Of a stretch of 64,000 bases of DNA, positions 1 to 64,000 are shown piece by piece; the stretch's first letter is position 1, and each line of letters begins with the position of its first letter. The position numbers were made by a program, and so were the translations under genes. The DNA comes from Streptomyces flaveolus (GTDB lineage: Bacteria > Actinomycetota > Actinomycetes > Streptomycetales > Streptomycetaceae): the NCBI RefSeq assembly GCF_000716535.1, contig NZ_JNWV01000022.1, forward strand, positions 62,001 to 126,000. Reading direction: 5' to 3'. The notes beneath the pieces are model-generated. The model was given only the letters and a program-made list of their open reading frames with translations, did no database searches and had not been told where the DNA came from.

Positions 1-897
1 TACGCGCGCGCCGCCGAGTTCCTGGACGTGGCCCTCAAGCTGTGGGACAGCTGGGAGGACGACGCGATCGTCGCCGACAAGGCGGCCGGCGTCTGGGGCG
101 ACGACACCAAGATCCACCCGCCCCGGCACCGGGGGACCTACTTCAGCGTCGCCGGCCCGCTCAACGTGCCGCGCACCCCGCAGGGATACCCGCTGCTGGT
201 CCAGGCCGGGTCCTCCGAGGACGGCAAGGCCTTCGCCGCCCGGTACGCCGAGGCGGTGTTCACCGCCCAGCAGACCCTCGCCGGCGCCCAGGCCTTCTAC
301 GCCGACCTCAAGTCCCGGGCCGCACGGGCAGGCCGGGACCCCGGGCACCTGAAGGTGCTGCCCGGGATCGTCCCGGTGCTCGGGTCGACGGAGGCCGAGG
401 CACGGGCCGCCGAACGGCTGCTGGAGGACCACATCGTGTACGAGCACGGCGTGGACCGCCTGGAGAACCTGCTGCGCCTCCCGGCGGGCACCCTGGAGCT
501 GGACGGCCCGCTGCCCGCCGATCTGCCGCCCGAGTCCGCCATCGAGGGCGCCAAGAGCCGCTACACGCTCGTCGTGGAGCTGGCCCGGCGTGACCGGCTC
601 ACCGTCCGGGAGCTCATCGGCCGGCTCGGCGGCGGACGCGGGCACCTCACCTTCGCCGGGACACCCGAGCAGGTCGCCGACCGGATCGAAACCTGGTTCA
701 CGCGCGGCGCCGCCGACGGTTTCAACGTCATGCCGGCCGTGCTGCCCTCCGGCCTGGACGCCTTCGTCGAGCACGTCGTACCGCGCTTGCGCGCCCGCGG
801 CCTGTTCCGCGCCGAGTACGGGCCCCGGCAGACCCTCCGGGAGCGCTACGGCCTCCCCCGCCCCGCCAACCAGTACCTGAGCCCCGCCTTCAGCTGA
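1..897 (+). CDS. LLM-class flavin-dependent monooxygenase, NtaA/SnaA/DszA type (5' truncated)
   Basis: The reading frame is open from base 1, so the N-terminus lies outside the window; the first GTG at 28 is internal. The protein should be the FMNH2-dependent oxygenase half of a two-component monooxygenase. These enzymes oxidise organosulfur, nitrilotriacetate-like or related substrates with reduced flavin from a separate reductase. Visible family signatures are YARAAEFLDVALKLWDSW at the start, GPLNVPRTPQGYPLLVQAG in the middle, and a C-terminal FAGTPEQVADRIETWF segment followed by GFNVMPAVLPSGLDAFV. Only 11 nt separate it from the TauD-like gene, so the two are probably co-transcribed. The substrate cannot be told from sequence; sulfur acquisition is inferred from the neighbour. 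Confidence 0.85.
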   Translation, partial: YARAAEFLDVALKLWDSWEDDAIVADKAAGVWGDDTKIHPPRHRGTYFSVAGPLNVPRTPQGYPLLVQAGSSEDGKAFAARYAEAVFTAQQTLAGAQAFYADLKSRAARAGRDPGHLKVLPGIVPVLGSTEAEARAAERLLEDHIVYEHGVDRLENLLRLPAGTLELDGPLPADLPPESAIEGAKSRYTLVVELARRDRLTVRELIGRLGGGRGHLTFAGTPEQVADRIETWFTRGAADGFNVMPAVLPSGLDAFVEHVVPRLRARGLFRAEYGPRQTLRERYGLPRPANQYLSPAFS

Positions 898-908
898 GAG
901 GAACCCCG

Positions 909-1799
909 ATGTCCATCGAGATCACCAAGGTCACCGCCCGCATCGGCGCACGCGTCTTCGGCGTCGACATCACCCGGCCGCTGGCCCCGGAGGAGGTCAC
1001 CGCGATCCGTGCGGCCCTCGACGTCCACAAGGCGCTCGTCTTCGACGCCGACGGCCTGGACGACGCCGGCCAGCAGGCCTTCGCCCGCCACTTCGGCGAC
1101 CTGACCACGGCGCACCCGACGGTCGGCGCGGTCGACGGCGCCCCGCACGTGCTTCCGGTCGACAGCGAGCGGGGCCGCGCCAACCACTGGCACACGGACG
1201 TCACCTTCGTCCTCAACCCGCCGCAGGCCAGCACCCTGCGCTCGCTCACCGTCCCGCCGTACGGCGGCGAGACACTGATCGCCAACGCGGCGGCGGCCTA
1301 CCGCGACCTGCCCGAGCCGCTGCGCCGCCTGGCCGACACCCTGTGGGCGGAACACACGAACGACTACGACTACGCGGTGCCGGACGAGGAGATCGACGAG
1401 GCGCGGGCGGCCCAGCGCGCCCAGTTCACCTCCATCCGGTACCGCACCGCCCACCCCGTGGTCCGCGTCCATCCGCTCACCGGCGAACGCGGGCTGTTCA
1501 TCGGCGGGTTCGCGCAGCGGATCGTCGGCCTGTCGGCGGGCGAGTCCCGCAAGGTTCTGGACCTGCTCCAGGCGTACGTCACCCGCCCGGAGAACGTGCT
1601 GCGCCACCGCTGGTCGGAGCACCAGCTGGTCCTGTTCGACAACCGCATCACCCAGCACTACGCCATCGACAACTACGACGGTCTGCCGCGCCGTCTGCAC
1701 CGGGTGACCGTCGCCGGGGACGTCCCGGTCGGCATCGAGGGCAAGGAGAGCTACGCGATCGAGGGCGACGCGTCGCACTACACGCCCGTGGCCGCGTAA
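909..1799 (+). CDS. TauD/TfdA-family Fe(II)/2-oxoglutarate dioxygenase
   Basis: 296 aa, the normal size for TauD/AtsK enzymes, which oxygenate sulfonates, sulfate esters or similar compounds using Fe(II), O2 and 2-oxoglutarate. The proximal metal motif is His95-Thr-Asp97 in NHWHTDVTF. The distal metal His is H250 in RITQHYAIDNY, with the 2-oxoglutarate-binding Arg at 261-265 in PRRLHRVTVAGD. The segment LRSLTVPPYGGETLIAN is typical of the family. The ATG start follows GAGAGGAAC. It sits 11 nt after the flavin monooxygenase gene, a pairing common in organosulfur-scavenging operons. The cytoplasmic role is clear at family level; the substrate is not. Confidence 0.9.
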   Translation: MSIEITKVTARIGARVFGVDITRPLAPEEVTAIRAALDVHKALVFDADGLDDAGQQAFARHFGDLTTAHPTVGAVDGAPHVLPVDSERGRANHWHTDVTFVLNPPQASTLRSLTVPPYGGETLIANAAAAYRDLPEPLRRLADTLWAEHTNDYDYAVPDEEIDEARAAQRAQFTSIRYRTAHPVVRVHPLTGERGLFIGGFAQRIVGLSAGESRKVLDLLQAYVTRPENVLRHRWSEHQLVLFDNRITQHYAIDNYDGLPRRLHRVTVAGDVPVGIEGKESYAIEGDASHYTPVAA

Positions 1800-1920
1800 C
1801 CGGGAATTCACCCTGCGTACGCCGGGTGTCCGGATAATGGGCGGCCCTGTCGTGTGAGCGGACGGGCCGCCCACACTGGCGGGGTTTTTGCCCGCCTATT
1901 GCACTGGGAGAGCCGCCTCC

Positions 1921-3306
1921 ATGCCCAGCAGCACGACCTCGGAGACGCCGCCGCAGCAGCGGGCGGACGCCTCCCTCTCCCACGGCCTCAAGCAGCGCCA
2001 CCTGTCGATGATCGCCCTGGGCGGGGTGATCGGCGCGGGCCTCTTCGTCGGCTCCGGCGCGGGCATCGCCGCCGCCGGCCCGTCGATCGTGATCGCCTAC
2101 ACCCTGTCCGGCGTCCTGGTGATGCTGGTGATGCGGATGCTCGGCGAGATGTCGGCCGCCTACCCGTCCTCGGGTTCCTTCTCCGCGCACGCCGAGCGGG
2201 CGATCGGCCCCTGGGCGGGCTTCGCGGCGGGCTGGTCCTTCTGGGTCCTGCTCTGTACGGCGGTGGGCCTGGAGGGCATCGGCGCCGCGAAGATCGTCCA
2301 GGGCTGGCTGCCGGGCACCCCGCAGTGGATGTGGGTCGCGCTGTTCATGGTCGTCTTCTGCGGGGCGAACCTGGCCGCGGTGAAGAACTTCGGCGAGTTC
2401 GAGTTCTGGTTCGCCGCGCTGAAGGTGGGTGCGATCAGCCTGTTCCTGATCCTGGGCGGGCTGGCCATCGCGGGTGTGCTGCCCGGCACCGACTCCCCCG
2501 GCGCGTCGAACCTGACCGACTTCCTGCCGCACGGCAGCGAGGGCCTGCTGGTCGGCCTGCTCGCCTCGGTCTTCGCGTACGGCGGCTTGGAGACGGTCAC
2601 CATCGCGGCGGCCGAGTCGGAGGACCCGGTGCGGGGCGTCGCCTCCGCCGTCCGCACGGCGATGTGGCGGATCGCCCTGTTCTACATCGGCTCCATGGCG
2701 GTCGTCGTCACCCTCGTCCCCTGGAGCTCCGCGGAGGTCGTGGCGAAGGGCCCGTACGTCGCCACCCTCGACCACCTGGGCATCCCCGGCGCGGGCCAGC
2801 TGATGAACGTGGTCGTCCTGGTCGCCCTGCTGTCCGCGATGAACGCCAACATCTACGGCTCCTCGCGCATCGCCTACTCGCTGGTCGAGCGCGGCCAGGG
2901 CCCCAAGGCGCTGGCCAGGCTGTCCGGCGGGGTACCGCGCGTCGCGGTCCTCACCTCCTGCTTCTTCGGCTTCGTGTGCGTGCTGCTCAGCTACTGGCGG
3001 CCGGACGACGTCTTCCCCTGGCTGCTGAACATGATCGGCGCGGTCATCCTGGTCGTCTGGATCTTCATCGCGGTCTCCCAGCTGCTGCTGCGCCGCCGCA
3101 TCGAACGCGAGGCGCCGGAGAAGCTGGTCGTCCGCATGTGGGGCTTCCCGTGGCTGACCTGGGTCGCCCTGGCCGGCATGGCGGCGATCTTCGTCCTGAT
3201 GGCCCGCGAGCCGGACACCCGCATCCAGCTGTACTCGACGGGCGGGATGACGCTGGCCCTGGCGGCGGTGGGGTACGCCTGGCAGCGGGCGCGGGCCAGG
3301 AGCTGA
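1921..3306 (+). CDS. APC-family amino acid permease
   Basis: 461 aa from an ATG placed after GGGAGAG; a longer frame from 1888 lacks such a site. It is a cytoplasmic-membrane amino acid/proton symporter of the AAT/GABA permease branch. Evidence is the N-terminal LKQRHLSMIALGGVIGAGLF signature, about twelve hydrophobic segments and the conserved AAESEDPVRGVASAVR loop after TM6. The C-terminal tail is short and basic. It follows the sulfur-related genes by about 120 nt and ends just before a strong hairpin terminator, so it may be expressed on its own. The exact amino acid or amine carried cannot be deduced. Confidence 0.88.
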   Translation: MPSSTTSETPPQQRADASLSHGLKQRHLSMIALGGVIGAGLFVGSGAGIAAAGPSIVIAYTLSGVLVMLVMRMLGEMSAAYPSSGSFSAHAERAIGPWAGFAAGWSFWVLLCTAVGLEGIGAAKIVQGWLPGTPQWMWVALFMVVFCGANLAAVKNFGEFEFWFAALKVGAISLFLILGGLAIAGVLPGTDSPGASNLTDFLPHGSEGLLVGLLASVFAYGGLETVTIAAAESEDPVRGVASAVRTAMWRIALFYIGSMAVVVTLVPWSSAEVVAKGPYVATLDHLGIPGAGQLMNVVVLVALLSAMNANIYGSSRIAYSLVERGQGPKALARLSGGVPRVAVLTSCFFGFVCVLLSYWRPDDVFPWLLNMIGAVILVVWIFIAVSQLLLRRRIEREAPEKLVVRMWGFPWLTWVALAGMAAIFVLMAREPDTRIQLYSTGGMTLALAAVGYAWQRARARS

Positions 3307-3324
3307 CCACCCCCGCCCCGGGCG

Positions 3325-3363
3325 AGGCCCCCACGTGCGACACGTGGGGGCCTTTCTGTTGTT
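3325..3363 (+). terminator. Rho-independent terminator after the permease gene
   Basis: A 13-bp perfect stem (AGGCCCCCACGTG pairing with CACGTGGGGGCCT) with a 3-nt CGA loop, followed by the T-rich run TTCTGTTGTT. It isolates the permease transcript from sodF. Confidence 0.9.
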
Positions 3364-3389
3364 CCGATGTTGTTGTTGCTAGCGTGTAG

Positions 3390-3406
3390 TTGCAAGTTAC
3401 TTGCAA
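3390..3406. promoter_or_regulatory. Nur box (nickel-responsive Fur-family operator) upstream of sodF
   Basis: TTGCAA-GTTAC-TTGCAA is a 17-bp palindrome ending 23 nt before the sodF start. It matches the published Nur consensus (tTGCaa-N5-ttGCAA) from S. coelicolor. Nur with nickel represses sodF so that the Ni-SOD takes over. The match is seen in the sequence; repression here is inferred from the known system. Confidence 0.88.
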
Positions 3407-3429
3407 CAAGGTTCCGGAGGGGATCACCC

Positions 3430-4077
3430 ATGCCCGTCTACACGCTGCCCGACCTGCCCTACGACTACGCGGCGCTCGCGCCCGTGATCAGCCCCGAGAT
3501 CATCGAGCTGCACCACGACAAGCACCACGCGGCCTATGTGAAGGGCGCGAACGACACGCTGGAGCAGCTCGCCGAGGCGCGGGACAAGGAGTCGTGGGGC
3601 TCGATCAACGGCCTGGAGAAGAACCTGGCGTTCCACCTGTCCGGGCACATCCTCCACTCGATCTACTGGCAGAACATGACGGGCCCGAAGGACGGCGGCG
3701 GGGAGCCGCTGGCCGCCGACGGCGTGGGCGAACTGGCCGAGGCGATCAAGGAGTCCTTCGGCTCCTTCGCCGCCTTCAGGACCCAGTTGTCCAAGGCCGC
3801 CGCCACCACCCAGGGTTCGGGGTGGGGCGTCCTCGCCCATGAGCCGCTGAGCGGGCGGCTGGTCGTGGAGCAGGTCTACGACCACCAGGGCAACGTCGGC
3901 CAGGGCTCCACCCCGATCCTGGTCTTCGACGCCTGGGAGCACGCCTTCTACCTCCAGTACCGCAACCAGAAGGTCGACTTCATCGAGGCCATGTGGCAGG
4001 TCGTCGACTGGCAGGACGTGGCGAAGCGGTACGAGGCGGCGAAGTCCCGCGCGAACGTGCTGCTCCTGGCCCCCTGA
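3430..4077 (+). CDS. sodF: Iron superoxide dismutase SodF
   Basis: 215 aa, cytoplasmic; it dismutates superoxide to O2 and H2O2. The four metal ligands are visible: His28 in [17 protein letters not shown], His76 in [13 protein letters not shown], and Asp167 and His171 in [11 protein letters not shown]. Both Sod_Fe_N and Sod_Fe_C halves are intact. The ATG is preceded by CCGGAGGGGATCACCC, which decides the start against the longer frame from 3367. A perfect Nur box lies in its leader, so expression should be highest when nickel is scarce. Fe rather than Mn is inferred from the Nur context and genus knowledge. Its 3' region may be processed into a regulatory RNA. Confidence 0.95.
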
Positions 4078-4079
4078 GA

Positions 4080-4169
4080 ACGTCCTGCCTCGTGATCGTC
4101 TTCTCACCCTTCGCGGCGGCAGGCGGATGAGAGAAGACCCCCGTGAGGACGTGACTCACGGGGGTCTTC
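4080..4169 (+). ncRNA. Candidate s-SodF small RNA in the sodF 3' UTR
   Basis: In S. coelicolor a small RNA of about 90 nt, s-SodF, is processed from the sodF 3' UTR and destabilises sodN mRNA by base pairing. Here the stretch from just after the sodF stop to the end of a 14-bp hairpin is also about 90 nt. It contains an unpaired pyrimidine-rich segment, CGTCTTCTCACCCTTCGC (4098-4115), suitable for pairing with a purine-rich ribosome-binding site. sodN is not in the window, so pairing cannot be tested here. Confidence 0.5.
4133..4169. terminator. Bidirectional hairpin terminator between sodF and the phosphatase gene
   Basis: GAAGACCCCCGTGA pairs with TCACGGGGGTCTTC, a perfect 14-bp stem with a 9-nt loop. 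It lies between the convergent 3' ends of sodF and the histidine phosphatase gene, whose stop codon is only 3 nt away. There is no strong T tract on either strand. Confidence 0.75.
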
Positions 4170-4171
4170 CC

Positions 4172-4783
4172 CTACCCGCAGGGCAGGTTGAGCGAGAGCA
4201 GCCCGGTGCTGTCCCCGTCGACGCGGATCTCGCTCACCGCCGCGTTGCGCAACCTCGGGAACGCCCGGCGGTACTCCGCGAGAGGGATGCCCAGCAGGGA
4301 GCACAGCGTCAGGCGCAGCAGGGTGTTGTGGGCGACGACCAGGACGCGTCCGCCGGGGTGGGCGGCGGCGATCCGGCGCAGCGCGGCCGTTCCGCGCGCC
4401 GCCGCCGCGCGGGGGTCCTCCGCGCCGGGGAACGGGTGCGCCACCGGGTCGGCGCGGTACGCCTCAGCCGCGGCCGGGTGCTCCGCCGCGAACTCCGCCA
4501 GGGTACGGCCCTCCACCACACCGAAGTCGCACTCGCGCAGGCCGGGGTCGCGCCGCGCGGCCACACCGAGGGCCCGGCAGGCCGGCTCGGCGGTGTCGAC
4601 CGCCCGGGAGAGGGGCGAGGTCCACACCGCGTCCACGGGATGCCCCGCGGCCCATCGCCCCAGCGCCTCGGCCTGGGCGCGTCCGGTGTCCGTGAGGGCC
4701 ACGTCGCTCACCCCGGCGTACCGGTTCCCGGCGTGCCAGACGGTCTGACCGTGACGGGCGAGGAGAAGGGTGGTGGCGGTCAC
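4172..4783 (-). CDS. Histidine phosphatase family protein (phosphoglycerate mutase-like)
   Basis: 203 aa from a GTG start, a typical length for the branch of small cytoplasmic phosphatases. The catalytic RHG motif is Arg10-His11-Gly12 in LLLARHGQT. The second catalytic His is His152 in VLVVAHNTLLRL, and the acid region is LRECDFGVVEGRT. TSPLSRAVDTAEP is the usual second Arg-containing segment. Family members dephosphorylate sugar phosphates, nucleotides or cobalamin precursors; nothing nearby identifies the substrate. The gene converges on sodF and is separated from the DsbA-like gene upstream by about 110 nt. Confidence 0.88.
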   Translation of the reverse strand: MTATTLLLARHGQTVWHAGNRYAGVSDVALTDTGRAQAEALGRWAAGHPVDAVWTSPLSRAVDTAEPACRALGVAARRDPGLRECDFGVVEGRTLAEFAAEHPAAAEAYRADPVAHPFPGAEDPRAAAARGTAALRRIAAAHPGGRVLVVAHNTLLRLTLCSLLGIPLAEYRRAFPRLRNAAVSEIRVDGDSTGLLSLNLPCG

Positions 4784-4893
4784 GGGCGGCAGTATCCCAG
4801 CCGACGCCCGCCGCGTTCCCGTGATCGTCGCTGCCGGCCGACGGCGACGGTACGGGAACGGGCCCGGCGCCGAACCGGGCCCGTCACCGAGGC

Positions 4894-5532
4894 TTACAGG
4901 TTGCTGAAGTCCGGGCCCTGGGTGCGGGTCCGCTTGATCTCGTAGAAGCCCGGTACCGACGCCACGGCGATCGTGCCGTCCCACAGGCGGGCCGCCTCCT
5001 CGCCCTGGGGGGCGGGGGTGACGACCGGGCCGAAGAAGGCGATCTGCTCGCCGTCGGGGCCGGGCACCGCGATGACCGGGGTGCCGACGTCCTGGCCGAC
5101 CTTCTCGATGCCCTCCTTGTGGGAGGCGCGCAGCTCGGGCTCGTACGGGGTGGAGTCCCAGTGGTCCATGAGGGACTCGGGCAGCCCGACGTCCTTCAGG
5201 GCGGCGGCCACGGCGGACTTCTCCGGGCCCTCGCCCTGGTTGTGGATGCGGGTGCCGAGCGCGGTGTAGAGGTCGCCCAGCACCTCCGCGCCGTGCTCCT
5301 GCTGGGCCGCGATGACGACGCGGACCGGACCCCACGCCTTGGTCGCGAGCATCTCGCGGTACTCCTCGGGCAGCTCGTCGAGCCTGTTCTCGTTGAGCAC
5401 GGCGAGGCTCATCACATGCCAGCGGACCTCGATGTCCCGGACCTTCTCCACCTCCAGCACCCAGCGGGAGGTCATCCAGGCCCAGGGGCACAGCGGGTCG
5501 AACCAGAAGTCGACGGGGGTCTTGTCCGACAT
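4894..5532 (-). CDS. DsbA-like thioredoxin-fold protein, mycothiol-dependent nitroreductase Rv2466c family
   Basis: 212 aa, no signal peptide, so cytoplasmic. The N-terminal VDFWFDPLCPWAW motif places Cys15-Pro-Trp-Ala18 at the position of the CxxC of DsbA proteins. The cis-Pro loop is probably in GTPVIAVPG. In mycobacteria the related Rv2466c is a mycothiol-dependent reductase that uses a CPWC site; here the second Cys is replaced by Ala, implying a monothiol mechanism. The helical insert with HNQGEGPEKSAVAAAL is typical. It is divergent from the aminopeptidase gene. Physiological substrates are not deducible. Confidence 0.8.
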   Translation of the reverse strand: MSDKTPVDFWFDPLCPWAWMTSRWVLEVEKVRDIEVRWHVMSLAVLNENRLDELPEEYREMLATKAWGPVRVVIAAQQEHGAEVLGDLYTALGTRIHNQGEGPEKSAVAAALKDVGLPESLMDHWDSTPYEPELRASHKEGIEKVGQDVGTPVIAVPGPDGEQIAFFGPVVTPAPQGEEAARLWDGTIAVASVPGFYEIKRTRTQGPDFSNL

Positions 5533-5669
5533 GTCTCTCCTCGTGGGGAACTCTTTTTCCGGGAAACGCCACCGTCGGCCGTGCCATTCCCCGTCACCCC
5601 TGTCAGGGGCACATGGCAGGATCGGTGCTGTTCAGCCGCCATCCGCACGATCACGAGGGAGTGCCGTCC

Positions 5670-8249
5670 GTGCCCGGTGAGAATCTGTCCCGCGACGAGG
5701 CCCGGGAGCGGGCCGCCCTGCTGTCCGTCGACGGCTACGAGGTGTCCCTGGACCTGCGGTCCGCCGTCGGCGACGCGGGCGGCGAGCCGCGCACGTTCCG
5801 CTCGGTGACCACCATCCGCTTCCGCTGCAACGAGCCGGGCGCGTCCAGTTTCGCCGATCTGGTCGCGCCGGGCGTGACGTCCGTGTCGCTCAACGGGCGG
5901 GACCTGGACCCGGGCGAGGTCTTCGACGGCTCCCGGATCGCGCTGGAGGACCTGGCCGCGGAGAACGAGCTGGTGGTGGACGCGCGGTGCGCCTACTCCC
6001 GCACGGGCGAGGGCCTGCACCGCTTCGTCGACCCGGAGGACGGCGAGGTCTACCTGTACACGCAGTACGAGCCGGCCGACGCCCGCCGTGTCTTCGCCAA
6101 CTTCGAGCAGCCGGACCTGAAGGCGCCGTACCGCTTCGAGGTGCGGGCGCCGGAGGGCTGGACGGTGTGGAGCAACGGCGCCGGTGAACTCGCCGACGGG
6201 GTCTGGCGGTTCGCGGAGACCAAGCCGATCTCGACGTACATCACGTGCGTGGTGGCGGGCCCGTACCACTATGTGACGGACTCCTACACCCGGACCTTCG
6301 AGGACGGCACGAAGCTGGAGATCCCGCTCGGCGCGATGTGCCGCAAGGGTCTCGCGCCGCACTTCGACGCGGACGACGTGTTCCTGGTGACCAAGCAGGG
6401 CCTGGACTTCTTCCACGACCACTTCGACTACCCGTACCCGTTCGGGAAGTACGACCAGGCGTTCGTGCCGGAGTACAACCTGGGCGCGATGGAGAACCCG
6501 GGCCTGGTGACCTTCCGCGAGGAGTACATCTTCCGCGGGAAGGTGACGCAGGCGTCGTACGAGGCGCGGGCCAACGTCATCCTGCACGAGATGGCGCACA
6601 TGTGGTTCGGCGACCTGGTCACCATGGAGTGGTGGGACGACCTGTGGCTGAAGGAGTCCTTCGCGGACTTCATGGGCACGTTCGGATGCGTGGGCGCGAC
6701 CCGGTTCAAGGACGCGTGGATCACCTTCGCCAACCGCCGCAAGGCCTGGGCGTACCGCGCCGACCAGCTCCCGTCCACGCATCCGATCACGGCGGACATC
6801 CGTGACCTGGAGGACGCCAAGCTGAACTTCGACGGCATCACCTACGCCAAGGGCGCGTCCGTGCTGAAGCAGCTCGTGGCGTACGTCGGCCAGGACGCGT
6901 TCCTGGAGGGCTCCCGGCGCTACTTCAAGCGGAACGCGTACGGCAACACGCGCCTGGGCGACCTGCTGTCGGTGCTGGCGGAGACCAGCGGCCGGGACAT
7001 GACGGCGTGGGCGGCGTCGTGGCTGCAGACGGCCGGGGTGAACTCGCTGACCCCGCAGGTGCTGCTGGACACCGAGGGCGGCCGGATCGCCGAGCTGGCG
7101 ATCCTCCAGGAGGCTCCGGAGTCGCACCCCGAGCTGCGTCCGCACCGGATCGCGGTGGGGCTGTACCGGCGTACGCCCGAGGGCGCCGTGGAGCGGTACG
7201 CGCGCGTGGAGACGGACGCGCACGAGCCCCGTACGGTCGTGGCCGAGCTGGCGGGCTCCGAGGCGCCGGAGCTGGTGCTGGTCAACGACGACGACCTGAC
7301 CTACTGCAAGGTGCGGTTCGACGAGACCTCGCTGGCGACGCTGCGGACGCACCTGGGCGCGCTCGCCGATCCGCTGGCCCGCGCGGTGTGCTGGTCGGCG
7401 CTGTGGAACATGACCCGGGACGCACTGCTGCCGGCGCGGGACTTCATCGATCTCGTGCTGCGCTTCGCGGGCCGCGAGTCGGACATCGGGGTGCTCCAGA
7501 TGCTGCACGCCTGGGCGAACTCGGCGCTGACGCACTACGCGGCGCCGGACTGGCGGGAGACCGGCGGGGAGCTGCTGGCCGAGGGGGCGCTGCGGGAGCT
7601 GCGGGAGGCGGAGCCGGGCAGTGAGCACCAGCTCGCGTGGGCGCGGTTCTTCGCGTCCGTGGCGTCCGCCGGGCCGGACCTGAAGCTGCTGACGGACCTG
7701 CTGGACGGCACGGTCGAGATCGACGGGCTGGAGGTGGACCAGGAGCTGCGCTGGGCGTTCCTGGAGCCGCTGGCCGCGCGCGGGGCGGCGGACGAGTCGG
7801 TGCTGGCCGCGGAGCTGGCCCGGGACGACACGGCGTCGGGCAAGCGGCACCAGGTGCGCTGCCTGGCCGCGCGGCCGTCGGCGCCGGTCAAGGCGCAGGC
7901 GTGGGCGCAGGTGGTGGAGTCCGACGCGTTGTCGAACGCGCTGGTGGAGGCGACGATCTCGGGCTTTCAGCAGCCGTCGCAGCGGGAGCTGACCGCGCCG
8001 TACGCGCAGCTGTACTTCGCGGCGATCGAGCGGGTGTGGCGGGAGCGGTCGATCCAGATCGGCATGGACGTGGTGCGGGGTCTGTTCCCGGCGTACCAGG
8101 ACCGGCCGGAGACGCTGGACGCGACGGACGCGTGGCTGGAGGCGCACCGGGACGCGGCGCCGGCGCTGCGCCGGCTGGTGCTGGAGGCGCGGGACGACCT
8201 GGCGCGGGCGCTGCGCGCGCAGGAGTGCGACGCGGCGGCCGACCGGTGA
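5670..8249 (+). CDS. pepN: Aminopeptidase N (M1 family zinc metallopeptidase), copy 1
   Basis: 859 aa from the GTG at 5670, chosen because GAGGGA lies nine bases upstream and the N-terminus (PGENLSRDEARERA) then aligns with the second PepN in this window. The longer frame from 5613 has no matching extension. It removes N-terminal residues from peptides. Motifs: GAMEN exopeptidase signature at 272-276, the zinc site HEMAH at 306-310 with the third ligand Glu329 in LKESF, and an ERAP1-like helical C-terminal half. There is no signal peptide, so it is cytoplasmic. A clear terminator follows. It is a paralogue of the gene at 23167. Confidence 0.93.
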   Translation: MPGENLSRDEARERAALLSVDGYEVSLDLRSAVGDAGGEPRTFRSVTTIRFRCNEPGASSFADLVAPGVTSVSLNGRDLDPGEVFDGSRIALEDLAAENELVVDARCAYSRTGEGLHRFVDPEDGEVYLYTQYEPADARRVFANFEQPDLKAPYRFEVRAPEGWTVWSNGAGELADGVWRFAETKPISTYITCVVAGPYHYVTDSYTRTFEDGTKLEIPLGAMCRKGLAPHFDADDVFLVTKQGLDFFHDHFDYPYPFGKYDQAFVPEYNLGAMENPGLVTFREEYIFRGKVTQASYEARANVILHEMAHMWFGDLVTMEWWDDLWLKESFADFMGTFGCVGATRFKDAWITFANRRKAWAYRADQLPSTHPITADIRDLEDAKLNFDGITYAKGASVLKQLVAYVGQDAFLEGSRRYFKRNAYGNTRLGDLLSVLAETSGRDMTAWAASWLQTAGVNSLTPQVLLDTEGGRIAELAILQEAPESHPELRPHRIAVGLYRRTPEGAVERYARVETDAHEPRTVVAELAGSEAPELVLVNDDDLTYCKVRFDETSLATLRTHLGALADPLARAVCWSALWNMTRDALLPARDFIDLVLRFAGRESDIGVLQMLHAWANSALTHYAAPDWRETGGELLAEGALRELREAEPGSEHQLAWARFFASVASAGPDLKLLTDLLDGTVEIDGLEVDQELRWAFLEPLAARGAADESVLAAELARDDTASGKRHQVRCLAARPSAPVKAQAWAQVVESDALSNALVEATISGFQQPSQRELTAPYAQLYFAAIERVWRERSIQIGMDVVRGLFPAYQDRPETLDATDAWLEAHRDAAPALRRLVLEARDDLARALRAQECDAAADR

Positions 8250-8308
8250 GCTTTGGCCTGAGCTTGCCCGGCCGGTGACCGTTACGAAATTCGGGCAAAC
8301 ATAGCCGT

Positions 8309-8345
8309 AACCCCTGGTCCGCACCCGATCGGACCAGGGGTTTTC
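8309..8345 (+). terminator. Rho-independent terminator after pepN copy 1
   Basis: AACCCCTGGTCC pairs with GGACCAGGGGTT, a perfect 12-bp stem with a 10-nt loop, running into TTTTCC. It lies 60 nt after the pepN stop. Confidence 0.88.
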
Positions 8346-8411
8346 CGTCTCTACTCGGCATCCGAACAACTGACCTTTAGTCCTGTCTTGTCCGCATTTC
8401 TCGACGAGCGT

Positions 8412-8425
8412 GTAACAGCGGTTAC
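8412..8425. promoter_or_regulatory. Small inverted repeat upstream of the HTH-nuclease gene
   Basis: GTAACAGCGGTTAC has 5-bp arms (GTAAC/GTTAC), ending about 30 nt before the start at 8457. Its position fits an operator, perhaps for autoregulation by the HTH-containing product. No function is shown. Confidence 0.3.
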
Positions 8426-8456
8426 GGTCCGCACCGGGTGCGGGAATCCCGAGGCC

Positions 8457-9494
8457 ATGACCCACAACACCCCGCTCTCCCCCCGCCCCCTGAGCCACCT
8501 CGCCGACGTCCACCGCCGCGTCCTGACGGCCGCCCAGCTGCGCGCCCACGGCGTGACGACGGCCGAACTGGCCGAGCAGTGCCGCCCCGACGGCCCCTGG
8601 CGGGAGCTGCTCCCCCACGTGATCCTGCTGCACCCCGGCCCGCCCACCGGCGAGGAGCGGCTGCACGGGGCCCTGCTGTACGCGGCCCGCGCGACCGAGC
8701 CGGGCGTCCCGGTCCAGCCGACGGCCGACAGCCCGCACCGGCCGGTGTACCAGGACGCGGTGCTCACCGGACTGGCGGCGCTAACCCTGCACGGCTTCTC
8801 GTCCACCCCGCCGCTGACCACCCTGGACCACGTGGACGTCCTGGTCCCCCGCCAGCGCCGGCTGCGCTCCACCGGCTACGTCAGCGTCCTGCGCACCTCC
8901 GACCTGCCCGCCCCGCAGGCGGTGACCGGCCTGCCGGTGGCGCCGGTGCCCCGGGCGCTCGCGGACGCGGTGGCGGAGCTGACGGACGCGGAGGCGGTAC
9001 GGCGGCTGCTGACCGAGGCGGTGCGCGGCGGCCACTGCGAACCGGCGGCGGTCGTGCGGGAGCTGACCCTCGCCAAGCTGCTGAACCGCCCGCACGTGGT
9101 GGACGCCGTGGACGCGCTGCTCGCGGAGGGCCGCTCGATCGCCGAGGACCGCCTGTACCGGATGGTCCGCGAGTACGGCCTGCCCGACCCGGTCTGGAAC
9201 GTCGACCTGCGCCTGCCCGGCGGCCCGCACCTGGGCGGCCTGGACGCCTACTGGCCGGACAAGGCGGTCGCCGTGGAACTCGACACCCGCGCGCCCCGGC
9301 AGGACGACGACGCGCTGTGGTCCGAGTACGCCCGCAAGCGCGAGCACCTGGAACGCCTCGGCATCACGGTCGTGTACATCACGCCCAGGAAGCTCCGGGA
9401 CTCCCTGGAGCAGCAGGCCGCGGTGGTGCGGACCGCGCTGATGGCGTCCGGGGACCGCGACCCGGCCGCGTACGTCGTGGTGCTGCCCCGGTAG
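8457..9494 (+). CDS. Predicted HTH plus nuclease-like protein (AbiEi-like N-terminus, Vsr/DUF559-like C-terminus)
   Basis: 345 aa from ATG 8457; GAGGCC is a weak ribosome-binding site, and the longer frame from 8388 reads through promoter-like sequence. Residues about 18-50 (RRVLTAAQLRAHGVTTAELA) resemble the winged-helix opening of actinobacterial AbiEi-like proteins. A middle domain with HGFSSTPPLTTLDHVDVLVP follows. The last 110 residues have the order of a Vsr/DUF559-type PD-(D/E)xK fold: an early acidic helix (AEDRLYRMVREYGLPDP), then LGGLDAYWPDKAVAVELD, then a helix and GITVVYITP. The usual ExK Lys appears as Asp in VELD, so activity is uncertain. Related proteins are often unannotated. 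It is probably monocistronic. Confidence 0.6.
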   Translation: MTHNTPLSPRPLSHLADVHRRVLTAAQLRAHGVTTAELAEQCRPDGPWRELLPHVILLHPGPPTGEERLHGALLYAARATEPGVPVQPTADSPHRPVYQDAVLTGLAALTLHGFSSTPPLTTLDHVDVLVPRQRRLRSTGYVSVLRTSDLPAPQAVTGLPVAPVPRALADAVAELTDAEAVRRLLTEAVRGGHCEPAAVVRELTLAKLLNRPHVVDAVDALLAEGRSIAEDRLYRMVREYGLPDPVWNVDLRLPGGPHLGGLDAYWPDKAVAVELDTRAPRQDDDALWSEYARKREHLERLGITVVYITPRKLRDSLEQQAAVVRTALMASGDRDPAAYVVVLPR

Positions 9495-9601
9495 CGACGG
9501 CCGCCCGCTTGTCCTGTTCTCCTGCGCCGGCCGGGTGAACGGTCACCGGAACGGACCAGCAGGGCGGGCGGGGCGCGGGCGGGCCACGGTACAGGAGAGT
9601 C

Positions 9602-10411
9602 ATGAGACACCCCCGAATAGCGGCAGGCGCGTGCTCCCTCCTCCTCGCGGCCGCCTGCGCGTTCGCCGATCCCGCGACGGCACAAGTGGCGCCCCGAACC
9701 GTGTCCGGCGGCTACGTGGCCCTGGGCGACTCCTACTCCTCCGGTGCCGGAGCCGGCGACTACCTGGACTCCGGCAAGGAGTGCAAGCGCAGCAACCGGG
9801 CCTTCCCCGTGCTGTGGGCCGAGGCCCACGCGCCGGCGTCCTTCACCTTCGCCGCGTGCAACGGCGCCGGCGCCGACGACGTCCTGACCGACCAGCTCGG
9901 CCACCTCAGCCCGCGCACCGGACTGGTCACGCTCACCGTCGGCGGCAGCGACTCGGGCTTCGTCTCCGTCATCGCGAACTGCGCGCTGGGCGGCGCCAAA
10001 GGGTGCCTGTCCGCCGTCTCCCGGGCCCGCACCACCATGGACGGGTCCCTCTCCGCCGGCCTCGACCGGCTCTACTCGGCCATCCGGAAGCGGGCCCCCG
10101 CCGCCCGTGTCGTGGTCCTCGGCTACCCGCACCTGTACCACCTCCAGGGCGCCTGCGCGCTGGGCCTCCCGGACAGCGAACGGGCCACCCTGAACGACGC
10201 GGTGGACCACCTCAACGCCGTGATCGCCCGGCGCGCCACCGCCCACGGGTTCACCTTCGCCGACGTCACCGCCGCCTTCGCCGGCCACGAGATCTGCTCG
10301 TCCCAGCCCTGGCTGCGCGGTGTCGACGTACTGGCGATCACCGAGTCGTACCACCCGACGGCGCCGGGGCAGTCCCTCGGCTACCTCCCGGTGCTCACCC
10401 GGCTGTCGTGA
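9602..10411 (+). CDS. Secreted SGNH/GDSL-family esterase or lipase
   Basis: 269 aa with a Sec signal peptide (about residues 1-28, ending near ATAQ). The nucleophile is Ser44 in YVALGDSYSSG (block I). The block III equivalent is GGSDSGF, and the catalytic His is H251 in ESYHPTAPGQ (block V). Six cysteines are spread over the mature protein (GKEC, AACNG, NCALGGAKGC, GACAL, EICSS), consistent with the three disulfides of the Streptomyces extracellular lipase group. The ATG follows CAGGAGAG. It should act outside the cell on acyl esters. It converges on the glycosyltransferase gene with an 8-nt gap. Confidence 0.88.
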   Translation: MRHPRIAAGACSLLLAAACAFADPATAQVAPRTVSGGYVALGDSYSSGAGAGDYLDSGKECKRSNRAFPVLWAEAHAPASFTFAACNGAGADDVLTDQLGHLSPRTGLVTLTVGGSDSGFVSVIANCALGGAKGCLSAVSRARTTMDGSLSAGLDRLYSAIRKRAPAARVVVLGYPHLYHLQGACALGLPDSERATLNDAVDHLNAVIARRATAHGFTFADVTAAFAGHEICSSQPWLRGVDVLAITESYHPTAPGQSLGYLPVLTRLS

Positions 10412-10418
10412 CCGCCGG

Positions 10419-11660
10419 CTACAGCGGCTCGGGCAGGCGCGAGGCCTCCGTGTGCACGCCGTCGAGCAGTGCGGCGTAGGCCGCGATCATGCGCGTACGG
10501 CTGAAGCGTTCGCGGCTCGCCGCCAGCGCCGGGGCCAGCCCGGCGCGGTCGGCGACCGCCGCCGACCAGGCCAGGGCGATGGCCTCGGGGTCCTGCGGGG
10601 TCACGAACCCGTGGCCCCGGACGATCTCCGCGCTGTCGCCCACGTCCGTCGTCACCGGGACCGCGCCGCACATCATGCCCTCGATCAGGCACAGCGGCGC
10701 CGCCTCCCCGGAGACGGAGGTGAGGGCCACGACGTCGGCGGCGGCGTACACGGTCTCCATGTCACGGCGTACGCCGAGCAGGCGCACCCGCTCCGCGAGG
10801 TGCCGGTCCGCGCCGAACGCGACCTCGATGTCCGCCCACAGTGCCGGGTTGGTGCCGGTCATGCCCGCGCCGCACATCAGGACGTGCCCCTCGGGCTCGC
10901 GGGCGAGCCAGGCGCGGGCGGCGCGCAGGAAGAGCGGGACGTTCTTCATCGCGGCGTAGCGGGCCGCGAAGACGGTCACCGGTGCCGGGGCCGGGATGCC
11001 GAGGGAGGCACGGAACGCCACCCGGGCGGCCGGGTCCGGGCGGAAGCGGAGCAGGTCCACCCCGTTGGGGATGACGTGCAGCAGCTCGCGCGGGACGCCG
11101 GCCGCCGCGTAGGCCTCCCGCGTGGACTCGGCGCAGCACACGCAGGCCACCACGGTGCCGTCGGCGATGGCGGCCTTCAGCTCGGCCAGGGCCGGTCCCT
11201 GGTTCTCCGGGTCGGAGCGGTGCAGGCCGACCACCACCGGGCGGCGGGGCAGCCCGGCCTGGTTGAGCAGCGCCAGCGGCTGCTCCTTCAGCGACAGGAT
11301 GACGTCCGCCGCCGCCATGGACCGGGCGGTTTCGGCCAGCTCGGGCCCGCTGAAAACGTTCGCCGCGACCGTGCCGTCCACCAGCCCCGCCGTACGGCCG
11401 AGCGAGGTGACGCCGACGCCGCCGGCGGTCAGCGCCCGGTAGCAGGCGTCGTCCTCCATGCGCTGCCGGGTGGCCTCGCGGTGGACCTCGCCATGGATGC
11501 TGAGTACCTGGTGGAACTGGCCTCCCTCGGCCAGTCCCAGAACGACGTCGGAGTGCACGATCCGGGCCCCTCCGGAGAAGAAACCCTCGTAGACCGACAA
11601 CACACGCAGTCCGTGCCTCGCGCGCACACGACCACCCGCCTTGCACAAAAATCGAGCCAT
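10419..11660 (-). CDS. Glycosyltransferase family 4 protein
   Basis: 413 aa with two Rossmann-type halves. The N-terminal acceptor domain starts at LRVLSVYEGFFSGGARIVHS. The C-terminal GT4 domain has HVIPNGVDLLRFRP, then VTVFAARYAAMKNVPLFLRA, and the nucleotide-sugar-binding segment SGEAAPLCLIEGMMCGAVPV, which carries the conserved Glu of the E-x7-E region. It is cytoplasmic and probably transfers a sugar from an NDP-sugar; donor and acceptor are unknown. There is no other glycan gene nearby. It lies downstream of the serine hydrolase gene on the same strand after an 84-nt gap that contains an inverted GTTAGCC/GGCTAAC pair. Confidence 0.85.
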   Translation of the reverse strand: MARFLCKAGGRVRARHGLRVLSVYEGFFSGGARIVHSDVVLGLAEGGQFHQVLSIHGEVHREATRQRMEDDACYRALTAGGVGVTSLGRTAGLVDGTVAANVFSGPELAETARSMAAADVILSLKEQPLALLNQAGLPRRPVVVGLHRSDPENQGPALAELKAAIADGTVVACVCCAESTREAYAAAGVPRELLHVIPNGVDLLRFRPDPAARVAFRASLGIPAPAPVTVFAARYAAMKNVPLFLRAARAWLAREPEGHVLMCGAGMTGTNPALWADIEVAFGADRHLAERVRLLGVRRDMETVYAAADVVALTSVSGEAAPLCLIEGMMCGAVPVTTDVGDSAEIVRGHGFVTPQDPEAIALAWSAAVADRAGLAPALAASRERFSRTRMIAAYAALLDGVHTEASRLPEPL

Positions 11661-11744
11661 CCCCGTGAACAGCGGGTTAGCCGATATGAGGCGGTACGGA
11701 CATTGCGCGCGAGTTAACGCGGAACTACGCGAACGAAACGTTGG

Positions 11745-12869
11745 CTAACAGAATTCCTTCTCCAGCACGTCGCCCGTGTTCCCGGCCCAGTCCCCGTTGA
11801 AGCCGACCGCCACGGAGTGCCGGCCGTCCGCCGTGGACGCCGCCTCGGACACCGAGCCGTGGATCCCGCCGTCGTGACCCCAGACGTGGACGCCGCAGGT
11901 CAGCCGGGTGTCCATGAGACCGAGGCCGTAGCGGACGAGGGGCGAGGCGTCGGTGTCCACGGTGGTCTTCATCTCCTTGAGCTGCCGGGCCGGGAGCAGC
12001 TCGCCGCCGAGCAGGGCTCCGTAGAAGCGGGACAGGTCGGCGGAGTCGGAGATCATCTCTCCGGCGGAGGAGGCCATGGACGGGTTGAGGGTCGTGACGT
12101 CGTACGCCGGGCCGCCGGGGACCTTGAACGTCGAGTACGCCCTGCTGCTCGGCCGCGGCAGGGTGACCCGCGTCCCGGGCACGGAGGTCGCCCGCAGGTG
12201 CAGCGGGGCGATGATCCGGCGGTTGATCTCGGTGGCGTACGACCGGCCCGTCACCTTCTCGATCACCATCCCGGCGAGCACGTAGTTGATGTTGGAGTAC
12301 CGCCAGGAGGTGCCCGGCGCGAAGTCCGGCGCGTGCCGCATCGAGAGGTCCACCAGGTCCTGCGGGGTGAGGGTGTCGTAGCGGTGCCGGAAGAATCCGT
12401 CCTTGGTGAAGTAGGCGCCGGCGAAGCCGGGGTCGGCGAGGTAGTCGTGGATGCCGCTGGTGTGGTTCAGCAGCTGCCGGACGCTGATCCGGCGGCCGTC
12501 GTGGCCGTGGCCGCGGACCACGCCCGGCAGCCACCGGTCCACCGAGTCGTCGAGCGAGAGCCGGCCCTCCGCCTCCAGTTGGAGCAGGACGGTGGCGACG
12601 AAGGTCTTGGTGATGCTGGCGACGCGGAAGCGGTCGGCGGGCGAGCGCGGCGCACCCGTGCGGGTGTCGCCCACCCCGGCGGTGGCGGACCAGACGCCGT
12701 GGCGGTCCCGCGCGGTGACGGTCGCGCCGGGGACACCGGCAGCGACCGCCGCCTCGACGGCTTCGCGGGTGCGCTCGTGGGGTGCGGGGCCGGCCGCGAC
12801 GGCCGGTCCCGCCAGGGCCGCCGAGAGGAGCAGGGCGGTGCTGCCCACCAGAGCTGTGCGTGCGCGCAT
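11745..12869 (-). CDS. Secreted class C beta-lactamase-like serine hydrolase (DD-carboxypeptidase/esterase type)
   Basis: 374 aa with a Sec signal peptide (residues 1-26, LLLSAALAGPAVAA). The three serine-transferase motifs are intact: Ser85-x-x-Lys88 in RVASITKTF, Tyr191-Ser-Asn193 in SWRYSNINY, and His332-Asp-Gly334 in WGHDGGIHG. The length and motifs match the R61 D,D-carboxypeptidase/esterase group, so substrates may be peptidoglycan stem peptides, D-amino-acid peptides or esters. The ATG follows GGGGAAG. It acts extracytoplasmically. Whether it also hydrolyses beta-lactams cannot be judged. Confidence 0.88.
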   Translation of the reverse strand: MRARTALVGSTALLLSAALAGPAVAAGPAPHERTREAVEAAVAAGVPGATVTARDRHGVWSATAGVGDTRTGAPRSPADRFRVASITKTFVATVLLQLEAEGRLSLDDSVDRWLPGVVRGHGHDGRRISVRQLLNHTSGIHDYLADPGFAGAYFTKDGFFRHRYDTLTPQDLVDLSMRHAPDFAPGTSWRYSNINYVLAGMVIEKVTGRSYATEINRRIIAPLHLRATSVPGTRVTLPRPSSRAYSTFKVPGGPAYDVTTLNPSMASSAGEMISDSADLSRFYGALLGGELLPARQLKEMKTTVDTDASPLVRYGLGLMDTRLTCGVHVWGHDGGIHGSVSEAASTADGRHSVAVGFNGDWAGNTGDVLEKEFC

Positions 12870-12964
12870 GTCTTCCCCAACCTGTGGTCTGTGGGTGCGG
12901 TCGGGGGAAGGGACTGGGGAGCGTTCTGCGAAGGTTGCCTCGGTGTAGGCCGGTTGAGTGACTT

Positions 12965-14716
12965 TCAGCCCTTCCGCAGCACCAGTTCGGTGTTCCGGTC
13001 CGCCGCCTTGCCCGCGAACGTCTTGCTCGCGCCGGGGGCGTTGAAGGACAGCTCGCGGTACAGCGCGGCCAGGCCGGTCTGCGAAAGGTCGGTGAAGTCG
13101 GTGCGGTGGGGGGCCGCGGACTCGACGAGGGTGGTGAAGACGGAGAGCGTGCCGTCCTTGTTGTCGACCAGCTCGACGATGCGGGCGAGCTGGGGGTGGT
13201 CGATGTGCGAGGCGGTGGAGATCTCCCAGAAGGAGCGGCCGCCGGAGGCCGCGTGCGGGGTGATGATGTTCTTGTGGACGTGGCCGTTCACCCAGGCGAG
13301 CACATTGCGGTGCCGGGCGAGGAGGGCCACCAGTTCCTCGCCGGTGTGCCGGCGCTCGCCGGGGCGGGCCGGGTCGGGGCGGGTGTTGGTCATGGTCTTG
13401 CTGGTGTGGTGGCTGAAGACGACGGCGCAGGAGTCCTTGTTGTCCTTCAGGGTCCTGTCCAGCCAGTCGAGCTGCGCGGTGCCGAGGGAGCCCTCGAAGT
13501 GGCCGCCGGCGTCGTTGGTGTCGAGGCTGATCCCGATGACGTCGTCGGAGACGCGGAAGGAGTAGTACCGGGTGCCGGCGTCGAGGTTCGCGGAGGAGTA
13601 GCCGTGCCCGACCGGACCGACGCCCTGGTGGGCGGGGTCGAGGTGGGCCTTGAGGTAGTCGGCGGGCGTGTACGGTGCCCGCTTCTCGTCGGGGGTGACG
13701 GAGCGCATGGCGCGCGCGTGCGCCTTGAGGAAGTCGCGGTAGCCGACGCCCTGCGGGTCCCGGGCGTTCTTGTTGGTGTCCCGGAACTTCTTCGCCTCGG
13801 CGGCGGAGACGGTCATCAGCTTCCTGCCGCCGATGGCGGCCTCGGCGAGGTAGGGGTCGCCGTGGGAGCCGTAGACACCGAGCTGGAGCATGTCGTGGTT
13901 GCCGACGGTGGAGTACCAGGGCAGCCTGAGGCCGGGGCTGCGGACCTCGCGGATCGCGGCGGCCAGGAAGCCCTCCAGGTGCGGGAAGCCGAGTGCCTTG
14001 TCGTTGTCGCGCAGGGCGGCGTCGGACTGCCAGTACAGCTTCAGGCCGCTGTTCTGCACGCCCTCGTAGCGCGCCGGGTCACCGGAGTTCGGGGTGATGC
14101 GGCCACCGCTCATCACCTTCATGTACCACTCCAGCTCGGACAGCGCGTTGTTGTCGGTGTTGTCGCCGGTGGTCATGACGAAGCGGAGCGGGGCGCCGGT
14201 GACGGGTCCGCCGCGCAGCGCGTTGACCCGTTCGACGAAGGCGATGGCGCCCTGCACGGTCAGCGCTTCCTGCGGGCGCCAGGCGTGCGGGTCGGCGGCG
14301 CGCACGAACTCGGCCCGCAGGGGGTGCTGTACGTCCGTCAGGTGCATGTCAGTGAACTGCACGAACGCGGCGAGGGTCTTGCGGCGGTCCGCGCGGCCGG
14401 CCTTGGGCGTGGCCAGCTCGTCGCGCACGACCCGCTTCCATCCGGGACCGTCACCGAGGCGGCGGTAGCCGGAGCTGTTCCGTGGGGCGGCGACGGAGGC
14501 GAGCGTCGTGCCCTTGGTGTAGGGGGCGAGCGGGGCGGACGGGAGGGTCCGCCCGCTGTGGGCGACGGGCTCCCCGGCCGCGGTGGCGGCCTGGCTGTCG
14601 ATGGGGCGCAGGGCGTAGCCGACGCCCGCGGAGAGCGAGACCGCTCCGGCGACGGCGAGGACGGTACGGCGGTTGACCCCCGGAGCGGAGGTGGCGACAG
14701 AGCGTGTGCGCGACAT
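12965..14716 (-). CDS. Tat-exported metallophosphoesterase (calcineurin-like)
   Basis: 583 aa from the ATG at 14716, which follows GGGGAGATC; the longer frame to 14848 has no ribosome-binding site. The N-terminus carries a twin-arginine-type signal, VNRRTVLAVAGAVSLSAG, so export is in folded form. All metal motifs of the calcineurin fold are visible in order: QFTDMHLTD, TTGDNTDN, VGNHDMLQ, VVFSHHTSK and NGHVHKN. The protein matches the large Streptomyces metallophosphoesterase family with a long insert between GDN and GNHD. Likely activity is phosphomonoester or diester hydrolysis at the cell surface. The substrate is unknown; the neighbours do not help. Confidence 0.85.
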   Translation of the reverse strand: MSRTRSVATSAPGVNRRTVLAVAGAVSLSAGVGYALRPIDSQAATAAGEPVAHSGRTLPSAPLAPYTKGTTLASVAAPRNSSGYRRLGDGPGWKRVVRDELATPKAGRADRRKTLAAFVQFTDMHLTDVQHPLRAEFVRAADPHAWRPQEALTVQGAIAFVERVNALRGGPVTGAPLRFVMTTGDNTDNNALSELEWYMKVMSGGRITPNSGDPARYEGVQNSGLKLYWQSDAALRDNDKALGFPHLEGFLAAAIREVRSPGLRLPWYSTVGNHDMLQLGVYGSHGDPYLAEAAIGGRKLMTVSAAEAKKFRDTNKNARDPQGVGYRDFLKAHARAMRSVTPDEKRAPYTPADYLKAHLDPAHQGVGPVGHGYSSANLDAGTRYYSFRVSDDVIGISLDTNDAGGHFEGSLGTAQLDWLDRTLKDNKDSCAVVFSHHTSKTMTNTRPDPARPGERRHTGEELVALLARHRNVLAWVNGHVHKNIITPHAASGGRSFWEISTASHIDHPQLARIVELVDNKDGTLSVFTTLVESAAPHRTDFTDLSQTGLAALYRELSFNAPGASKTFAGKAADRNTELVLRKG

Positions 14717-14915
14717 GCGCGATCTCCCCGAGTGCGAACGCGTCGGCAGTGGTCGCGGGCCGTCACGGACGCGAACGCCCCGCTCACTGTGGATCGTTGG
14801 CACCGGGGATGACCTGCGCGTGAACGCGGCGGCAACGCGCAGCGCCAATCACCGTACGTGGATCACGGGTCACCGGGCGCGGTCATGGAGCGGATCGCCG
14901 ATGGACCGGGACCGG

Positions 14916-15398
14916 TCACTCCTCGTTCATCTGCCGGGGCAGGGGGAGGTCCTCCAGGTGTCCGTGCGCCGGCTGTTCGCGCCACAGCCGCAGGGCCGTG
15001 TCGACCAGCCGGACCCGGGTCAGTCCGGGTACGGCGTCGAGGTCCTGCCAGGCGGCGAAGTCGGTGGAACCACCCACCTCGTAGCGGAGTTCACCGCCGA
15101 CGACCTCACCCGTGTAGAGGATGCGCACCCCGTGGTGGTCGGTGCGGCGGCGCGGGCGCCCACTGGGGAAGACGTGGCGGGAGGAGTCGATGCCGAGGAG
15201 GCCGGTCACCTCGATGCGGTAGCCGGTCTCCTCGCCGACCTCGCGGCGGACGGTGTCGTACGGGTCCTCGCCGTGCTCCATACCGCCGCCGGGCAGCACC
15301 CACTCGGGCGTGCCGTCGGGTGCCGGCGAGCGGGCGAGCAGGAGTTGTCCGTCGCGGACGCACACGGCGTAGGCCGCCACCCTCAATTTCCGTCGCAT
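14916..15398 (-). CDS. NUDIX hydrolase
   Basis: 160 aa, cytoplasmic. It has a full Nudix box from GGMEHGEDPYDTV through RREVGEETGY, fitting G-x5-E-x7-R-E-x2-E-E-x-G. It should hydrolyse a nucleoside diphosphate linked to another moiety. The N-terminal KLRVAAYAVCVRDGQLLLAR strand pair is typical of small housekeeping Nudix proteins. It is divergent from the S8 protease gene, with a roughly 330-nt gap. The substrate cannot be read from the sequence. Confidence 0.9.
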   Translation of the reverse strand: MRRKLRVAAYAVCVRDGQLLLARSPAPDGTPEWVLPGGGMEHGEDPYDTVRREVGEETGYRIEVTGLLGIDSSRHVFPSGRPRRRTDHHGVRILYTGEVVGGELRYEVGGSTDFAAWQDLDAVPGLTRVRLVDTALRLWREQPAHGHLEDLPLPRQMNEE

Positions 15399-15726
15399 GG
15401 ACGGACGTTAGCGCGCGGTGTGCGGATCGGCGGGCGAACGTCCCGGCGCGGACCAGCGCGGGGGCACGGCGGCCGGGGTCCACAGGGCCCCGGCACGTCC
15501 CGGAACGGCACTCCACGACGGTGCTCGATGGCCAAGCCCGCCCGTCATCGGGCCCGTTCGGGGGAGAAACAAGCAAATTCCGTCCCACACCTGCCCGATT
15601 CGCTCATACCCCATCGCGGGTTTTCCCCATACCTTCATTTCGATTCGGTCAACGGTCCCCAAAATCGGAACCCTTCGGTCAGGCTGAGCGCTCTCGTCCG
15701 CCCGTTCCTTGACCCGAGGGATGCCG
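15399..15726. promoter_or_regulatory. Divergent intergenic region, NUDIX gene / S8 protease gene
   Basis: No gene is seen. From about 15570 to 15670 the sequence is noticeably more A/T-rich than its surroundings and carries a direct repeat CGATTCG (15596-15602 and 15641-15647) and two CATACC copies. The protease promoter is probably here, but I could not assign -35/-10 boxes with confidence. Confidence 0.4.
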
Positions 15727-18700
15727 ATGACCCACACGCCCGAGCGTGATCCCATAACCGGTCCGAGACGCCTGGCCCGCATAGCCGTGGCCGTGGGCGT
15801 CGTGGCCGCCCTCTCCGCGGCGGGGCCGGTACCCCTGGCCCTCGCCGCGGACCCGGCCCCCGCCCCGGCCGCCGACCCCGCCGTCAAGTCCGCCCACGAC
15901 AAGCTCGGCTCGGACGACGCCGCCCTGCTCGCCGAGGCCAAGGCCGACGGCGACAAGAACGTCACGATGATGATCGCGACCTCGCCCGGGAAGACCGAGC
16001 AGGTCGCCGCGGAGCTGGACGCGGTCCAGGGCGGTCTGGTGGGCCGTACCGACGACAAGCTCGGTTACGTCCGCGCCACCGTCCCCACGGGCCGGGCGGA
16101 CTCGGCGATCGCCGCCGCGGTGAAGCTCTCCTCCGTCCAGGCCATCGACCTGCGGCAGGAGATCCCGCTGGACGACCCGGCGCCCAGCGGCGCCAAGTCC
16201 TCCTCCGGCGGCGCCACTTACCCGGCGCCGGGCAGGAAGACCCCCGCCGAGAACCCGTACAACCCGTCCTTCGAGACCGGCGCCGTCGACTTCGTCGAGG
16301 ACCACCCGAAGGCGGACGGCCGTGGCATCACCATCGGCATCCTGGACTCCGGCGTCGACCTCGGCCACCCGGCCCTGCAGAAGACCACCACCGGCGAACG
16401 GAAGATCGTCGACTGGGTGACGGCGACCGACCCGGTCGTCGACGGTGACGGCACCTGGCGGCGGATGACCACCGGTGTCTCCGGCCCGTCCTTCTCCATC
16501 ACCACCGCCACGCAGGGCACCGAGAAGTTCACGGCGACCGCGGGCTCGTACAAGTTCAACTACATGTACGAGTCCGCCACCGCGGGCGGCGACGAGAAGG
16601 GCGACCTCAACCGGGACGGCGACACCACCGACGCCTGGGGCGTGCTCTACGACCCGGCCGCCGGCACGGTCCGCGTCGACACGAACGACAACCTGGACTT
16701 CACCGACGACCCGGCGATGAAGCCGTACAAGGACGACCACCAGGTCGGGTACTTCGGCACCGACGACCCGGCGACGGACGTCGTGGAGCGCGTCCCCTTC
16801 GTGGTCGAGACCCGCAAGGACGTCGTCTACAACTCCTCCGGCGCCAAGGCCGACTACGTCAACATCGGCGTCATCGAGTCCGAGCACGGCACCCACGTCG
16901 CCGGCATCACCGCCGCCCACGGCCTGTTCGGCGGCAGGATGAACGGCGCGGCCCCCGGCGCCAAGCTGGTCTCCTCACGGGCCTGCACCTGGACCGGCGG
17001 CTGCACCAACGTCGCCCTCACCGAGGGCATGATCGACCTCGTCACCAAGCGCGGGGTCGACATCGTCAACATGTCGATCGGCGGCCTGCCCGCGCTGAAC
17101 GACGGCAACAACGCGCGCGCCGAGCTGTACACCCGGCTCATCGACACCTACGGCGTCCAGCTGGTGATCTCCGCCGGCAACTCCGGCCCCGGCGCCAACA
17201 CCATCGGCGACCCCGGCCTCGCCGACAAGGTGATCTCCGTCGGCGCGACCATCTCCAAGGAGACCTGGGCCGCCAACTACGGCTCGGTGGTGGAGAAGAA
17301 GTACGCGATGATGCCCTTCTCCTCGCGCGGCCCGCGCGAGGACGGCGGCTTCACGCCGACCCTGAGCGCGCCCGGCGCCGCGATCAACACCACCCAGACC
17401 TGGCTGCCGGGCTCCCCGGTCGCCGAGGCGGGCTACTCGCTGCCGGCCGGCTACTCGATGCTCCAGGGCACCTCGATGGCCTCCCCGCAGGCCACCGGCG
17501 CCTCCGCGCTGCTGCTGAGCGCCGCCAGGCAGAAGGGCATCGACCTCACGCCCGCCAAGCTGCGCACGGCCCTGACCTCGACCGCCGACCACATCAAGGG
17601 CGTGCAGGCGTACGAGGAGGGCGCGGGCCTCATCGACATCGTGGACGCGTGGGAGTCCATCGAGGACGACGCCACCGCGCACGAGTACACCGTGAAGGCC
17701 CCGGTCGACACCGCGATCGACTACGCCCTCAAGACCCCGGGCTACGGCACCGGCCTGTACGACCGCGAGGGCGGCCTGAAGGCGGGCGAGAAGAAGACGT
17801 ACGACGTGACGATCACCCGCACGTCCGGCCCGGACAAGGCGGTCCGGCACGAACTGCGCTTCGGGAACAACGCCGGCGGCACCTTCCGGATCGTCGGCGA
17901 CGACGACGTCCGGCTGCCGCTGAACCAGCCGGTCACCGTCAAGGTGCAGGCGGCCCCGAAGTCCGAGGGCATCAAGAGCGCGATCCTGGAGGTCGACGAC
18001 CCGCGGACCGAGGGCACCGACAAGCAGATCCTCTCCACGGTCGTCGTCGCGTCCCCGGTGCACTACACCTACTCCGCCTCCGGTTCGGTGCAGCGCAACA
18101 GCACGCGCTCCTACTTCCTGACCGTGCCCGAGGGCGCGACGTCGCTGGAGGTCGCGATCGGCGGGCTGAAGGACAAGAGCCAGACCCGGTTCATCGCCAT
18201 CCACCCGTACGGCGTCCCGTCCGACAACACCTCGACGCCGTACTGCTACAACAACTACCTGGACGGCAACGGCTGCAAGCCCGACGTGCGCTCCTACGCC
18301 GACCCGCAGCCCGGCGTCTGGGAGGTCGAGGTCGAGTCCCGGCGGACCTCCCCGCTGCTCGACAACCCGTACCGGCTGGACGTCACCGTCCTCGGTGCCG
18401 CCTTCGACCCGGAGACCGTGACCGTCCCCGAGGCCAAGGTGGGCACCCCGGCCGACGCCTCCTGGAAGGTGACCAACAAGTACGCCGCTCTGGACGGCAA
18501 GCTGGTCGGCGGCCCGCTCGGCTCCGCCAAGACGGCCCGCCCGGCCATCAAGGAGGGCGAGACGCAGACCACCACGGTGACGGTCCCGGCCGGTGCCACC
18601 TCGCTCGACGTCGCCATCGGGGGCGTCTCGGACACGGCGGCCGACCTGGACCTGACGGTGTACGACGCGTCCGGTAAGGAGGTCGGCAAGTCCGCCGACG

Positions 18701-19023
18701 GTGACTCCGAGGAGGCGGTCTCCGTGCCGTCCCCGGCCGCCGGCACCTACACCATCGAGGTCGTGGGCTACGCGGTCCCGGCCGGCTCGACCGACTACGA
18801 CTACCGGGACGTGTTCTTCTCCACCGCGCTCGGCTCCGTCACGGTCGACGGCTCGGCCCCGGTCAAGCTGGGCACGGGCGCCTCGGCGACGGTGACCGGC
18901 CAGGTCACGGCCGCCGCGGAGGCCCCGGCGGGCCGCGAGTTCTTCGGGCGGGTCCAGCTCGTGAACGCGCGCGGCACGGTCGCGGGCAGCGGCAGCGTGA
19001 AGATCGAGAAGGTCACGCCGTAA
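15727..19023 (+). CDS. Large secreted S8-family (subtilisin-like) serine protease
   Basis: 1098 aa from ATG 15727, six bases after CGAGGG; ATG 15721 is too close to it. It has a Sec signal peptide (about 1-41, ending LALA). The catalytic triad is Asp207 in IGILDSGVDLGHP, His387 in EHGTHVAGITA and Ser583 in GTSMASPQATGA. The 180-residue spacing between Asp and His is far larger than in simple subtilisins and contains acidic, Gly/Thr-rich sequence. After the catalytic domain come about 470 residues of beta-rich modules, including two similar segments (EGATSLEVAIGGL and AGATSLDVAIGGV) that look like duplicated pre-peptidase or jelly-roll domains. It is exported; no cell-wall anchor is seen. It is followed by a strong terminator. 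Confidence 0.92.
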   Translation: MTHTPERDPITGPRRLARIAVAVGVVAALSAAGPVPLALAADPAPAPAADPAVKSAHDKLGSDDAALLAEAKADGDKNVTMMIATSPGKTEQVAAELDAVQGGLVGRTDDKLGYVRATVPTGRADSAIAAAVKLSSVQAIDLRQEIPLDDPAPSGAKSSSGGATYPAPGRKTPAENPYNPSFETGAVDFVEDHPKADGRGITIGILDSGVDLGHPALQKTTTGERKIVDWVTATDPVVDGDGTWRRMTTGVSGPSFSITTATQGTEKFTATAGSYKFNYMYESATAGGDEKGDLNRDGDTTDAWGVLYDPAAGTVRVDTNDNLDFTDDPAMKPYKDDHQVGYFGTDDPATDVVERVPFVVETRKDVVYNSSGAKADYVNIGVIESEHGTHVAGITAAHGLFGGRMNGAAPGAKLVSSRACTWTGGCTNVALTEGMIDLVTKRGVDIVNMSIGGLPALNDGNNARAELYTRLIDTYGVQLVISAGNSGPGANTIGDPGLADKVISVGATISKETWAANYGSVVEKKYAMMPFSSRGPREDGGFTPTLSAPGAAINTTQTWLPGSPVAEAGYSLPAGYSMLQGTSMASPQATGASALLLSAARQKGIDLTPAKLRTALTSTADHIKGVQAYEEGAGLIDIVDAWESIEDDATAHEYTVKAPVDTAIDYALKTPGYGTGLYDREGGLKAGEKKTYDVTITRTSGPDKAVRHELRFGNNAGGTFRIVGDDDVRLPLNQPVTVKVQAAPKSEGIKSAILEVDDPRTEGTDKQILSTVVVASPVHYTYSASGSVQRNSTRSYFLTVPEGATSLEVAIGGLKDKSQTRFIAIHPYGVPSDNTSTPYCYNNYLDGNGCKPDVRSYADPQPGVWEVEVESRRTSPLLDNPYRLDVTVLGAAFDPETVTVPEAKVGTPADASWKVTNKYAALDGKLVGGPLGSAKTARPAIKEGETQTTTVTVPAGATSLDVAIGGVSDTAADLDLTVYDASGKEVGKSADGDSEEAVSVPSPAAGTYTIEVVGYAVPAGSTDYDYRDVFFSTALGSVTVDGSAPVKLGTGASATVTGQVTAAAEAPAGREFFGRVQLVNARGTVAGSGSVKIEKVTP

Positions 19024-19041
19024 CGGGGTGACACGCACGAA

Positions 19042-19080
19042 GAGGGGCGGGCGTCCTGACGGGCGCCCGCCCCTCCTTTT
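19042..19080 (+). terminator. Rho-independent terminator after the S8 protease gene
   Basis: GAGGGGCGGGCG pairs with CGCCCGCCCCTC (12 bp, 10-nt loop), followed by CTTTT. It lies 18 nt after the stop, between convergent genes. Confidence 0.88.
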
Positions 19081-19094
19081 CCCGCTTTTCCCGC

Positions 19095-20093
19095 TCAGGA
19101 CGCGTCGCCCGAAGGGCAGGTCAGGGTCCGGGAACCGGGCAGGGCCTCGGTGATCCAGGCGCGTGCGGCGGCCACGCGGGAGTCACCGACGGCCCACAGG
19201 CTCGCCTGCCGCTCGCCCCGACCGACCCGCACCAGCACGTGCTGTCCCACGCGGGGTGCCGGCCGCGCGTGCGCGTCGAGCAGGAAGCGGACCTCGGCCG
19301 GGCCGTACGCGGGCCGGTAGGAGCGGACCACGGTCAGCGTGACCCGGCTGCCGGGGACGCTCGCGGCGCTCCCAGGGCCGCTCCGGGGAGCGGCGCTCCC
19401 GGAGGCGGCGCTCCCGGGAGCGTCCTTCTCCCGTTCCACCCGCGCCACGGTGCCCTCCACGACGAGCCGGGAGCAGGCCAGCTCCCGCTCCGGGTCCGCC
19501 GGCCGCCCGCCGGCGCCGGCCTCGTGGCCCGCCGAGCCGACATCGCCCTTGGCCGACGACGCCCCGCTCTTGTCGTCCGCTCCGCCACCGCCCTGGGCCA
19601 CCAGCCAGCCGAAGCCGAGGACCAGGGAGAACGCCGCGGCACCGGCGAGCGAGCCGAGCGCGATCCGCAGGGCCCGGCGGGGCCCACTCGCCCGTCCGGG
19701 GCGGGGCGGCCCGGCCGGCCGGGTGGGGGCGGAGGAGTGGGTACGGCCGCGGGGGCGTCGGGCGGGGGTCGGGGCGGACACGGCGCCCGGGGACGCCCCG
19801 GCCTCCTCCTCGGTGCTCCCCTCCCCCGTCAGCGCCCCGGCCAGCCGCACCAGTTGCGCCCGCAGCACGGCCACGTCGGCCTCGGCCTCCCGGTGTTCGG
19901 CGAGGAAGACGGGGTCCCGCCGGGCCTCCTCCGGCAGGGGGTCGCCGGTGATCGCGGCCATGAGGGCGTCCATGCCGTCGTACTCCGCGTGCCCGCGGTA
20001 CTCGCCGTTCCCCCGCTGTGCTCCGTGCTCCCCGTGTCCCCCGTGCTGTCCGGCGCGTTCGGCGCCCCGTGCGTCCTCGTGTCCGGCGGTCAT
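19095..20093 (-). CDS. Membrane protein coupled to ECF sigma factor (putative anti-sigma factor)
   Basis: 332 aa, starting 1 nt after the sigma stop codon (TGAcATG), so translation is coupled. The predicted cytoplasmic N-terminus is rich in His and Gly (GQHGGHGEHGAQRGNGEY) and is followed by a helical segment, LMAAITGDPLPEEARRDPVF. No HxxxCxxC zinc-finger motif is present, unlike classical anti-sigma factors. One membrane span (ALRIALGSLAGAAAFSLVLG, extended by FGWLVAQ) separates this from an extracytoplasmic domain of about 140 aa ending in TLTCPSGDAS. Position and topology suggest an anti-sigma factor; the sensing signal is unknown. Confidence 0.7.
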   Translation of the reverse strand: MTAGHEDARGAERAGQHGGHGEHGAQRGNGEYRGHAEYDGMDALMAAITGDPLPEEARRDPVFLAEHREAEADVAVLRAQLVRLAGALTGEGSTEEEAGASPGAVSAPTPARRPRGRTHSSAPTRPAGPPRPGRASGPRRALRIALGSLAGAAAFSLVLGFGWLVAQGGGGADDKSGASSAKGDVGSAGHEAGAGGRPADPERELACSRLVVEGTVARVEREKDAPGSAASGSAAPRSGPGSAASVPGSRVTLTVVRSYRPAYGPAEVRFLLDAHARPAPRVGQHVLVRVGRGERQASLWAVGDSRVAAARAWITEALPGSRTLTCPSGDAS

Positions 20094-20094
20094 G

Positions 20095-21995
<1,901 letters not shown>

Positions 21996-22010
21996 CCCAC
22001 ACCTCGGAAC

Positions 22011-22040
22011 AAGGGGCGGCCCCTCCCGGCCGCCCCTTTC
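22011..22040. terminator. Bidirectional terminator between asd and the M50-like remnant
   Basis: AAGGGGCGGCC pairs with GGCCGCCCCTT (11 bp, 6-nt loop), followed by TCCC. It lies between convergent reading frames. Confidence 0.8.
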
Positions 22041-22064
22041 CCGTGTCCCGGTGCCACGCGGACG

Positions 22065-22577
22065 TCAGCAACGCCGCTGACGCTCCCGCCTGCCCCGCCA
22101 CCACGTCCGCAGCCACAGCACGTGGATCCCGCCGAGGGCGAGGACCACCGCCAGGGAGTCCAGTCGCTGGGTGACCGGCCGGCCCGGTCTCAGACGGGCT
22201 CCCGGGCGGGCGAGGAGAGCGATGTCGGCGGGCAGGGTCACGGTGGCCAGGAACACCAGGCACAGGGCGGTACCGAGGACGAGCGACAACAGGGCGAGGG
22301 CGGCCAGGATGCGCCGCGGGGTGCCGTCCACGGCGAGCGTGGCGAGCGCGAACGCCGAGGCGAAGGCCAGGTTGGTGGCGATGCCGGCCAGGTAGGCCGT
22401 CAGCCGGTGCCGGCGCGGCGCGAGCTCGATGCCGCTGATGTCGGTCTGCACCACCAGGAACTGCAACCGGGTGCCGAGCCGCATCCGCCCGGCCACACCG
22501 GCGGCCCGAGCCGTCAGCAGATGGGCGCACTCGTGCAGCAGGAGCAGCGCCCACCGCGAGCCCCGCGCCCGCGTGAC
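22065..22577 (-). pseudogene. M50-like membrane protease remnant lacking a start codon
   Basis: The frame opens directly after the TAG of the DUF1203 gene, in the same frame, and has no ATG, GTG or TTG until codon 28 (GTG at 22496). The first 27 codons encode a membrane-type segment with a zinc-protease motif, WALLLLHECAHLLTARAAG (HExxH). Further on comes LTAYLAGIATNLAFASAFAL, like the G-x-x-x-N helix of M50/site-2 proteases, and two more hydrophobic segments, ending in RRERQRRC. A start at 22496 would yield 143 aa without the metal site. It is probably an N-terminally truncated gene, unless the stop is read through. Confidence 0.55.
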
Positions 22578-23054
22578 CTACCCCCGCCGCACCTCGTACA
22601 GGAAGCACCCGTACTCCACCGCCCGCACGTGCACCACCGCCACCTCAGGGTCGGCGAAGACCTCCGTCAGGGCGGGGGCGAAGGCGTCCGCGTGCTCCAC
22701 CAGGCGGCCGCCGAGGATGCGGCCGTCGGCCGAGTAGCGGCGCAGGACGCGGTGGGAGCCGGTGAAGGGCAGGGCGTCGCCGGCCGGGCCGGGGCACTCC
22801 TCGGCGTGGATGAAGACAGGGCCCTGCTCGTCGTAGGCCCCCGGGTCGGCGCCCGTCGCGGCAGCCCAGCGGCGCAGCGGGGCGTACGAGACCAGGGCGA
22901 TCCGCTCGCCCGGCGTGCTGTGGCGCAGGCAGCAGCGCAGCGGGGCACCGCCCTCCGCGTCCGGCACGGCGGCCATGGGGCGGCCGGCGTCGTCGGCGGT
23001 GCGCAGCTCCTCGAGGACCTCGGCCGGGACGGGCCGTGCGGTGTACGTCGTCAT
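22578..23054 (-). CDS. DUF1203 domain-containing protein
   Basis: 158 aa, cytoplasmic, function unknown. The whole length fits DUF1203: ARPVPAEVLEELRTAD at the start, then PLRCCLRHSTPGERIALVSY, GPVFIHAEECPG and HRVLRRYSADGRILGGR. The C-terminal AVEYGCFLYEVRRG is also characteristic. Two cysteines and several histidines are conserved-looking, but no catalytic site is known to me. It is divergent from pepN copy 2, and its stop codon directly abuts the M50-like remnant in the same frame. Confidence 0.8.
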   Translation of the reverse strand: MTTYTARPVPAEVLEELRTADDAGRPMAAVPDAEGGAPLRCCLRHSTPGERIALVSYAPLRRWAAATGADPGAYDEQGPVFIHAEECPGPAGDALPFTGSHRVLRRYSADGRILGGRLVEHADAFAPALTEVFADPEVAVVHVRAVEYGCFLYEVRRG

Positions 23055-23166
23055 GCGCCCAGCGTCCCGCCGCGGCGCCGCGCCGACCGGCGGGATACGG
23101 ACATCGCGTTCCCCCTCGATCCCATGGAAGGATGACGCAACCGACACATAACGAGGAGATGACCGC

Positions 23167-25743
23167 GTGCCTGGCACAAACCTGACTCGCGAAGAGGCGC
23201 AGCAGCGGGCCGAGCTGCTCACCGTTGACTCGTACGAGATCGATCTCGACCTCTCCGGCGCGCAGGAGGGCGGTACCTACCGGTCCGTGACCACGGTGCG
23301 CTTCGACGTGGCCCGCGGCGGTACCGAGTCCTTCATCGACCTGGTGGCCCCGGCCGTCCACGAGGTGGTCCTCAACGGTGACCACCTGGACGCCGCCGAG
23401 GTCTTCAAGGACTCGCGGATCGCGCTGCCCGGGCTGCTGGAGGGTCCCAACGTCCTGCGGGTCGTCGCGGACTGCGCCTACACCAACACCGGCGAGGGCC
23501 TGCACAGGTTCGTCGACCCGGTCGACGACCAGGCGTACCTGTACACCCAGTTCGAGGTCCCGGACGCCCGCCGCGTCTTCGCCTCCTTCGAGCAGCCGGA
23601 CCTGAAGGCCACCTTCCAGTTCACCGTGAGGGCGCCCGAGGGCTGGACGGTCATTTCCAACTCGCCGACCCCGGAGCCGAAGGACAACGTCTGGGTCTTC
23701 GAGCCGACCCCGCGGATCTCGACGTACATCACCGCGCTGATCGTCGGCCCGTACCACTCCGTGCACAGCGTGTACGAGAAGGACGGGCAGTCCGTGCCGC
23801 TCGGCATCTACTGCCGGCCCTCGCTCGCCGAGTTCCTGGACTCCGACGCGATCTTCGAGGTCACGCGGCAGGGCTTCGAGTGGTTCCAGGAGAAGTTCGA
23901 CTACGCCTACCCGTTCGAGAAGTACGACCAGCTCTTCGTGCCCGAGTTCAACGCGGGCGCGATGGAGAACGCGGGCGCGGTGACCATCCGCGACCAGTAC
24001 GTGTTCCGGTCCAAGGTGACCGACGCGGCGTACGAGGTCCGCGCGGAGACCATCCTGCACGAGCTGGCCCACATGTGGTTCGGCGACCTGGTCACCATGG
24101 AGTGGTGGAACGACCTGTGGCTGAACGAGTCGTTCGCCACCTACACCTCCATCGCCTGCCAGGCCGCGGCCCCCGGCTCGCGCTGGCCGCACTCGTGGAC
24201 CACGTTCGCGAACTCGATGAAGACCTGGGCGTACCGGCAGGACCAACTGCCGTCCACGCACCCGATCATGGCGGACATCCGCGACCTGGACGACGTCCTC
24301 GTCAACTTCGACGGCATCACGTACGCCAAGGGCGCCTCCGTCCTGAAGCAGCTCGTCGCCTACGTCGGCGAGGACGAGTTCTTCAAGGGCGTGCAGGCGT
24401 ACTTCAAGTCGCACGCGTTCGGCAACACGCGCCTGTCCGACCTGCTGGGCGCCCTGGAGCAGACCTCCGGCCGCGACCTGAAGACCTGGTCGAAGAAGTG
24501 GCTGGAGACGGCCGGCATCAACATCCTCCGCCCGGAGGTGGAGACCGACGCCGAGGGCCTGATCACCTCCTTCGCCGTCCGCCAGGAGGCCCCGGCCCTG
24601 CCCGCCGGCGCCAAGGGCGAGCCGACCCTGCGCCCGCACCGCATCGCGATCGGCCTCTACGACCTGTCCGACGCCGGCAAGCTGGTGCGCACCGACCGGA
24701 TCGAGCTGGACGTCGACGGCGAGCGGACGGCCGTACCGCAGCTCACGGGCACGCGCCGCCCGGCGGTCATCCTCCTCAACGACGACGACCTGTCGTACGC
24801 CAAGGTCCGTCTGGACGAGGAGTCGCTGAGGACCGTCACCGAGCACCTCGGCGACTTCGAGGCGTCCCTGCCGCGCGCCCTGTGCTGGGCGTCGGCCTGG
24901 GACATGACGCGGGACGCCGAGCTGGCCACCCGTGACTACCTCTCCCTGGTGCTGTCCGGCGTCGGCAAGGAGTCCGACATCGGTGTCGTGCAGTCCCTGC
25001 ACCGCCAGGTCAAGCTGGCCATCGACCTGTACGCCGCCCCGGCCGCCCGCGAGGCCCTGCTGACCCGCTGGACCGACGCGACGCTGGCCCATCTGCGCGC
25101 GGCCGAGCCGGGCAGCGACCACCAGCTGGCCTGGGCCCGGGCGTTCGCGGCGACCGCGCGCACCCCGGAGCAGCTCGACCTGCTGGAGGCCCTGCTCGAC
25201 GGCACGCAGACCGTCGAGGGCCTGGCCGTGGACACCGAGCTGCGCTGGGCGTTCGTCGAGCGGCTCGCGGCCGTCGGCCGGTACGACGAGGCGGAGATCG
25301 CGGGCGAGTACGAGCGGGACAAGACGGCGGCCGGCGAGCGGCACGCGGCCACCGCCCGCGCGGCCCGCCCGACGCCGGAGGCGAAGGCGGAGGCCTGGGC
25401 CTCGGTCATCGACTCCGACAAGCTGCCGAACGCCGTGCAGGAGGCCGTGATCGGCGGCTTCGTGCAGACCGACCAGCGGGAGCTGCTCGCGCCGTACACG
25501 GACAAGTACTTCGAGGTCGTCAAGGGCATCTGGGACTCCCGTTCGCACGAGATCGCCCAGCAGATCGCGGTCGGCCTGTACCCGTCCGTCCAGGTCTCCG
25601 AGGAGACCCTGGCCAAGACGGACGCCTGGCTGGCCTCGGCCGAGCCGACCGCGGCCCTGCGCCGCCTCGTCTCGGAGTCCCGCGCGGGCGTCGAACGGGC
25701 CTTGAAGGCCCAGGCGGCGGACGCGGCGGGCTCCGCCGCGTAG
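23167..25743 (+). CDS. pepN: Aminopeptidase N (M1 family zinc metallopeptidase), copy 2
   Basis: 858 aa from a GTG with GAGGAG upstream. GAMEN is at 264-268. The zinc site is His298-Glu-Leu-Ala-His302 with Glu321 in LNESFATYTS. The ERAP1-like C-terminal half is complete, with no signal peptide. It matches copy 1 along its full length with the same motif spacing, but replaces the copy 1 segment around KESFADFMGTFGC with NESFATYTSIACQ. This is the form usually annotated as the main housekeeping PepN in streptomycetes. It should trim N-terminal residues of peptides in the cytoplasm. A hairpin follows the stop. Confidence 0.94.
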   Translation: MPGTNLTREEAQQRAELLTVDSYEIDLDLSGAQEGGTYRSVTTVRFDVARGGTESFIDLVAPAVHEVVLNGDHLDAAEVFKDSRIALPGLLEGPNVLRVVADCAYTNTGEGLHRFVDPVDDQAYLYTQFEVPDARRVFASFEQPDLKATFQFTVRAPEGWTVISNSPTPEPKDNVWVFEPTPRISTYITALIVGPYHSVHSVYEKDGQSVPLGIYCRPSLAEFLDSDAIFEVTRQGFEWFQEKFDYAYPFEKYDQLFVPEFNAGAMENAGAVTIRDQYVFRSKVTDAAYEVRAETILHELAHMWFGDLVTMEWWNDLWLNESFATYTSIACQAAAPGSRWPHSWTTFANSMKTWAYRQDQLPSTHPIMADIRDLDDVLVNFDGITYAKGASVLKQLVAYVGEDEFFKGVQAYFKSHAFGNTRLSDLLGALEQTSGRDLKTWSKKWLETAGINILRPEVETDAEGLITSFAVRQEAPALPAGAKGEPTLRPHRIAIGLYDLSDAGKLVRTDRIELDVDGERTAVPQLTGTRRPAVILLNDDDLSYAKVRLDEESLRTVTEHLGDFEASLPRALCWASAWDMTRDAELATRDYLSLVLSGVGKESDIGVVQSLHRQVKLAIDLYAAPAAREALLTRWTDATLAHLRAAEPGSDHQLAWARAFAATARTPEQLDLLEALLDGTQTVEGLAVDTELRWAFVERLAAVGRYDEAEIAGEYERDKTAAGERHAATARAARPTPEAKAEAWASVIDSDKLPNAVQEAVIGGFVQTDQRELLAPYTDKYFEVVKGIWDSRSHEIAQQIAVGLYPSVQVSEETLAKTDAWLASAEPTAALRRLVSESRAGVERALKAQAADAAGSAA

Positions 25744-25759
25744 CCGCGGACACGACGCG

Positions 25760-25788
25760 GGGGCGCCCGGTGCCGCACCGGGCGCCCC
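25760..25788 (+). terminator. Hairpin terminator after pepN copy 2
   Basis: GGGGCGCCCGGTG pairs with CACCGGGCGCCCC (13 bp) around a 3-nt CCG loop. There is no T tract, as is common in this genus. Confidence 0.75.
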
Positions 25789-25814
25789 TGCGCGTGCGTG
25801 GTCCCCACGGCATG

Positions 25815-25849
25815 CCGATGCCGGGCGGGCTCTGCCCGTCCGGCATCGG
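25815..25849 (-). terminator. Hairpin downstream of the Gly/Asn-rich protein gene
   Basis: CCGATGCCGG pairs with CCGGCATCGG, with an inner CGGGC/GCCCG stem and a TCT loop. It lies about 35 nt past the minus-strand stop and probably terminates that gene. Confidence 0.7.
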
Positions 25850-25884
25850 GGTCGGGTTCAGCGGTCCGGGACCGTGACCGGCTG

Positions 25885-26163
25885 TCAGTTGACGACGACC
25901 ACCACGACGCCGCCGCCGCCGAAGCCGGGGACGAAGCCCGAGCCGTAGAAGCCGTTGCCGAAGCCGTAGCCGTAGCCGTTGTTGAAGCCGTTGCCGTAGC
26001 AGTTGTTGAACCCGAAGCCGCGGTTGAAGCAGCCGTGGTTCGTCGTGACCTGATGCGGGGTGGCCGCCGAGGCCGTACCCGCCGTACCGATCGCGGCACC
26101 ACCCGCCAGGAGGACGCCGGCGGCGGATACCGCGAAGAGACGCCTCACGCTACGTACTGTCAT
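25885..26163 (-). CDS. Small secreted Gly/Asn/Phe/Tyr-rich protein
   Basis: 92 aa from an ATG preceded by GGAAGGTAGG; the longer frame to 26340 lacks such a site. A Sec signal peptide covers about residues 1-33 (LFAVSAAGVLLAGGAA to TASA). The mature part of about 59 aa has two Cys (NHGCFNRG and FNNCYGNG), then repeats of the type GFNNGYGYGFGNGFYGSGF, and ends in GGGGVVVVVVN. The aromatic/Gly/Asn composition and the beta-prone Val run suggest a self-assembling or surface protein, but I recognise no family. It has its own terminator and stands alone on its strand. Confidence 0.75.
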   Translation of the reverse strand: MTVRSVRRLFAVSAAGVLLAGGAAIGTAGTASAATPHQVTTNHGCFNRGFGFNNCYGNGFNNGYGYGFGNGFYGSGFVPGFGGGGVVVVVVN

Positions 26164-26359
26164 GGGCCTACCTTCCTTCCACGCCCTCACGGGGTTTCCG
26201 GTCCGGGGGCGATGGCCGCGGCCGCGGTGCGAACGTGGCACGGCGCGGTCATAGGTGTTGCCGCGGGGGACGAGCAGCAGGCCTGGCCACATCGGCTGCC
26301 AACCCCGGTGAACAGGGCACTCGCCGCCTGCGGCGGGCACACCCCTGATCGCGGCCCTT

Positions 26360-27316
26360 TTACTTCACGCTAACCGGCCTCCGGTGAGTCAGCATCTCGG
26401 ACCGCGACGGACCGTGACCGCCCGGCCGCCGACGATTGCGTCCGGTGTACGGTCCCCGCCCGCCTCCGAACTGGCCCGCCACCGTCGCCCCGAACGCCAG
26501 CGCCATGCCCGCGAGCTGCACCGGGGTGAGCGTCTGGCCGAGGGCCGCCCAGCCGGTGACCGCCGCGGTCAGCGGGGAGAGGGGGCCGAGGAAGGCGGCC
26601 TGGGTGGCGGGGAGCCGGCCGATGCCGCGGAACCAGAGCCAGTAGGCGACGGCCGTGTTGGCCAGGGCGAGGTAGAGGTAGCCGCCCGCGGCGCGGGCGT
26701 CGAGGGCGGGCGGGGCACCCTCGGCCAGGAGGGCGACCGGGGCGATGAGCAGGCCGCCCGCGGTGAGCTGCCAGCCGGTGAGCGCGAGCGGACCGACCCC
26801 GTCGGGGCGGCCCCAGCGCTTGGTCAGCACGGTGCCGGCGGCCATGGCGGCGGTGGACGCGAGGGCCGCCAGGACGCCGACGAGGTCGAGGGCTCCGGCC
26901 CCCTTGAGCACGACCAGGCTGACGCCGAACGCGGCCACCAGCCCGGTGAACAGCGTGCGCGGGGCCGGCCGCTGCCCCAGGAGCAGGGCCGAGAGTCCGA
27001 CGACGAACAGGGGGCCGGCCGAGCCGACGACCGCGGCCATCCCGCCGGGCAGCCGGTACGCGGCGACGAACAGCAGCGGGAAGAACGCGCCGATGTTCAG
27101 CGCCCCGAGCACGGCCGCCTTGCCCCACCAGGCTCCGCGTGGCAGCACCCGGGTGAGCGCGAGCAGCAGCAGCCCGGCGGGCAGGGCGCGCGCCAGGGCC
27201 GTGAACAGGGGGCGGTCCGGCGGCAGGAACTCGGTGGTGACCGCGTAGGTGGTGCCCCAGGAGACCGGGGCGAGGGCGGTGACGGCGATGACCGTGGTGC
27301 GGGGACGGGTGGGCAT
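26360..27316 (-). CDS. EamA-family (DMT superfamily) transporter
   Basis: 318 aa with ten hydrophobic segments arranged as two EamA repeats: the first begins VIAVTALAPVSWGTTYAVTT, the second GVLAALASTAAMAAGTVLTK. PLSPLTAAVTGWAALGQTLT is the usual last-helices signature. A basic, hydrophilic C-terminal tail of about 35 aa follows. Members export metabolites, amino acids or drugs across the cytoplasmic membrane. It is divergent from a marR gene, with a double palindrome between them, so it is likely the regulated target. The ATG follows AAGGGGG. Confidence 0.88.
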   Translation of the reverse strand: MPTRPRTTVIAVTALAPVSWGTTYAVTTEFLPPDRPLFTALARALPAGLLLLALTRVLPRGAWWGKAAVLGALNIGAFFPLLFVAAYRLPGGMAAVVGSAGPLFVVGLSALLLGQRPAPRTLFTGLVAAFGVSLVVLKGAGALDLVGVLAALASTAAMAAGTVLTKRWGRPDGVGPLALTGWQLTAGGLLIAPVALLAEGAPPALDARAAGGYLYLALANTAVAYWLWFRGIGRLPATQAAFLGPLSPLTAAVTGWAALGQTLTPVQLAGMALAFGATVAGQFGGGRGPYTGRNRRRPGGHGPSRSEMLTHRRPVSVK

Positions 27317-27361
27317 GGCAGTGGCCCCCTTCGGGAAGCGTGGACACTTGGTGGCTCGCTT

Positions 27362-27389
27362 CTAAGTAGCTTAGCTCTAAGCTACTTAG
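27362..27389. promoter_or_regulatory. Double palindrome, probable MarR operator
   Basis: A 28-bp perfect inverted repeat: CTAAGTAGCTTAG (27362-27374), CT, CTAAGCTACTTAG (27377-27389). Each 13-bp arm is itself a CTAAG-N3-CTTAG palindrome, so two dimers could bind side by side. It lies midway between the divergent EamA transporter and marR genes. The AT-rich core also overlaps the likely promoters. Assignment to this MarR is inferred from position. Confidence 0.8.
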
Positions 27390-27439
27390 CGTCAAGTGGC
27401 TTTCTTGCGGACGAGCCAAAGGGGGCCGATACTCTCCGC

Positions 27440-27940
27440 ATGCAGCCACAGCCCGCCGACACCGTCGACGCGATCATCGAGCAGTGGGCGCGTGTGCGGC
27501 CCGATCTGGACACCCGGGCGATGGAGGTCTTCGGCCGGATCTTCCGGCTCTCGCGCGCGATGGGCGACCGGATGGAGAGGGCGTACAAGCCCTACGGCAT
27601 CTCCCGCGGCGAGTTCGACGTCCTGGCCACCCTGCGCCGGTCCGGCGAGCCGTACACGCTCTCGCCCCGAGAGCTCTCGGCCACGCTCATGCTCACCACC
27701 GGCGGTATGACCGGCCGGCTCGACAAGCTGGAGCGCGCCGGACTGCTGCGCCGCTCCCCGGACCCGCACGACCGGCGCGGCCTGAAGGTCACCCTCACCG
27801 AGGAGGGGCTGCGGCTGATCGACGAGGCGGTGGGCGCCGGGCTCGCGGAGGAGAGCGCCGCCCTGTCCGCCCTGGACGCCGAAGAGGCCGGCCACCTGGC
27901 CGGCCTGCTGCGCAAGCTGCTCGACGCCACGGCCGGCTAG
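27440..27940 (+). CDS. MarR-family transcriptional regulator
   Basis: 166 aa, starting at an ATG with no good ribosome-binding site nearby; translation may be from a short leader. The winged helix-turn-helix spans roughly residues 55-125: ISRGEFDVLATLRRSGEPY, then LSPRELSATLMLTTGGMTGR (recognition helix), then RLDKLERAGLLRRSPDPHD, with the wing DRRGLKVTLTEEG. Flanking helices form the usual dimer interface. It probably represses itself and the EamA transporter through the palindromes at 27362-27389 and is released by a small phenolic or other ligand. Confidence 0.9.
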   Translation: MQPQPADTVDAIIEQWARVRPDLDTRAMEVFGRIFRLSRAMGDRMERAYKPYGISRGEFDVLATLRRSGEPYTLSPRELSATLMLTTGGMTGRLDKLERAGLLRRSPDPHDRRGLKVTLTEEGLRLIDEAVGAGLAEESAALSALDAEEAGHLAGLLRKLLDATAG

Positions 27941-28152
27941 GCGCGTCGTCGCCCGACGGCCGCGCGGCGACAGGTGCGTGCTCTGGGGGTCCCCCGGCCG
28001 AAGCTGGGGAAGTGCCGGCGAGAGTGCGCGCACGGCGTCGCGCGGCAGACGCGCAGTGCCAGGCAGGCCCTTAGCCGCCGTCGGCGGCGCGGAGGGCGCT
28101 CACGAGGGCGCCGGGTGCGTGTACGAGGACACCGGGCGCGCTCGGGAAAGCG

Positions 28153-28218
28153 CCGGGGGCGCCGGTCTCACCCGGGTACGGCGTGCGCGCGTACCGACGG
28201 GAGGACCGGCGCCCCCGG
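28153..28218 (-). terminator. Long hairpin downstream of the small membrane protein gene
   Basis: CCGGGGGCGCCGGTC (28153-28167) is perfectly complementary to GACCGGCGCCCCCGG (28204-28218), with an inner GGTACG/CGTACC stem in the loop. It lies 20 nt beyond the minus-strand stop and probably terminates the malQ operon. The rest of the gap 27941-28152 shows nothing else. Confidence 0.65.
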
Positions 28219-28237
28219 CGAACGGACCGACGGTCGC

Positions 28238-28528
28238 TCAGGCCTTGGCCCGGGCGTCGGACTTGACGTTGATGTTGGACGAGGTGGTGTCCTTCTTGGC
28301 CCGGGACTTGTCGAGGGCCATCACCAGACCGGCGATGATCAGGAACAGCACGACCGGGGCGAAGACGTAGAGGCCCAGCGTCTCGATGACGCTCAGGCCC
28401 GTGCCGGGGTCGTCGCCGTCGTCGCGGGTCAGCGCGAGCGCGGGGGACGACATGAGCAGCATCATCAGCGTCGTACCGGCGGCCAGGGCGCCGGCGCGCA
28501 GGGCGTTCTTCTTGTCCACGGAAATCAC
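28238..28528 (-). CDS. Small membrane protein, unknown function
   Basis: 96 aa. A signal-like hydrophobic segment (ALRAGALAAGTTLMMLLMSS) is followed by a short acidic loop, TRDDGDDPGTGLS, and a second span, VFAPVVLFLIIAGLVMALD. The tail is hydrophilic and basic (KSRAKKDTTSSNINVKSDAR). The start is a GTG, with another GTG at codon 4; neither has a strong ribosome-binding site. It follows malQ by 56 nt on the same strand and may share its transcript. Such small proteins are widespread in Streptomyces, but I cannot name a function. Confidence 0.65.
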   Translation of the reverse strand: MISVDKKNALRAGALAAGTTLMMLLMSSPALALTRDDGDDPGTGLSVIETLGLYVFAPVVLFLIIAGLVMALDKSRAKKDTTSSNINVKSDARAKA

Positions 28529-28584
28529 GGTAGCGAACCGCCGTCGGGGCCGCGCGGCCGGGGTGCCCGTACGGGGCGGGGCGG

Positions 28585-30666
28585 TCAGCGGAGCACCTCC
28601 AGCAGGGCCCGGAGCCGGGGCGAGGCCACCAGTTCCTCCAGCGGCACCGGGCGGCCGTCGGAGCCGGCGACCGGCAGCCGCCAGTTCGGGTACTGGTCCC
28701 AGGTGCCCGGCAGGTTCTGCGGGCGGCGGTCGCCGACGCCGTCAGGGAGCCAGACGCCGATCAGCCGGGCGGGGGTGCGCAGCAGGAAGCGGTGGACGGC
28801 GCGGATCTCCTCCTCCTCGTCGGAGCCGGGCGGTCCGGCCGCCGGGCTGTCCAGCAGACCGAGGCTGCCGAGCAGGGCGAGCCACTCCGCGGTGTCGGCG
28901 GCGGCCTCGGCGCGTTCCTCGGCGGCCGAACGGGTGAGCAGGCCGAGGCGGTCGCGCAGCTCGACGTGGTCTCCGGTGAGCCGGGCGGCGGTGGGCGGCA
29001 GGTCGTGGGTGGTGGCGGTGGCCAGGCAGTCGGCGCGCCAGCGCTCGGGCGGCAGCGGGTGGCCGTCGCCCTCCCAGTCCCGTTCGAACCAGAGCACGGA
29101 GGTGCCGAGCACCCCGCGCCGCTGGAGCGTCTCGCGCACGCCGGGCTCGACGGTGCCGAGGTCCTCGCCGATCACGACGGCTCCCGCACGGGTCGCCTCC
29201 AGGGCCAGGAGGGCGAGCATGGCGTCGGCGTCGTAGCGGACGTAGGTGCCCTCGGTGGGCGGGCTGCCCTGGGGGACCCACCAGAGCCGGAAGAGTCCCA
29301 TGACGTGGTCGATGCGCAGGGCGCCGGCGTAGCGGAACAGGGCGCGCAGGAGGTCGCGGTAGGGGGCGTGGCCGGTCGCGGCGAGCCGGTCGGGGCGCCA
29401 GGGCGGCAGGCCCCAGTCCTGGCCGCGGGCGTTGAAGGCGTCCGGCGGGGCGCCCACGGACATCCCGGCGGCGAACACGTCCTGCTGCGCCCAGGCGTCG
29501 GCGCCCGCCGGGTGCACGCCGACGGCGAGGTCGTGCACGATCCCGACGGGCATGCCGGCCTCGCGGGCGGCGCGCTGGGCGGTACGGAGCTGGCCGTCGG
29601 TGAGCCAGGCGAGGCGGGTGTGGAACTCCACCCGGTCGGCGAGCTCATCCCGCGCCCGTGCGGTGGCGGCCGAGCGGGGGTCACGCAGCCCGTCCGGCCA
29701 GCGGTGCCAGTCGGAGCCGTGGATCTCGGCGAGGGCGCACCAGGTGGCGTGGTCGTCCAGTGCCTGGCCGTGGTCCGTGCGGAAGGCGTCGTAGGCGGCC
29801 TGGCGGCCGGGCCCGAGGGGGACCCGCGCGACCAGCTCCAGCGCCTCCCGCTTCAGCTCCCACACCGCGTCCCGGTCGATGAGGGCACCCTTCTCCAGGA
29901 CGGCGGCGCGCAGCCGCCCGGCCCGCTCCAGCAGCCCGCCGAGCCGCTCACGGCCCTCGACGTACGCGTGTTCGGGGATGTCCTCGATCCGCAGGTGCAC
30001 GGGGTCGGGGAAGCGGCGGGAGGAGGGGCGGTACGGGGAGGGGTCGGTGGGGGCGCCGGGCACGGCCGCGTGCAGCGGGTTGACCTGGACGAAGCCCGCG
30101 CCGGCGGTGCGTCCGGCCCAGCCGGCCAGCTCGGCGAGGTCGGAGAGGTCGCCCATGCCCCAGGAGCGGCGGGAGAGCAGGGAGTAGAGCTGGACGAGGA
30201 GGCCGTAGGAGCGGCCGGGCGGGGCGGGCAGCCGGTCCGGGGCGACGACGAGACACGCCTCACCGGTCCGCCCGTCGGGCGCGGTGGCGGTCAGCCGGTG
30301 GACGCCGAGCGGAAGATCACCGGCGCCGTCCCGTTCCTCCCCGTCCTCGGTCTCGACGCGCAGCCGGGTGCCGGCGGGCAGCGCGGTGAGGGCGGCGGGC
30401 GGTTCCGCGCCGGCCCACTGGACCACCGTCGGCGGCAGCAGGCGCTCGCGCAGCTCGCGTTCCCGGGCGGCGAGGGCCGCGCGTACGGCGTCCGGGCCGG
30501 TCGCGTCGACGCCGAGGGCGGCGAGGGCGGCGGTCACGGCGGAGGCGGGGACCTGGACGGTACGGTCCGGGGCGGGGCGGTAGGACGTGGCGACCCCGTG
30601 CAGCTCGGCGAGCCGGGCGAGGTCCGCGGGGTGTTCGTCGGAGTGCTCGTCGGGCGCCGCGGCCAT
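28585..30666 (-). CDS. malQ: 4-alpha-glucanotransferase (amylomaltase, GH77)
   Basis: 693 aa, the long actinobacterial form with an N-terminal extension of about 150 aa before the catalytic barrel. It transfers alpha-1,4-glucan chains between maltodextrins. GH77 signatures: YGLLVQLYSLLSRRSWGMGD at the barrel start, ALRIDHVMGLFRLWWVPQG (catalytic Asp), VVIGEDLGTVEPGV (acid/base Glu) and TTHDLPPTAARL (third acid). Its ATG directly follows the TAG of the small upstream gene, so translation may be coupled. It is cytoplasmic. Other maltodextrin genes are absent from the window, as is usual when malQ stands apart from glg clusters. Confidence 0.93.
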   Translation of the reverse strand: MAAAPDEHSDEHPADLARLAELHGVATSYRPAPDRTVQVPASAVTAALAALGVDATGPDAVRAALAARERELRERLLPPTVVQWAGAEPPAALTALPAGTRLRVETEDGEERDGAGDLPLGVHRLTATAPDGRTGEACLVVAPDRLPAPPGRSYGLLVQLYSLLSRRSWGMGDLSDLAELAGWAGRTAGAGFVQVNPLHAAVPGAPTDPSPYRPSSRRFPDPVHLRIEDIPEHAYVEGRERLGGLLERAGRLRAAVLEKGALIDRDAVWELKREALELVARVPLGPGRQAAYDAFRTDHGQALDDHATWCALAEIHGSDWHRWPDGLRDPRSAATARARDELADRVEFHTRLAWLTDGQLRTAQRAAREAGMPVGIVHDLAVGVHPAGADAWAQQDVFAAGMSVGAPPDAFNARGQDWGLPPWRPDRLAATGHAPYRDLLRALFRYAGALRIDHVMGLFRLWWVPQGSPPTEGTYVRYDADAMLALLALEATRAGAVVIGEDLGTVEPGVRETLQRRGVLGTSVLWFERDWEGDGHPLPPERWRADCLATATTHDLPPTAARLTGDHVELRDRLGLLTRSAAEERAEAAADTAEWLALLGSLGLLDSPAAGPPGSDEEEEIRAVHRFLLRTPARLIGVWLPDGVGDRRPQNLPGTWDQYPNWRLPVAGSDGRPVPLEELVASPRLRALLEVLR

Positions 30667-30912
30667 CTACAGCCCCGGCGCGAAGGAGTTCGGTACCGGG
30701 TCGGACTCGCTGGTCAGCGGGGCGGCCTCGGCGAGCGGGGGCTCGCTGGTCAGGGGCTCGGCGTCGGGCAGCGGCGGCTCGCTGGTCAGCGGTGCCTGCG
30801 CGCAGGCGCTCTCCGCGCTGAAGACGCACAGCACCGTCGCGTCGGTCTCGGCGGACGGCTCCGCCACGGGTTTGAGCTGGGCCGGGATCGTGAGTCGAGC
30901 CGGTGCGGCCAC
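30667..30912 (-). CDS. Small repeat-containing protein upstream of malQ
   Basis: 81 aa from a GTG with a strong AGGAGG five bases upstream. No family is recognised. The first half is ordinary (RLTIPAQLKPVAEPSAE) with two Cys in VLCVFSAESACAQ; the second half is made of three near-repeats, APLTSEPPLPDA, EPLTSEPPLAEA and APLTSESDPVPN. It is acidic and Pro-rich, without a signal peptide or membrane segment. Its stop abuts the malQ start, so malQ expression is probably coupled to it. The leader-plus-repeats look recalls peptide precursors, but no modification enzyme is nearby. It is divergent from an ECF sigma gene. Confidence 0.65.
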   Translation of the reverse strand: MAAPARLTIPAQLKPVAEPSAETDATVLCVFSAESACAQAPLTSEPPLPDAEPLTSEPPLAEAAPLTSESDPVPNSFAPGL

Positions 30913-31060
30913 GGGGGCCTCCTTGTCGGTGTGCGGATGCTGCGGCTTTGGACGGGTTACGGCAGGCCTACCCCGTGAGCCCGTCGCCACGCGCGGCAAA
31001 AAACCGGTGCCGGGGGTGATCCGGTGATCCGGCACCGCTCCGGTGATCGATAGAGGGGGT

Positions 31061-31687
31061 GTGAGACTGTTCCGCCCCATGGGGGGCCAGCGGGAGAAGG
31101 ACGACGGGAGCGGCGGGGACGCGGCCCTGTTGCGGGCCGTCGCGCAGGGGGACGCCTCGGCGATGGCCGCCCTGTACGACCGGCACGCCGGGTGGCTGCA
31201 CGCGCGGCTGACGCGCCGGTGCGCCGACCCCGAGCTGGTGCGGGAGGTGCTCCAGGACACGTTCGTCACGGCGTGGCGGTCGGCGGCCGGGCACCGGGGG
31301 CAGGAGGCCGGCGGCTGGCTGTGGACGATCGCCGCGCGCCGGCTGGTCGACGCGCGGCGGGCGCAGGAGCGGACCGCGCGGGTCGCGGGACCGCTGCCGG
31401 AGCAGGAGTCCTCCGGGCGCTGCGAGTCCGCCGCCGCGCCGTCCGCCGAGGACCGGGTGCTGGCGGGTCTGGAGTACGGCGATGTGGGGACCGCGCTCGA
31501 CCGGATCTCCCCCGAGCTGCGGGAGGTGCTGCGGGCGACGGTCGTCGACGGGCTGAGCACCCGTGAGGCGGCCCGGCTCCTCGGCATCCCGGAGGGCACG
31601 GTCAAGTCCCGGGCCCGCCGCGCCCGCGCGGAACTGCGCGAAGCGCTGGCCCAGCTGAACCCGTCCCCGTTGGGAGGCACGGCATGA
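31061..31687 (+). CDS. ECF RNA polymerase sigma factor (second pair)
   Basis: About 208 aa; GTG 31061 follows GAGGGGG closely, GTG 31043 lies before it, and ATG 31079 is a further option, so the start is uncertain. The sigma-2 region is ALLRAVAQGDASAMAALYDR, with EVLQDTFVTAWRSAAGH. The sigma-4 HTH is [20 protein letters not shown]. The upstream leader has three CCGGTGATC-like repeats (31015-31049). The stop overlaps the anti-sigma gene by four bases. It probably controls this operon, including the ABC transporter, in response to an envelope or antibiotic signal. Confidence 0.9.
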   Translation: MRLFRPMGGQREKDDGSGGDAALLRAVAQGDASAMAALYDRHAGWLHARLTRRCADPELVREVLQDTFVTAWRSAAGHRGQEAGGWLWTIAARRLVDARRAQERTARVAGPLPEQESSGRCESAAAPSAEDRVLAGLEYGDVGTALDRISPELREVLRATVVDGLSTREAARLLGIPEGTVKSRARRARAELREALAQLNPSPLGGTA

Positions 31688-32631
31688 CCCACCGCGACAG
31701 CCACCAGTGGCACGCCCCCGACGACCAGGTGACCCGCTACGCCGAGGGCACCCTGCCGGAGCCGGACGCCTGGTCCCTGGAGAAACACGTGGAGGACTGC
31801 GCGAGGTGCGCGTCCCGGGTGTCGGCCGCGGTACGCGGCACGGCGGCGGGGCCGGTGCTGGCGGCGGTACGGGCGGCGGTGCTGGAGTCGGCGCCGGGGG
31901 CGGCCGGAGCGACGGAACCGGTCCCCGGCCGGGCCTGGGCGCCGGAGCCGGCCGTACCGGTGCGGACGGCGGCCGGTCCGGCCGGCGGGCGGCCCGTGGT
32001 GTCGCCGCGGCTCGCCCGGCTGCTGTGGGCCGCGGGGCCCGCCGTGCGGGGGGCCTGGCTGCCGGCCGTGCTGGGCGTGGCCGTGGCCGCGCCGGCCCTG
32101 TCGTACGGGGCCGGGTTCCCCGGGACACGCGCGCTGCTGCTGGCCATCGCCCCCGTGGTGCCCGTCGCCGGGGTCGCCCTGTCCTACGGCCCGCACGCGG
32201 ACCCCTTGCACGAGGTCACCGCGGCCACACCGGGCGGCGGGCTGCGGCTCGCGCTCACCCGAACGGTCGCCGTGCTCGCGGTGAGCCTGCCGCTGCTGAC
32301 CCTCACCGGGCTGCTGCTGCCCGCCTCCGGTGCCCCGGCCGCGGCGGCCTGGCTGCTGCCCGGGCTGGCGCTGGCGCTGGCCTCGCTGGCCCTGGCCTCC
32401 TTGATCGGGTGCCGGGCGGCGGCCGGGGTGACGGGCGGCGGCTGGCTGTGCGCCGTCCTGGCACCGGTGGCCGTCACGCCGGGCGGTGCGGCGACCCTGC
32501 GGCTGGCCGAGCAGCTCTCCCGCTGCCTGGACGGCGTCGCCGCGCAGAGCTCCTGGGCGGTGGCGGCCGTCCTGAGCGCCACCCTGCTGACGGCGCGGCG
32601 TCCGGCGTACGACCGGCCCCTGCGCCCGTGA
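31684..32631 (+). CDS. Zinc-finger anti-sigma factor with multi-span membrane domain
   Basis: 315 aa; its ATG overlaps the sigma stop (ATGA). The cytoplasmic N-terminus has the ZAS motif His-x3-Cys-x2-Cys in LEKHVEDCARCASRV, preceded by His residues in RDSHQWHAPDD. After a Pro/Ala-rich linker come about six hydrophobic segments from residue 120 on (AWLPAVLGVAVAAPALSYGA, then LLAIAPVVPVAGVALSY and so on). The multi-span membrane part is unusual: most zinc anti-sigma factors have one span. It should hold the sigma factor until a membrane signal arrives, possibly from the ABC transporter encoded next. Confidence 0.85.
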   Translation: MTHRDSHQWHAPDDQVTRYAEGTLPEPDAWSLEKHVEDCARCASRVSAAVRGTAAGPVLAAVRAAVLESAPGAAGATEPVPGRAWAPEPAVPVRTAAGPAGGRPVVSPRLARLLWAAGPAVRGAWLPAVLGVAVAAPALSYGAGFPGTRALLLAIAPVVPVAGVALSYGPHADPLHEVTAATPGGGLRLALTRTVAVLAVSLPLLTLTGLLLPASGAPAAAAWLLPGLALALASLALASLIGCRAAAGVTGGGWLCAVLAPVAVTPGGAATLRLAEQLSRCLDGVAAQSSWAVAAVLSATLLTARRPAYDRPLRP

Positions 32632-32849
32632 CGACGTCCGCGCCGCTTCGCCGCGCGGAGCCCCGCGCCGCGGCCACGCCCACCGCGCCGACCGGAGCCT
32701 GACTCCGGTCACGTCTGACCACGCCCCGGCACCACCGGCGGCCGTGGCCCGCCCGCGAGCACCCACCGCCGTCCCGTTGCCGCGCCCGGAGCGCCCCGAC
32801 CGAACGCGCGGGCCCCACCCCGGGTCCCGTGCCCTCCCCTGGAGAGACG

Positions 32850-33623
32850 ATGAGTTCCATACGTGTGACCGGCCTGCGGGTCCGGCACCGCAAGACGCTT
32901 GCCCTCGATTCGCTCGACCTGGTGCTCGGCACCGGTGTGCACGGGCTGCTGGGTCCGAACGGGGCCGGGAAGACCTCGCTGATCCGGGTGCTGGCCACGG
33001 TGGCGCGGCCGGACGCCGGCCGGGTGGAGCTGCTCGGTGAGGACACCGCCGGTCACCGCGGGCTGGCCGGGGTGCGGCGCCGGCTGGGCTATCTGCCGCA
33101 GGAGTTCGGCTACTACCCGGGTTTCACCGTGCGCGAGTTCGTGGCGTACGTGGCCTGGCTGAAGGAGATGCCGGCGGCGGACGTGCCGGCGGCCGTGGAG
33201 CGGGCGGTGACCCGGGTGGGCCTCGCGGACCGTCTCGACGCCAAGGTCCGGACGCTGTCCGGCGGCATGGTCCGCCGGGTCGGCATCGCGCAGGCCATCG
33301 TCAACGACCCCGCCGTCCTGCTGCTGGACGAGCCGACCGCCGGTCTGGACCCGGAGCAGCGGGTGGAGTTCCGCGAGCTTCTGCGCCAACTGGGCGCCTC
33401 GGCGACGGTGGTGGTCTCCACCCACCTGGTGGAGGACGTGGCCGCCGCCTGCACGGAGGTCACCCTGCTGGACGGGGGCCGGATCGCGTACCGGGGCACG
33501 CCCGAGGCGCTCACCCTGCTCGGCGAGGCGTCGGACGGGCCGGGCGACCATCCGATCGAGCGCGGCTACACGGCGGCGCTGCGTGCGCACCGCGCCCCGG
33601 GTGCGCGGGAGGCGGTGCGATGA
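32850..33623 (+). CDS. ABC transporter ATP-binding protein
   Basis: 257 aa from an ATG after GGAGAG. Walker A is GLLGPNGAGKTS, the Q-loop is YLPQEFGYYPGFTV, the signature is TLSGGMVRRVGIAQA, Walker B is AVLLLDEPTAGLD and the switch His is in VVSTHLVEDVA. It resembles the drug/antibiotic-export or CcmA-like ATPases. Its stop overlaps the first permease gene. It is separated from the anti-sigma gene by about 220 nt, which hold no gene, so a separate promoter is possible. Confidence 0.92.
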   Translation: MSSIRVTGLRVRHRKTLALDSLDLVLGTGVHGLLGPNGAGKTSLIRVLATVARPDAGRVELLGEDTAGHRGLAGVRRRLGYLPQEFGYYPGFTVREFVAYVAWLKEMPAADVPAAVERAVTRVGLADRLDAKVRTLSGGMVRRVGIAQAIVNDPAVLLLDEPTAGLDPEQRVEFRELLRQLGASATVVVSTHLVEDVAAACTEVTLLDGGRIAYRGTPEALTLLGEASDGPGDHPIERGYTAALRAHRAPGAREAVR

Positions 33624-34960
33624 CCCTCGTCACCGAGCACGTCACCGGGCCACAGGCGGCCCCGCGTGCGCCGCACCCGCTGCGCGCCGAGTGGGTGCGG
33701 GGTTTCGCCCCTTGGGCCGGGGCCGCCGTACTGCTCACGGTCGGCGTGACGCTGTGGGCGAAGGCGGACCAGTGGCAGGGCGGCTGGTCGGAGACCGCCG
33801 GCCAGGTGCACTCGACGATGCTGATCACCCTCCCGCTGGCCGCGGCGGCGGGCTGCTGGCAGGGCGGCCGGGAGCGCCGGCGCCGTACCGAGGAGCTGTG
33901 GGGGACGACCGTACGGCCGCCGCTGACCCGTCTGCTGGTCGCGGCACTGCCCGTCGCGGTCTGGGTGGCCGTGGGCTACCTGCTGACAGTGGCCTCGGCC
34001 CAGCTCGCCACCTGGCCCTACGCGCAGGGCGACCGTCCCCATCTGACGCTGGTGCCCGGGGACACGGTCGCCGTGGCGGCGGGCGCGCTGGCCGGGCACG
34101 TGGTGGGCCGGGCGGTGCCGACCCGGCTCGCGGCGCCGCTGCTGGCGATGGCCGGCTATGTGGGCCTGGGGATCGTGACGACCGACCGCTCGGTCTCCGG
34201 CCACGCCCTGAGTCCCACCATCTCGCCCGTCGGCGGACTGCCCGTGTGGTGGCAGCCGTGGGCCATGGCGGTGTGGACGGGTGGCCTCGCGGTCGCCGCG
34301 GCACTGGCGTACGCGGCCCGGCGCCGGGTGACCGCCCTGCTGCCGCTGGCCGCCGCGCTGGCCGCGGGCACGCTGCTCGCGCAGACCGGGAACGGCCTGT
34401 GGCACGCCGACCCGATCGCCCGCCGTCAGGTGTGCGACACCTCCACCACCCCGGCGGTGTGCGTGAACGCGCGGTACGCCGGGATGCTTCCGCAGGTCAG
34501 GGAGGCCCTGTCGGGGGTCACGGGCAAGCTGGAGGGTGTGCGGAACCTGCCGGTGCGGTGGGCGGACCACGGCGGAGCCCCGCGCGCCGGCGAGGCCCGG
34601 CTACCGGGCATCACGCCGCTGGGCTGGTCGGCCGTACGCGGGCGGCTGACCGATCCGGAGCAGTTCGCATGGGAGGCCGTCACCGCGCTGGAGGGTTACG
34701 ACTGTCCCGAGCGGACCCCGACGGCCCGGGAGCGCGAGGCGGACGACGCCGTGGAGCACTACCTCGCGCCGACCTCGGCGCGGAAGGCGATCGACGAGGA
34801 CGACGCCCGCGGTGACACGGCCCGTCGCGCCGAGTTGCGCGAGCGCCGCGCGGCCCGGGCGAAGCTGGCCGGCATGGACGAGCGGACGCGCCGCGCGTGG
34901 CTGTCGGCCTACTTCGCGGCCCACGCCGACTGCGACGCCAAGGGGGTGCCGGCGCTGTGA
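33620..34960 (+). CDS. ABC transporter permease with C-terminal extracytoplasmic domain
   Basis: 446 aa; its ATG overlaps the ATPase stop (ATGA). Six or so hydrophobic segments occupy residues 35-265. They are followed by about 180 hydrophilic residues beginning at RRQVCDTSTTPAVCVNARYA, with four cysteines overall (VCDTS, AVCVN, YDCPER, HADCDAKG). These could form disulfides in an extracytoplasmic domain. Such a domain is absent from simple ABC-2 permeases and may sense or bind the substrate. Together with the ATPase and the next membrane protein it forms one exporter-like complex. Confidence 0.75.
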   Translation: MTLVTEHVTGPQAAPRAPHPLRAEWVRGFAPWAGAAVLLTVGVTLWAKADQWQGGWSETAGQVHSTMLITLPLAAAAGCWQGGRERRRRTEELWGTTVRPPLTRLLVAALPVAVWVAVGYLLTVASAQLATWPYAQGDRPHLTLVPGDTVAVAAGALAGHVVGRAVPTRLAAPLLAMAGYVGLGIVTTDRSVSGHALSPTISPVGGLPVWWQPWAMAVWTGGLAVAAALAYAARRRVTALLPLAAALAAGTLLAQTGNGLWHADPIARRQVCDTSTTPAVCVNARYAGMLPQVREALSGVTGKLEGVRNLPVRWADHGGAPRAGEARLPGITPLGWSAVRGRLTDPEQFAWEAVTALEGYDCPERTPTAREREADDAVEHYLAPTSARKAIDEDDARGDTARRAELRERRAARAKLAGMDERTRRAWLSAYFAAHADCDAKGVPAL

Positions 34961-35559
34961 CCGGACTCCTTCTGTACGCCCGCTCCCGGGCGCTCCCCGT
35001 CACCGTGGCCGCGCTCGTCGGCACCGCCGCCTTCGCCCTCTGGGCGGCCGGCCGGCTGGACGCGTACCTCGATCCCGACCGCCGGGTGCCGATCGTCGCG
35101 CTGGCGCCGCTGCTGGCGTCGGCGGTGATCGGAGCGAGCCTGTACAGCGCCTCGGACGAGCTGGACCGCACGGCCGTGCGCCCCTGGTGGCCGCGCCGGC
35201 TGGTCCAGCTGACGGCCCTGACCGCGCTGGCGGCCCTGCTGGTCGTCCCGGCGGTGCTCGGCCACGCGGAGAACTTCGGCCCGCCCGCCGTCGTCCGCAA
35301 CACCCTGGGCTGCACGGGCGTCACCGCGACGGCGGCCGTCCTCCTGGGCGCCCGGCTGAGCTGGCTCCCCGCGTTCGCCTACGTGACCGCCGTCTACCTG
35401 GGCTCCTCGGCCGCGCGCGGGCGCGCGGCGACGGTGTGGGCGTGGCCGATGCAGCCGGGCGCCGAGCCGGGCGCCTGGGCGGTGGCCCTGGCCGCGTTCG
35501 CGGTGGGCGCGGCCCTGTACGCGGCGCGCGGTGCCCGCCCGGAGGGGGTAGGCGGCTAG
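34957..35559 (+). CDS. Membrane protein, second subunit of the ABC transporter
   Basis: 200 aa from a GTG overlapping the previous stop (GTGA). It has about five to six hydrophobic segments (VTVAALVGTAAFALWAAGRL, ALAPLLASAVIGASLYSA, LTALAALLVVPAVLG and others) and almost no loops. It has no recognised domain. The gene order and overlapping starts argue for a role in the transporter encoded just upstream. It ends the operon; the next gene is convergent. Confidence 0.75.
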   Translation: MTGLLLYARSRALPVTVAALVGTAAFALWAAGRLDAYLDPDRRVPIVALAPLLASAVIGASLYSASDELDRTAVRPWWPRRLVQLTALTALAALLVVPAVLGHAENFGPPAVVRNTLGCTGVTATAAVLLGARLSWLPAFAYVTAVYLGSSAARGRAATVWAWPMQPGAEPGAWAVALAAFAVGAALYAARGARPEGVGG

Positions 35560-35560
35560 A

Positions 35561-35630
35561 CGGGGGCGCGGGGAACCGCGCGGCCGGCCCCCACGCACCC
35601 ACGGCCGCCGACGAGCCACCACGCCCCTTG
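35561..35630. repeat. Possible dispersed Streptomyces intergenic repeat
   Basis: GGGGGCGCGGGGAACCGCGC, followed by GGCCGGCCCCCACGCACCC, resembles a short GC-rich element (gggcgcggggaactgcgcg-like) that I recall recurring between genes in Streptomyces genomes. It sits between convergent genes and can fold into a hairpin, so it may simply act as a terminator. Confidence 0.35.
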
Positions 35631-35668
35631 CTCATGTGGTCATGGGGCGCAAACACACCGGCCCGGAT

Positions 35669-36205
35669 CTAGGCAGAGATGCCGTCGATCCGGGCCATGG
35701 CGTCATCCGCGCCGTACGGCTGCAAGTACGGCAACCAGCGCGGGTCACGATGCCCCGTGCCGATGATCCGCCAGGCGAGCCCCGTCGGCGGAGCCGGTTT
35801 GTGCCGCAGCCGCCAGCCCAGTTCCACGAGGTGACGGTCGGCCTTCACGTGGTTGCAGCGGCGGCACGACGCCACCACGTTGTCCCAGACGTGCTTGCCC
35901 CCGCGACTGCGCGGGATGACGTGGTCGACGCTGGTTGCGACGCCACCGCAGTACATGCACCGGCCCCCGTCGCGCGCGAACAGCGCACGGCGGGTCAGAG
36001 GAACAGGCCCCCGATAGGGGACCCGGACGAATCGCTTGAGCCGGACCACGCTGGGCGCGGGGAGGGTGACGGTTGCGCTGTGCATATAGGCGCCGGATTC
36101 CTCGAGGGAGACTGCCTTGTTCTCCAGGACGAGGACGAGCGCGCGGCGGAGCGGTACGACGCCGAGCGGCTCGTACGACGCGTTGAGGACCAGGACATGC
36201 GGCAC
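35669..36205 (-). CDS. HNH endonuclease
   Basis: 178 aa from a GTG with GGAGG six bases upstream; longer frames lack this site. The HNH core is complete: Cys83/Cys86 in GRCMYCGG, Asp94-His95 in SVDHVIPRS, Asn109 in WDNVVASC, and Cys114/Cys117 with His119 in CRRCNHVKA. The cysteine pairs should hold a structural zinc. The N-terminal VLVLNASYEPLGVVPLRRAL is the hallmark of a widespread, conserved cytoplasmic bacterial HNH family whose cellular role is unknown. It is divergent from the MscS gene. Confidence 0.9.
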   Translation of the reverse strand: MPHVLVLNASYEPLGVVPLRRALVLVLENKAVSLEESGAYMHSATVTLPAPSVVRLKRFVRVPYRGPVPLTRRALFARDGGRCMYCGGVATSVDHVIPRSRGGKHVWDNVVASCRRCNHVKADRHLVELGWRLRHKPAPPTGLAWRIIGTGHRDPRWLPYLQPYGADDAMARIDGISA

Positions 36206-36522
36206 GGGTGCCTCCTTGGGCGTCGGCGGCGCGTGGCTCGCGCCGGGACGATCTGCAGTCAGTCTCTCCTCATGCCTGGTGGACGCGCCACCATGTCCCG
36301 GTAACGGGCTGGGAGTGTTTTCGACCACATCCTGATTCATCCCCCGGATCATGGCCTGTTCAAGCCCGCGTGAGCCGTGTCTCTCCTGCGCGCCTCCTGT
36401 GCGGATCGGCGCCAGGCATTCACAATGCCCCGTTAGTGTGGTGGTCCTGTCCGTCCGGTGACCTTTTCGTGACCTTGACCGCCCGCCGGTACGGACCGCG
36501 CAGCACCTGGGAGGTACCTGCC
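36206..36522. promoter_or_regulatory. Divergent intergenic region, HNH gene / mscS-type gene
   Basis: About 317 nt without a convincing gene. Frames read into it from both sides, but neither extension has a ribosome-binding site. Promoters for both genes should lie here; a more A/T-rich patch at 36415-36475 (around GCATTCACAATG) is the best place for the mscS promoter. No operator-like palindrome was seen. Confidence 0.35.
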
Positions 36523-37635
36523 GTGTCGTCCCTGCCCGCCGCCGTCCTGGCCGCCGGCGCATCGCCGTCTCCTTCGCCGTCGCCGTCGGGATCGACGGCC
36601 CCGGCCGTGCCGACGCTCCAGGACGCCCAGGAGAGCGCGACGAACGCGGCGAGCTGGGTCGAGCAGAACTGGTCGACATGGCTCGCGATGGCCCTGCAGA
36701 TCCTGCTGATCGTGGCCGTGGCGATCGCGCTCCGGGCGGTGGTCCGGCGGGCGATCACCAAGCTGATAGACCGGATGGGCCGTAGCCCGCAGGCGACGGA
36801 AGGCAGCTCGCTGGGCGGGCTGCTGGTCAACGCCGAGCGGCGCCGGCAGCGCTCGGCCGCGATCGGGTCGGTGCTGCGCTCGGTGGCGAGCTTCCTGATC
36901 CTCGGCACGGCCGCGCTGATGGTGCTGGGCACCTTCAAGATCAACCTGGCGCCGTTGCTGGCGTCGGCCGGTGTCGCGGGTGTGGCGATCGGTTTCGGCG
37001 CGCGCAACCTGGTCACGGACTTCCTGTCCGGCGTGTTCATGATCCTGGAGGACCAGTACGGCGTCGGGGACGTGATCGACGCGGGTGTGGCGACCGGCGA
37101 GGTGATCGAGGTCGGCCTGCGCGTGACGAAGCTGCGCGGCGACAACGGGGAGATCTGGTACGTCCGCAACGGCGAGGTCAAGCGGATCGGCAACCTGTCC
37201 CAGGGCTGGGCGACGGCCGGGGTCGACGTGACCGTGCGGGCGAGCGAGGACCTGGACCGGGTGAAGGCCACGCTGGACGAGGTCGCCGAGAAGATGAGCA
37301 AGGAAGAGCCCTGGAACGAGCTGCTGTGGAGCCCGGTCGAGGTGCTCGGACTGGACTCCGTGCTGATCGGCTCCATGGTGGTCCGGGTCTCGGCCAGGAC
37401 GATGCCGGGCAAGTCGGTCACGGTGGAGCGGGAGCTGCGCTGGCGGATCAAGCGGGCGTTCGACGCGGCGAGCATCCGCATCGTGGGCGGCGCGACGGCC
37501 GTCGAGGACCAGGAGGACAGCCCCGACCCGACGGCCACGGTCGCGGCCCCGTCGGTGTACTCCAACGCGGACTCCCCGCAGTCGGCGGCGGCCACCCCGA
37601 TCGCTCCGCAGCGCTCGGCACCCTCGGGGAAGTAG
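36523..37635 (+). CDS. MscS-family mechanosensitive ion channel
   Basis: 370 aa from a GTG with GGGAGG eight bases upstream. A Ser/Pro-rich N-terminus precedes three membrane segments: TWLAMALQILLIVAVAIALR, then VASFLILGTAALMVLGTF, then the pore helix LLASAGVAGVAIGFGARNLV. The latter continues into the family signature DFLSGVFMILEDQYGVGDVI. The cytoplasmic beta and alpha/beta domains follow (NGEIWYVRNGEVKRIGNLSQ), and the C-tail is low-complexity. It should open under membrane tension to release osmolytes during osmotic downshift. Confidence 0.92.
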   Translation: MSSLPAAVLAAGASPSPSPSPSGSTAPAVPTLQDAQESATNAASWVEQNWSTWLAMALQILLIVAVAIALRAVVRRAITKLIDRMGRSPQATEGSSLGGLLVNAERRRQRSAAIGSVLRSVASFLILGTAALMVLGTFKINLAPLLASAGVAGVAIGFGARNLVTDFLSGVFMILEDQYGVGDVIDAGVATGEVIEVGLRVTKLRGDNGEIWYVRNGEVKRIGNLSQGWATAGVDVTVRASEDLDRVKATLDEVAEKMSKEEPWNELLWSPVEVLGLDSVLIGSMVVRVSARTMPGKSVTVERELRWRIKRAFDAASIRIVGGATAVEDQEDSPDPTATVAAPSVYSNADSPQSAAATPIAPQRSAPSGK

Positions 37636-37720
37636 CGGAACGGTTCGGCACACACGTTCGAGTGAACGGGCGGGGCATTCCGGCGCACGGTGCGCACGGG
37701 GTGCCCCATCGTTCTGCCGC

Positions 37721-38347
37721 ATGAACACCGACCGCCCCGGGGAGCCGGACCTCATGGCCCGCATGGAGCCCGTCCAGCTCCTGGCGGCGTACGAGGCGGT
37801 CTCTCCCGTGCCCGTACGCGCCGAGTTCATCGAAGGCCGGGCCTACCTACCGCTGGCGCCGCCCGGTGACGGGCACGGCGACACGGTTCTGGAACTGTGC
37901 TTCCAGCTCCGATCGGCAGCGGTCCCACACGTCGGCACCGGCAACGGCTTCCGGTTCGCCGCTCCTGCCGACGGCACGACAGCGTTGATCATCCCGGACC
38001 TCCACGTCATGCGCCGCAAGCCGACGGGTGCGGACGAGGCGCACTTCGCCGCGCATCCCGGCTGGTACCCCATCGACATGCTCGCCCTGGTCGGCGAAGT
38101 CACCTCCACCAACCACGAGACCGACACCGGCCCCAAGCTCCGTACCTACGCCGCCGCCGGCGTCCCCGTCTACGTCATCATCGACCGCCACTCCGGAACG
38201 GCCCACTGCTACACGGACCCCGTCCTCCCCGGCGACGACCCCACCGAGGCGTACTACGCCACCGACGCCAAGGTCGATCTCGGCGAGCCCCTTCCGCTCC
38301 CGGCGCCCTACCCGACTCTGGACACCGCCCCCTTCATCGAGGGCTGA
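37721..38347 (+). CDS. Uma2-family (DUF820) putative endonuclease
   Basis: 208 aa. Uma2 proteins have a PD-(D/E)xK-like fold. Visible elements are RAEFIEGRAYLPLAP, the acidic IIPDLHVMRRKP, the ALVGEVTSTNHETD strand and the conserved Lys in GPKLRTYAAAGVPVYVIID. The gene is often multicopy in streptomycetes and its biological role is unknown. The ATG has no obvious ribosome-binding site. Its last 14 nt overlap the convergent lipoprotein gene. Confidence 0.85.
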   Translation: MNTDRPGEPDLMARMEPVQLLAAYEAVSPVPVRAEFIEGRAYLPLAPPGDGHGDTVLELCFQLRSAAVPHVGTGNGFRFAAPADGTTALIIPDLHVMRRKPTGADEAHFAAHPGWYPIDMLALVGEVTSTNHETDTGPKLRTYAAAGVPVYVIIDRHSGTAHCYTDPVLPGDDPTEAYYATDAKVDLGEPLPLPAPYPTLDTAPFIEG

Positions 38348-38945
38348 GCGGGCCGCAGGCCAGCTGGTAGGCCTCGCGGACCCACGCCTCCCCGCCCGGG
38401 TCGGTGCCGCAGGACAGGGACGCGCCCTGGGTGCCGGTGAGCCAGGTCGTCACGCTGCCGTAGTGCGTGCCGTCGGGGCAGCTGACGGCGAAGCTCGCGT
38501 CCACCACCTTCACGGCCTCCGCGGTGACGAAGCGGCCGGCGCCGTCGAAGTCGATACGGTCGGGGTGCCGGGGATGGCGGGCCGTGTTCTCCCCCGGAGC
38601 CATCAGGTCGCTCGTGTCGTAGCCCAGGTGCCGCGCGAGCGAGGCCATCGCCCGCCGCCGGGACAGCTCCACGCCGTTCGTCCGGATCCAGGCGACGACG
38701 GTCCGCACGGGCACGTTGTGGAAGGTGGTCCAGCCGTCCTCCTTGCCCAGCGGCACCACCGGGGAGACACCGGTCAGCCGCGTCTCCTGCCGTACCGCCC
38801 CCCAGCGGAAGGTGCCGGAGCCGCAGGGCGGCGACGCGGGGGGCTCCACCGAGGGCGCCGTCCGGACCTGACGCGGCTGCTGCGCCGTACACGCCACCGC
38901 TCCCAGCAGCAGCACGACCGCCACCGCCATCGAGCCGCTTCTCAC
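38334..38945 (-). CDS. Putative secreted lipoprotein, unknown function
   Basis: 203 aa from a GTG that overlaps the stop of the upstream membrane-protein gene (GTGA), implying co-translation. The N-terminus RSGSMAVAVVLLLGAVAC is a lipoprotein-type signal with the Cys as likely lipidation site. The mature part has four further Cys (PPCGSG, VSCPDG, LSCGTD, LACGPL), suggesting disulfides. No family is recognised. The 3' end overlaps the convergent Uma2 gene by 14 nt. It probably works with the membrane protein encoded upstream. Confidence 0.7.
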   Translation of the reverse strand: MRSGSMAVAVVLLLGAVACTAQQPRQVRTAPSVEPPASPPCGSGTFRWGAVRQETRLTGVSPVVPLGKEDGWTTFHNVPVRTVVAWIRTNGVELSRRRAMASLARHLGYDTSDLMAPGENTARHPRHPDRIDFDGAGRFVTAEAVKVVDASFAVSCPDGTHYGSVTTWLTGTQGASLSCGTDPGGEAWVREAYQLACGPLSPR

Positions 38946-39487
38946 TCGGTCTCCCCCAGTCTCGTCACCTGGCACAGCGCCACGAACGCGCTCGCCATGC
39001 GCTGCCCCGGCATGCCCATCAGCCCTTGGTCCGCGCGCAGCAGGACCCGGGCCCGGCCCGACGACCGGTCCACGGTCAGGGAACCGCTGACCGCGTGCCG
39101 GCCGCGGAACGGGCGCCACTGGAAGTCCCACGCCCCCGCCTCGCCCGTCACCTCGTACGCCCGCCCGGATCCGGCGATCCCCGCCCGCAGCCGTTCCGCC
39201 TCCCCCGCCGGGAACGCCCGCTCCTGCGCGGCCCGGAGGGCGTCCACGGTGACCGGGATGCCGGTGCCGCGCGCCCGGCGGACCAGGGCCGCGTACACGT
39301 AGAAGGCGGCGAGCAGGCTGAGGGCGGCCCAGACGAGCAGGGTGAGGCCCAGGTCTTCGGCGGACGACCGGGACAGGCCCTCGCCCAGGAAGTCGCTCAG
39401 GCCCACCGTGATCAGCAAGGGCACGAAGCCGGACATCGTGGCCGTCCACAGCCTCCACACCAGCCTCGGGTCGGCCATCCCCACCAT
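38942..39487 (-). CDS. Membrane protein of unknown function
   Basis: 181 aa from the ATG at 39487, preceded by GGGGGGA; an alternative ATG lies three codons later. Two membrane segments in the first third (MSGFVPLLITVGLSDFLGEG and LTLLVWAALSLLAAFYVYAA) are followed by a soluble domain of about 100 aa with YEVTGEAGAWDFQWRPFRGR and VSGSLTVDRSSGRARVLLRA. No family is recognised. It overlaps the lipoprotein gene by four bases, so the pair is probably one functional unit at the membrane. Confidence 0.7.
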   Translation of the reverse strand: MVGMADPRLVWRLWTATMSGFVPLLITVGLSDFLGEGLSRSSAEDLGLTLLVWAALSLLAAFYVYAALVRRARGTGIPVTVDALRAAQERAFPAGEAERLRAGIAGSGRAYEVTGEAGAWDFQWRPFRGRHAVSGSLTVDRSSGRARVLLRADQGLMGMPGQRMASAFVALCQVTRLGETE

Positions 39488-39718
39488 CCCCGCTGTCCCC
39501 CCAGTTCGTCCGTCGCCCGAATGTAGGCCCTGTGACCAGCGAAAACCACATCCTTGACGGACTCGTGACGCGCCCTTGGCCCCCGCCCGAACGCAGATCG
39601 TCTTCACAGGAACCCCGCGCTTCCTCCGCATCCTGTGATCGTCTAGGGTCGCCTCCACAACGGGCCCTTGTTCTGGAGCGCGACGCCGCCCGGGGGCCCG
39701 TGTCGAATGTGGGGAAAC

Positions 39719-40546
39719 ATGCGCAAGCTCGCCATCGGCACCGCCCTGTCCGGTGCCCTGGCCCTGGCCGGCCTGGCCGCACCCGCCGCGTCGGCGGCCG
39801 GTACGCCGGACCTGACGTTCGCCGGCGTGACCGTGAACAAGGGCAAGCCGATCGTGGTCGGCACCACCAAGGTCGTGAACGTGCCGGTGTCGTACACCCT
39901 GACCCGGCCGAAGGACCTGGTCATCGACCAGAAGAAGACGGTCCAGGGCGTGCTGCTGTACCGCGGCACGCTCAAGTCGCTCGACAACGAGCTGGGCCCG
40001 CAGAAGGCTCCCGTCTGCACGGCCACCGCCACGACGGACACGACCGTCACCGAGAGCTGCACCGAGACGATCGTCGCCGCCCCGGACGAGGCGCTGTACG
40101 AGGCCGCCGACGCGGGCACCTGGAAGGCCGCCGGTGTCTACGCGCACAGCGACGGCAGCGCCTCGGACGACTACCTGCACAGCGAGAACGACGTCACCAT
40201 GTGGGGCAACCTCGCCTCGACGCAGGTCAAGCGCGCCGCCCAGCTCACCGCGAACGCCGCCCCGGAGCCCGTCGTCAAGGGCCGGACGCTGACCGTCAAG
40301 GGCAAGCTGACCCGCGCCAACTGGGCGACCGGCACGTACACCGGGTACAAGGACCAGAAGGTCGTCCTGCAGTTCAAGGCGGACGGCGGTGCCTACGCGA
40401 ACGTCAGGACGGTCACCTCCGGCACCGGCGGCGCCCTGTCCACCACGGTGAAGGCGGGCAAGAGCGGCACCTACCGCTTCGTCTTCGCCGGAACGGCCAC
40501 CACGGGCGCGAAGACGTCCGCCGGGGACCACGTGACCGTGAAGTAG
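39719..40546 (+). CDS. Secreted protein with Ig-like beta-rich domains, unknown function
   Basis: 275 aa from an ATG after GTGGGGAAAC. A Sec signal peptide covers residues 1-27 (IGTALSGALALAGLAAPAAS). The mature protein is Thr/Val/Gly-rich and predicted beta. A first domain contains one Cys pair (APVCTATATTDTTVTESC). The second half (VVKGRTLTVKGKLTRANW, VVLQFKADGGAYANVRTV, TYRFVFAGTATTGAKTS) resembles the Ig-like carbohydrate/cell-surface modules common in Streptomyces secreted proteins. It has its own terminator. No enzymatic motif is seen. Confidence 0.8.
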   Translation: MRKLAIGTALSGALALAGLAAPAASAAGTPDLTFAGVTVNKGKPIVVGTTKVVNVPVSYTLTRPKDLVIDQKKTVQGVLLYRGTLKSLDNELGPQKAPVCTATATTDTTVTESCTETIVAAPDEALYEAADAGTWKAAGVYAHSDGSASDDYLHSENDVTMWGNLASTQVKRAAQLTANAAPEPVVKGRTLTVKGKLTRANWATGTYTGYKDQKVVLQFKADGGAYANVRTVTSGTGGALSTTVKAGKSGTYRFVFAGTATTGAKTSAGDHVTVK

Positions 40547-40570
40547 GCCCGGCACTCCCCCGTACCGCAG

Positions 40571-40612
40571 CGCCCCCGAGGTAACGACTCTGTTGCCTCG
40601 GGGGCGTTGTCT
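40571..40612 (+). terminator. Rho-independent terminator before the csn operon
   Basis: CGCCCCCGAGG pairs with CCTCGGGGGCG and the stem extends through GTAAC/GTTG with one wobble, loop GACTCT, followed by TTGTCTATT. Confidence 0.88.
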
Positions 40613-40613
40613 A

Positions 40614-40643
40614 TTGACGCCCCCTTCGTCCTCGGCTTACGTT
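40614..40643 (+). promoter_or_regulatory. Putative promoter of csnR-K
   Basis: TTGACG (40614-40619) is followed after 18 nt by TACGTT (40638-40643), a fair -10 for a streptomycete. Transcription would start near 40650, placing the CsnR box just downstream, suitable for repression. Boxes were judged by eye. Confidence 0.5.
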
Positions 40644-40656
40644 CCTCCCACCCCAA

Positions 40657-40671
40657 TAGGAAAGTTTCCTA
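40657..40671. promoter_or_regulatory. CsnR operator
   Basis: TAGGAAA-G-TTTCCTA is a perfect 15-bp palindrome 80 nt before csnR. It agrees with the published CsnR box of chitosanase and csnR-K promoters in streptomycetes, as I recall it (AGGAAA-S-TTTCCT core). CsnR released by chitosan oligosaccharides would allow expression. Confidence 0.88.
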
Positions 40672-40751
40672 ACAGTGATCTCCGGGCGACCGTTGATCAA
40701 GACTGGACGTCATGCCCAGGTCACTGAAAAGCTGGGCGGCTGGAAAGGCAG

Positions 40752-41975
40752 GTGTCGACCCCCATGGCAGGAACCGCCGGTACGCCGGGCACCCCGCGCG
40801 TCCTGCGCGCCATGAACGACCGCGCCGCCCTGGACCTGCTGCTGGAGCACGGGCCGCTGTCGCGCACCCGGATCGGCAAGCTCACCGGCCTGTCCAAGCC
40901 CACCGCCTCCCAGCTCCTGGCCCGTCTGGAGGCGGCCGGACTGGTCCGGGTCACCGGCACCAGCGAGGGCCGGCCGGGCCCCAACGCCCAGCTCTACGCG
41001 GTCAACCCCGCAGCCGCGTACGCCGCCGGGCTCGACGTCACCCCGCACCGCATCCGGGCCGCGGTCGCCGACATCACCGGCCGCACGGTCGGCGAGTACG
41101 AGCTGCCCACCCCGGGCCGGCGCCCGGCGCACCCCGTCGTCCGGCAGGTCACCGACGCCCTCGACGGCGCCGTCAAGGCCGCCGGGCTCGCCCGGTCCGA
41201 CGTGCACCGGCTGGTCATCGGCACGCCCGGCGCCTTCGACCCCAACACCGGGCGGCTGCGCTACGCCTCCCACCTGCCGGGCTGGCACTCCCCCGCACTG
41301 CTCGACGACCTGGCGGCGGCCCTGCCGATGCCGGTCGAGTACGAGAACGACGTCAACCTCGTCGCCATCGCCGAACAGCGGCTCGGCGCGGCCCGCGGCC
41401 ACGCGGACTTCGTGCTGCTGTGGAACCAGGAGGGCCTCGGCGCCGCCCTGGTCCTCGGCGGCCGGCTGCACCGCGGCTGGACCGGCGGCGCCGGCGAGGT
41501 CGGCTTCCTGCCGGTGCCGGGCACCCCCCTGGTCCGGCAGGTCACCAAGGCCAACAGCGGCGGCTACCAGGAGCTGGCCGGCTCCCAGGCCCTGCCGAAG
41601 CTGGCCCGGGAACTCGGTGTCGAGGACGTGCCCTCGGGGCCGTACACCGAGGCGGCCACCGCGCTCGTCGCCCGCGCCGCCGACCACGCGAGCGGCCCGC
41701 ACCGGGAACTGCTCCAGACCTACGCCACCCGGCTCGCCACCGGTCTCGCCTCGCTCGTCTCCGTCCTCGATCCCGAACTCGTCGTCCTCAGCGGCTCCGC
41801 CCTGACGGCCGGCGGCGAGGTGCTGCGCGCCCTCGTCCAGGCCGAGCTGGAGGAGCTGGCCGCGGCCCGGCCCCGGCTGGTCGTCGGCGACGTCCAGGAA
41901 CACCCCGTGCTGCGCGGCGCGCTGGAGTCCGCGCTCGCCGCCACCCGCGACGAGGTCTTCGACACCTCGCGCTGA
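40752..41975 (+). CDS. csnR: ROK-family transcriptional repressor CsnR
   Basis: 407 aa from a GTG after GGAAAGGCAG. The N-terminal winged helix (about residues 20-75) contains GPLSRTRIGKLTGLSKPTAS and LLARLEAAGLV. The rest is a ROK sugar-kinase-like domain: ITGRTVGEYELPTPG, VIGTPGAFDPNTG, EYENDVNLVAIAEQ, and GWTGGAGEVGFLP. I saw no cysteine, so the CxCGxxGC zinc motif of many ROK proteins is missing. In streptomycetes CsnR represses chitosanase and this operon until chitosan-derived oligomers are present. It is the first gene of the operon, with the palindrome upstream. Confidence 0.93.
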   Translation: MSTPMAGTAGTPGTPRVLRAMNDRAALDLLLEHGPLSRTRIGKLTGLSKPTASQLLARLEAAGLVRVTGTSEGRPGPNAQLYAVNPAAAYAAGLDVTPHRIRAAVADITGRTVGEYELPTPGRRPAHPVVRQVTDALDGAVKAAGLARSDVHRLVIGTPGAFDPNTGRLRYASHLPGWHSPALLDDLAAALPMPVEYENDVNLVAIAEQRLGAARGHADFVLLWNQEGLGAALVLGGRLHRGWTGGAGEVGFLPVPGTPLVRQVTKANSGGYQELAGSQALPKLARELGVEDVPSGPYTEAATALVARAADHASGPHRELLQTYATRLATGLASLVSVLDPELVVLSGSALTAGGEVLRALVQAELEELAAARPRLVVGDVQEHPVLRGALESALAATRDEVFDTSR

Positions 41976-42019
41976 GCGCCCCCTCTTTTCCCGACCCCGT
42001 CCCCCTGGGAGACCTCGCC

Positions 42020-43363
42020 ATGCCCACAGCCATACCCGAAGTCGCCCGAAAGGCGGCTTTTGCCCTGACTGCCTCCGCCGTGCTCCTCACCGCCGCGTGT
42101 ACCGGCCAGTCCGACTCCGGTGCCACCGACGACCCCTCGAAGGACACGACGATCAACTTCTGGCACGCCTGGAGCGCGCCGAACGAGGTGAAGGCCGTCA
42201 AGTCGCTGGTCGCCGGCTTCGAGCACGCGCACCCCAACATCCACGTGAACGTCGTCGGCAACATGACCGACGACAAGATCAACCAGGCGCTGCGGGCCGG
42301 CGGCGAGAAGGCCCCGGACGTGATCTCGTCGTTCACCACCAACAACGTGGGCAAGTTCTGCTCCTCGGGCGCGCTGGTGGATCTGAACCCGTTCTTCGAG
42401 AAGTCGGGGATCGACCCGGAGAAGACGTTCCCGAAGCCGATGAACGAGTACACCCAGTTCGACGGCAACCGCTGCACGGTGCCGCTGCTCGGTGACGCGT
42501 ACGGGCTCTACTACAACAAGACGGCGTTCGAGAAGGCGGGCATCGCGCACCCGCCGAAGACCTGGTCCGAATTCGAGGCGGACGCCAAGAAGCTGACGAT
42601 CTCCCAGGGCGACGGCTACAAGCAGCTCGGGTTCATGCCGAACTACCACGGCTGGGAGTCCACCACCGAGCACTACCTCGGCCAGTTCTCGCCGACGTAC
42701 TTCGACAAGGACGGCAAGTCGAACCTCGCCAAGGACCCCGCCTTCGAGAAGGGCTTCACGCTCCAGAAGAAGCTCGTGGACGAACTCGGCGGGTTCCAGA
42801 GGCTGGAGAAGTTCCGCGCCACGCTGGGCGACGAGTGGGGTCCCAAGCACCCCTTCCACACCGGTCAGGTGGCCATGCAGCTCGACGGCGAGTGGCGGCT
42901 CGGGATGGCCGAGGAGGCGAAGCCGGACTTCGAGATCGGGGTGGCCCCGCTGCCGGTCCCGGACGACCAGGCCGACCAGTACGGCAAGGGCTACATCACC
43001 GGCACCATCGCGGGCATCGCCGCCACCAGCCACAAGCGGAACGCGGCCTGGGAACTGGTGAAGTACATGACGACGGACACGGACGCCGTGGTCGGCTTCG
43101 CCAACGACATCCACAACGTGCCCTCCACGCTGGCCGCGCTGAAGTCGCCGAAGCTGAAGTACGACCCGCGCTTCAAGACCTTCCTGGACATCGCCGCCAA
43201 CCCGCACTCGACGACGACTCCCGCCTCGATCAACGGCGGTGTGTACCTGGTGACGATCCAGCAGTTCGGCTACGACTACGAGAGCGGCAAGGTCACCGAT
43301 CTCAAGGCCGGGCTGAAGAAGACGGCCGCGCAGATCGACACGGACATCGCGCAGGCGAAGTGA
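42020..43363 (+). CDS. csnE: Chitosan-oligosaccharide ABC transporter, substrate-binding lipoprotein
   Basis: 447 aa from an ATG after GGGAG. The lipoprotein signal ends at LLTAAC with Cys27 as the lipidation site. It is a CUT1-type extracellular solute-binding protein: NFWHAWSAPNEVKAV, then DVISSFTTNNVGKF, and LGDAYGLYYNKTAFEKAG, typical of oligosaccharide binders. It is anchored to the outside of the membrane and delivers glucosamine oligomers to CsnFG. The stop overlaps csnF by one base. Substrate assignment rests on operon identity. Confidence 0.92.
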   Translation: MPTAIPEVARKAAFALTASAVLLTAACTGQSDSGATDDPSKDTTINFWHAWSAPNEVKAVKSLVAGFEHAHPNIHVNVVGNMTDDKINQALRAGGEKAPDVISSFTTNNVGKFCSSGALVDLNPFFEKSGIDPEKTFPKPMNEYTQFDGNRCTVPLLGDAYGLYYNKTAFEKAGIAHPPKTWSEFEADAKKLTISQGDGYKQLGFMPNYHGWESTTEHYLGQFSPTYFDKDGKSNLAKDPAFEKGFTLQKKLVDELGGFQRLEKFRATLGDEWGPKHPFHTGQVAMQLDGEWRLGMAEEAKPDFEIGVAPLPVPDDQADQYGKGYITGTIAGIAATSHKRNAAWELVKYMTTDTDAVVGFANDIHNVPSTLAALKSPKLKYDPRFKTFLDIAANPHSTTTPASINGGVYLVTIQQFGYDYESGKVTDLKAGLKKTAAQIDTDIAQAK

Positions 43364-44304
43364 TGAGCGCCGTATCCCTCGCGTCGAAACGCCGGCGCTC
43401 GGCCCTGCGCACGCTCGCCTTCATGTCCCCGTGGCTCATCGGCTTCGCGGTCTTCTTCGCCTACCCGCTGATCTCCACGGTCTACTTCTCCTTCATGCAC
43501 TACGACGGCTTCCGGCCGCCGACGTGGAGCGGCGGGAAGAACTGGACGTACGTCTTCGAGCACTACCCCCTGTTCTGGCCCGCCCTGCGCAACACGCTCT
43601 GGCTGGTCGTGATCATGGTGAGCCTGCGGGTGCTCTTCGGGCTGGGCGTCGGGCTGCTCATCACCAAGATCAAGACCGCTACGGGCGTCTTCCGCACCCT
43701 GTTCTACCTGCCGTACCTCGCCCCGCCGGTCGCGGCCACCATGGCCTTCGCGTTCCTGCTCAATCCCGGCACCGGCCCGGTGAACTCGATCCTGGAGAAG
43801 GCCGGGCTGCCGGCGCCGGGCTGGTTCAACGACCCCACCTGGTCCAAGCCGGCGCTGACCCTGCTGGCCCTGTGGGGCGTCGGCGACCTGATGGTCATCT
43901 TCATGGCCGCGCTGCTCGACGTACCCACGGAGCAGTACGAGGCGGCGGAGCTGGACGGCACCTCGGCCTGGCAGCGCTTCCGGTACGTGACCCTGCCGAA
44001 CATCGCCCCGATCGTGATGTTCGCCGTCGTCACCGGCGTGATCCAGACCATGCAGTACTACACGCAGCCGCTGGTCGCGGGGAAGGTCGCCTCCGGCGTG
44101 ATCCAGGGCGCCGGCACCCAGTTCGAGCCCGGTTACCCCGACAAGTCCACGCTCACCCTCCCCCAGCTCGTCTACAACCTCGGCTTCCAGCGCTTCGACT
44201 ACGGCTCGGCGTGTGTGGTGGCGCTGGTGCTGTTCGCCCTGTCGATGGCGTTCACCGCGCTGCTGATGCGGCGCCGGGGCGGCCTGATCCAGGCAGGTGA
44301 CTGA
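43363..44304 (+). CDS. csnF: Chitosan-oligosaccharide ABC transporter permease CsnF
   Basis: 313 aa; ATG 43363 overlaps the csnE stop (TGATG), with an adjacent GTG at 43360 as an alternative. Six membrane segments begin with LAFMSPWLIGFAVFFAYPLI, the MalF-type N-terminus. The ATPase-docking EAA loop is EQYEAAELDGTSAWQRFRYV, followed by LPNIAP. With CsnG it forms the channel. No ATP-binding gene lies in the operon, so the shared ATPase MsiK probably energises it. Confidence 0.92.
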   Translation: MSAVSLASKRRRSALRTLAFMSPWLIGFAVFFAYPLISTVYFSFMHYDGFRPPTWSGGKNWTYVFEHYPLFWPALRNTLWLVVIMVSLRVLFGLGVGLLITKIKTATGVFRTLFYLPYLAPPVAATMAFAFLLNPGTGPVNSILEKAGLPAPGWFNDPTWSKPALTLLALWGVGDLMVIFMAALLDVPTEQYEAAELDGTSAWQRFRYVTLPNIAPIVMFAVVTGVIQTMQYYTQPLVAGKVASGVIQGAGTQFEPGYPDKSTLTLPQLVYNLGFQRFDYGSACVVALVLFALSMAFTALLMRRRGGLIQAGD

Positions 44305-44306
44305 CC

Positions 44307-45200
44307 ATGACCCAAGTACTGGACCAGCCGGTGAAGCCGGCGCCGCTCGTCACCGGAGCGGAGCGCACCGCCCGCCGCCGGGCGCTGCTGGAGTGGATCG
44401 CGGTCCACTCGCTCGGTGTCGCCGCCGCGCTGTTCTTCACGCTGCCGTTCGTGTTCGTGGTTCTGACCTCGCTGATGAGCGACAGCCAGGCCCTCAGCCG
44501 GGACCTGATCCCGCACACCTGGGAGTGGGGCAACTACCGGAAGGTCTTCGACACGCCCGGCTTCCTCACCTGGTGGAAGAACACCCTGATCTACGCCGGT
44601 CTCGGCACCCTGCTGACCGTGGTGTCCTCGATCCCGGTGGCGTACGCGCTCGCCAAGTTCCGCTTCCGGGGCCGCAACCTGTCGCTCATGCTGGTGATCT
44701 CGATGATGATGCTGCCCCCGCAGGTGGTCGTCATCCCGATGTACCTCTTCTGGGCGAAACAGCTCGACCTGTCGGGCACCCTGTGGCCGCTGATCGTCCC
44801 GATGGCGTTCGGGGACGCGTTCTCCATCTTCCTGCTGCGCCAGTTCCTGATGACGATCCCCAACGAGTACCTGGACGCGGCGAAGGTGGACGGCTGCGGC
44901 GACCTGCGCACCCTGCTGCGGGTCGTCCTGCCCATGGCGAAGCCGGGCATCGCCGCCGTCGCCCTCTTCCAGTTCTTCTACGCCTGGAACGACTACTTCG
45001 GCCCGCAGATCTACGCCTCCGAGAACCCCGGCGCCTGGACGCTGTCCTACGGCCTGGAGTCCTTCAAGGGCGCCCACCACACCGACTGGAACCTCACCAT
45101 GGCCGCCACCGTGCTGGTCATGGCCCCCGTGATCCTCGTGTTCTTCTTCGCCCAGAAGGCGTTCGTCGAGGGCGTCACCCTCACCGGAGTAAAGGGTTGA
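44307..45200 (+). CDS. csnG: Chitosan-oligosaccharide ABC transporter permease CsnG
   Basis: 297 aa, starting 2 nt after csnF. It is a MalG-type permease with six spans (HSLGVAAALFFTLPFVFVVL and so on). The helix-rich middle SLMLVISMMMLPPQVVVIPM is typical. The EAA loop is NEYLDAAKVDGCGDLRTLLR, ending VVLPMAKPG. It pairs with CsnF. The 7-nt gap to csnH indicates one transcript. Confidence 0.92.
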   Translation: MTQVLDQPVKPAPLVTGAERTARRRALLEWIAVHSLGVAAALFFTLPFVFVVLTSLMSDSQALSRDLIPHTWEWGNYRKVFDTPGFLTWWKNTLIYAGLGTLLTVVSSIPVAYALAKFRFRGRNLSLMLVISMMMLPPQVVVIPMYLFWAKQLDLSGTLWPLIVPMAFGDAFSIFLLRQFLMTIPNEYLDAAKVDGCGDLRTLLRVVLPMAKPGIAAVALFQFFYAWNDYFGPQIYASENPGAWTLSYGLESFKGAHHTDWNLTMAATVLVMAPVILVFFFAQKAFVEGVTLTGVKG

Positions 45201-45207
45201 ACTGGCT

Positions 45208-46473
45208 ATGAAACTCACCGTGGTCGGCGGCGGCTCGACCTACACACCGGAACTCATCGACGGCTTCGCGCGGCTCAGGGACACCCTGCCCGTCGAGGAA
45301 CTGGTCCTGGTCGACCCGGCCGAGGACCGACTGGAGCTGGTCGGCGGCCTGGCCCGGCGGATCTTCGCCAAGCAGGGCCACGGCGGCCGGATCGTCACGA
45401 CGTCCGACCTGGACGCGGGAGTCGACGGCGCCGACGCCGTCCTGCTCCAGTTGCGCGTCGGCGGTCAGGCGGCCCGGCAGCAGGACGAGACCTGGCCGCT
45501 GGAGTGCGGCTGCATCGGCCAGGAGACCACCGGTGCCGGCGGCCTGGCGAAGGCCCTGCGCACCGTCCCGGTGGTCCTGGACATCGCCGAACGGGTCCGC
45601 CGGAGCAACCCGCGCGCGTGGATCATCGACTTCACCAACCCGGTCGGCATCGTCACCCGCGCCCTGCTCCAGGCCGGGCACCGGGCGGTCGGCCTGTGCA
45701 ACGTGGCGATCGGCTTCCAGCGGAAGTTCGCGGCCCTGCTGGGCGCGGCCCCGGCGGATGTGCATCTGGGCCATGTGGGCCTGAACCACCTCACCTGGGA
45801 AACCGGTGTGCGTCTGGGCGGACCGGAGGGCGAGAACGTCCTGCCGAAGCTCCTGGCCGAGCACGGCGAGGCCATCGCCGACGACGTCCGCCTCCCCCGC
45901 CCCCTGCTGGACCGCCTCGGCGTCGTCCCCTCCTACTACCTGCGCTACTACTACGCGCACGACGAGGTCGTCCGGGAACTGCGCACCAAGCCGTCACGGG
46001 CGGCCGAAGTGGCGGCGATGGAACGCGAACTCCTGGCGATGTACGGCGACCCGGCCCTGGACGAGAAGCCGGCCCTGCTCGCCAAACGCGGCGGTGCCTT
46101 CTACTCGGAGGCGGCCGTGGACCTGGCGGCGGCCCTCCTGGGCGGAGGGGGCAGCCCGTACCAGGTGGTGAACGCGCTCAACAGGGGCACGCTGCCCTTC
46201 CTCCCGGACGACGCGGTGATCGAGGTGCAGGCGGCGGTCGGCCCGGCCGGCCCGGTCCCGCTTCCGGTCCCCGACCTGGACCCGCTCTTCTCCGGCCTGG
46301 TCGCGAACGTGACGGCGTACGAGGACCTGGCCCTGGAGGCGGCCCTGCGCGGCGGCCGGGACCGCGTCTTCCGCGCGCTGCTGGCACACCCCCTCATCGG
46401 CCAGTACGCGTACGCCGACGCCCTCACCGACCAGCTGATCGCACACAACCGGGAGCACCTCGCGTGGGCCTGA
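45208..46473 (+). CDS. csnH: Glycoside hydrolase family 4 enzyme CsnH
   Basis: 421 aa. GH4 enzymes use NAD+ and a divalent metal to cleave glycosidic bonds by a redox-elimination mechanism. The dinucleotide site is LTVVGGGSTYTPELIDGF. The metal ligands by family comparison are Cys164 in VGLCNVAIGF and His194 in HVGLNHLTW; DFTNPVGIVT is also invariant. It probably cleaves imported glucosamine oligomers or their phosphorylated forms in the cytoplasm. Its last codons overlap csnK. Confidence 0.92.
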   Translation: MKLTVVGGGSTYTPELIDGFARLRDTLPVEELVLVDPAEDRLELVGGLARRIFAKQGHGGRIVTTSDLDAGVDGADAVLLQLRVGGQAARQQDETWPLECGCIGQETTGAGGLAKALRTVPVVLDIAERVRRSNPRAWIIDFTNPVGIVTRALLQAGHRAVGLCNVAIGFQRKFAALLGAAPADVHLGHVGLNHLTWETGVRLGGPEGENVLPKLLAEHGEAIADDVRLPRPLLDRLGVVPSYYLRYYYAHDEVVRELRTKPSRAAEVAAMERELLAMYGDPALDEKPALLAKRGGAFYSEAAVDLAAALLGGGGSPYQVVNALNRGTLPFLPDDAVIEVQAAVGPAGPVPLPVPDLDPLFSGLVANVTAYEDLALEAALRGGRDRVFRALLAHPLIGQYAYADALTDQLIAHNREHLAWA

Positions 46474-47450
46474 CCGCACCCGACCCGCTGACGGTCCTCG
46501 CCATCGACGCGGGCAACAGCAAGACCGACGTGGCCGTGGTCACCGCCGCCGGGGAGGTGCTGGCCACCGCCCGCGGCGGCGGCTTCCGGCCGCCCGCGGT
46601 GGGCGTGACGGCGGCGCTGGACGCGCTGGCGGAACCGGTGGCCCGGGCGTTCGCGGACGCCGGGGTCACCTCCGTCAGCCACGTCGCGGCCTGCCTGGCC
46701 AACGCCGATCTCCCGGTGGAGGAGGAACAGTTGGCGGCCTCGCTGCACGCGCGCGCGTGGGGCGCGTCGGTGGAGGTCCGCAACGACACCTTCGCGATCC
46801 TGCGGGCGGGCGTCGCCGAGCCGCGCGGGGTGGCGGTGGTGTGCGGCGCGGGCATCAACTGCGTGGGCATGCGGCCCGACGGCCGCACCGCCCGCTTCCC
46901 GGCCATCGGCCGTATCTCCGGCGACTGGGGCGGCGGCTGGGGCCTGGCGGAGGAGGCCCTGTGGCACGCCGCCCGCGCGGAGGACGGGCGCGGCGACCCG
47001 ACCTCCCTGGCCCGCACCCTGCCCGCGCACTTCGGGCTGCCCACCATGTACGCCCTCATCGAGGCGCTGCACCTGGAGCGCGTGGACCACGACCGCCGGC
47101 ACGAGCTGACGCCGGTCCTGTTCGCCACGGCGGCGGACGGCGACCCGGTGGCCCGCGCGATCGTCACCCGGCTCGCGGAGGAGGTCACGGTGATGGCGAC
47201 GGTCGCCCTGACCCGCCTGGACCTGCTCGACGAGGAGACCCCGGTCCTCCTCGGCGGCGGGGTCCTGACCGCCGGCCACCCCCAGCTGAACGACACCGTC
47301 CGCGCCCTCCTGGCGGCCCGCGCCCCCAAGGCCGACGTCCGCGTGGTGACGGCGAGCCCGGTGCTGGGCGCGGTCCTGCTGGGCCTGGACCGGCTGGGGG
47401 CGGACGCGGGGGCGCAGGAGCGGGCGCGGGGTCACTGGGAGGCGGGCTGA
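46464..47450 (+). CDS. csnK: BadF/BadG-type amino-sugar kinase CsnK
   Basis: 328 aa from a GTG lying inside the end of csnH (10-nt overlap), so translation is coupled. It belongs to the N-acetylglucosamine-kinase-like BadF/BadG family: phosphate-1 motif LAIDAGNSKTDVAVVT, then VEVRNDTFAILRAG, the adenosine-side GVAVVCGAGINCVG, and GDWGGGWGLAEEAL. It should phosphorylate glucosamine or its oligomers released in the cytoplasm, feeding amino-sugar metabolism. It ends the csn operon as defined in streptomycetes. No terminator is evident after it. Confidence 0.9.
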   Translation: MGLTAPDPLTVLAIDAGNSKTDVAVVTAAGEVLATARGGGFRPPAVGVTAALDALAEPVARAFADAGVTSVSHVAACLANADLPVEEEQLAASLHARAWGASVEVRNDTFAILRAGVAEPRGVAVVCGAGINCVGMRPDGRTARFPAIGRISGDWGGGWGLAEEALWHAARAEDGRGDPTSLARTLPAHFGLPTMYALIEALHLERVDHDRRHELTPVLFATAADGDPVARAIVTRLAEEVTVMATVALTRLDLLDEETPVLLGGGVLTAGHPQLNDTVRALLAARAPKADVRVVTASPVLGAVLLGLDRLGADAGAQERARGHWEAG

Positions 47451-47522
47451 TCCTGAGTCGTCCCTGGGGCGTGGCGGGGCAACAATGTGACCAGAGGTGC
47501 GGACCCGACCTCGGGAGGCGTC

Positions 47523-48977
47523 ATGAGCACATCAGGCGAGCCAAGAGTGTCCGGTCTCGAAGTCCGGTCCATCGACTACGTCCCGCTGGACGAGCGGCAC
47601 GGCAAGCTCTGGCACCTGGGCCCGCTGTGGTTCATGTCCAACGCCCAGATCGCCACCCTGGCGGTCGGGCTGGTCAGCATCACCCAGGGCGGCAACCTCG
47701 TCTGGTCGCTGCTGGCCATCGTCTCCGGCACCGTCATCGGCACCTTCTTCATGGCCTTCCACTCCGCCCAGGGGCCCCAGCTCGGGCTGCCGCAGATGAT
47801 CCAGTCACGGCCCCAGTTCGGCTACGTCGGCGCGCTGCTGGTGTGGCTGTTCGCCTATGTGCAGTACGCCGGGTTCAACGTCTTCAACAGCATCCTCGCC
47901 GCCGACTCCCTGCACACCACGCTGCACGGCGGCGTCAAGCTGTGGGTCGTCGTGGTGACCGTCGTCGCGCTCGTCATCGCGCTGGTGGGCTACGACATCA
48001 TCCACAAGGCCGAGCGGATCCTGACGTACACCTTCCTGGTGATCTTCGGGATCTTCACCGTGGGCGTCCTGGTCACCCTGCACTACCCGGCGGGCTCCTT
48101 CGACCTCGGCGGCTTCCGGTGGACGCCGTTCCTCGCGCAGTTCGGCGTGGTCGCGGGCTACCAGATCAGCTGGGCCATCTACGTCTCCGACTACTCCCGT
48201 TACCTTCCTCCGGACGTGACCGTCCGCAAGACCTTCTACTGGACCTACTTCGGCTCCGCGCTGGGAGGCATCTGGCTGATGGTGCTCGGGGCGCTGCTGG
48301 CGGCCTGGGCGGGCCCGAAGACCTTCCAGACGATCCCGGCGATCGACTCCGCGGGGGACAAGGTGTTCACCGGCTTCGGCGCCGTCGTGCTGCTGTTCTC
48401 GGCACTCGGCCTGGTCTCGGTGACCGCGCTGAACATGTACGGCGGCTCCCTCACGCTCATCAGCGCCATCGACTCCTTCAAACGGGTCCGGCCGACGCTC
48501 GCCGTACGGCTGCTCACCCTCGGCCTCACCGCGGCGCTCTCCCTGGTCGGCGCGCTGGCCGCGACGTCGAACTTCCTGGCGAACTTCGAGAACTTCCTGC
48601 TCCTGGTGCTCTACCTGTTCATCCCGTGGACCGCGGTGAACCTCATGGACTACTACGTGGTGCGCCGCGGGCACTACGCCATCGCCGAGATCTTCAACCC
48701 GCACGGCATCTACGGCCGCTGGGGCTGGCACGGCATCATCGCCTACCTCGTCGGCTTCGCCGCCATGGCCCCGTTCTTCTCCGTCGGCACCCTGTTCCTC
48801 GGTCCCGCCGCGAGGGCGCTGGGCGGCGCCGACATCTCCCTCTTCGTCGGCCTCCCCGTCAGCGCCCTGCTGTACTGGTGGCTGACCCGCTCGATCGACG
48901 TGGAGGCGGAGACCCGGCTGGCGGCGGCGGAGGCGGTGGCCCTGGAACAGGCCGCCCACGAGCACCGCGAGCCGTGA
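47523..48977 (+). CDS. NCS1-family purine/cytosine permease
   Basis: 484 aa from an ATG after GGGAGGCGTC. Twelve membrane segments; the family hallmarks are WHLGPLWFMSNAQIATLAVG near the start, FYWTYFGSALGGIWLMVLGA, and ENFLLLVLYLFIPWTAVNLM. The short N-terminus with EVRSIDYVPLDERHG is typical. It should import a nucleobase or related heterocycle (cytosine, purine, allantoin or similar) with cation coupling. It lies 72 nt after csnK without a visible terminator, so read-through from the csn operon is possible but not required. Confidence 0.88.
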   Translation: MSTSGEPRVSGLEVRSIDYVPLDERHGKLWHLGPLWFMSNAQIATLAVGLVSITQGGNLVWSLLAIVSGTVIGTFFMAFHSAQGPQLGLPQMIQSRPQFGYVGALLVWLFAYVQYAGFNVFNSILAADSLHTTLHGGVKLWVVVVTVVALVIALVGYDIIHKAERILTYTFLVIFGIFTVGVLVTLHYPAGSFDLGGFRWTPFLAQFGVVAGYQISWAIYVSDYSRYLPPDVTVRKTFYWTYFGSALGGIWLMVLGALLAAWAGPKTFQTIPAIDSAGDKVFTGFGAVVLLFSALGLVSVTALNMYGGSLTLISAIDSFKRVRPTLAVRLLTLGLTAALSLVGALAATSNFLANFENFLLLVLYLFIPWTAVNLMDYYVVRRGHYAIAEIFNPHGIYGRWGWHGIIAYLVGFAAMAPFFSVGTLFLGPAARALGGADISLFVGLPVSALLYWWLTRSIDVEAETRLAAAEAVALEQAAHEHREP

Positions 48978-49113
48978 GGCCGTCCCCGCCGGCCCGTCGC
49001 ACAGGGAACCGATCCCCCGTCACCATCGTGTTCCAGCAGGGGGGTGGTGCGTCCGCCGGTACGCGCCCCCGGGGCACGCTGCGATCCGATCAAGATCCAG
49101 TGAAGGCCGGTGC

Positions 49114-49139
49114 GGAATGCCGGTGCGGGCGGTGATACT
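49114..49139 (+). promoter_or_regulatory. Putative promoter of the glnX-pknG cluster
   Basis: GGAAT (49114-49118) and GATACT (49134-49139) lie 34 nt upstream of the first gene of the cluster. The GATACT is a reasonable -10; the -35 is weak and could also suit an ECF sigma factor. Low confidence. Confidence 0.3.
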
Positions 49140-49172
49140 GGGCGGCGTACGGATGACCATGGGGGAGGTCGA

Positions 49173-50630
49173 GTGACACACCCGCCGAAGAGCAGCGCGG
49201 CGCCACCGCCGGCCGGGCCCGCCGGTGTGGCCGGTGTGGCCGGCATCCCCGGCATCCCCGCTCAGCCCGGGCCGCCCGGACCCCCCGCGGCCGTCGGTCC
49301 TGGGGTGCCGCCCGCGCGCCGGACCGCCTTCGCCGAGGGTGCCGAGCGGTTGCGGGCCGCCGCGACGACCGAGCCGGGGCGGTTGCGGATCATCGGTGCC
49401 GTCCTGGCGCTGCTGGTCGTCGGGTTCGGAACGGTCACCGCCTGGCAGACCAGCGACCGCGCGGCCGCCGCCGACGACGTGCTGCACCACAGCCAGCCGC
49501 TCAGTTCCGGCGCGGCCGGCATCTACCGGTCGCTCGCCGACGCCAACACCGCTGCCTCCAGCGGGTTCCTGGCGGGCGGACAGGAGAACGCGCGGTCCAG
49601 GGACCGGTACGAGAAGGACATCCGCACCGCCGCCGACGGGCTCGTCAACGCCGCCGCCAACGCCGAGCCGGGCTCCGCGTCCGAGGAGACCATCACCGAG
49701 CTGAACCGGCTGCTGCCCGAGTACAAGGGCCTCATCGAGCGGGCCCGGACGTACAACCGGCAGGGCTATCCGGTCGGCGGCGCCTACCTGCGGTACGCCA
49801 ACGAGAAGATGCAGAAGGAGATGCTCCCGGCGGCGGAGGATCTCTACACCACGGAGAACCGGCGGCTCGACGCCGACTACGCGGACGCGACGCCGTACCC
49901 GTGGATCGCCATCGGGCTCGGGCTGCTCGCGCTCGCCGCGCTCGGCTGGGCCCAGCACCGCATGTACCGGCGCACCCACCGCGTCCTCAACCACGGCCTG
50001 GTCGCCGCCAGCGCCGCGACGACCGTCGCCCTGCTGTGGCTGGTCGTGGGTCACGCCGTCGCCCGGTCGGGGCTCGACGGCTCCTACCAGCACGGCATCC
50101 GCTCGCTCAACGTCCTGCACGACGCCCGGATCGCCTCCCTGAAGGCGCGCGGCAACGAGAACCTGAGCCTGGTGGCGCGCGGCGCGGAGACCGTCACGGT
50201 CGACGGCACGACGTACGACGCCTACTACCGCGACTTCGACAAGGACATCGCCGTGCTCGGCAAGGGGCTGACCGAGGCGGCGCGGCTCGCCGACGACCAG
50301 GGGGGCACCGCACCGGTCGAGGCGGCCGAGGGCAACATGACGGTGTGGAAGCAGCGCCACTCCGCGGCCCGCGCCGAGGACGAGAACGGCAACTACCAGC
50401 AGGCGCTGGACAAGGTGATCGGCGCCAAGGGCGCGACCGCCGAGTGCTTCGACGGCGTCGACCGCAGTCTCGCCCGGGCCATCGACCATGAGCAGGCCCA
50501 GTTCCAGAAGGCGGCCGCGGACGGGCGGGACGCGATGACCGGGCTGCCGGAGGGCGCCGCCGTCCTGGCGGTGCTGGGCGCGGCCGGCGCCGTGGCCGGC
50601 ATCGGCCGCAGACTTTCGGAGTACCGGTGA
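49173..50630 (+). CDS. GlnX-like membrane sensor protein
   Basis: 485 aa from a GTG after GGGGGAG. A cytoplasmic, collagen-like N-terminus (GIPGIPAQPGPPGPP) precedes TM1 (RIIGAVLALLVVGFGTVTAW). An extracytoplasmic helical domain of about 150 aa (DDVLHHSQPLSSGAAGIYRS, EETITELNRLLPEYKGLIER) resembles the four-helix ligand domains of sensors. TM2 and TM3 follow, then a second extracytoplasmic region and a last span near the C-terminus. Gene order matches mycobacterial glnX-glnH-pknG, where the membrane protein passes amino-acid signals to PknG. A sensing role is inferred from that precedent. Confidence 0.75.
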   Translation: MTHPPKSSAAPPPAGPAGVAGVAGIPGIPAQPGPPGPPAAVGPGVPPARRTAFAEGAERLRAAATTEPGRLRIIGAVLALLVVGFGTVTAWQTSDRAAAADDVLHHSQPLSSGAAGIYRSLADANTAASSGFLAGGQENARSRDRYEKDIRTAADGLVNAAANAEPGSASEETITELNRLLPEYKGLIERARTYNRQGYPVGGAYLRYANEKMQKEMLPAAEDLYTTENRRLDADYADATPYPWIAIGLGLLALAALGWAQHRMYRRTHRVLNHGLVAASAATTVALLWLVVGHAVARSGLDGSYQHGIRSLNVLHDARIASLKARGNENLSLVARGAETVTVDGTTYDAYYRDFDKDIAVLGKGLTEAARLADDQGGTAPVEAAEGNMTVWKQRHSAARAEDENGNYQQALDKVIGAKGATAECFDGVDRSLARAIDHEQAQFQKAAADGRDAMTGLPEGAAVLAVLGAAGAVAGIGRRLSEYR

Positions 50631-50644
50631 CAGGGGGCAAGGCG

Positions 50645-51676
50645 ATGGACCTGAGCCGTGCGCGGTCCGCCCTGCGGGGCTGGGGCGGGGTCGCCGCGAT
50701 GGCGGTGCTGTGCGCGCTGGCGCTGGCGTTCGTCCTGCTGCTGCCGTGCACCCAGCGGACGCCGGACGACCCGCAGCGGGCCGGGCAGAAGGTCGCCACC
50801 GGCACCCAGGCCCGCGCCGACGGGTGCGTGGACGCCGAGGCGCACGAGCAGACACTGGCACCGTCGGACGCGGACGGTCCGACGATCGACGCGATCAAGG
50901 CACGCACGGGCGCCAAGCGGAAGCTGATCGTCGGCGTCGACCAGAACAGCTACCGCTGGGGCTACCGCAACCCCAACACCGAGGGCGCCCGGCTGGAGGG
51001 CTTCGACATCGACCTCGTCCACCGGATCGCCGAGGACATCCTCGGGGACCCGGATGCGGTGCAGTTCAAGGCCATACCGACCAACCAGCGCATCCCGGCG
51101 GTCGAGGACGGACGCGTCGACATGGTCGTGCGCACCATGACGATCACCTGTGACCGGCTGAAGCAGGTCGCGTTCTCCGCGCCCTACTTCAAGACCGGCC
51201 AGCAGGTCCTCGCCCCCAAGTCCTCACGGATCACGGGCTACGACGACTCGCTGGCCCACAAGAAGGTGTGCACGGCGGCCGGTTCGACCGCCCACGCCAA
51301 GCTGGCCGCCGACAAGAAGGACGGCCGGCTGCCCGCCACCACCGACATCTCCACCACCGTGCCGAACCAGCTCGACTGCCTGGTCCGGCTGCAACTCGGC
51401 GAAGTGGACGCGGTGGTGACCGACGGCGCGCTCGCCGCCAGCCAGGCCGCGCAGGACCCGACCGTCGCACTGAAGGGCGAGCCGTTCACGACCGAGTACT
51501 ACGGCGTGGCGATGAAGAAGGACGCCGACGATCTGGTACGCCGGGTCAACCGCGTTCTGGTGGACTACCGCGCACACGGCTGGCAGACGTCGTACGACGA
51601 CTGGCTGTCGGCGACACTGGGCAAGGACTCGGCCGCGTCGAAGCCGCCCGCGCCGCAGTACCGGCGCAGCAGTTGA
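50645..51676 (+). CDS. glnH: GlnH-like extracytoplasmic amino-acid-binding protein
   Basis: 343 aa from ATG 50645, seven bases after AGGGGG; GTG 50627, which overlaps the previous stop, is an alternative. The membrane anchor AAMAVLCALALAFVLLLPC may be a lipoprotein signal or a transmembrane helix. The rest is a periplasmic-binding-protein type 2 fold: KLIVGVDQNSYRWGYRNP, LEGFDIDLVHRIAEDILG, DGRVDMVVRTMTITCDRLKQ and VAFSAPYFKTGQQVL. In mycobacteria GlnH binds aspartate/glutamate-type ligands and signals through GlnX to PknG. No transport permease is nearby, supporting a sensory role. Confidence 0.85.
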   Translation: MDLSRARSALRGWGGVAAMAVLCALALAFVLLLPCTQRTPDDPQRAGQKVATGTQARADGCVDAEAHEQTLAPSDADGPTIDAIKARTGAKRKLIVGVDQNSYRWGYRNPNTEGARLEGFDIDLVHRIAEDILGDPDAVQFKAIPTNQRIPAVEDGRVDMVVRTMTITCDRLKQVAFSAPYFKTGQQVLAPKSSRITGYDDSLAHKKVCTAAGSTAHAKLAADKKDGRLPATTDISTTVPNQLDCLVRLQLGEVDAVVTDGALAASQAAQDPTVALKGEPFTTEYYGVAMKKDADDLVRRVNRVLVDYRAHGWQTSYDDWLSATLGKDSAASKPPAPQYRRSS

Positions 51677-51717
51677 GCCGTACCCGACCGGAACAGACAG
51701 CAAGCGAGAGGTGATCG

Positions 51718-52998
51718 ATGGGCGTCACGGACCCCGCCGGGCCGGTGATGGACCGGGACGAGGTGGACCGTGCGCTGGCGCGGCTCGGCCAGGAGCACGA
51801 GGCGATCGAGACCTCGCTGCTGGCCCTGCAGGACCACGCGGGCCGCAGACTCCTCGAAGGCGCGGAGCTGACCGGTGCCACCAAGGAGCGCTGGCAGGCC
51901 ACGGAGGAGCGGATCACCCGGCTGTGGGCGTACTTCGACGCCTACACGGCCGCGCTGCGCGGCGCCCGCGAGATCCGCTCCCGGCGCCGCTGGTCCAGCC
52001 GGGAGGACCTCGCGGAGCTGACCGGGCTGCTGCGCGGCGAGTCCGTGACCGTCCCCGGCGGCGGGAACGGCAGGCTGAGCGAGACGTTCTCGCTGTCCGC
52101 GCTGGTGGACCGGATGAACGAGCTGTACGCGACGAGCCTGGACATGATCGTCGCCGCCGACGCGGTCTGGTCGGCGCTCCCCGCGCGGATCGATTTACTC
52201 GCCGCGGAACTCCAGCGCACCCGGCAGCTCGCGCACTCCGTCGGGGTGCGCCCCGGCGAGCACCCGGCCGGTGACGACCTGGAACGGATCACGCGCACGC
52301 TGACCAGACTGCGCGAGGACGTCGTCTCCGACCCGCTCGCCTTCTGGGTGCCGGCCGAGGGCAGTTCGGCGCCCGGCGGCGGACGCCCGGACACGACGGT
52401 GTACGACCGTGAGGCGCGCGCCCTGGAGGACGTGCGCCGGGAGATCGACGCCGTGCTGACCGTCCGCCAGGACGCGGAGGCGCGGCTGATCCGCCTGCGG
52501 GACGTGCTCTCGCGCGCGGACCGCACCCTGGCGGAGGCGCGTACCGCGCGCGGCGAGGTGCTGGCGAAGATCGCCGCGACCGAGGTGCCGGTGGTGAGCG
52601 GTCCGCCGACCGCGCTCCAGGAGCAGCTGGCGACCGCGGCCGAGTACCGCCGCCAGGCCCAGTGGCACCGGCTCTCCCCGCTGCTGGAGGCGCTGGAGGA
52701 GAAGGCGGAGGACGAACTGCTGCGCGCCCGCGAGTCGTTGACCGCGGTGACCGCGCCGCTCGCGGTCCGTGCCGAGCTGCGCGGCCGGCTCGACGCGTAC
52801 AAGGCGAAGGTCGCCCGGCACGGCCTCGCGGAGGACCCGCTGCTGGTCGAGCGGTACGACGCGGCCCGCCGCATGCTGTGGAGCGCGCCCTGCGACCTGC
52901 GCGTGGCGGAACAGGCCGTGCTGCGCTACCAGCAGGCGGCGGCGGAACTGCTCGGCAGCGCGAGCGCGCCGCGGGACCGTGAGGGGGACGAGTCATGA
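51718..52998 (+). CDS. Coiled-coil protein of the PknG cluster, with a TTA codon
   Basis: 426 aa from an ATG after GAGAGG. No signal peptide or membrane segment. It is mostly alpha-helical with long heptad-like stretches: RALARLGQEHEAIETSLLAL, ARALEDVRREIDAVLTVRQD, EDELLRARESLTAV. Codon 160 is TTA (52195-52197) in ARIDLLAAEL, the rare leucine codon read only by the bldA tRNA, so translation should depend on developmental stage. The stop overlaps the pknG start (ATGA). No family is recognised; a scaffold or adaptor for PknG is an inference from position. Confidence 0.75.
   Translation: MGVTDPAGPVMDRDEVDRALARLGQEHEAIETSLLALQDHAGRRLLEGAELTGATKERWQATEERITRLWAYFDAYTAALRGAREIRSRRRWSSREDLAELTGLLRGESVTVPGGGNGRLSETFSLSALVDRMNELYATSLDMIVAADAVWSALPARIDLLAAELQRTRQLAHSVGVRPGEHPAGDDLERITRTLTRLREDVVSDPLAFWVPAEGSSAPGGGRPDTTVYDREARALEDVRREIDAVLTVRQDAEARLIRLRDVLSRADRTLAEARTARGEVLAKIAATEVPVVSGPPTALQEQLATAAEYRRQAQWHRLSPLLEALEEKAEDELLRARESLTAVTAPLAVRAELRGRLDAYKAKVARHGLAEDPLLVERYDAARRMLWSAPCDLRVAEQAVLRYQQAAAELLGSASAPRDREGDES
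52195..52197 (+). promoter_or_regulatory. TTA codon (bldA-dependent translation)
   Basis: In-frame TTA at codon 160 of the coiled-coil gene. TTA is very rare in Streptomyces genes and needs the bldA-encoded tRNA. It is the only in-frame TTA I noticed in the window. Confidence 0.85.
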
Positions 52999-55460
52999 GT
53001 CAGCCGGTGCAGGCCTGCCAGCGGCCGGGCTGCGAGGGGACGTACGAGGACGTCGGCGGCGGCGAGCTGTACTGCGACACGTGCGGTCTCGCGCCGGTCG
53101 TCTCGGCGAGAGGCATGGTGGGCTCGCCGCCCACCGGGGTCGCCCGGGGGGCGGCCGACAGCGGCAGTTCCCGCAGCTCGCGCAGCTCGCGTACGTCCTC
53201 GCAGTCGTCGAGGTCGCGCCGCTCGGTGTCCGGGCGGCTGTCCCGGTCGCTGTCGGGGAAGCCCACGGGCCGCTCGGTGTCGGTGCGCAGCTCCGGCTCG
53301 TCGTCCGGGGCCTCCTCGCGGGGGCGGCTCGGCGCCGGGCTGGTCTCGGTGCCGCAGGTGCCGCGGCCCGACCCGCGCGCGATGGTGCTGGAGAACCCGG
53401 AGGTGCCGGAGCGGAAGCGGTTCTGCTCGCGGTCGGACTGCGGGGCGCCGGTCGGCCGGGCCCGGGGCGACCGGCCGGGCCGCACGGAAGGTTTCTGCAC
53501 CAAGTGCGGGCACCCGTACTCCTTCGTGCCCAAGCTGAGGGCCGGGGACATCGTGCACGGCCAGTACGAGGTGGCGGGCTGCCTGGCGCACGGCGGGCTC
53601 GGCTGGATCTACCTGGCCGTGGACCGGGCCGTCTCCGACCGGTGGGTGGTGCTCAAGGGCCTGCTGGACACCGGCGACCAGGACGCGATGGCCGCGGCGA
53701 TCTCCGAGCGGCGGTTCCTCGCGGAGATCGAGCACGCCAACATCGTGCGGATCTACAACTTCGTGGAGCACCTGGACCAGCGCACCGGCTCCCTCGACGG
53801 CTACATCGTCATGGAGTACGTCGGCGGCAAGTCCCTGAAGGAGATCGCCAACGCCCGCCGGACGCCCGACGGCCGCCGCGACCCGCTGCCGGTGGAGCAG
53901 GCGTGCGCGTACGGCATCGAGGCGCTGGAGGCGCTCGGCCATCTGCACAGCCGGAACCTGCTGTACTGCGACTTCAAGGTCGACAACGCCATCCAGACCG
54001 AGGACCAGCTCAAGCTGATCGACATGGGCGCGGTCCGCCGGATGGACGACGTCGAGTCGGCGATCTACGGCACGGTGGGCTACCAGGCGCCGGAGGTCGC
54101 CGAGTCCGGCCCGTCCGTGGCCAGCGACCTCTACACGGTGGCCCGCACGCTCGCCGTGCTGGCCTTCGACTTCCAGGGCTACACCAACGTCTACGTCGAC
54201 TCCCTGCCCGACCCCGACACCATCGAGGTCTTCCGCCGTTACGAGTCCTTCTACCGGCTCCTGGTGCGCGCCACCGACCCCGACCCGGGCCGCCGGTTCG
54301 CCTCCGCGCAGGAGATGGCCGAGCAGCTGACGGGTGTGCTGCGCGAGGTCGTCTCGCTCCAGACCGGGCGGGCACGGCCCGCGCTGTCGACGCTGTTCGG
54401 GCCCGAGACGAAGGTCACGGACACGGAGTTGTTCCCCCGGCTGCACGGCGACGTGTCCCGGCTGGGCGCCCGGCCGCTGCGGAAGGCTCACGCCACCGCA
54501 CCGCCGCCCCCGCCGGCCCTGGTCAGGCCCGTCGACACGCCGGCCGCCGCGCTCGCCCTGCCCGTCCCGCTCGTCGATCCGAACGACCCCAACGCAGGTT
54601 TCCTGGCGGGCCTGCTGGCCTCGGCGCCGGCCGAGCTGATGAGCGTGCTGGCGGCGGCGCCCACGCAGACCGAGGAGACCCGGCTCCGGCAGATCCGCGC
54701 CCGGCTGGAGAGCGGTGACCACCAGGGCTCGCTGATGAGTCTGGCCAAGCTGGACGAGGAACGGCCCGACGACTGGCGGGTGGTGTGGTACCGGGGCGTG
54801 GCCGCGCTGGTCACCGGCGACTTCGAGCACGCCGCGCTCGCCTTCGACGCGATCTACGACGCCTTTCCCGGCGAGGCCGCGCCCAAGCTGGCGCTCGGCC
54901 TGTGCGCGGAGGTGCTGGGCCAGCTGGACAACGCGGGCGAGTACTACCGCCTGGTGTGGACGACCGACCCGAGTTTCGTGAGCGCCGCGTTCGGGCTGGC
55001 CCGGGTGCAGCTCGCGGCCGGGGACCGGCGGGGCGCGGTGACGACGCTGGAGTCGGTGCCGGAGGCCTCCATCCACTACACGGCCGCCCGGGTCGCCGCC
55101 GTCCGGGCCCGGCTGAGACAGCGCACGGCGAGCGCGGGTGACGTACCGTTCCTGGACGACCTGACGGCCGCCGCCGGTCAGGTCGAGGCACTCCAGGCGT
55201 ACGGCCTGGACCCGGCGCGGCGCGAGCTGTTGTCGGCGGAGGTGCTCGGCTGTGCGCTGGACTGGATACTCTCCGGGGGCCAGGGCACCGGGCCCGCCGC
55301 CGGAGGCCGGGTGCTGCTGGGCAGCGGTCTGGACGAGCGGGGCCTCCGCTTCGGCCTGGAGCGCGCCTACCGCACGCTGGCCCGGCTGGCGCCCGGCGGC
55401 GAGGAGAGGATCGAGCTGGTGGAACGGGCCAACCGTTACCGCCCCCGGACGTGGGTGTAG
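52995..55460 (+). CDS. pknG: PknG-type serine/threonine protein kinase with zinc ribbons and TPR domain
   Basis: 821 aa, soluble; start ATG overlaps the previous stop. Order of parts: zinc ribbon 1 (Cys8, Cys13, Cys27, Cys30), a Ser/Arg-rich linker, a rubredoxin-like ribbon 2 (Cys144, Cys149, Cys168, Cys171), and a kinase domain with glycine loop AHGGLGWIYLA, Lys221 in VVLKGL, catalytic Asp326 in YCDFKVDN and metal-binding Asp343 in LIDMGAV. A TPR region follows (MSLAKLDEERPDDWRVVWYR, APKLALGLCAEVLGQLDNAG). This architecture matches mycobacterial PknG, which controls 2-oxoglutarate metabolism by phosphorylating the FHA protein GarA. The extra N-terminal ribbon is unlike the mycobacterial form. 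Confidence 0.93.
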   Translation: MSQPVQACQRPGCEGTYEDVGGGELYCDTCGLAPVVSARGMVGSPPTGVARGAADSGSSRSSRSSRTSSQSSRSRRSVSGRLSRSLSGKPTGRSVSVRSSGSSSGASSRGRLGAGLVSVPQVPRPDPRAMVLENPEVPERKRFCSRSDCGAPVGRARGDRPGRTEGFCTKCGHPYSFVPKLRAGDIVHGQYEVAGCLAHGGLGWIYLAVDRAVSDRWVVLKGLLDTGDQDAMAAAISERRFLAEIEHANIVRIYNFVEHLDQRTGSLDGYIVMEYVGGKSLKEIANARRTPDGRRDPLPVEQACAYGIEALEALGHLHSRNLLYCDFKVDNAIQTEDQLKLIDMGAVRRMDDVESAIYGTVGYQAPEVAESGPSVASDLYTVARTLAVLAFDFQGYTNVYVDSLPDPDTIEVFRRYESFYRLLVRATDPDPGRRFASAQEMAEQLTGVLREVVSLQTGRARPALSTLFGPETKVTDTELFPRLHGDVSRLGARPLRKAHATAPPPPPALVRPVDTPAAALALPVPLVDPNDPNAGFLAGLLASAPAELMSVLAAAPTQTEETRLRQIRARLESGDHQGSLMSLAKLDEERPDDWRVVWYRGVAALVTGDFEHAALAFDAIYDAFPGEAAPKLALGLCAEVLGQLDNAGEYYRLVWTTDPSFVSAAFGLARVQLAAGDRRGAVTTLESVPEASIHYTAARVAAVRARLRQRTASAGDVPFLDDLTAAAGQVEALQAYGLDPARRELLSAEVLGCALDWILSGGQGTGPAAGGRVLLGSGLDERGLRFGLERAYRTLARLAPGGEERIELVERANRYRPRTWV

Positions 55461-55463
55461 TCG

Positions 55464-56945
55464 ATGTCGCAGATGCCCCAGCAGGCCGCACTGGCGAAGT
55501 GCCCGAGCTGCGCGGAGCCGGTGGAGCCGGGTGACCTGTTCTGCGGAGCGTGCGGATACGACCTTTCGTCGGTGCCCGCGCCGCCGCAGGACCACCCGAC
55601 GCTCACCATGACGGGCCCCGCCGGGCCCGGGGACGGCACGGCGTGGCCCACCCCCGAACCACCCGGCCCCACGGCCTCACCGGCACCCCACCTGCCGACG
55701 GACCTGCCGGGCACCGACTCGGGCGGCACACCGCTGTCCGGTGAGGGACCCGACCCCGCCTCCGCGGCCGCACCTCCGCCGGGACAGGAGTTCGGGCCCG
55801 CCACGGGCGGCGTGCCGTCGGCGGCGGGTGAGGGCGGCTCCGGCCCGGGCGGCACGCCGCCGCCCCCGCACGGGAACGGCCCCGTCCCCGGTGGTGCGCA
55901 GCAGGGCGGGCAGGAGGCCGACGCTGAGCACTCCTCCGGCTCCGGGGTGCGGTTCGACCGGCCGGACGAGCCCGACGAGTACCCGTTGCAGGCGCCGGAC
56001 CCGCGGCTGGCCTCCGCACCGGCCGATCCGGCGCAGCTCTGCGTGGCCTGCCGGGCGGGCCGGGTGGACAGCGACGGCTACTGCGAGAACTGCGGGCACG
56101 CCCAGCCGCGCGAACGCGACCACGTGGAGCGGGAGTCGGGGCCGGTCGCCGCCGTCAGCGACCGCGGCCTGCGCCACCACCGCAACGAGGACGCCTTCGC
56201 CGTCGGCCACACCACGCTGCCCGACGGCACGCCGGCCGCGCTGGCGATCGTCTGCGACGGCGTGTCGTCCGCGACCCGCCCCGACGACGCCTCCCTGGCC
56301 GCCTCCCAGGCGGCCGGCGACACGCTGCTGACCGCGCTGCCGCGCGGCACCCACCCGCAGGCGGCGATGCACGAGGCGATCGTCGCCGCCGCGCAGGCCG
56401 TCAACGCGCTGGCCGAGGAGCCCGCCACCGCGCGCGAGCACGCCCCGCACCAGAACGCGCCGGCCTGCACGATCGTCGGCGCGGTGGTCACCCCGGGGCT
56501 GCTGGTCGTCGGCTGGGTCGGCGACAGCCGCGTCTACTGGGTGCCCACCGACCGCACGGCCCCGCCCGCCCGGCTGACCGAGGACGACTCCTGGGCCGCC
56601 CAGATGGTCGCCGCCGGCCTGATGAGCGAGGCCGAGGCGTACGCCGACGCGCGTGCCCACGCCATCACCGGCTGGCTCGGCGCGGACGCCTACGAACTCG
56701 AGCCGCACACCGCGTCGTTCAAGCCGGACCGGCCCGGCGCCGTGGTGGTGTGCACCGACGGACTGTGGAACTACGCCGAGACGGCCGAGGAGATGTCCGA
56801 GGTCGTCCCGCCGGACGCGGCGGACCGCCCGCTGCACAGCGCGCGGGTGCTGGTCGGTCACGCCCTGGACGGCGGGGGCCACGACAACGTAACAGTGGCG
56901 GTCCTGCCGTTCCCGGTGCCGTCGCAGGGGGCAGGATCGGCCTGA
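55464..56945 (+). CDS. PP2C-family serine/threonine phosphatase with zinc ribbons
   Basis: 493 aa, starting 3 nt after pknG. Zinc ribbon 1: Cys13, Cys16, Cys27, Cys30. A Pro/Gly-rich linker of about 130 aa leads to ribbon 2 (Cys193, Cys196, Cys207, Cys210). The PP2C domain then runs to the end, with metal motifs SDRGLRHHRNEDAFAVG, IVCDGVSSATRPDDASLA, VVGWVGDSRVYWV, VVVCTDGLWNYAE and GGGHDNVTVAVL. It is soluble and probably reverses phosphorylation by PknG. The paired ribbons resemble those of the kinase and the FHA protein. Confidence 0.92.
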   Translation: MSQMPQQAALAKCPSCAEPVEPGDLFCGACGYDLSSVPAPPQDHPTLTMTGPAGPGDGTAWPTPEPPGPTASPAPHLPTDLPGTDSGGTPLSGEGPDPASAAAPPPGQEFGPATGGVPSAAGEGGSGPGGTPPPPHGNGPVPGGAQQGGQEADAEHSSGSGVRFDRPDEPDEYPLQAPDPRLASAPADPAQLCVACRAGRVDSDGYCENCGHAQPRERDHVERESGPVAAVSDRGLRHHRNEDAFAVGHTTLPDGTPAALAIVCDGVSSATRPDDASLAASQAAGDTLLTALPRGTHPQAAMHEAIVAAAQAVNALAEEPATAREHAPHQNAPACTIVGAVVTPGLLVVGWVGDSRVYWVPTDRTAPPARLTEDDSWAAQMVAAGLMSEAEAYADARAHAITGWLGADAYELEPHTASFKPDRPGAVVVCTDGLWNYAETAEEMSEVVPPDAADRPLHSARVLVGHALDGGGHDNVTVAVLPFPVPSQGAGSA

Positions 56946-57060
56946 GGGCCGTATCCGACGGGGGAACGGCACGGGGAAGCCGCGGCGGACCGGAGGGGAC
57001 CGGTCCGCTCACAGTCGTCGCCTCGCGTCGGCGAGGTGTCCGAGGGGGATGTGAGCGAGC

Positions 57061-58404
57061 ATGGCCAATTTCGCGAAGTCGAACGTGCCACGGTTCTCGG
57101 TGGACGTCTACCAGAACGAGTACCTGCCCGAGGGCGGCAGCGAGGTCAACGCCATCGTCACGGTGACCGCGACCGGCGGCGGCACCGTAGGCGGCGCGGT
57201 CACCGCGCCGGTCCACGCGCCGGGCGGGCGGCCGTCCGCCGCCGTGGCGATCATGGTCGACTGCTCGGGTTCCATGGACTACCCGCCGACCAAGATGCGC
57301 AATGCCAGGGACGCCACGGCCGCCGCGATCGACACCCTGCGCGACGGCACCCGCTTCGCGGTGATCGGCGGCACGCACGTGGCCAAGGAGGTCTATCCGG
57401 GCGGCGGGCGGCTCGCGGTCGCCGACGCCACCACCCGCGAGCAGGCCAAGCAGGCACTGCGCCGGCTGAGCGCGGGCGGCGGTACGGCCATCGGCACCTG
57501 GCTGCGGCTCGCCGACCGGCTGCTGTCCGCGGCGGACGTGACCATCCGGCACGGCATCCTGCTCACCGACGGCCGCAACGAACACGAGTCGGCGGAGGAC
57601 CTGCGGGCCACGCTGGACGCCTGCGCCGGCCGGTTCACCTGTGACGCGCGGGGCGTGGGCACCGACTGGGAAGTGAAAGAAGTCACAGGGATCGCCTCGG
57701 CGCTGCTCGGCACCGCCGACATCGTCGCCGACCCGGCCGGACTGGCCGCCGACTTCACGCGGATGATGGAGACGACGATGGGCAAGGAGGTCGCCGACGT
57801 CTCCCTGCGGGTGTGGACGCCGGTCGGCACGACCATCCGGTTCGTGAAGCAAGTCGCCCCCGCCGTCGAGGACTTGACCGGTCGTCGTACCGAGGCCGGG
57901 CCGCGCGCCGGGGACTACCCGACCGGGTCCTGGGGCGACGAGTCCCGCGACTACCACCTGTGCGTGACGGTCCCGCCGGCCGGGCTCGGCCAGGAGATGC
58001 TCGCCGCGCGGGTCTCCCTGGTGATCCCGCAACCGGACGGAACCGCCCAAAGTCTCGGCGCGCAGGGCCTCGTACGGGCGGTCTGGACCGACGACATGAC
58101 CGCCTCCACCGCGCTCAACCCCCAAGTCGCCCACTACACCGGGCAGGCCGAACTGGCGCAAGCCATCCAGAAGGGCCTCGACCTTCGCAAAGCGGGAGAT
58201 TTCGATGGAGCAACCGCCAAACTGGGGCGCGCGGTTCAGCTCGCGAACGCCTCGGGGAACGCGGATACTGCGAAACTGCTTGCGAAGGTGGTGGACGTGG
58301 TCGACGCCGTGACAGGTACTGTGCGGTTGAAGACGAGGGTCGCGGAGGCGGACGAGATGACTCTGGAGACCCGGTCCACCAAGACTGTTCGTGTGAAGAA
58401 GTGA
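57061..58404 (+). CDS. VWA-domain protein of the PknG cluster
   Basis: 447 aa, soluble. The von Willebrand A domain begins near residue 60; the MIDAS metal site is Asp67-x-Ser69-x-Ser71 in MVDCSGSMDYP, with the distal Thr in GGGTAIGTW and Asp in LLTDGRNEHE. Before it is a short beta segment (RFSVDVYQNEYLPEGGSEVN). After it comes a beta-rich domain and a helical C-terminus (AIQKGLDLRKAGDFDGATAK). VWA proteins mediate metal-dependent protein contacts; here it may bridge the kinase, phosphatase and FHA protein. It is separated from the phosphatase gene by 115 nt and from the FHA gene by 34 nt. Confidence 0.88.
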   Translation: MANFAKSNVPRFSVDVYQNEYLPEGGSEVNAIVTVTATGGGTVGGAVTAPVHAPGGRPSAAVAIMVDCSGSMDYPPTKMRNARDATAAAIDTLRDGTRFAVIGGTHVAKEVYPGGGRLAVADATTREQAKQALRRLSAGGGTAIGTWLRLADRLLSAADVTIRHGILLTDGRNEHESAEDLRATLDACAGRFTCDARGVGTDWEVKEVTGIASALLGTADIVADPAGLAADFTRMMETTMGKEVADVSLRVWTPVGTTIRFVKQVAPAVEDLTGRRTEAGPRAGDYPTGSWGDESRDYHLCVTVPPAGLGQEMLAARVSLVIPQPDGTAQSLGAQGLVRAVWTDDMTASTALNPQVAHYTGQAELAQAIQKGLDLRKAGDFDGATAKLGRAVQLANASGNADTAKLLAKVVDVVDAVTGTVRLKTRVAEADEMTLETRSTKTVRVKK

Positions 58405-58438
58405 CCCTCGGAAGCGTAGGAGAAGGGGAAGCACCGAC

Positions 58439-60202
58439 ATGCCGACCTGCCCGAACGGACACCAGTCGGGTTCCGACGACTGGTGCGAGGTCTGCGGTCA
58501 CCGCATGGCCGGTGCCGTACCTCCGCCCCCTCCGCCGCCCCCGGGCGGTTACGGTTTCCCGCCCCCGCAGGGCGGCCCGGCCGGCGCCCGCCCGCAGCAG
58601 GGCGCCGGGTCCGACCCGGAGCCGGAGCTGTGCCCGCAGTGCCGTACGCCCCGCGAGGGCGGCGCGCCCTTCTGCGAGGAGTGCCGGTGGAACTTCCTGA
58701 CCAACACGGCGACCTCCTACACCCCGGCCGCCCCGCGCCCGTCGCAGCCTCGGTTCCAGCCGCCGAGCTCGACGTACGGCGGGGGTGACGGGTACGAGTA
58801 CCAGGGCTCGCGGCCCTCTCAGGTGAACCGGCCCGCCGAGCCGATCCCGTCCTTCCACAGCGAGCCGTCGGGCCCGACGCCGTTCGGCGGCGACCGCGGC
58901 CCGTCCGGTCCGCCGACCTCCCCCGGCCCCTCGGGCCCGCCCGCCTTCGGCGGCGGCAGCCAGCGCCCGTCAGGGCCGCCGCAGGGCTTCGGCCAGGGGC
59001 CGGGTCAGGGTGGTCAGGGCCAGGGCGGTCCGGGGCAGGGCCCGGGGGCCGGCGGCCCGTCCGGTCCCGGTGGTTTCGGTGGCCGGGGCACGGTGCCGGG
59101 CCAGGGCTCGGGTGGCCCGGGTTCCGGCGGCCCGTCCGGCTTCGGTGGCGGTCCCGGGCAGGGACCGGGTTCCGGTGGTCCGGGTTCCGGTGGTCCGGGT
59201 TCCGGTGGTCCGTCGGGATTCGGCGGCGGTCCGGGGCAGGGGCCGGGTGCCGACGGCCCGTCCGGGTCGTCCGGGTTCGGCCGCGGTCCGGGGCAGGGTC
59301 CCGGTGGCCCCGGCGGCCCGTCCGGCTTCGGCGGCGGCCAGGGTCCCGGTGGCCCCGGCGGCCCGGGATCCGGTGGCCCGTCCGGTTTCGGTGGCGGTCC
59401 GGGGCAGGGTCAGGGTCCGGGTCCGGGTTCCCAGGGCTCCTCCCCCTTCGGGCGCGAGCGCTCCCGTCCGGGTGGTCCCACTCCGCCCGGCCCCTCCGGC
59501 TTCGGCGGTGACCCCTCGCGTCAGGTGCCGCCGCCCGGCGGTCCCGGCGGTGCCCCGCAGGCGTTCCAGCAGTCCGGTGCGTCGGCTCCGCCCGCGTTCC
59601 CGGGCCAGACCCGCCGGCCCCCGGCCGCCGACGACGACTGGGTGATCTCCCCGCCGGCGTCCACCGGCCCCGGCGGTCAGGGCGGCGCCTACGGCTACCC
59701 GCAGTCCGGGGGCACCCAGACCCCGCCGGGACCGGGCGGACCGGGCGGCTTCCCCCAGGCGCCGCAGGCACCGCACGCGCCGCAGGCCCCCCAGCCGACC
59801 ACCTGGACCGCGACCATCGGCCCGGACCGCGAGTACTTCATGGCGATGATGCAGCGCTCCGGACCCGAGGCCGCGGGTCTGAACCTGCCCGCGTACTCGC
59901 CCGAGCAGCAGCGCACGCTGACCGGGAACCAGGTCACCATCGGCCGCCGCCGGCACTCCACCGGCGACACCCCCGACATCGACCTGTCGGTGCCGCCGGA
60001 GGACCCGGGTGTCTCGCACCAGCACGCGGTGCTGGTGCAGCAGCCGGACGGCAGCTGGGCGGTCGTCGACCAGAACTCGACGAACGGCACCACGGTCAAC
60101 ATGTCGGAGGAGCCCATCCAGCCGTTCGTACCGGTCCCGCTCCAGGACGGCGACCGGGTGCACGTGGGCGCCTGGACGACGATCACCGTCCGCCGGGGCT
60201 GA
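58439..60202 (+). CDS. FHA-domain protein with zinc ribbons and Gly/Pro-rich linker
   Basis: 587 aa from an ATG after GAAGGGGA. Ribbon 1 is CPNGH (Cys4/His8) with Cys16/Cys19; ribbon 2 is Cys65/Cys68 and Cys79/Cys82. Residues about 177-345 are a low-complexity linker with five PSGFGG units. The C-terminal FHA domain (about 495-587) has VTIGRRRHS, GVSHQHAVLV and DQNSTNGTTVN, the residues that bind phosphothreonine peptides. It is a likely partner or substrate of the PknG encoded upstream, in the role GarA/OdhI plays elsewhere, though its architecture differs. It ends 6 nt before a convergent gene. Confidence 0.9.
   Translation: MPTCPNGHQSGSDDWCEVCGHRMAGAVPPPPPPPPGGYGFPPPQGGPAGARPQQGAGSDPEPELCPQCRTPREGGAPFCEECRWNFLTNTATSYTPAAPRPSQPRFQPPSSTYGGGDGYEYQGSRPSQVNRPAEPIPSFHSEPSGPTPFGGDRGPSGPPTSPGPSGPPAFGGGSQRPSGPPQGFGQGPGQGGQGQGGPGQGPGAGGPSGPGGFGGRGTVPGQGSGGPGSGGPSGFGGGPGQGPGSGGPGSGGPGSGGPSGFGGGPGQGPGADGPSGSSGFGRGPGQGPGGPGGPSGFGGGQGPGGPGGPGSGGPSGFGGGPGQGQGPGPGSQGSSPFGRERSRPGGPTPPGPSGFGGDPSRQVPPPGGPGGAPQAFQQSGASAPPAFPGQTRRPPAADDDWVISPPASTGPGGQGGAYGYPQSGGTQTPPGPGGPGGFPQAPQAPHAPQAPQPTTWTATIGPDREYFMAMMQRSGPEAAGLNLPAYSPEQQRTLTGNQVTIGRRRHSTGDTPDIDLSVPPEDPGVSHQHAVLVQQPDGSWAVVDQNSTNGTTVNMSEEPIQPFVPVPLQDGDRVHVGAWTTITVRRG
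58980..59530 (+). repeat. Tandem GC-rich repeats encoding the Gly/Pro linker
   Basis: Imperfect DNA repeats of about 40-60 nt encode units like GGPSGFGGGPGQGPG inside the FHA gene. The copies vary at third positions, so they are coding repeats rather than a CRISPR or other element. Repeat number could vary between strains. Confidence 0.8.
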
Positions 60203-60208
60203 CCGCGC

Positions 60209-61186
60209 TCAGGGCAGGGGCCAGGCGTACGGCCCCCGCGGGTCGTCCAGCCACGCCCAGGCGTGCTCGCCGGCGACCGTGACGCCGTACCGCCCGCGCC
60301 CCGGCTCGCCCTCGCGCTCCCACAGGGCGTACGCCTCCTGCGGGTCGAGCGTGCCGTGGGTCAGCGCGAGCAGGAAGCGGAACTGCTCCTGCTCGCGGGC
60401 CCGGCGAGGCAGCCCGGCCGACGAGACGAACTCGGGACGCGCCCTGGGCCCGCCGCGCAGCGGCACGAAGAAGGCGGCCCCGGGCAGGAACGGGCCCTCG
60501 GCGTGTTCCGCGTCCCGGACGGTGAGCGTGAGCAGACCGGTGGCGAGCGGGGTGAGGACGCGCGCGCCGGGTCGGCACTGGGCGAGCCAGGCGCGCGGCA
60601 CCGTGGGCAGCTCGCAGGTGGCGATGATCCGGTCGAAGGGGGCGCGTTCGGGCACTCCGCGCGCGCCGTCGCCGGTGACGACGACGGGGCGGTGGCCGGC
60701 CGCCGCCAGGTGCTGCCGGGCCGACTCGGTGATCTCCGGTTCCAGGTCGATGGTGGTGACGAGGTCGTCGGCGCCGAGCCGGTGGGCGAGCAGGGCCGCG
60801 TTGTAGCCGGTGCCGGCGCCCACCTCCAGGACCCGGTTGCCGTCCTCGACGCGCAGGGCGACCAGCATGCGGGCCATCAGGGAGGGCTGGCTGCTGGAGG
60901 AGAGCAGCTCGCCGTCGCGCAGCCGGGTGGCCAGCGGTACGTCCGCGTAGGCGCCGCGCACCCAGCGTTCCCGGGCCCGGCGGTCGGGGCTCTCGCGCCA
61001 GAGGCGCTCGTAGCCGCGCGCCCCGGTGACGTAGTAGTACGGCACGAACAGGTGCCGGGGCACCGACGCGAACGCCTCCCGCCACACCGGGTCGTCCGTC
61101 CAGGCCCCGTCGGCGTCGATCTCCCGCACCAGCTCGGCCCGCGCCGCGTCGGCGAGAGCCTCGATCTCGGTGTCGTAGGCGCCCAT
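60209..61186 (-). CDS. Protein-L-isoaspartate O-methyltransferase-like protein
   Basis: 325 aa, longer than the classic PCMT of about 210 aa because of a C-terminal extension. The N-terminal part has VPRHLFVPYYYVTGARGYER. SAM motif I is VLEVGAGTGYNAALLAHRLG, followed by LVTTIDLEPEITESARQHL and the PFDRIIATCELPTVP segment that usually faces the isoaspartyl substrate. The C-terminal region ends with AYALWEREGEPGRGRYGVTV and may modify specificity. It would repair aged proteins or methylate another substrate in the cytoplasm. It converges tightly on the FHA gene and is divergent from the globin gene. Confidence 0.85.
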   Translation of the reverse strand: MGAYDTEIEALADAARAELVREIDADGAWTDDPVWREAFASVPRHLFVPYYYVTGARGYERLWRESPDRRARERWVRGAYADVPLATRLRDGELLSSSSQPSLMARMLVALRVEDGNRVLEVGAGTGYNAALLAHRLGADDLVTTIDLEPEITESARQHLAAAGHRPVVVTGDGARGVPERAPFDRIIATCELPTVPRAWLAQCRPGARVLTPLATGLLTLTVRDAEHAEGPFLPGAAFFVPLRGGPRARPEFVSSAGLPRRAREQEQFRFLLALTHGTLDPQEAYALWEREGEPGRGRYGVTVAGEHAWAWLDDPRGPYAWPLP

Positions 61187-61272
61187 GGGTCCACAGTAGG
61201 GGCGGGCGGTCCGCGGACCGGGCTGGTCCTAAGCCTCGAGTCCTCGGTCACCCGGTCTGAGACGATGGACGG

Positions 61273-61677
61273 GTGAATGAGATTCGGCGCGGCACGCTTC
61301 AGGAGCAGACCTTCTACGAGCAGGTCGGCGGGGAGGAGACCTTCCGCCGGCTCGTCCACCGTTTCTACGAGGGGGTCGCGGAGGACCCGCTCCTGCGGCC
61401 GATGTACCCGGAGGAGGACCTGGGTCCGGCCGAGGAGCGGCTGGTGCTGTTCCTGATGCAGTACTGGGGCGGCCCGACGACGTACAGCGCGAACCGCGGC
61501 CACCCCCGGCTGCGCATGCGGCACGCCCCGTTCACCGTGGACCGGGCGGCGCACGACGCCTGGCTGCGGCACATGCGGGTGGCCGTCGACGAGCTGGGGC
61601 TGTCGGAGGAGCACGAGCGGACGCTGTGGAACTACCTGACGTACGCCGCCGCGTCGATGGTGAACACCCCGGACTGA
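61273..61677 (+). CDS. glbO: Group II truncated haemoglobin (trHbO type)
   Basis: 134 aa from a GTG with a weak ribosome-binding site. The fold signatures of trHbO are present: B10 Tyr32 in HRFYEGVAEDP, CD1-region Tyr45 in LLRPMYPEEDL, the proximal haem His84 in RMRHAPF and G8 Trp97 in HDAWLRHM. MQYWGGPTTYSANRGHPRL is also typical. Such globins bind O2, NO or peroxide and are linked to redox protection or O2 delivery at the membrane. The gene stands alone, 86 nt from the divergent methyltransferase. Confidence 0.93.
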   Translation: MNEIRRGTLQEQTFYEQVGGEETFRRLVHRFYEGVAEDPLLRPMYPEEDLGPAEERLVLFLMQYWGGPTTYSANRGHPRLRMRHAPFTVDRAAHDAWLRHMRVAVDELGLSEEHERTLWNYLTYAAASMVNTPD

Positions 61678-61826
61678 CGGGACGTCACTGAAGGTCGGAT
61701 TCCGGTCATGCGTCGCCGCATTCCGATCACAATCCGGTATAGACCGGCGGACAACCGCTTACCCGGCGCCCGACCCTCTGCCAGCATCGCCCGAAGGTCT
61801 GGAAGCACCGGACACACGGGGGCCGG

Positions 61827-64000
61827 GTGACGGGGTTCGTCTTCTCACGCGCGCGTGCGCACCGCCTGCTGCTGGGCGCCGCGCTGCTGACGGTGGTGCT
61901 GACCACCACCGTGCTGGCGACGCTCACGGCGTACTCGGGGGCGATCGGCGACGCGGCGCTGCGCCATCTCCTCGCCGACCCGCGGGGCGCCGCCGACACC
62001 GCGTTGATCGTCAAGGCGGACGTGCCCCCGGCCGAGCGGACCGCGGCCGACACCGCCGTACGCCGGGGCGCGCGCCGTACCTTCGCCGGGTTGCCGGTGA
62101 CCGTACGGACCCTGCGCCGCTCGGGGCCGTACGCCCTGCCCCGCTCCCTCCAGCCGCCCGCGAGCAGGGCGGGCGACCCGGACCTGACCTACTTCGCGGC
62201 CCTGGACCGCACGCAGGTGCGGGTGGCCGCCGGCCGCCTCCCCCGCCGCACCGACGGCGAGGCCGAGGTGGCGCTCCCGGAGACGGCCGCCCGCGCGCTG
62301 CGGCTGAAGCCCGGCGCGCGGCTCACCCTGGCGAACCGGCTGCGGGGCCCCGCGGTCCGGGTCCGGGTCGTCGGCGTGTACCGCCCCGCCTCGGTGACCG
62401 CACCGTACTGGCGGCTGGACGACCTGCTCGGGCGCGGGGTGAAGAAGTCCGGCTTCACGACGTACGGCCCGCTGCTCGCCGACCCCGCCGTCCTCACCGG
62501 CGGCCGGGTCAGCGCCGGTGCGACGGGCTGGCTGGCGTCGGCGGACTTCGCCTCCGTGACGACCGGACGGATCGGGGAACTGCGCGCGGCGGCCCGGGCC
62601 GGCAGCGCGGCCCTGCGCGAGCCGGCCGCGCTGAGCGGTACGACGGTGTCGCAGACAGCGCTGCCGGACGTGCTGGACCGGGTGGAGCGTTCGCTGCTCG
62701 TGGCCCGTTCCACCCTGCTGATCGTCGCGCTCCAGCTCGTCCTCCTCGCCGGGTACGCGCTGCTGCTGGTCGCCCGGCTGCTCAGCACCGAACGCGCCGA
62801 CGAGACCCGACTGCTGAGGGCCCGCGGCGCCTCCCGCACCCGGATCGCCGCACTCGCCGGGGCCGAGGCGCTGCTGCTCGCGCTGCCCGCGGCCGCATGC
62901 GCGCCCCTGCTCGCCGGCCCGCTCACCGCCCTGCTGGCCGGGCACGGCCCGCTGGCCCGGCTCGGCCTGCGCCTGGACCTCCCGCCCGCCGGCCGGCCCG
63001 CCGTCTGGCTGGTCGCGGCCGGGGTCGCCGTCGGCTGTGCGCTGGCGGTGACCGTACCGGCGGTGAGGGGGACGGGGGCCGAGGTGCGCGCGTCCGGGCG
63101 CCGGCGCTCCTGGGCCCTGCGACTCCGGGGGAAGGCGGCCCGGCCGGACGGCGCGCGGGCCGTGCCGGCCCCGCTGCGGGCCGGCGCCGACCTCGGGCTG
63201 CTCGCGATCGCCGGGGTCGCCTACTGGCAGCTGAGCCGGCAGGACTCCGGCGCCGTGGCCGCCGACCGGTCCGGCGCGCTCGGCGTCGATCCGCTGCTGG
63301 TGGCCGCGCCCGCGCTGGCCCTGCTCGCCGGGACCGTGCTCACGCTGCGGCTGCTGCCGCCCGTCGCGCGGTTCGCCGAACGGTGGGCGGCCGGCGGGCG
63401 GGGGCTGCCGGTGGCGCTGGCCGGCTGGCAGTTCAGCCGGCGCACCGCGCGCGGCGCGGGCCCGGTGCTGCTGCTCGTCCTCGCCGTGGCCCTCGGCATG
63501 CTCGCGATCGGGCAGGCCGCCTCCTGGGACCGCTCGCAGGACGACCAGGCCGACTTCCGGGCCGGGGTGCCGGTGCGGGTCCTGGCCACCGGGGAGGACG
63601 AGTTCGGCCGTACGGACCTGTACGCCGGCCTGCCACGGGTGCGCGAGGCGGCCCCGGCCGTGCGCGCCGCCCAGCCGCTGTCCGGTGACCGCACGGCGAC
63701 CGTGCTGGCCCTGGACACCGCGCACGCGGCGGACGCGGTCCTCATGCGCCCCGACCTGGCGGACGAACCGGTACGGCCGCTGCTGGGCCGGCTCACCCCC
63801 CGGGGCACCCCGGCCGGGGCCGAGGTCCCGGCGGGCACCGCCCGGCTGAAGCTGACGGCGCGGCTGCACAGCTCGACCGGACCGGGCACCACGACCACGG
63901 TGACGGTGACCCTGACCGACCGGTACGGGGTGCCGTACCAACTGCCGATCGGGCAGCTCACCGCCGACGGGCGCCCGCACGCCCTGATCCTCGCCCTCGG
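61827..64000 (+). CDS. FtsX/MacB-like ABC transporter permease (3' truncated)
   Basis: The frame starts at a GTG after GGGGGCCGG and is still open at the window end (about 724 residues seen). An N-terminal span (RLLLGAALLTVVLTTTVLAT) is followed by an extracytoplasmic domain of about 230 aa, then a cluster of spans (STLLIVALQLVLLAGYALLL, RTRIAALAGAEALLLALPAA, VWLVAAGVAVGCALAV and more) with the FtsX-type LLRARGASRTRI loop. A second half begins around GPVLLLVLAVALGMLAIGQA. Large two-module permeases of this kind export lipids, proteins or drugs together with an ATPase, which should lie beyond the window. The substrate is unknown. Confidence 0.82.
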   Translation, partial: MTGFVFSRARAHRLLLGAALLTVVLTTTVLATLTAYSGAIGDAALRHLLADPRGAADTALIVKADVPPAERTAADTAVRRGARRTFAGLPVTVRTLRRSGPYALPRSLQPPASRAGDPDLTYFAALDRTQVRVAAGRLPRRTDGEAEVALPETAARALRLKPGARLTLANRLRGPAVRVRVVGVYRPASVTAPYWRLDDLLGRGVKKSGFTTYGPLLADPAVLTGGRVSAGATGWLASADFASVTTGRIGELRAAARAGSAALREPAALSGTTVSQTALPDVLDRVERSLLVARSTLLIVALQLVLLAGYALLLVARLLSTERADETRLLRARGASRTRIAALAGAEALLLALPAAACAPLLAGPLTALLAGHGPLARLGLRLDLPPAGRPAVWLVAAGVAVGCALAVTVPAVRGTGAEVRASGRRRSWALRLRGKAARPDGARAVPAPLRAGADLGLLAIAGVAYWQLSRQDSGAVAADRSGALGVDPLLVAAPALALLAGTVLTLRLLPPVARFAERWAAGGRGLPVALAGWQFSRRTARGAGPVLLLVLAVALGMLAIGQAASWDRSQDDQADFRAGVPVRVLATGEDEFGRTDLYAGLPRVREAAPAVRAAQPLSGDRTATVLALDTAHAADAVLMRPDLADEPVRPLLGRLTPRGTPAGAEVPAGTARLKLTARLHSSTGPGTTTTVTVTLTDRYGVPYQLPIGQLTADGRPHALILAL

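Follow-up and report, generated by a model that had tools for sequence, protein, structure and literature searches.

Within the analysed window, a 64,000-nucleotide stretch of Streptomyces flaveolus DNA, seven co-directional plus-strand genes with fully open reading frames occupy positions 49173-60202 and encode, in this order, a GlnX-family sensor, a GlnH-like protein, a coiled-coil protein, the kinase PknG, a PP2C phosphatase, a VWA protein and an FHA protein. Their successive junctions are a 4-nt overlap, a 41-nt gap, a second 4-nt overlap and gaps of 3, 115 and 34 nt, and the next gene downstream, coding for a PCMT (60209-61186, minus strand), is convergent with the run. An earlier note on this DNA had described seven genes with overlapping or very close starts in the first half; the reading frames, the strand and the junction lengths, together with the convergent neighbour, confirm both the gene content and that wording. 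No sigma-70-like promoter was predicted. The two terminator-like sites found, against 1.4 expected, both lie on the minus strand, and the folding of the PP2C-VWA gap is unremarkable (z = -1.41).

The run opens with a membrane sensor of 485 aa carrying a Pro-rich N-terminus (49173-50630; NF058618, 497 bits for a cut-off of 250), whose GTG start at 49173 is preceded by a ribosome-binding-like GGGGAGG. It is followed by the GlnH-like amino-acid binding protein (50627-51676; PF00497, E 8e-27; GlnH structures 6h1u/6h2t, E 7e-43), for which mycobacterial GlnH 6h1u is the nearest solved structure. The N-terminal segment of this protein is hydrophobic, and no canonical lipobox was seen in it on inspection by eye. 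The coiled-coil protein (51718-52998) is all-helical in its predicted model (pLDDT 89.9, pTM 0.70; alignment A2) and has no match in Pfam or NCBIfam; its conserved C-terminal domain, at about residues 296-412, is present in further families.

PknG itself (52995-55460; 821 aa; 2pzi, E 1e-169) combines in one protein the rubredoxin, Hanks kinase and PknG-type TPR domains (PF16919, PF00069 and PF16918). From its N-terminus, it consists of an extra Cys-rich ribbon, a Ser/Arg-rich linker, the rubredoxin domain (residues 108-181, 53316-53537), the kinase domain, with intact catalytic residues (VVLKG, CDFKVDN, IDMGAV), and the TPR domain (residues 514-819, 54534-55451, E 1.7e-88). The pattern of the additional ribbon was found in 31/31 kinases of family f1 and in 0/5 of the mycobacterial family (f3), and PknG N-termini outside f3 display both this ribbon and a long Ser/Arg-rich linker. 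The PP2C phosphatase (55464-56945; PF13672, PF13248, PF13240) likewise starts with ribbons, two of the Cys4 type followed by a Pro/Gly-rich linker, and a ribbon pattern precedes PP2C in 70 of the 71 loci holding this gene. Ribbons are common to the PknG, PP2C and FHA proteins.

The VWA protein (57061-58404) has an ArnB-like tripartite fold according to its predicted model, in which a vWA domain is inserted in a beta-sandwich and followed by a C-terminal helical bundle. Its MIDAS residues D67, S69, S71, T142 and D170 are invariant in alignment A1. As far as the model goes, archaeal ArnB provides a specific structural precedent for this protein; the two share 14% identity, and their sequences align significantly only in the vWA region (E 1e-7). 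PDB 4fx5, the VWA protein of Catenulispora acidiphila (caci_2163), whose genomic context does not come up in the available text, also figures among the closest known systems. The conserved tail of the protein, E436-T-R-S-T-K-T442 (58366-58386), is a candidate phospho-acceptor region: position 442 is a Thr in 69/69 loci with an FHA gene and in 4/7 without, in a count made outside the 80 public loci described below, and without four fragmentary VWAs (L103, L133, L167 and L304) and VWA matches below 100 bits.

The last gene (58439-60202) encodes two N-terminal ribbons, the first Cys/His and the second Cys4 (58448-58684), a long Gly/Pro/Gln-rich linker and a C-terminal FHA domain (PF00498; residues 499-577, 59933-60169), whose phosphopeptide-binding motifs are intact. 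The double ribbon is conserved across families, its pattern being found in 67 of the 71 FHA-holding loci. With its N-terminal zinc ribbon, linker and C-terminal FHA, and a gene adjoining that of VWA, this protein has the layout of ArnA. Among solved structures, 13 FHA sequences matched it at E <=0.01, and ArnA is not named among these.

Its identification as GarA was rejected. The protein (P0007) has no ETT string and scores 20.1 bits against the OdhI model NF041660 (cut-off 200), for which the C31 protein, containing ETT, reaches 189 bits, slightly under the cut-off. A separate GarA-like protein, defined by its match to the GarA query, was found in 33/33 genomes searched, including six without PknG. 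The eight loci L001-L008 were all checked for ETT in six frames, and the string occurs in 11 of the 30 fetched GarA-like loci (5/5 of those from f1); the others mostly display DSTST, EQTST or similar variants, and the motif pattern was unmatched in 3/30. Since the FHA protein of the locus is not a local GarA, the classical target stays outside, and FHA would be a second output. The earlier note's proposal of a single, complete circuit that includes its reader is supported only in part, GarA being encoded elsewhere.

Among public genome contigs, the best 80 of 577 confirmed VWA matches were considered, 78 titled Streptomyces and two "Actinobacteria bacterium", so that close relatives only were sampled. 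Twenty-two of these loci are clipped by contig ends; the 58 unclipped ones (58/58) all have the seven genes in the same order, one with GlnX in two pieces. PP2C is present in 28/28 Streptomyces loci. Outside the mycobacterial family, the full set was found in 52 of 69 unclipped loci, some lineages having GlnX-GlnH at the opposite end. This count covers 78 of 80 non-f3 genomes (G271 and G352 are spread over contigs and not included, and G393 is not among the 80), with nine clipped loci set aside by the analyst's list and L167, at a contig end, counted as unclipped. At the class level, VWA was detected in 72 of 295 genomes, every one of which also has PknG, and in none of the 184 that are PknG-negative. 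A PknG-TPR lies within 6 kb of 79 of the 90 VWA places. The seven-gene linkage is therefore old and beyond chance. The linkage proposed in the earlier note, against which frequent separation of VWA and FHA from pknG would have spoken, is strongly supported by this synteny search, and the results also bear out the matching phosphatase and the contrast with mycobacterial glnX-glnH-pknG: in f3, 11 of the 12 loci, from 9 of 30 PknG-positive genomes, are devoid of the coiled-coil, PP2C, VWA and FHA genes.

Other arrangements were also observed. FHA occurs without VWA in four loci, all of family f54, and family f55 contains PP2C-VWA-FHA runs without detected PknG (L171, L295, L296 and L304). Also in f55, the PP2C-VWA gap shrinks down to an overlap between matched regions. 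Within f3, genome G350 carries the full set (L286) plus two three-gene loci (L287 and L288). Nearest relatives differ by gene: f3 for GlnX and GlnH, f54 for the coiled-coil and PP2C proteins, f1 for the kinase, VWA and FHA. Transfer and retention could each account for this, and no claim of horizontal transfer is made. In a Streptomyces paralogue locus, VWA and the kinase are immediate neighbours and PP2C and FHA are missing; this locus has another type of binding protein (SBP_bac_1) and a coiled-coil C-domain to which a trypsin-like domain is fused. SCO2110 was dropped as S. coelicolor locus tag, as it is PkaF.

The TerY-P triad of vWA, PP2C and kinase unites the same three domain kinds as the present locus. 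Another parallel is the GlnX-GlnH-PknG-GarA/OdhI cascade, known from mycobacteria and from Corynebacterium glutamicum (PMC6069109, PMC9769921, PMC8546545): orthologues of its first three members lie here in one run, with glnX and glnH adjoining pknG and GarA encoded elsewhere, but the run has four further genes and PknG an extra N-terminal ribbon. None of the papers listed from an open-licence library describes the extended locus in its title or passages, although the STRING view in PMC6069109 (Figure 2B) may show the extra genes. ArnA-ArnB of Sulfolobus acidocaldarius, controlled by the kinase ArnC and the phosphatase PP2A (PMC6509490, PMC12852372), resembles the locus in its adjoining genes for a VWA protein (vWA in a beta-sandwich plus helical bundle) and a zinc-ribbon FHA protein, in its control by a Ser/Thr kinase and a phosphatase, and in its nutrient setting. 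It differs in that PP2C replaces PP2A here, the FHA protein has two ribbons rather than one, and the kinase is a PknG with GlnX-GlnH input; the available text of the two ArnAB papers has no occurrence of the term PknG.

We put at about even the chances that the seven genes represent the complete version of the pknG locus of actinobacteria, with PknG, in many actinomycetes, acting both on the unlinked GarA and on a local, ArnB-ArnA-like VWA-FHA pair under reversal by PP2C. An extracellular amino acid would be sensed by the GlnH-like protein and GlnX, setting PknG activity, as established in mycobacteria and corynebacteria. Besides GarA, its known target elsewhere, PknG would phosphorylate threonines of VWA, located either in its C-terminal helical bundle or in its tail. 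Through its zinc ribbons, the FHA protein may contact VWA loosely, as a ribbon does on the beta-sandwich and bundle in structure 8s05, the FHA domain then binding the phosphorylated tail tightly until PP2C reverses the modification. The coiled-coil protein might serve as scaffold, and mycobacteria, with their three-gene operon, would have a reduced form of the locus.

Counting against an ArnAB-like output are the similarity to ArnB, limited in sequence to the vWA domain, and the four f54 loci keeping FHA without VWA. The latter would suit an FHA protein that reads the kinase instead, binding PknG at an autophosphorylated Thr of its N-terminal tail, in the way OdhI/GarA docks on this kinase, with the VWA and coiled-coil proteins as scaffolds in a single kinase complex. 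That OdhI docks on the N-terminus of PknG has been published (PMC8546545), and the extra ribbon and long linker of non-f3 kinases, as well as the ribbons common to PknG, PP2C and FHA, are consistent with such a role. Yet in the window's PknG the linker is rich in Ser rather than in Thr, while FHA domains favour pThr (PMC6509490), and the conservation of the VWA tail where FHA is present would be left unexplained; we regard this explanation as rather unlikely.

Two neighbouring units, an amino-acid circuit from GlnX to PP2C and a VWA-FHA pair with another job, merely co-inherited, would account for the 115-nt gap upstream of VWA and for the f55 runs without detected PknG. We find this decidedly improbable, as the PP2C-VWA gap of f55 itself closes to an overlap, VWA was found in none of the 184 PknG-negative genomes and the Streptomyces paralogue locus places VWA right beside the kinase. 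As for a conflict-type module recruited to pknG, with an effector under the control of its kinase, PP2C and vWA proteins, a comparable gene set is reported next to GAP1-N2 systems in actinobacteria (PMC7159879), consisting of a zinc-ribbon kinase, a PP2C and a stand-alone vWA protein; the trypsin-like fusion of the paralogue locus also speaks for this reading. That set, however, belongs to a GTPase-centric conflict system, and the available text of PMC7159879 mentions neither PknG nor GlnX. Unlike a patchy defence island, the present locus is near-universal in the sampled Streptomyces and vertically kept, and no Pfam effector domain was found in the genes tested here, which include four flanking ORFs. 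It fits none of the PADLOC anti-phage system models: 30 model families matched PknG, with generic kinase matches in the 25 displayed; PP2C had one marginal match, and the five remaining proteins had none. Such an origin is very doubtful indeed.

A broader proposal can also be advanced, although only tentatively. An ArnA-ArnB-like phospho-switch would operate with PknG over most of the actinomycete range of this kinase, with VWA as direct substrate, the zinc-ribbon FHA protein locking the phosphorylated tail and PP2C releasing it; the mycobacterial GarA branch would be the half of the pathway remaining after loss of the switch; and kinase-VWA circuits controlled by solute-binding proteins would form a wider, duplicated class reading different ligands.

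PknG is among the best-studied bacterial Ser/Thr kinases, and nearly all work on it concerns lineages that have just three of these seven genes. Should the proposed scheme be correct, the usual sensor-kinase-GarA picture leaves out both an eraser and another effector branch that antibiotic producers possess, and the locus would represent a bacterial counterpart of an archaeal motility-control switch, built on a Sec23/24-like core, with concrete residues available for testing. The paralogous locus, with its other type of binding protein, suggests that this may be a re-usable wiring of extracellular solutes to Ser/Thr kinases.

Seven genes lying in one direction on the forward strand, with short gaps or overlaps between them, occupy positions 49173-60202 of the window, which spans bases 62001-126000 of contig 22 in a genome of 10.3 Mb. 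According to domain scans, they code for a sensor of the GlnX family (497 bits), a binding protein of family 3 with GlnH as its nearest structures, a coiled-coil protein to which no family is assigned, PknG (rubredoxin, kinase and TPR), a PP2C phosphatase with zinc ribbons, a VWA protein (VWA_3 and VWA_3_C) and a protein with an FHA domain. These parts are of known kinds, and the nearest proteins and loci are from Streptomyces: the coiled-coil protein is closest to one named from S. flaveolus (98%) and, among the best 80 of 577 public matches, the VWA protein is closest to that of S. cellostaticus (92%). A motif search found kinase, FHA and MIDAS site patterns in the window's proteins. Among relatives, paralogues included, the catalytic-loop pattern is present in 90/93 kinases, GR in 71/71 and SxxH in 68/71 FHA proteins, DxSxS in 69/74 VWA proteins and GD[ST]R in 70/71 PP2C proteins, with lower counts for the stricter PP2C patterns NEDA (49/71) and DN (42/71).

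PknG_TPR was found in 111 of the 295 genomes of the class, 80 of which, namely those outside the mycobacterial family (f3) bar a single fragmented Streptomyces, were searched for the coiled coil, VWA, PP2C, FHA and GlnX, and 20-kb stretches around PknG were read in 78 of these. All seven genes are present in 52 of the 69 unclipped loci outside f3, the coiled coil being scored by its C-terminal domain, and in 58/58 unclipped public loci from the best 80 of 577 VWA matches. As for Streptomyces, profile searches recovered all seven in 27 of 28 loci. The 28th (L103, G227:C25) is a locus in decay: GlnX, GlnH, VWA and the PknG TPR are fragments and no kinase domain was detected by profile search of the locus, while the coiled coil, PP2C and FHA still match strongly. 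In families f60, f50 and f73, the protein in the coiled-coil position has diverged but shares the C-terminal domain. Loci of f54 run coiled coil, PknG, PP2C, VWA, FHA, GlnX, GlnH, which places the sensor pair at the opposite end. In three f55 loci (L155, L159, L174), two sensor pairs surround one kinase-VWA-FHA run, GlnX-GlnH upstream and the other pair downstream and reversed.

The VWA subfamily occurs in 72 of the 295 genomes, all PknG-positive, and in none of the 184 PknG-negative ones (Fisher 1.7e-40, a value that ignores kinship); 79 of its 90 places have a PknG-TPR place no more than 6 kb away. Eight of the 11 distant places were read. Two of them (L172, G217:C239; L294, G162:C119) carry the coiled coil, PP2C, VWA and FHA together with a kinase in which the PknG TPR was not detected; since GlnX and GlnH were not detected there either, the switch module can exist apart from that sensor. 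Four others (L171, L295, L296, L304) hold PP2C, VWA and FHA, with no kinase detected in the loci read, and two (L297, L298) are at contig starts.

Family f3 is treated as mycobacterial because the PknG of its member G084 matches 2pzi, a solved structure of mycobacterial PknG, with 1399 bits. Twelve loci were read from 9 of its 30 PknG-positive genomes: the coiled coil, PP2C, VWA and FHA are missing from 11, ten of which have GlnX and GlnH. One genome of this family, G350, has a seven-gene locus of mixed gene affinities (L286) and two three-gene pknG loci (L287, L288). The PknG N-terminus in f3 (L043-L045) bears a TQAxFRPxF stretch resembling ETTSVFRADF of f3 GarA (L284-L285); this stretch is absent from the window's PknG and from Streptomyces GarA.

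A second PknG-like gene of the window's genome lies on contig 20 (L037, G000:C20:229000-248000, about 5228-13419). This locus also holds a GlnX-like protein, a VWA protein (39% identity over the match), a solute-binding protein from a different family, SBP_bac_1 (46.3 bits, cut-off 26), and a trypsin-like domain joined in one protein to the coiled-coil C-terminal domain; neither PP2C nor FHA was detected at this locus. Elsewhere in Streptomyces, a second kinase is paired with VWA at L041, L042, L175 and L293, and stands with no VWA detected at L289-L292.

The FHA protein of the locus was considered as GarA and rejected, as it scores 20.1 bits against the OdhI model and lacks ETT. Streptomyces GarA is encoded on contig 31, with ASETTSTIS, a zinc ribbon and 189 bits against that model, slightly below the cut-off of 200. 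It was matched in 33/33 genomes searched, six of them without PknG found, so that GarA is not dependent on PknG; VWA, unlike GarA, occurs only with PknG in the sample. Among 30 fetched GarA-like proteins (L256-L285), 24 have an N-terminal zinc ribbon (0/3 from f3), and PknG parallels this pattern, with an extra N-terminal ribbon in 31/31 kinases of family f1 and 0/5 of f3.

Gene linkage and the PknG-only occurrence of VWA are the strongest results. The reading of the VWA-FHA pair as a counterpart of the archaeal ArnB-ArnA phospho-switch relies on the fold and the accompanying genes rather than on sequence, and the authors of PMC12852372 warn that most ArnB-like architectures are not multi-phosphorylation systems. 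A strict one-substrate model is disfavoured by four f54 loci that have FHA in genomes devoid of VWA, and by f55 tails without T437. No description of the gene combination, or of the second PknG output it implies, was found in our searches of the open-licence literature. That PknG drives a bacterial ArnA-ArnB-like switch in most of its actinomycete range is the boldest form of this reading, which we put forward tentatively and somewhat doubt; to the specific mechanism, in which PknG would have an ArnAB-like VWA-FHA pair as a second output besides GarA, we give even chances.
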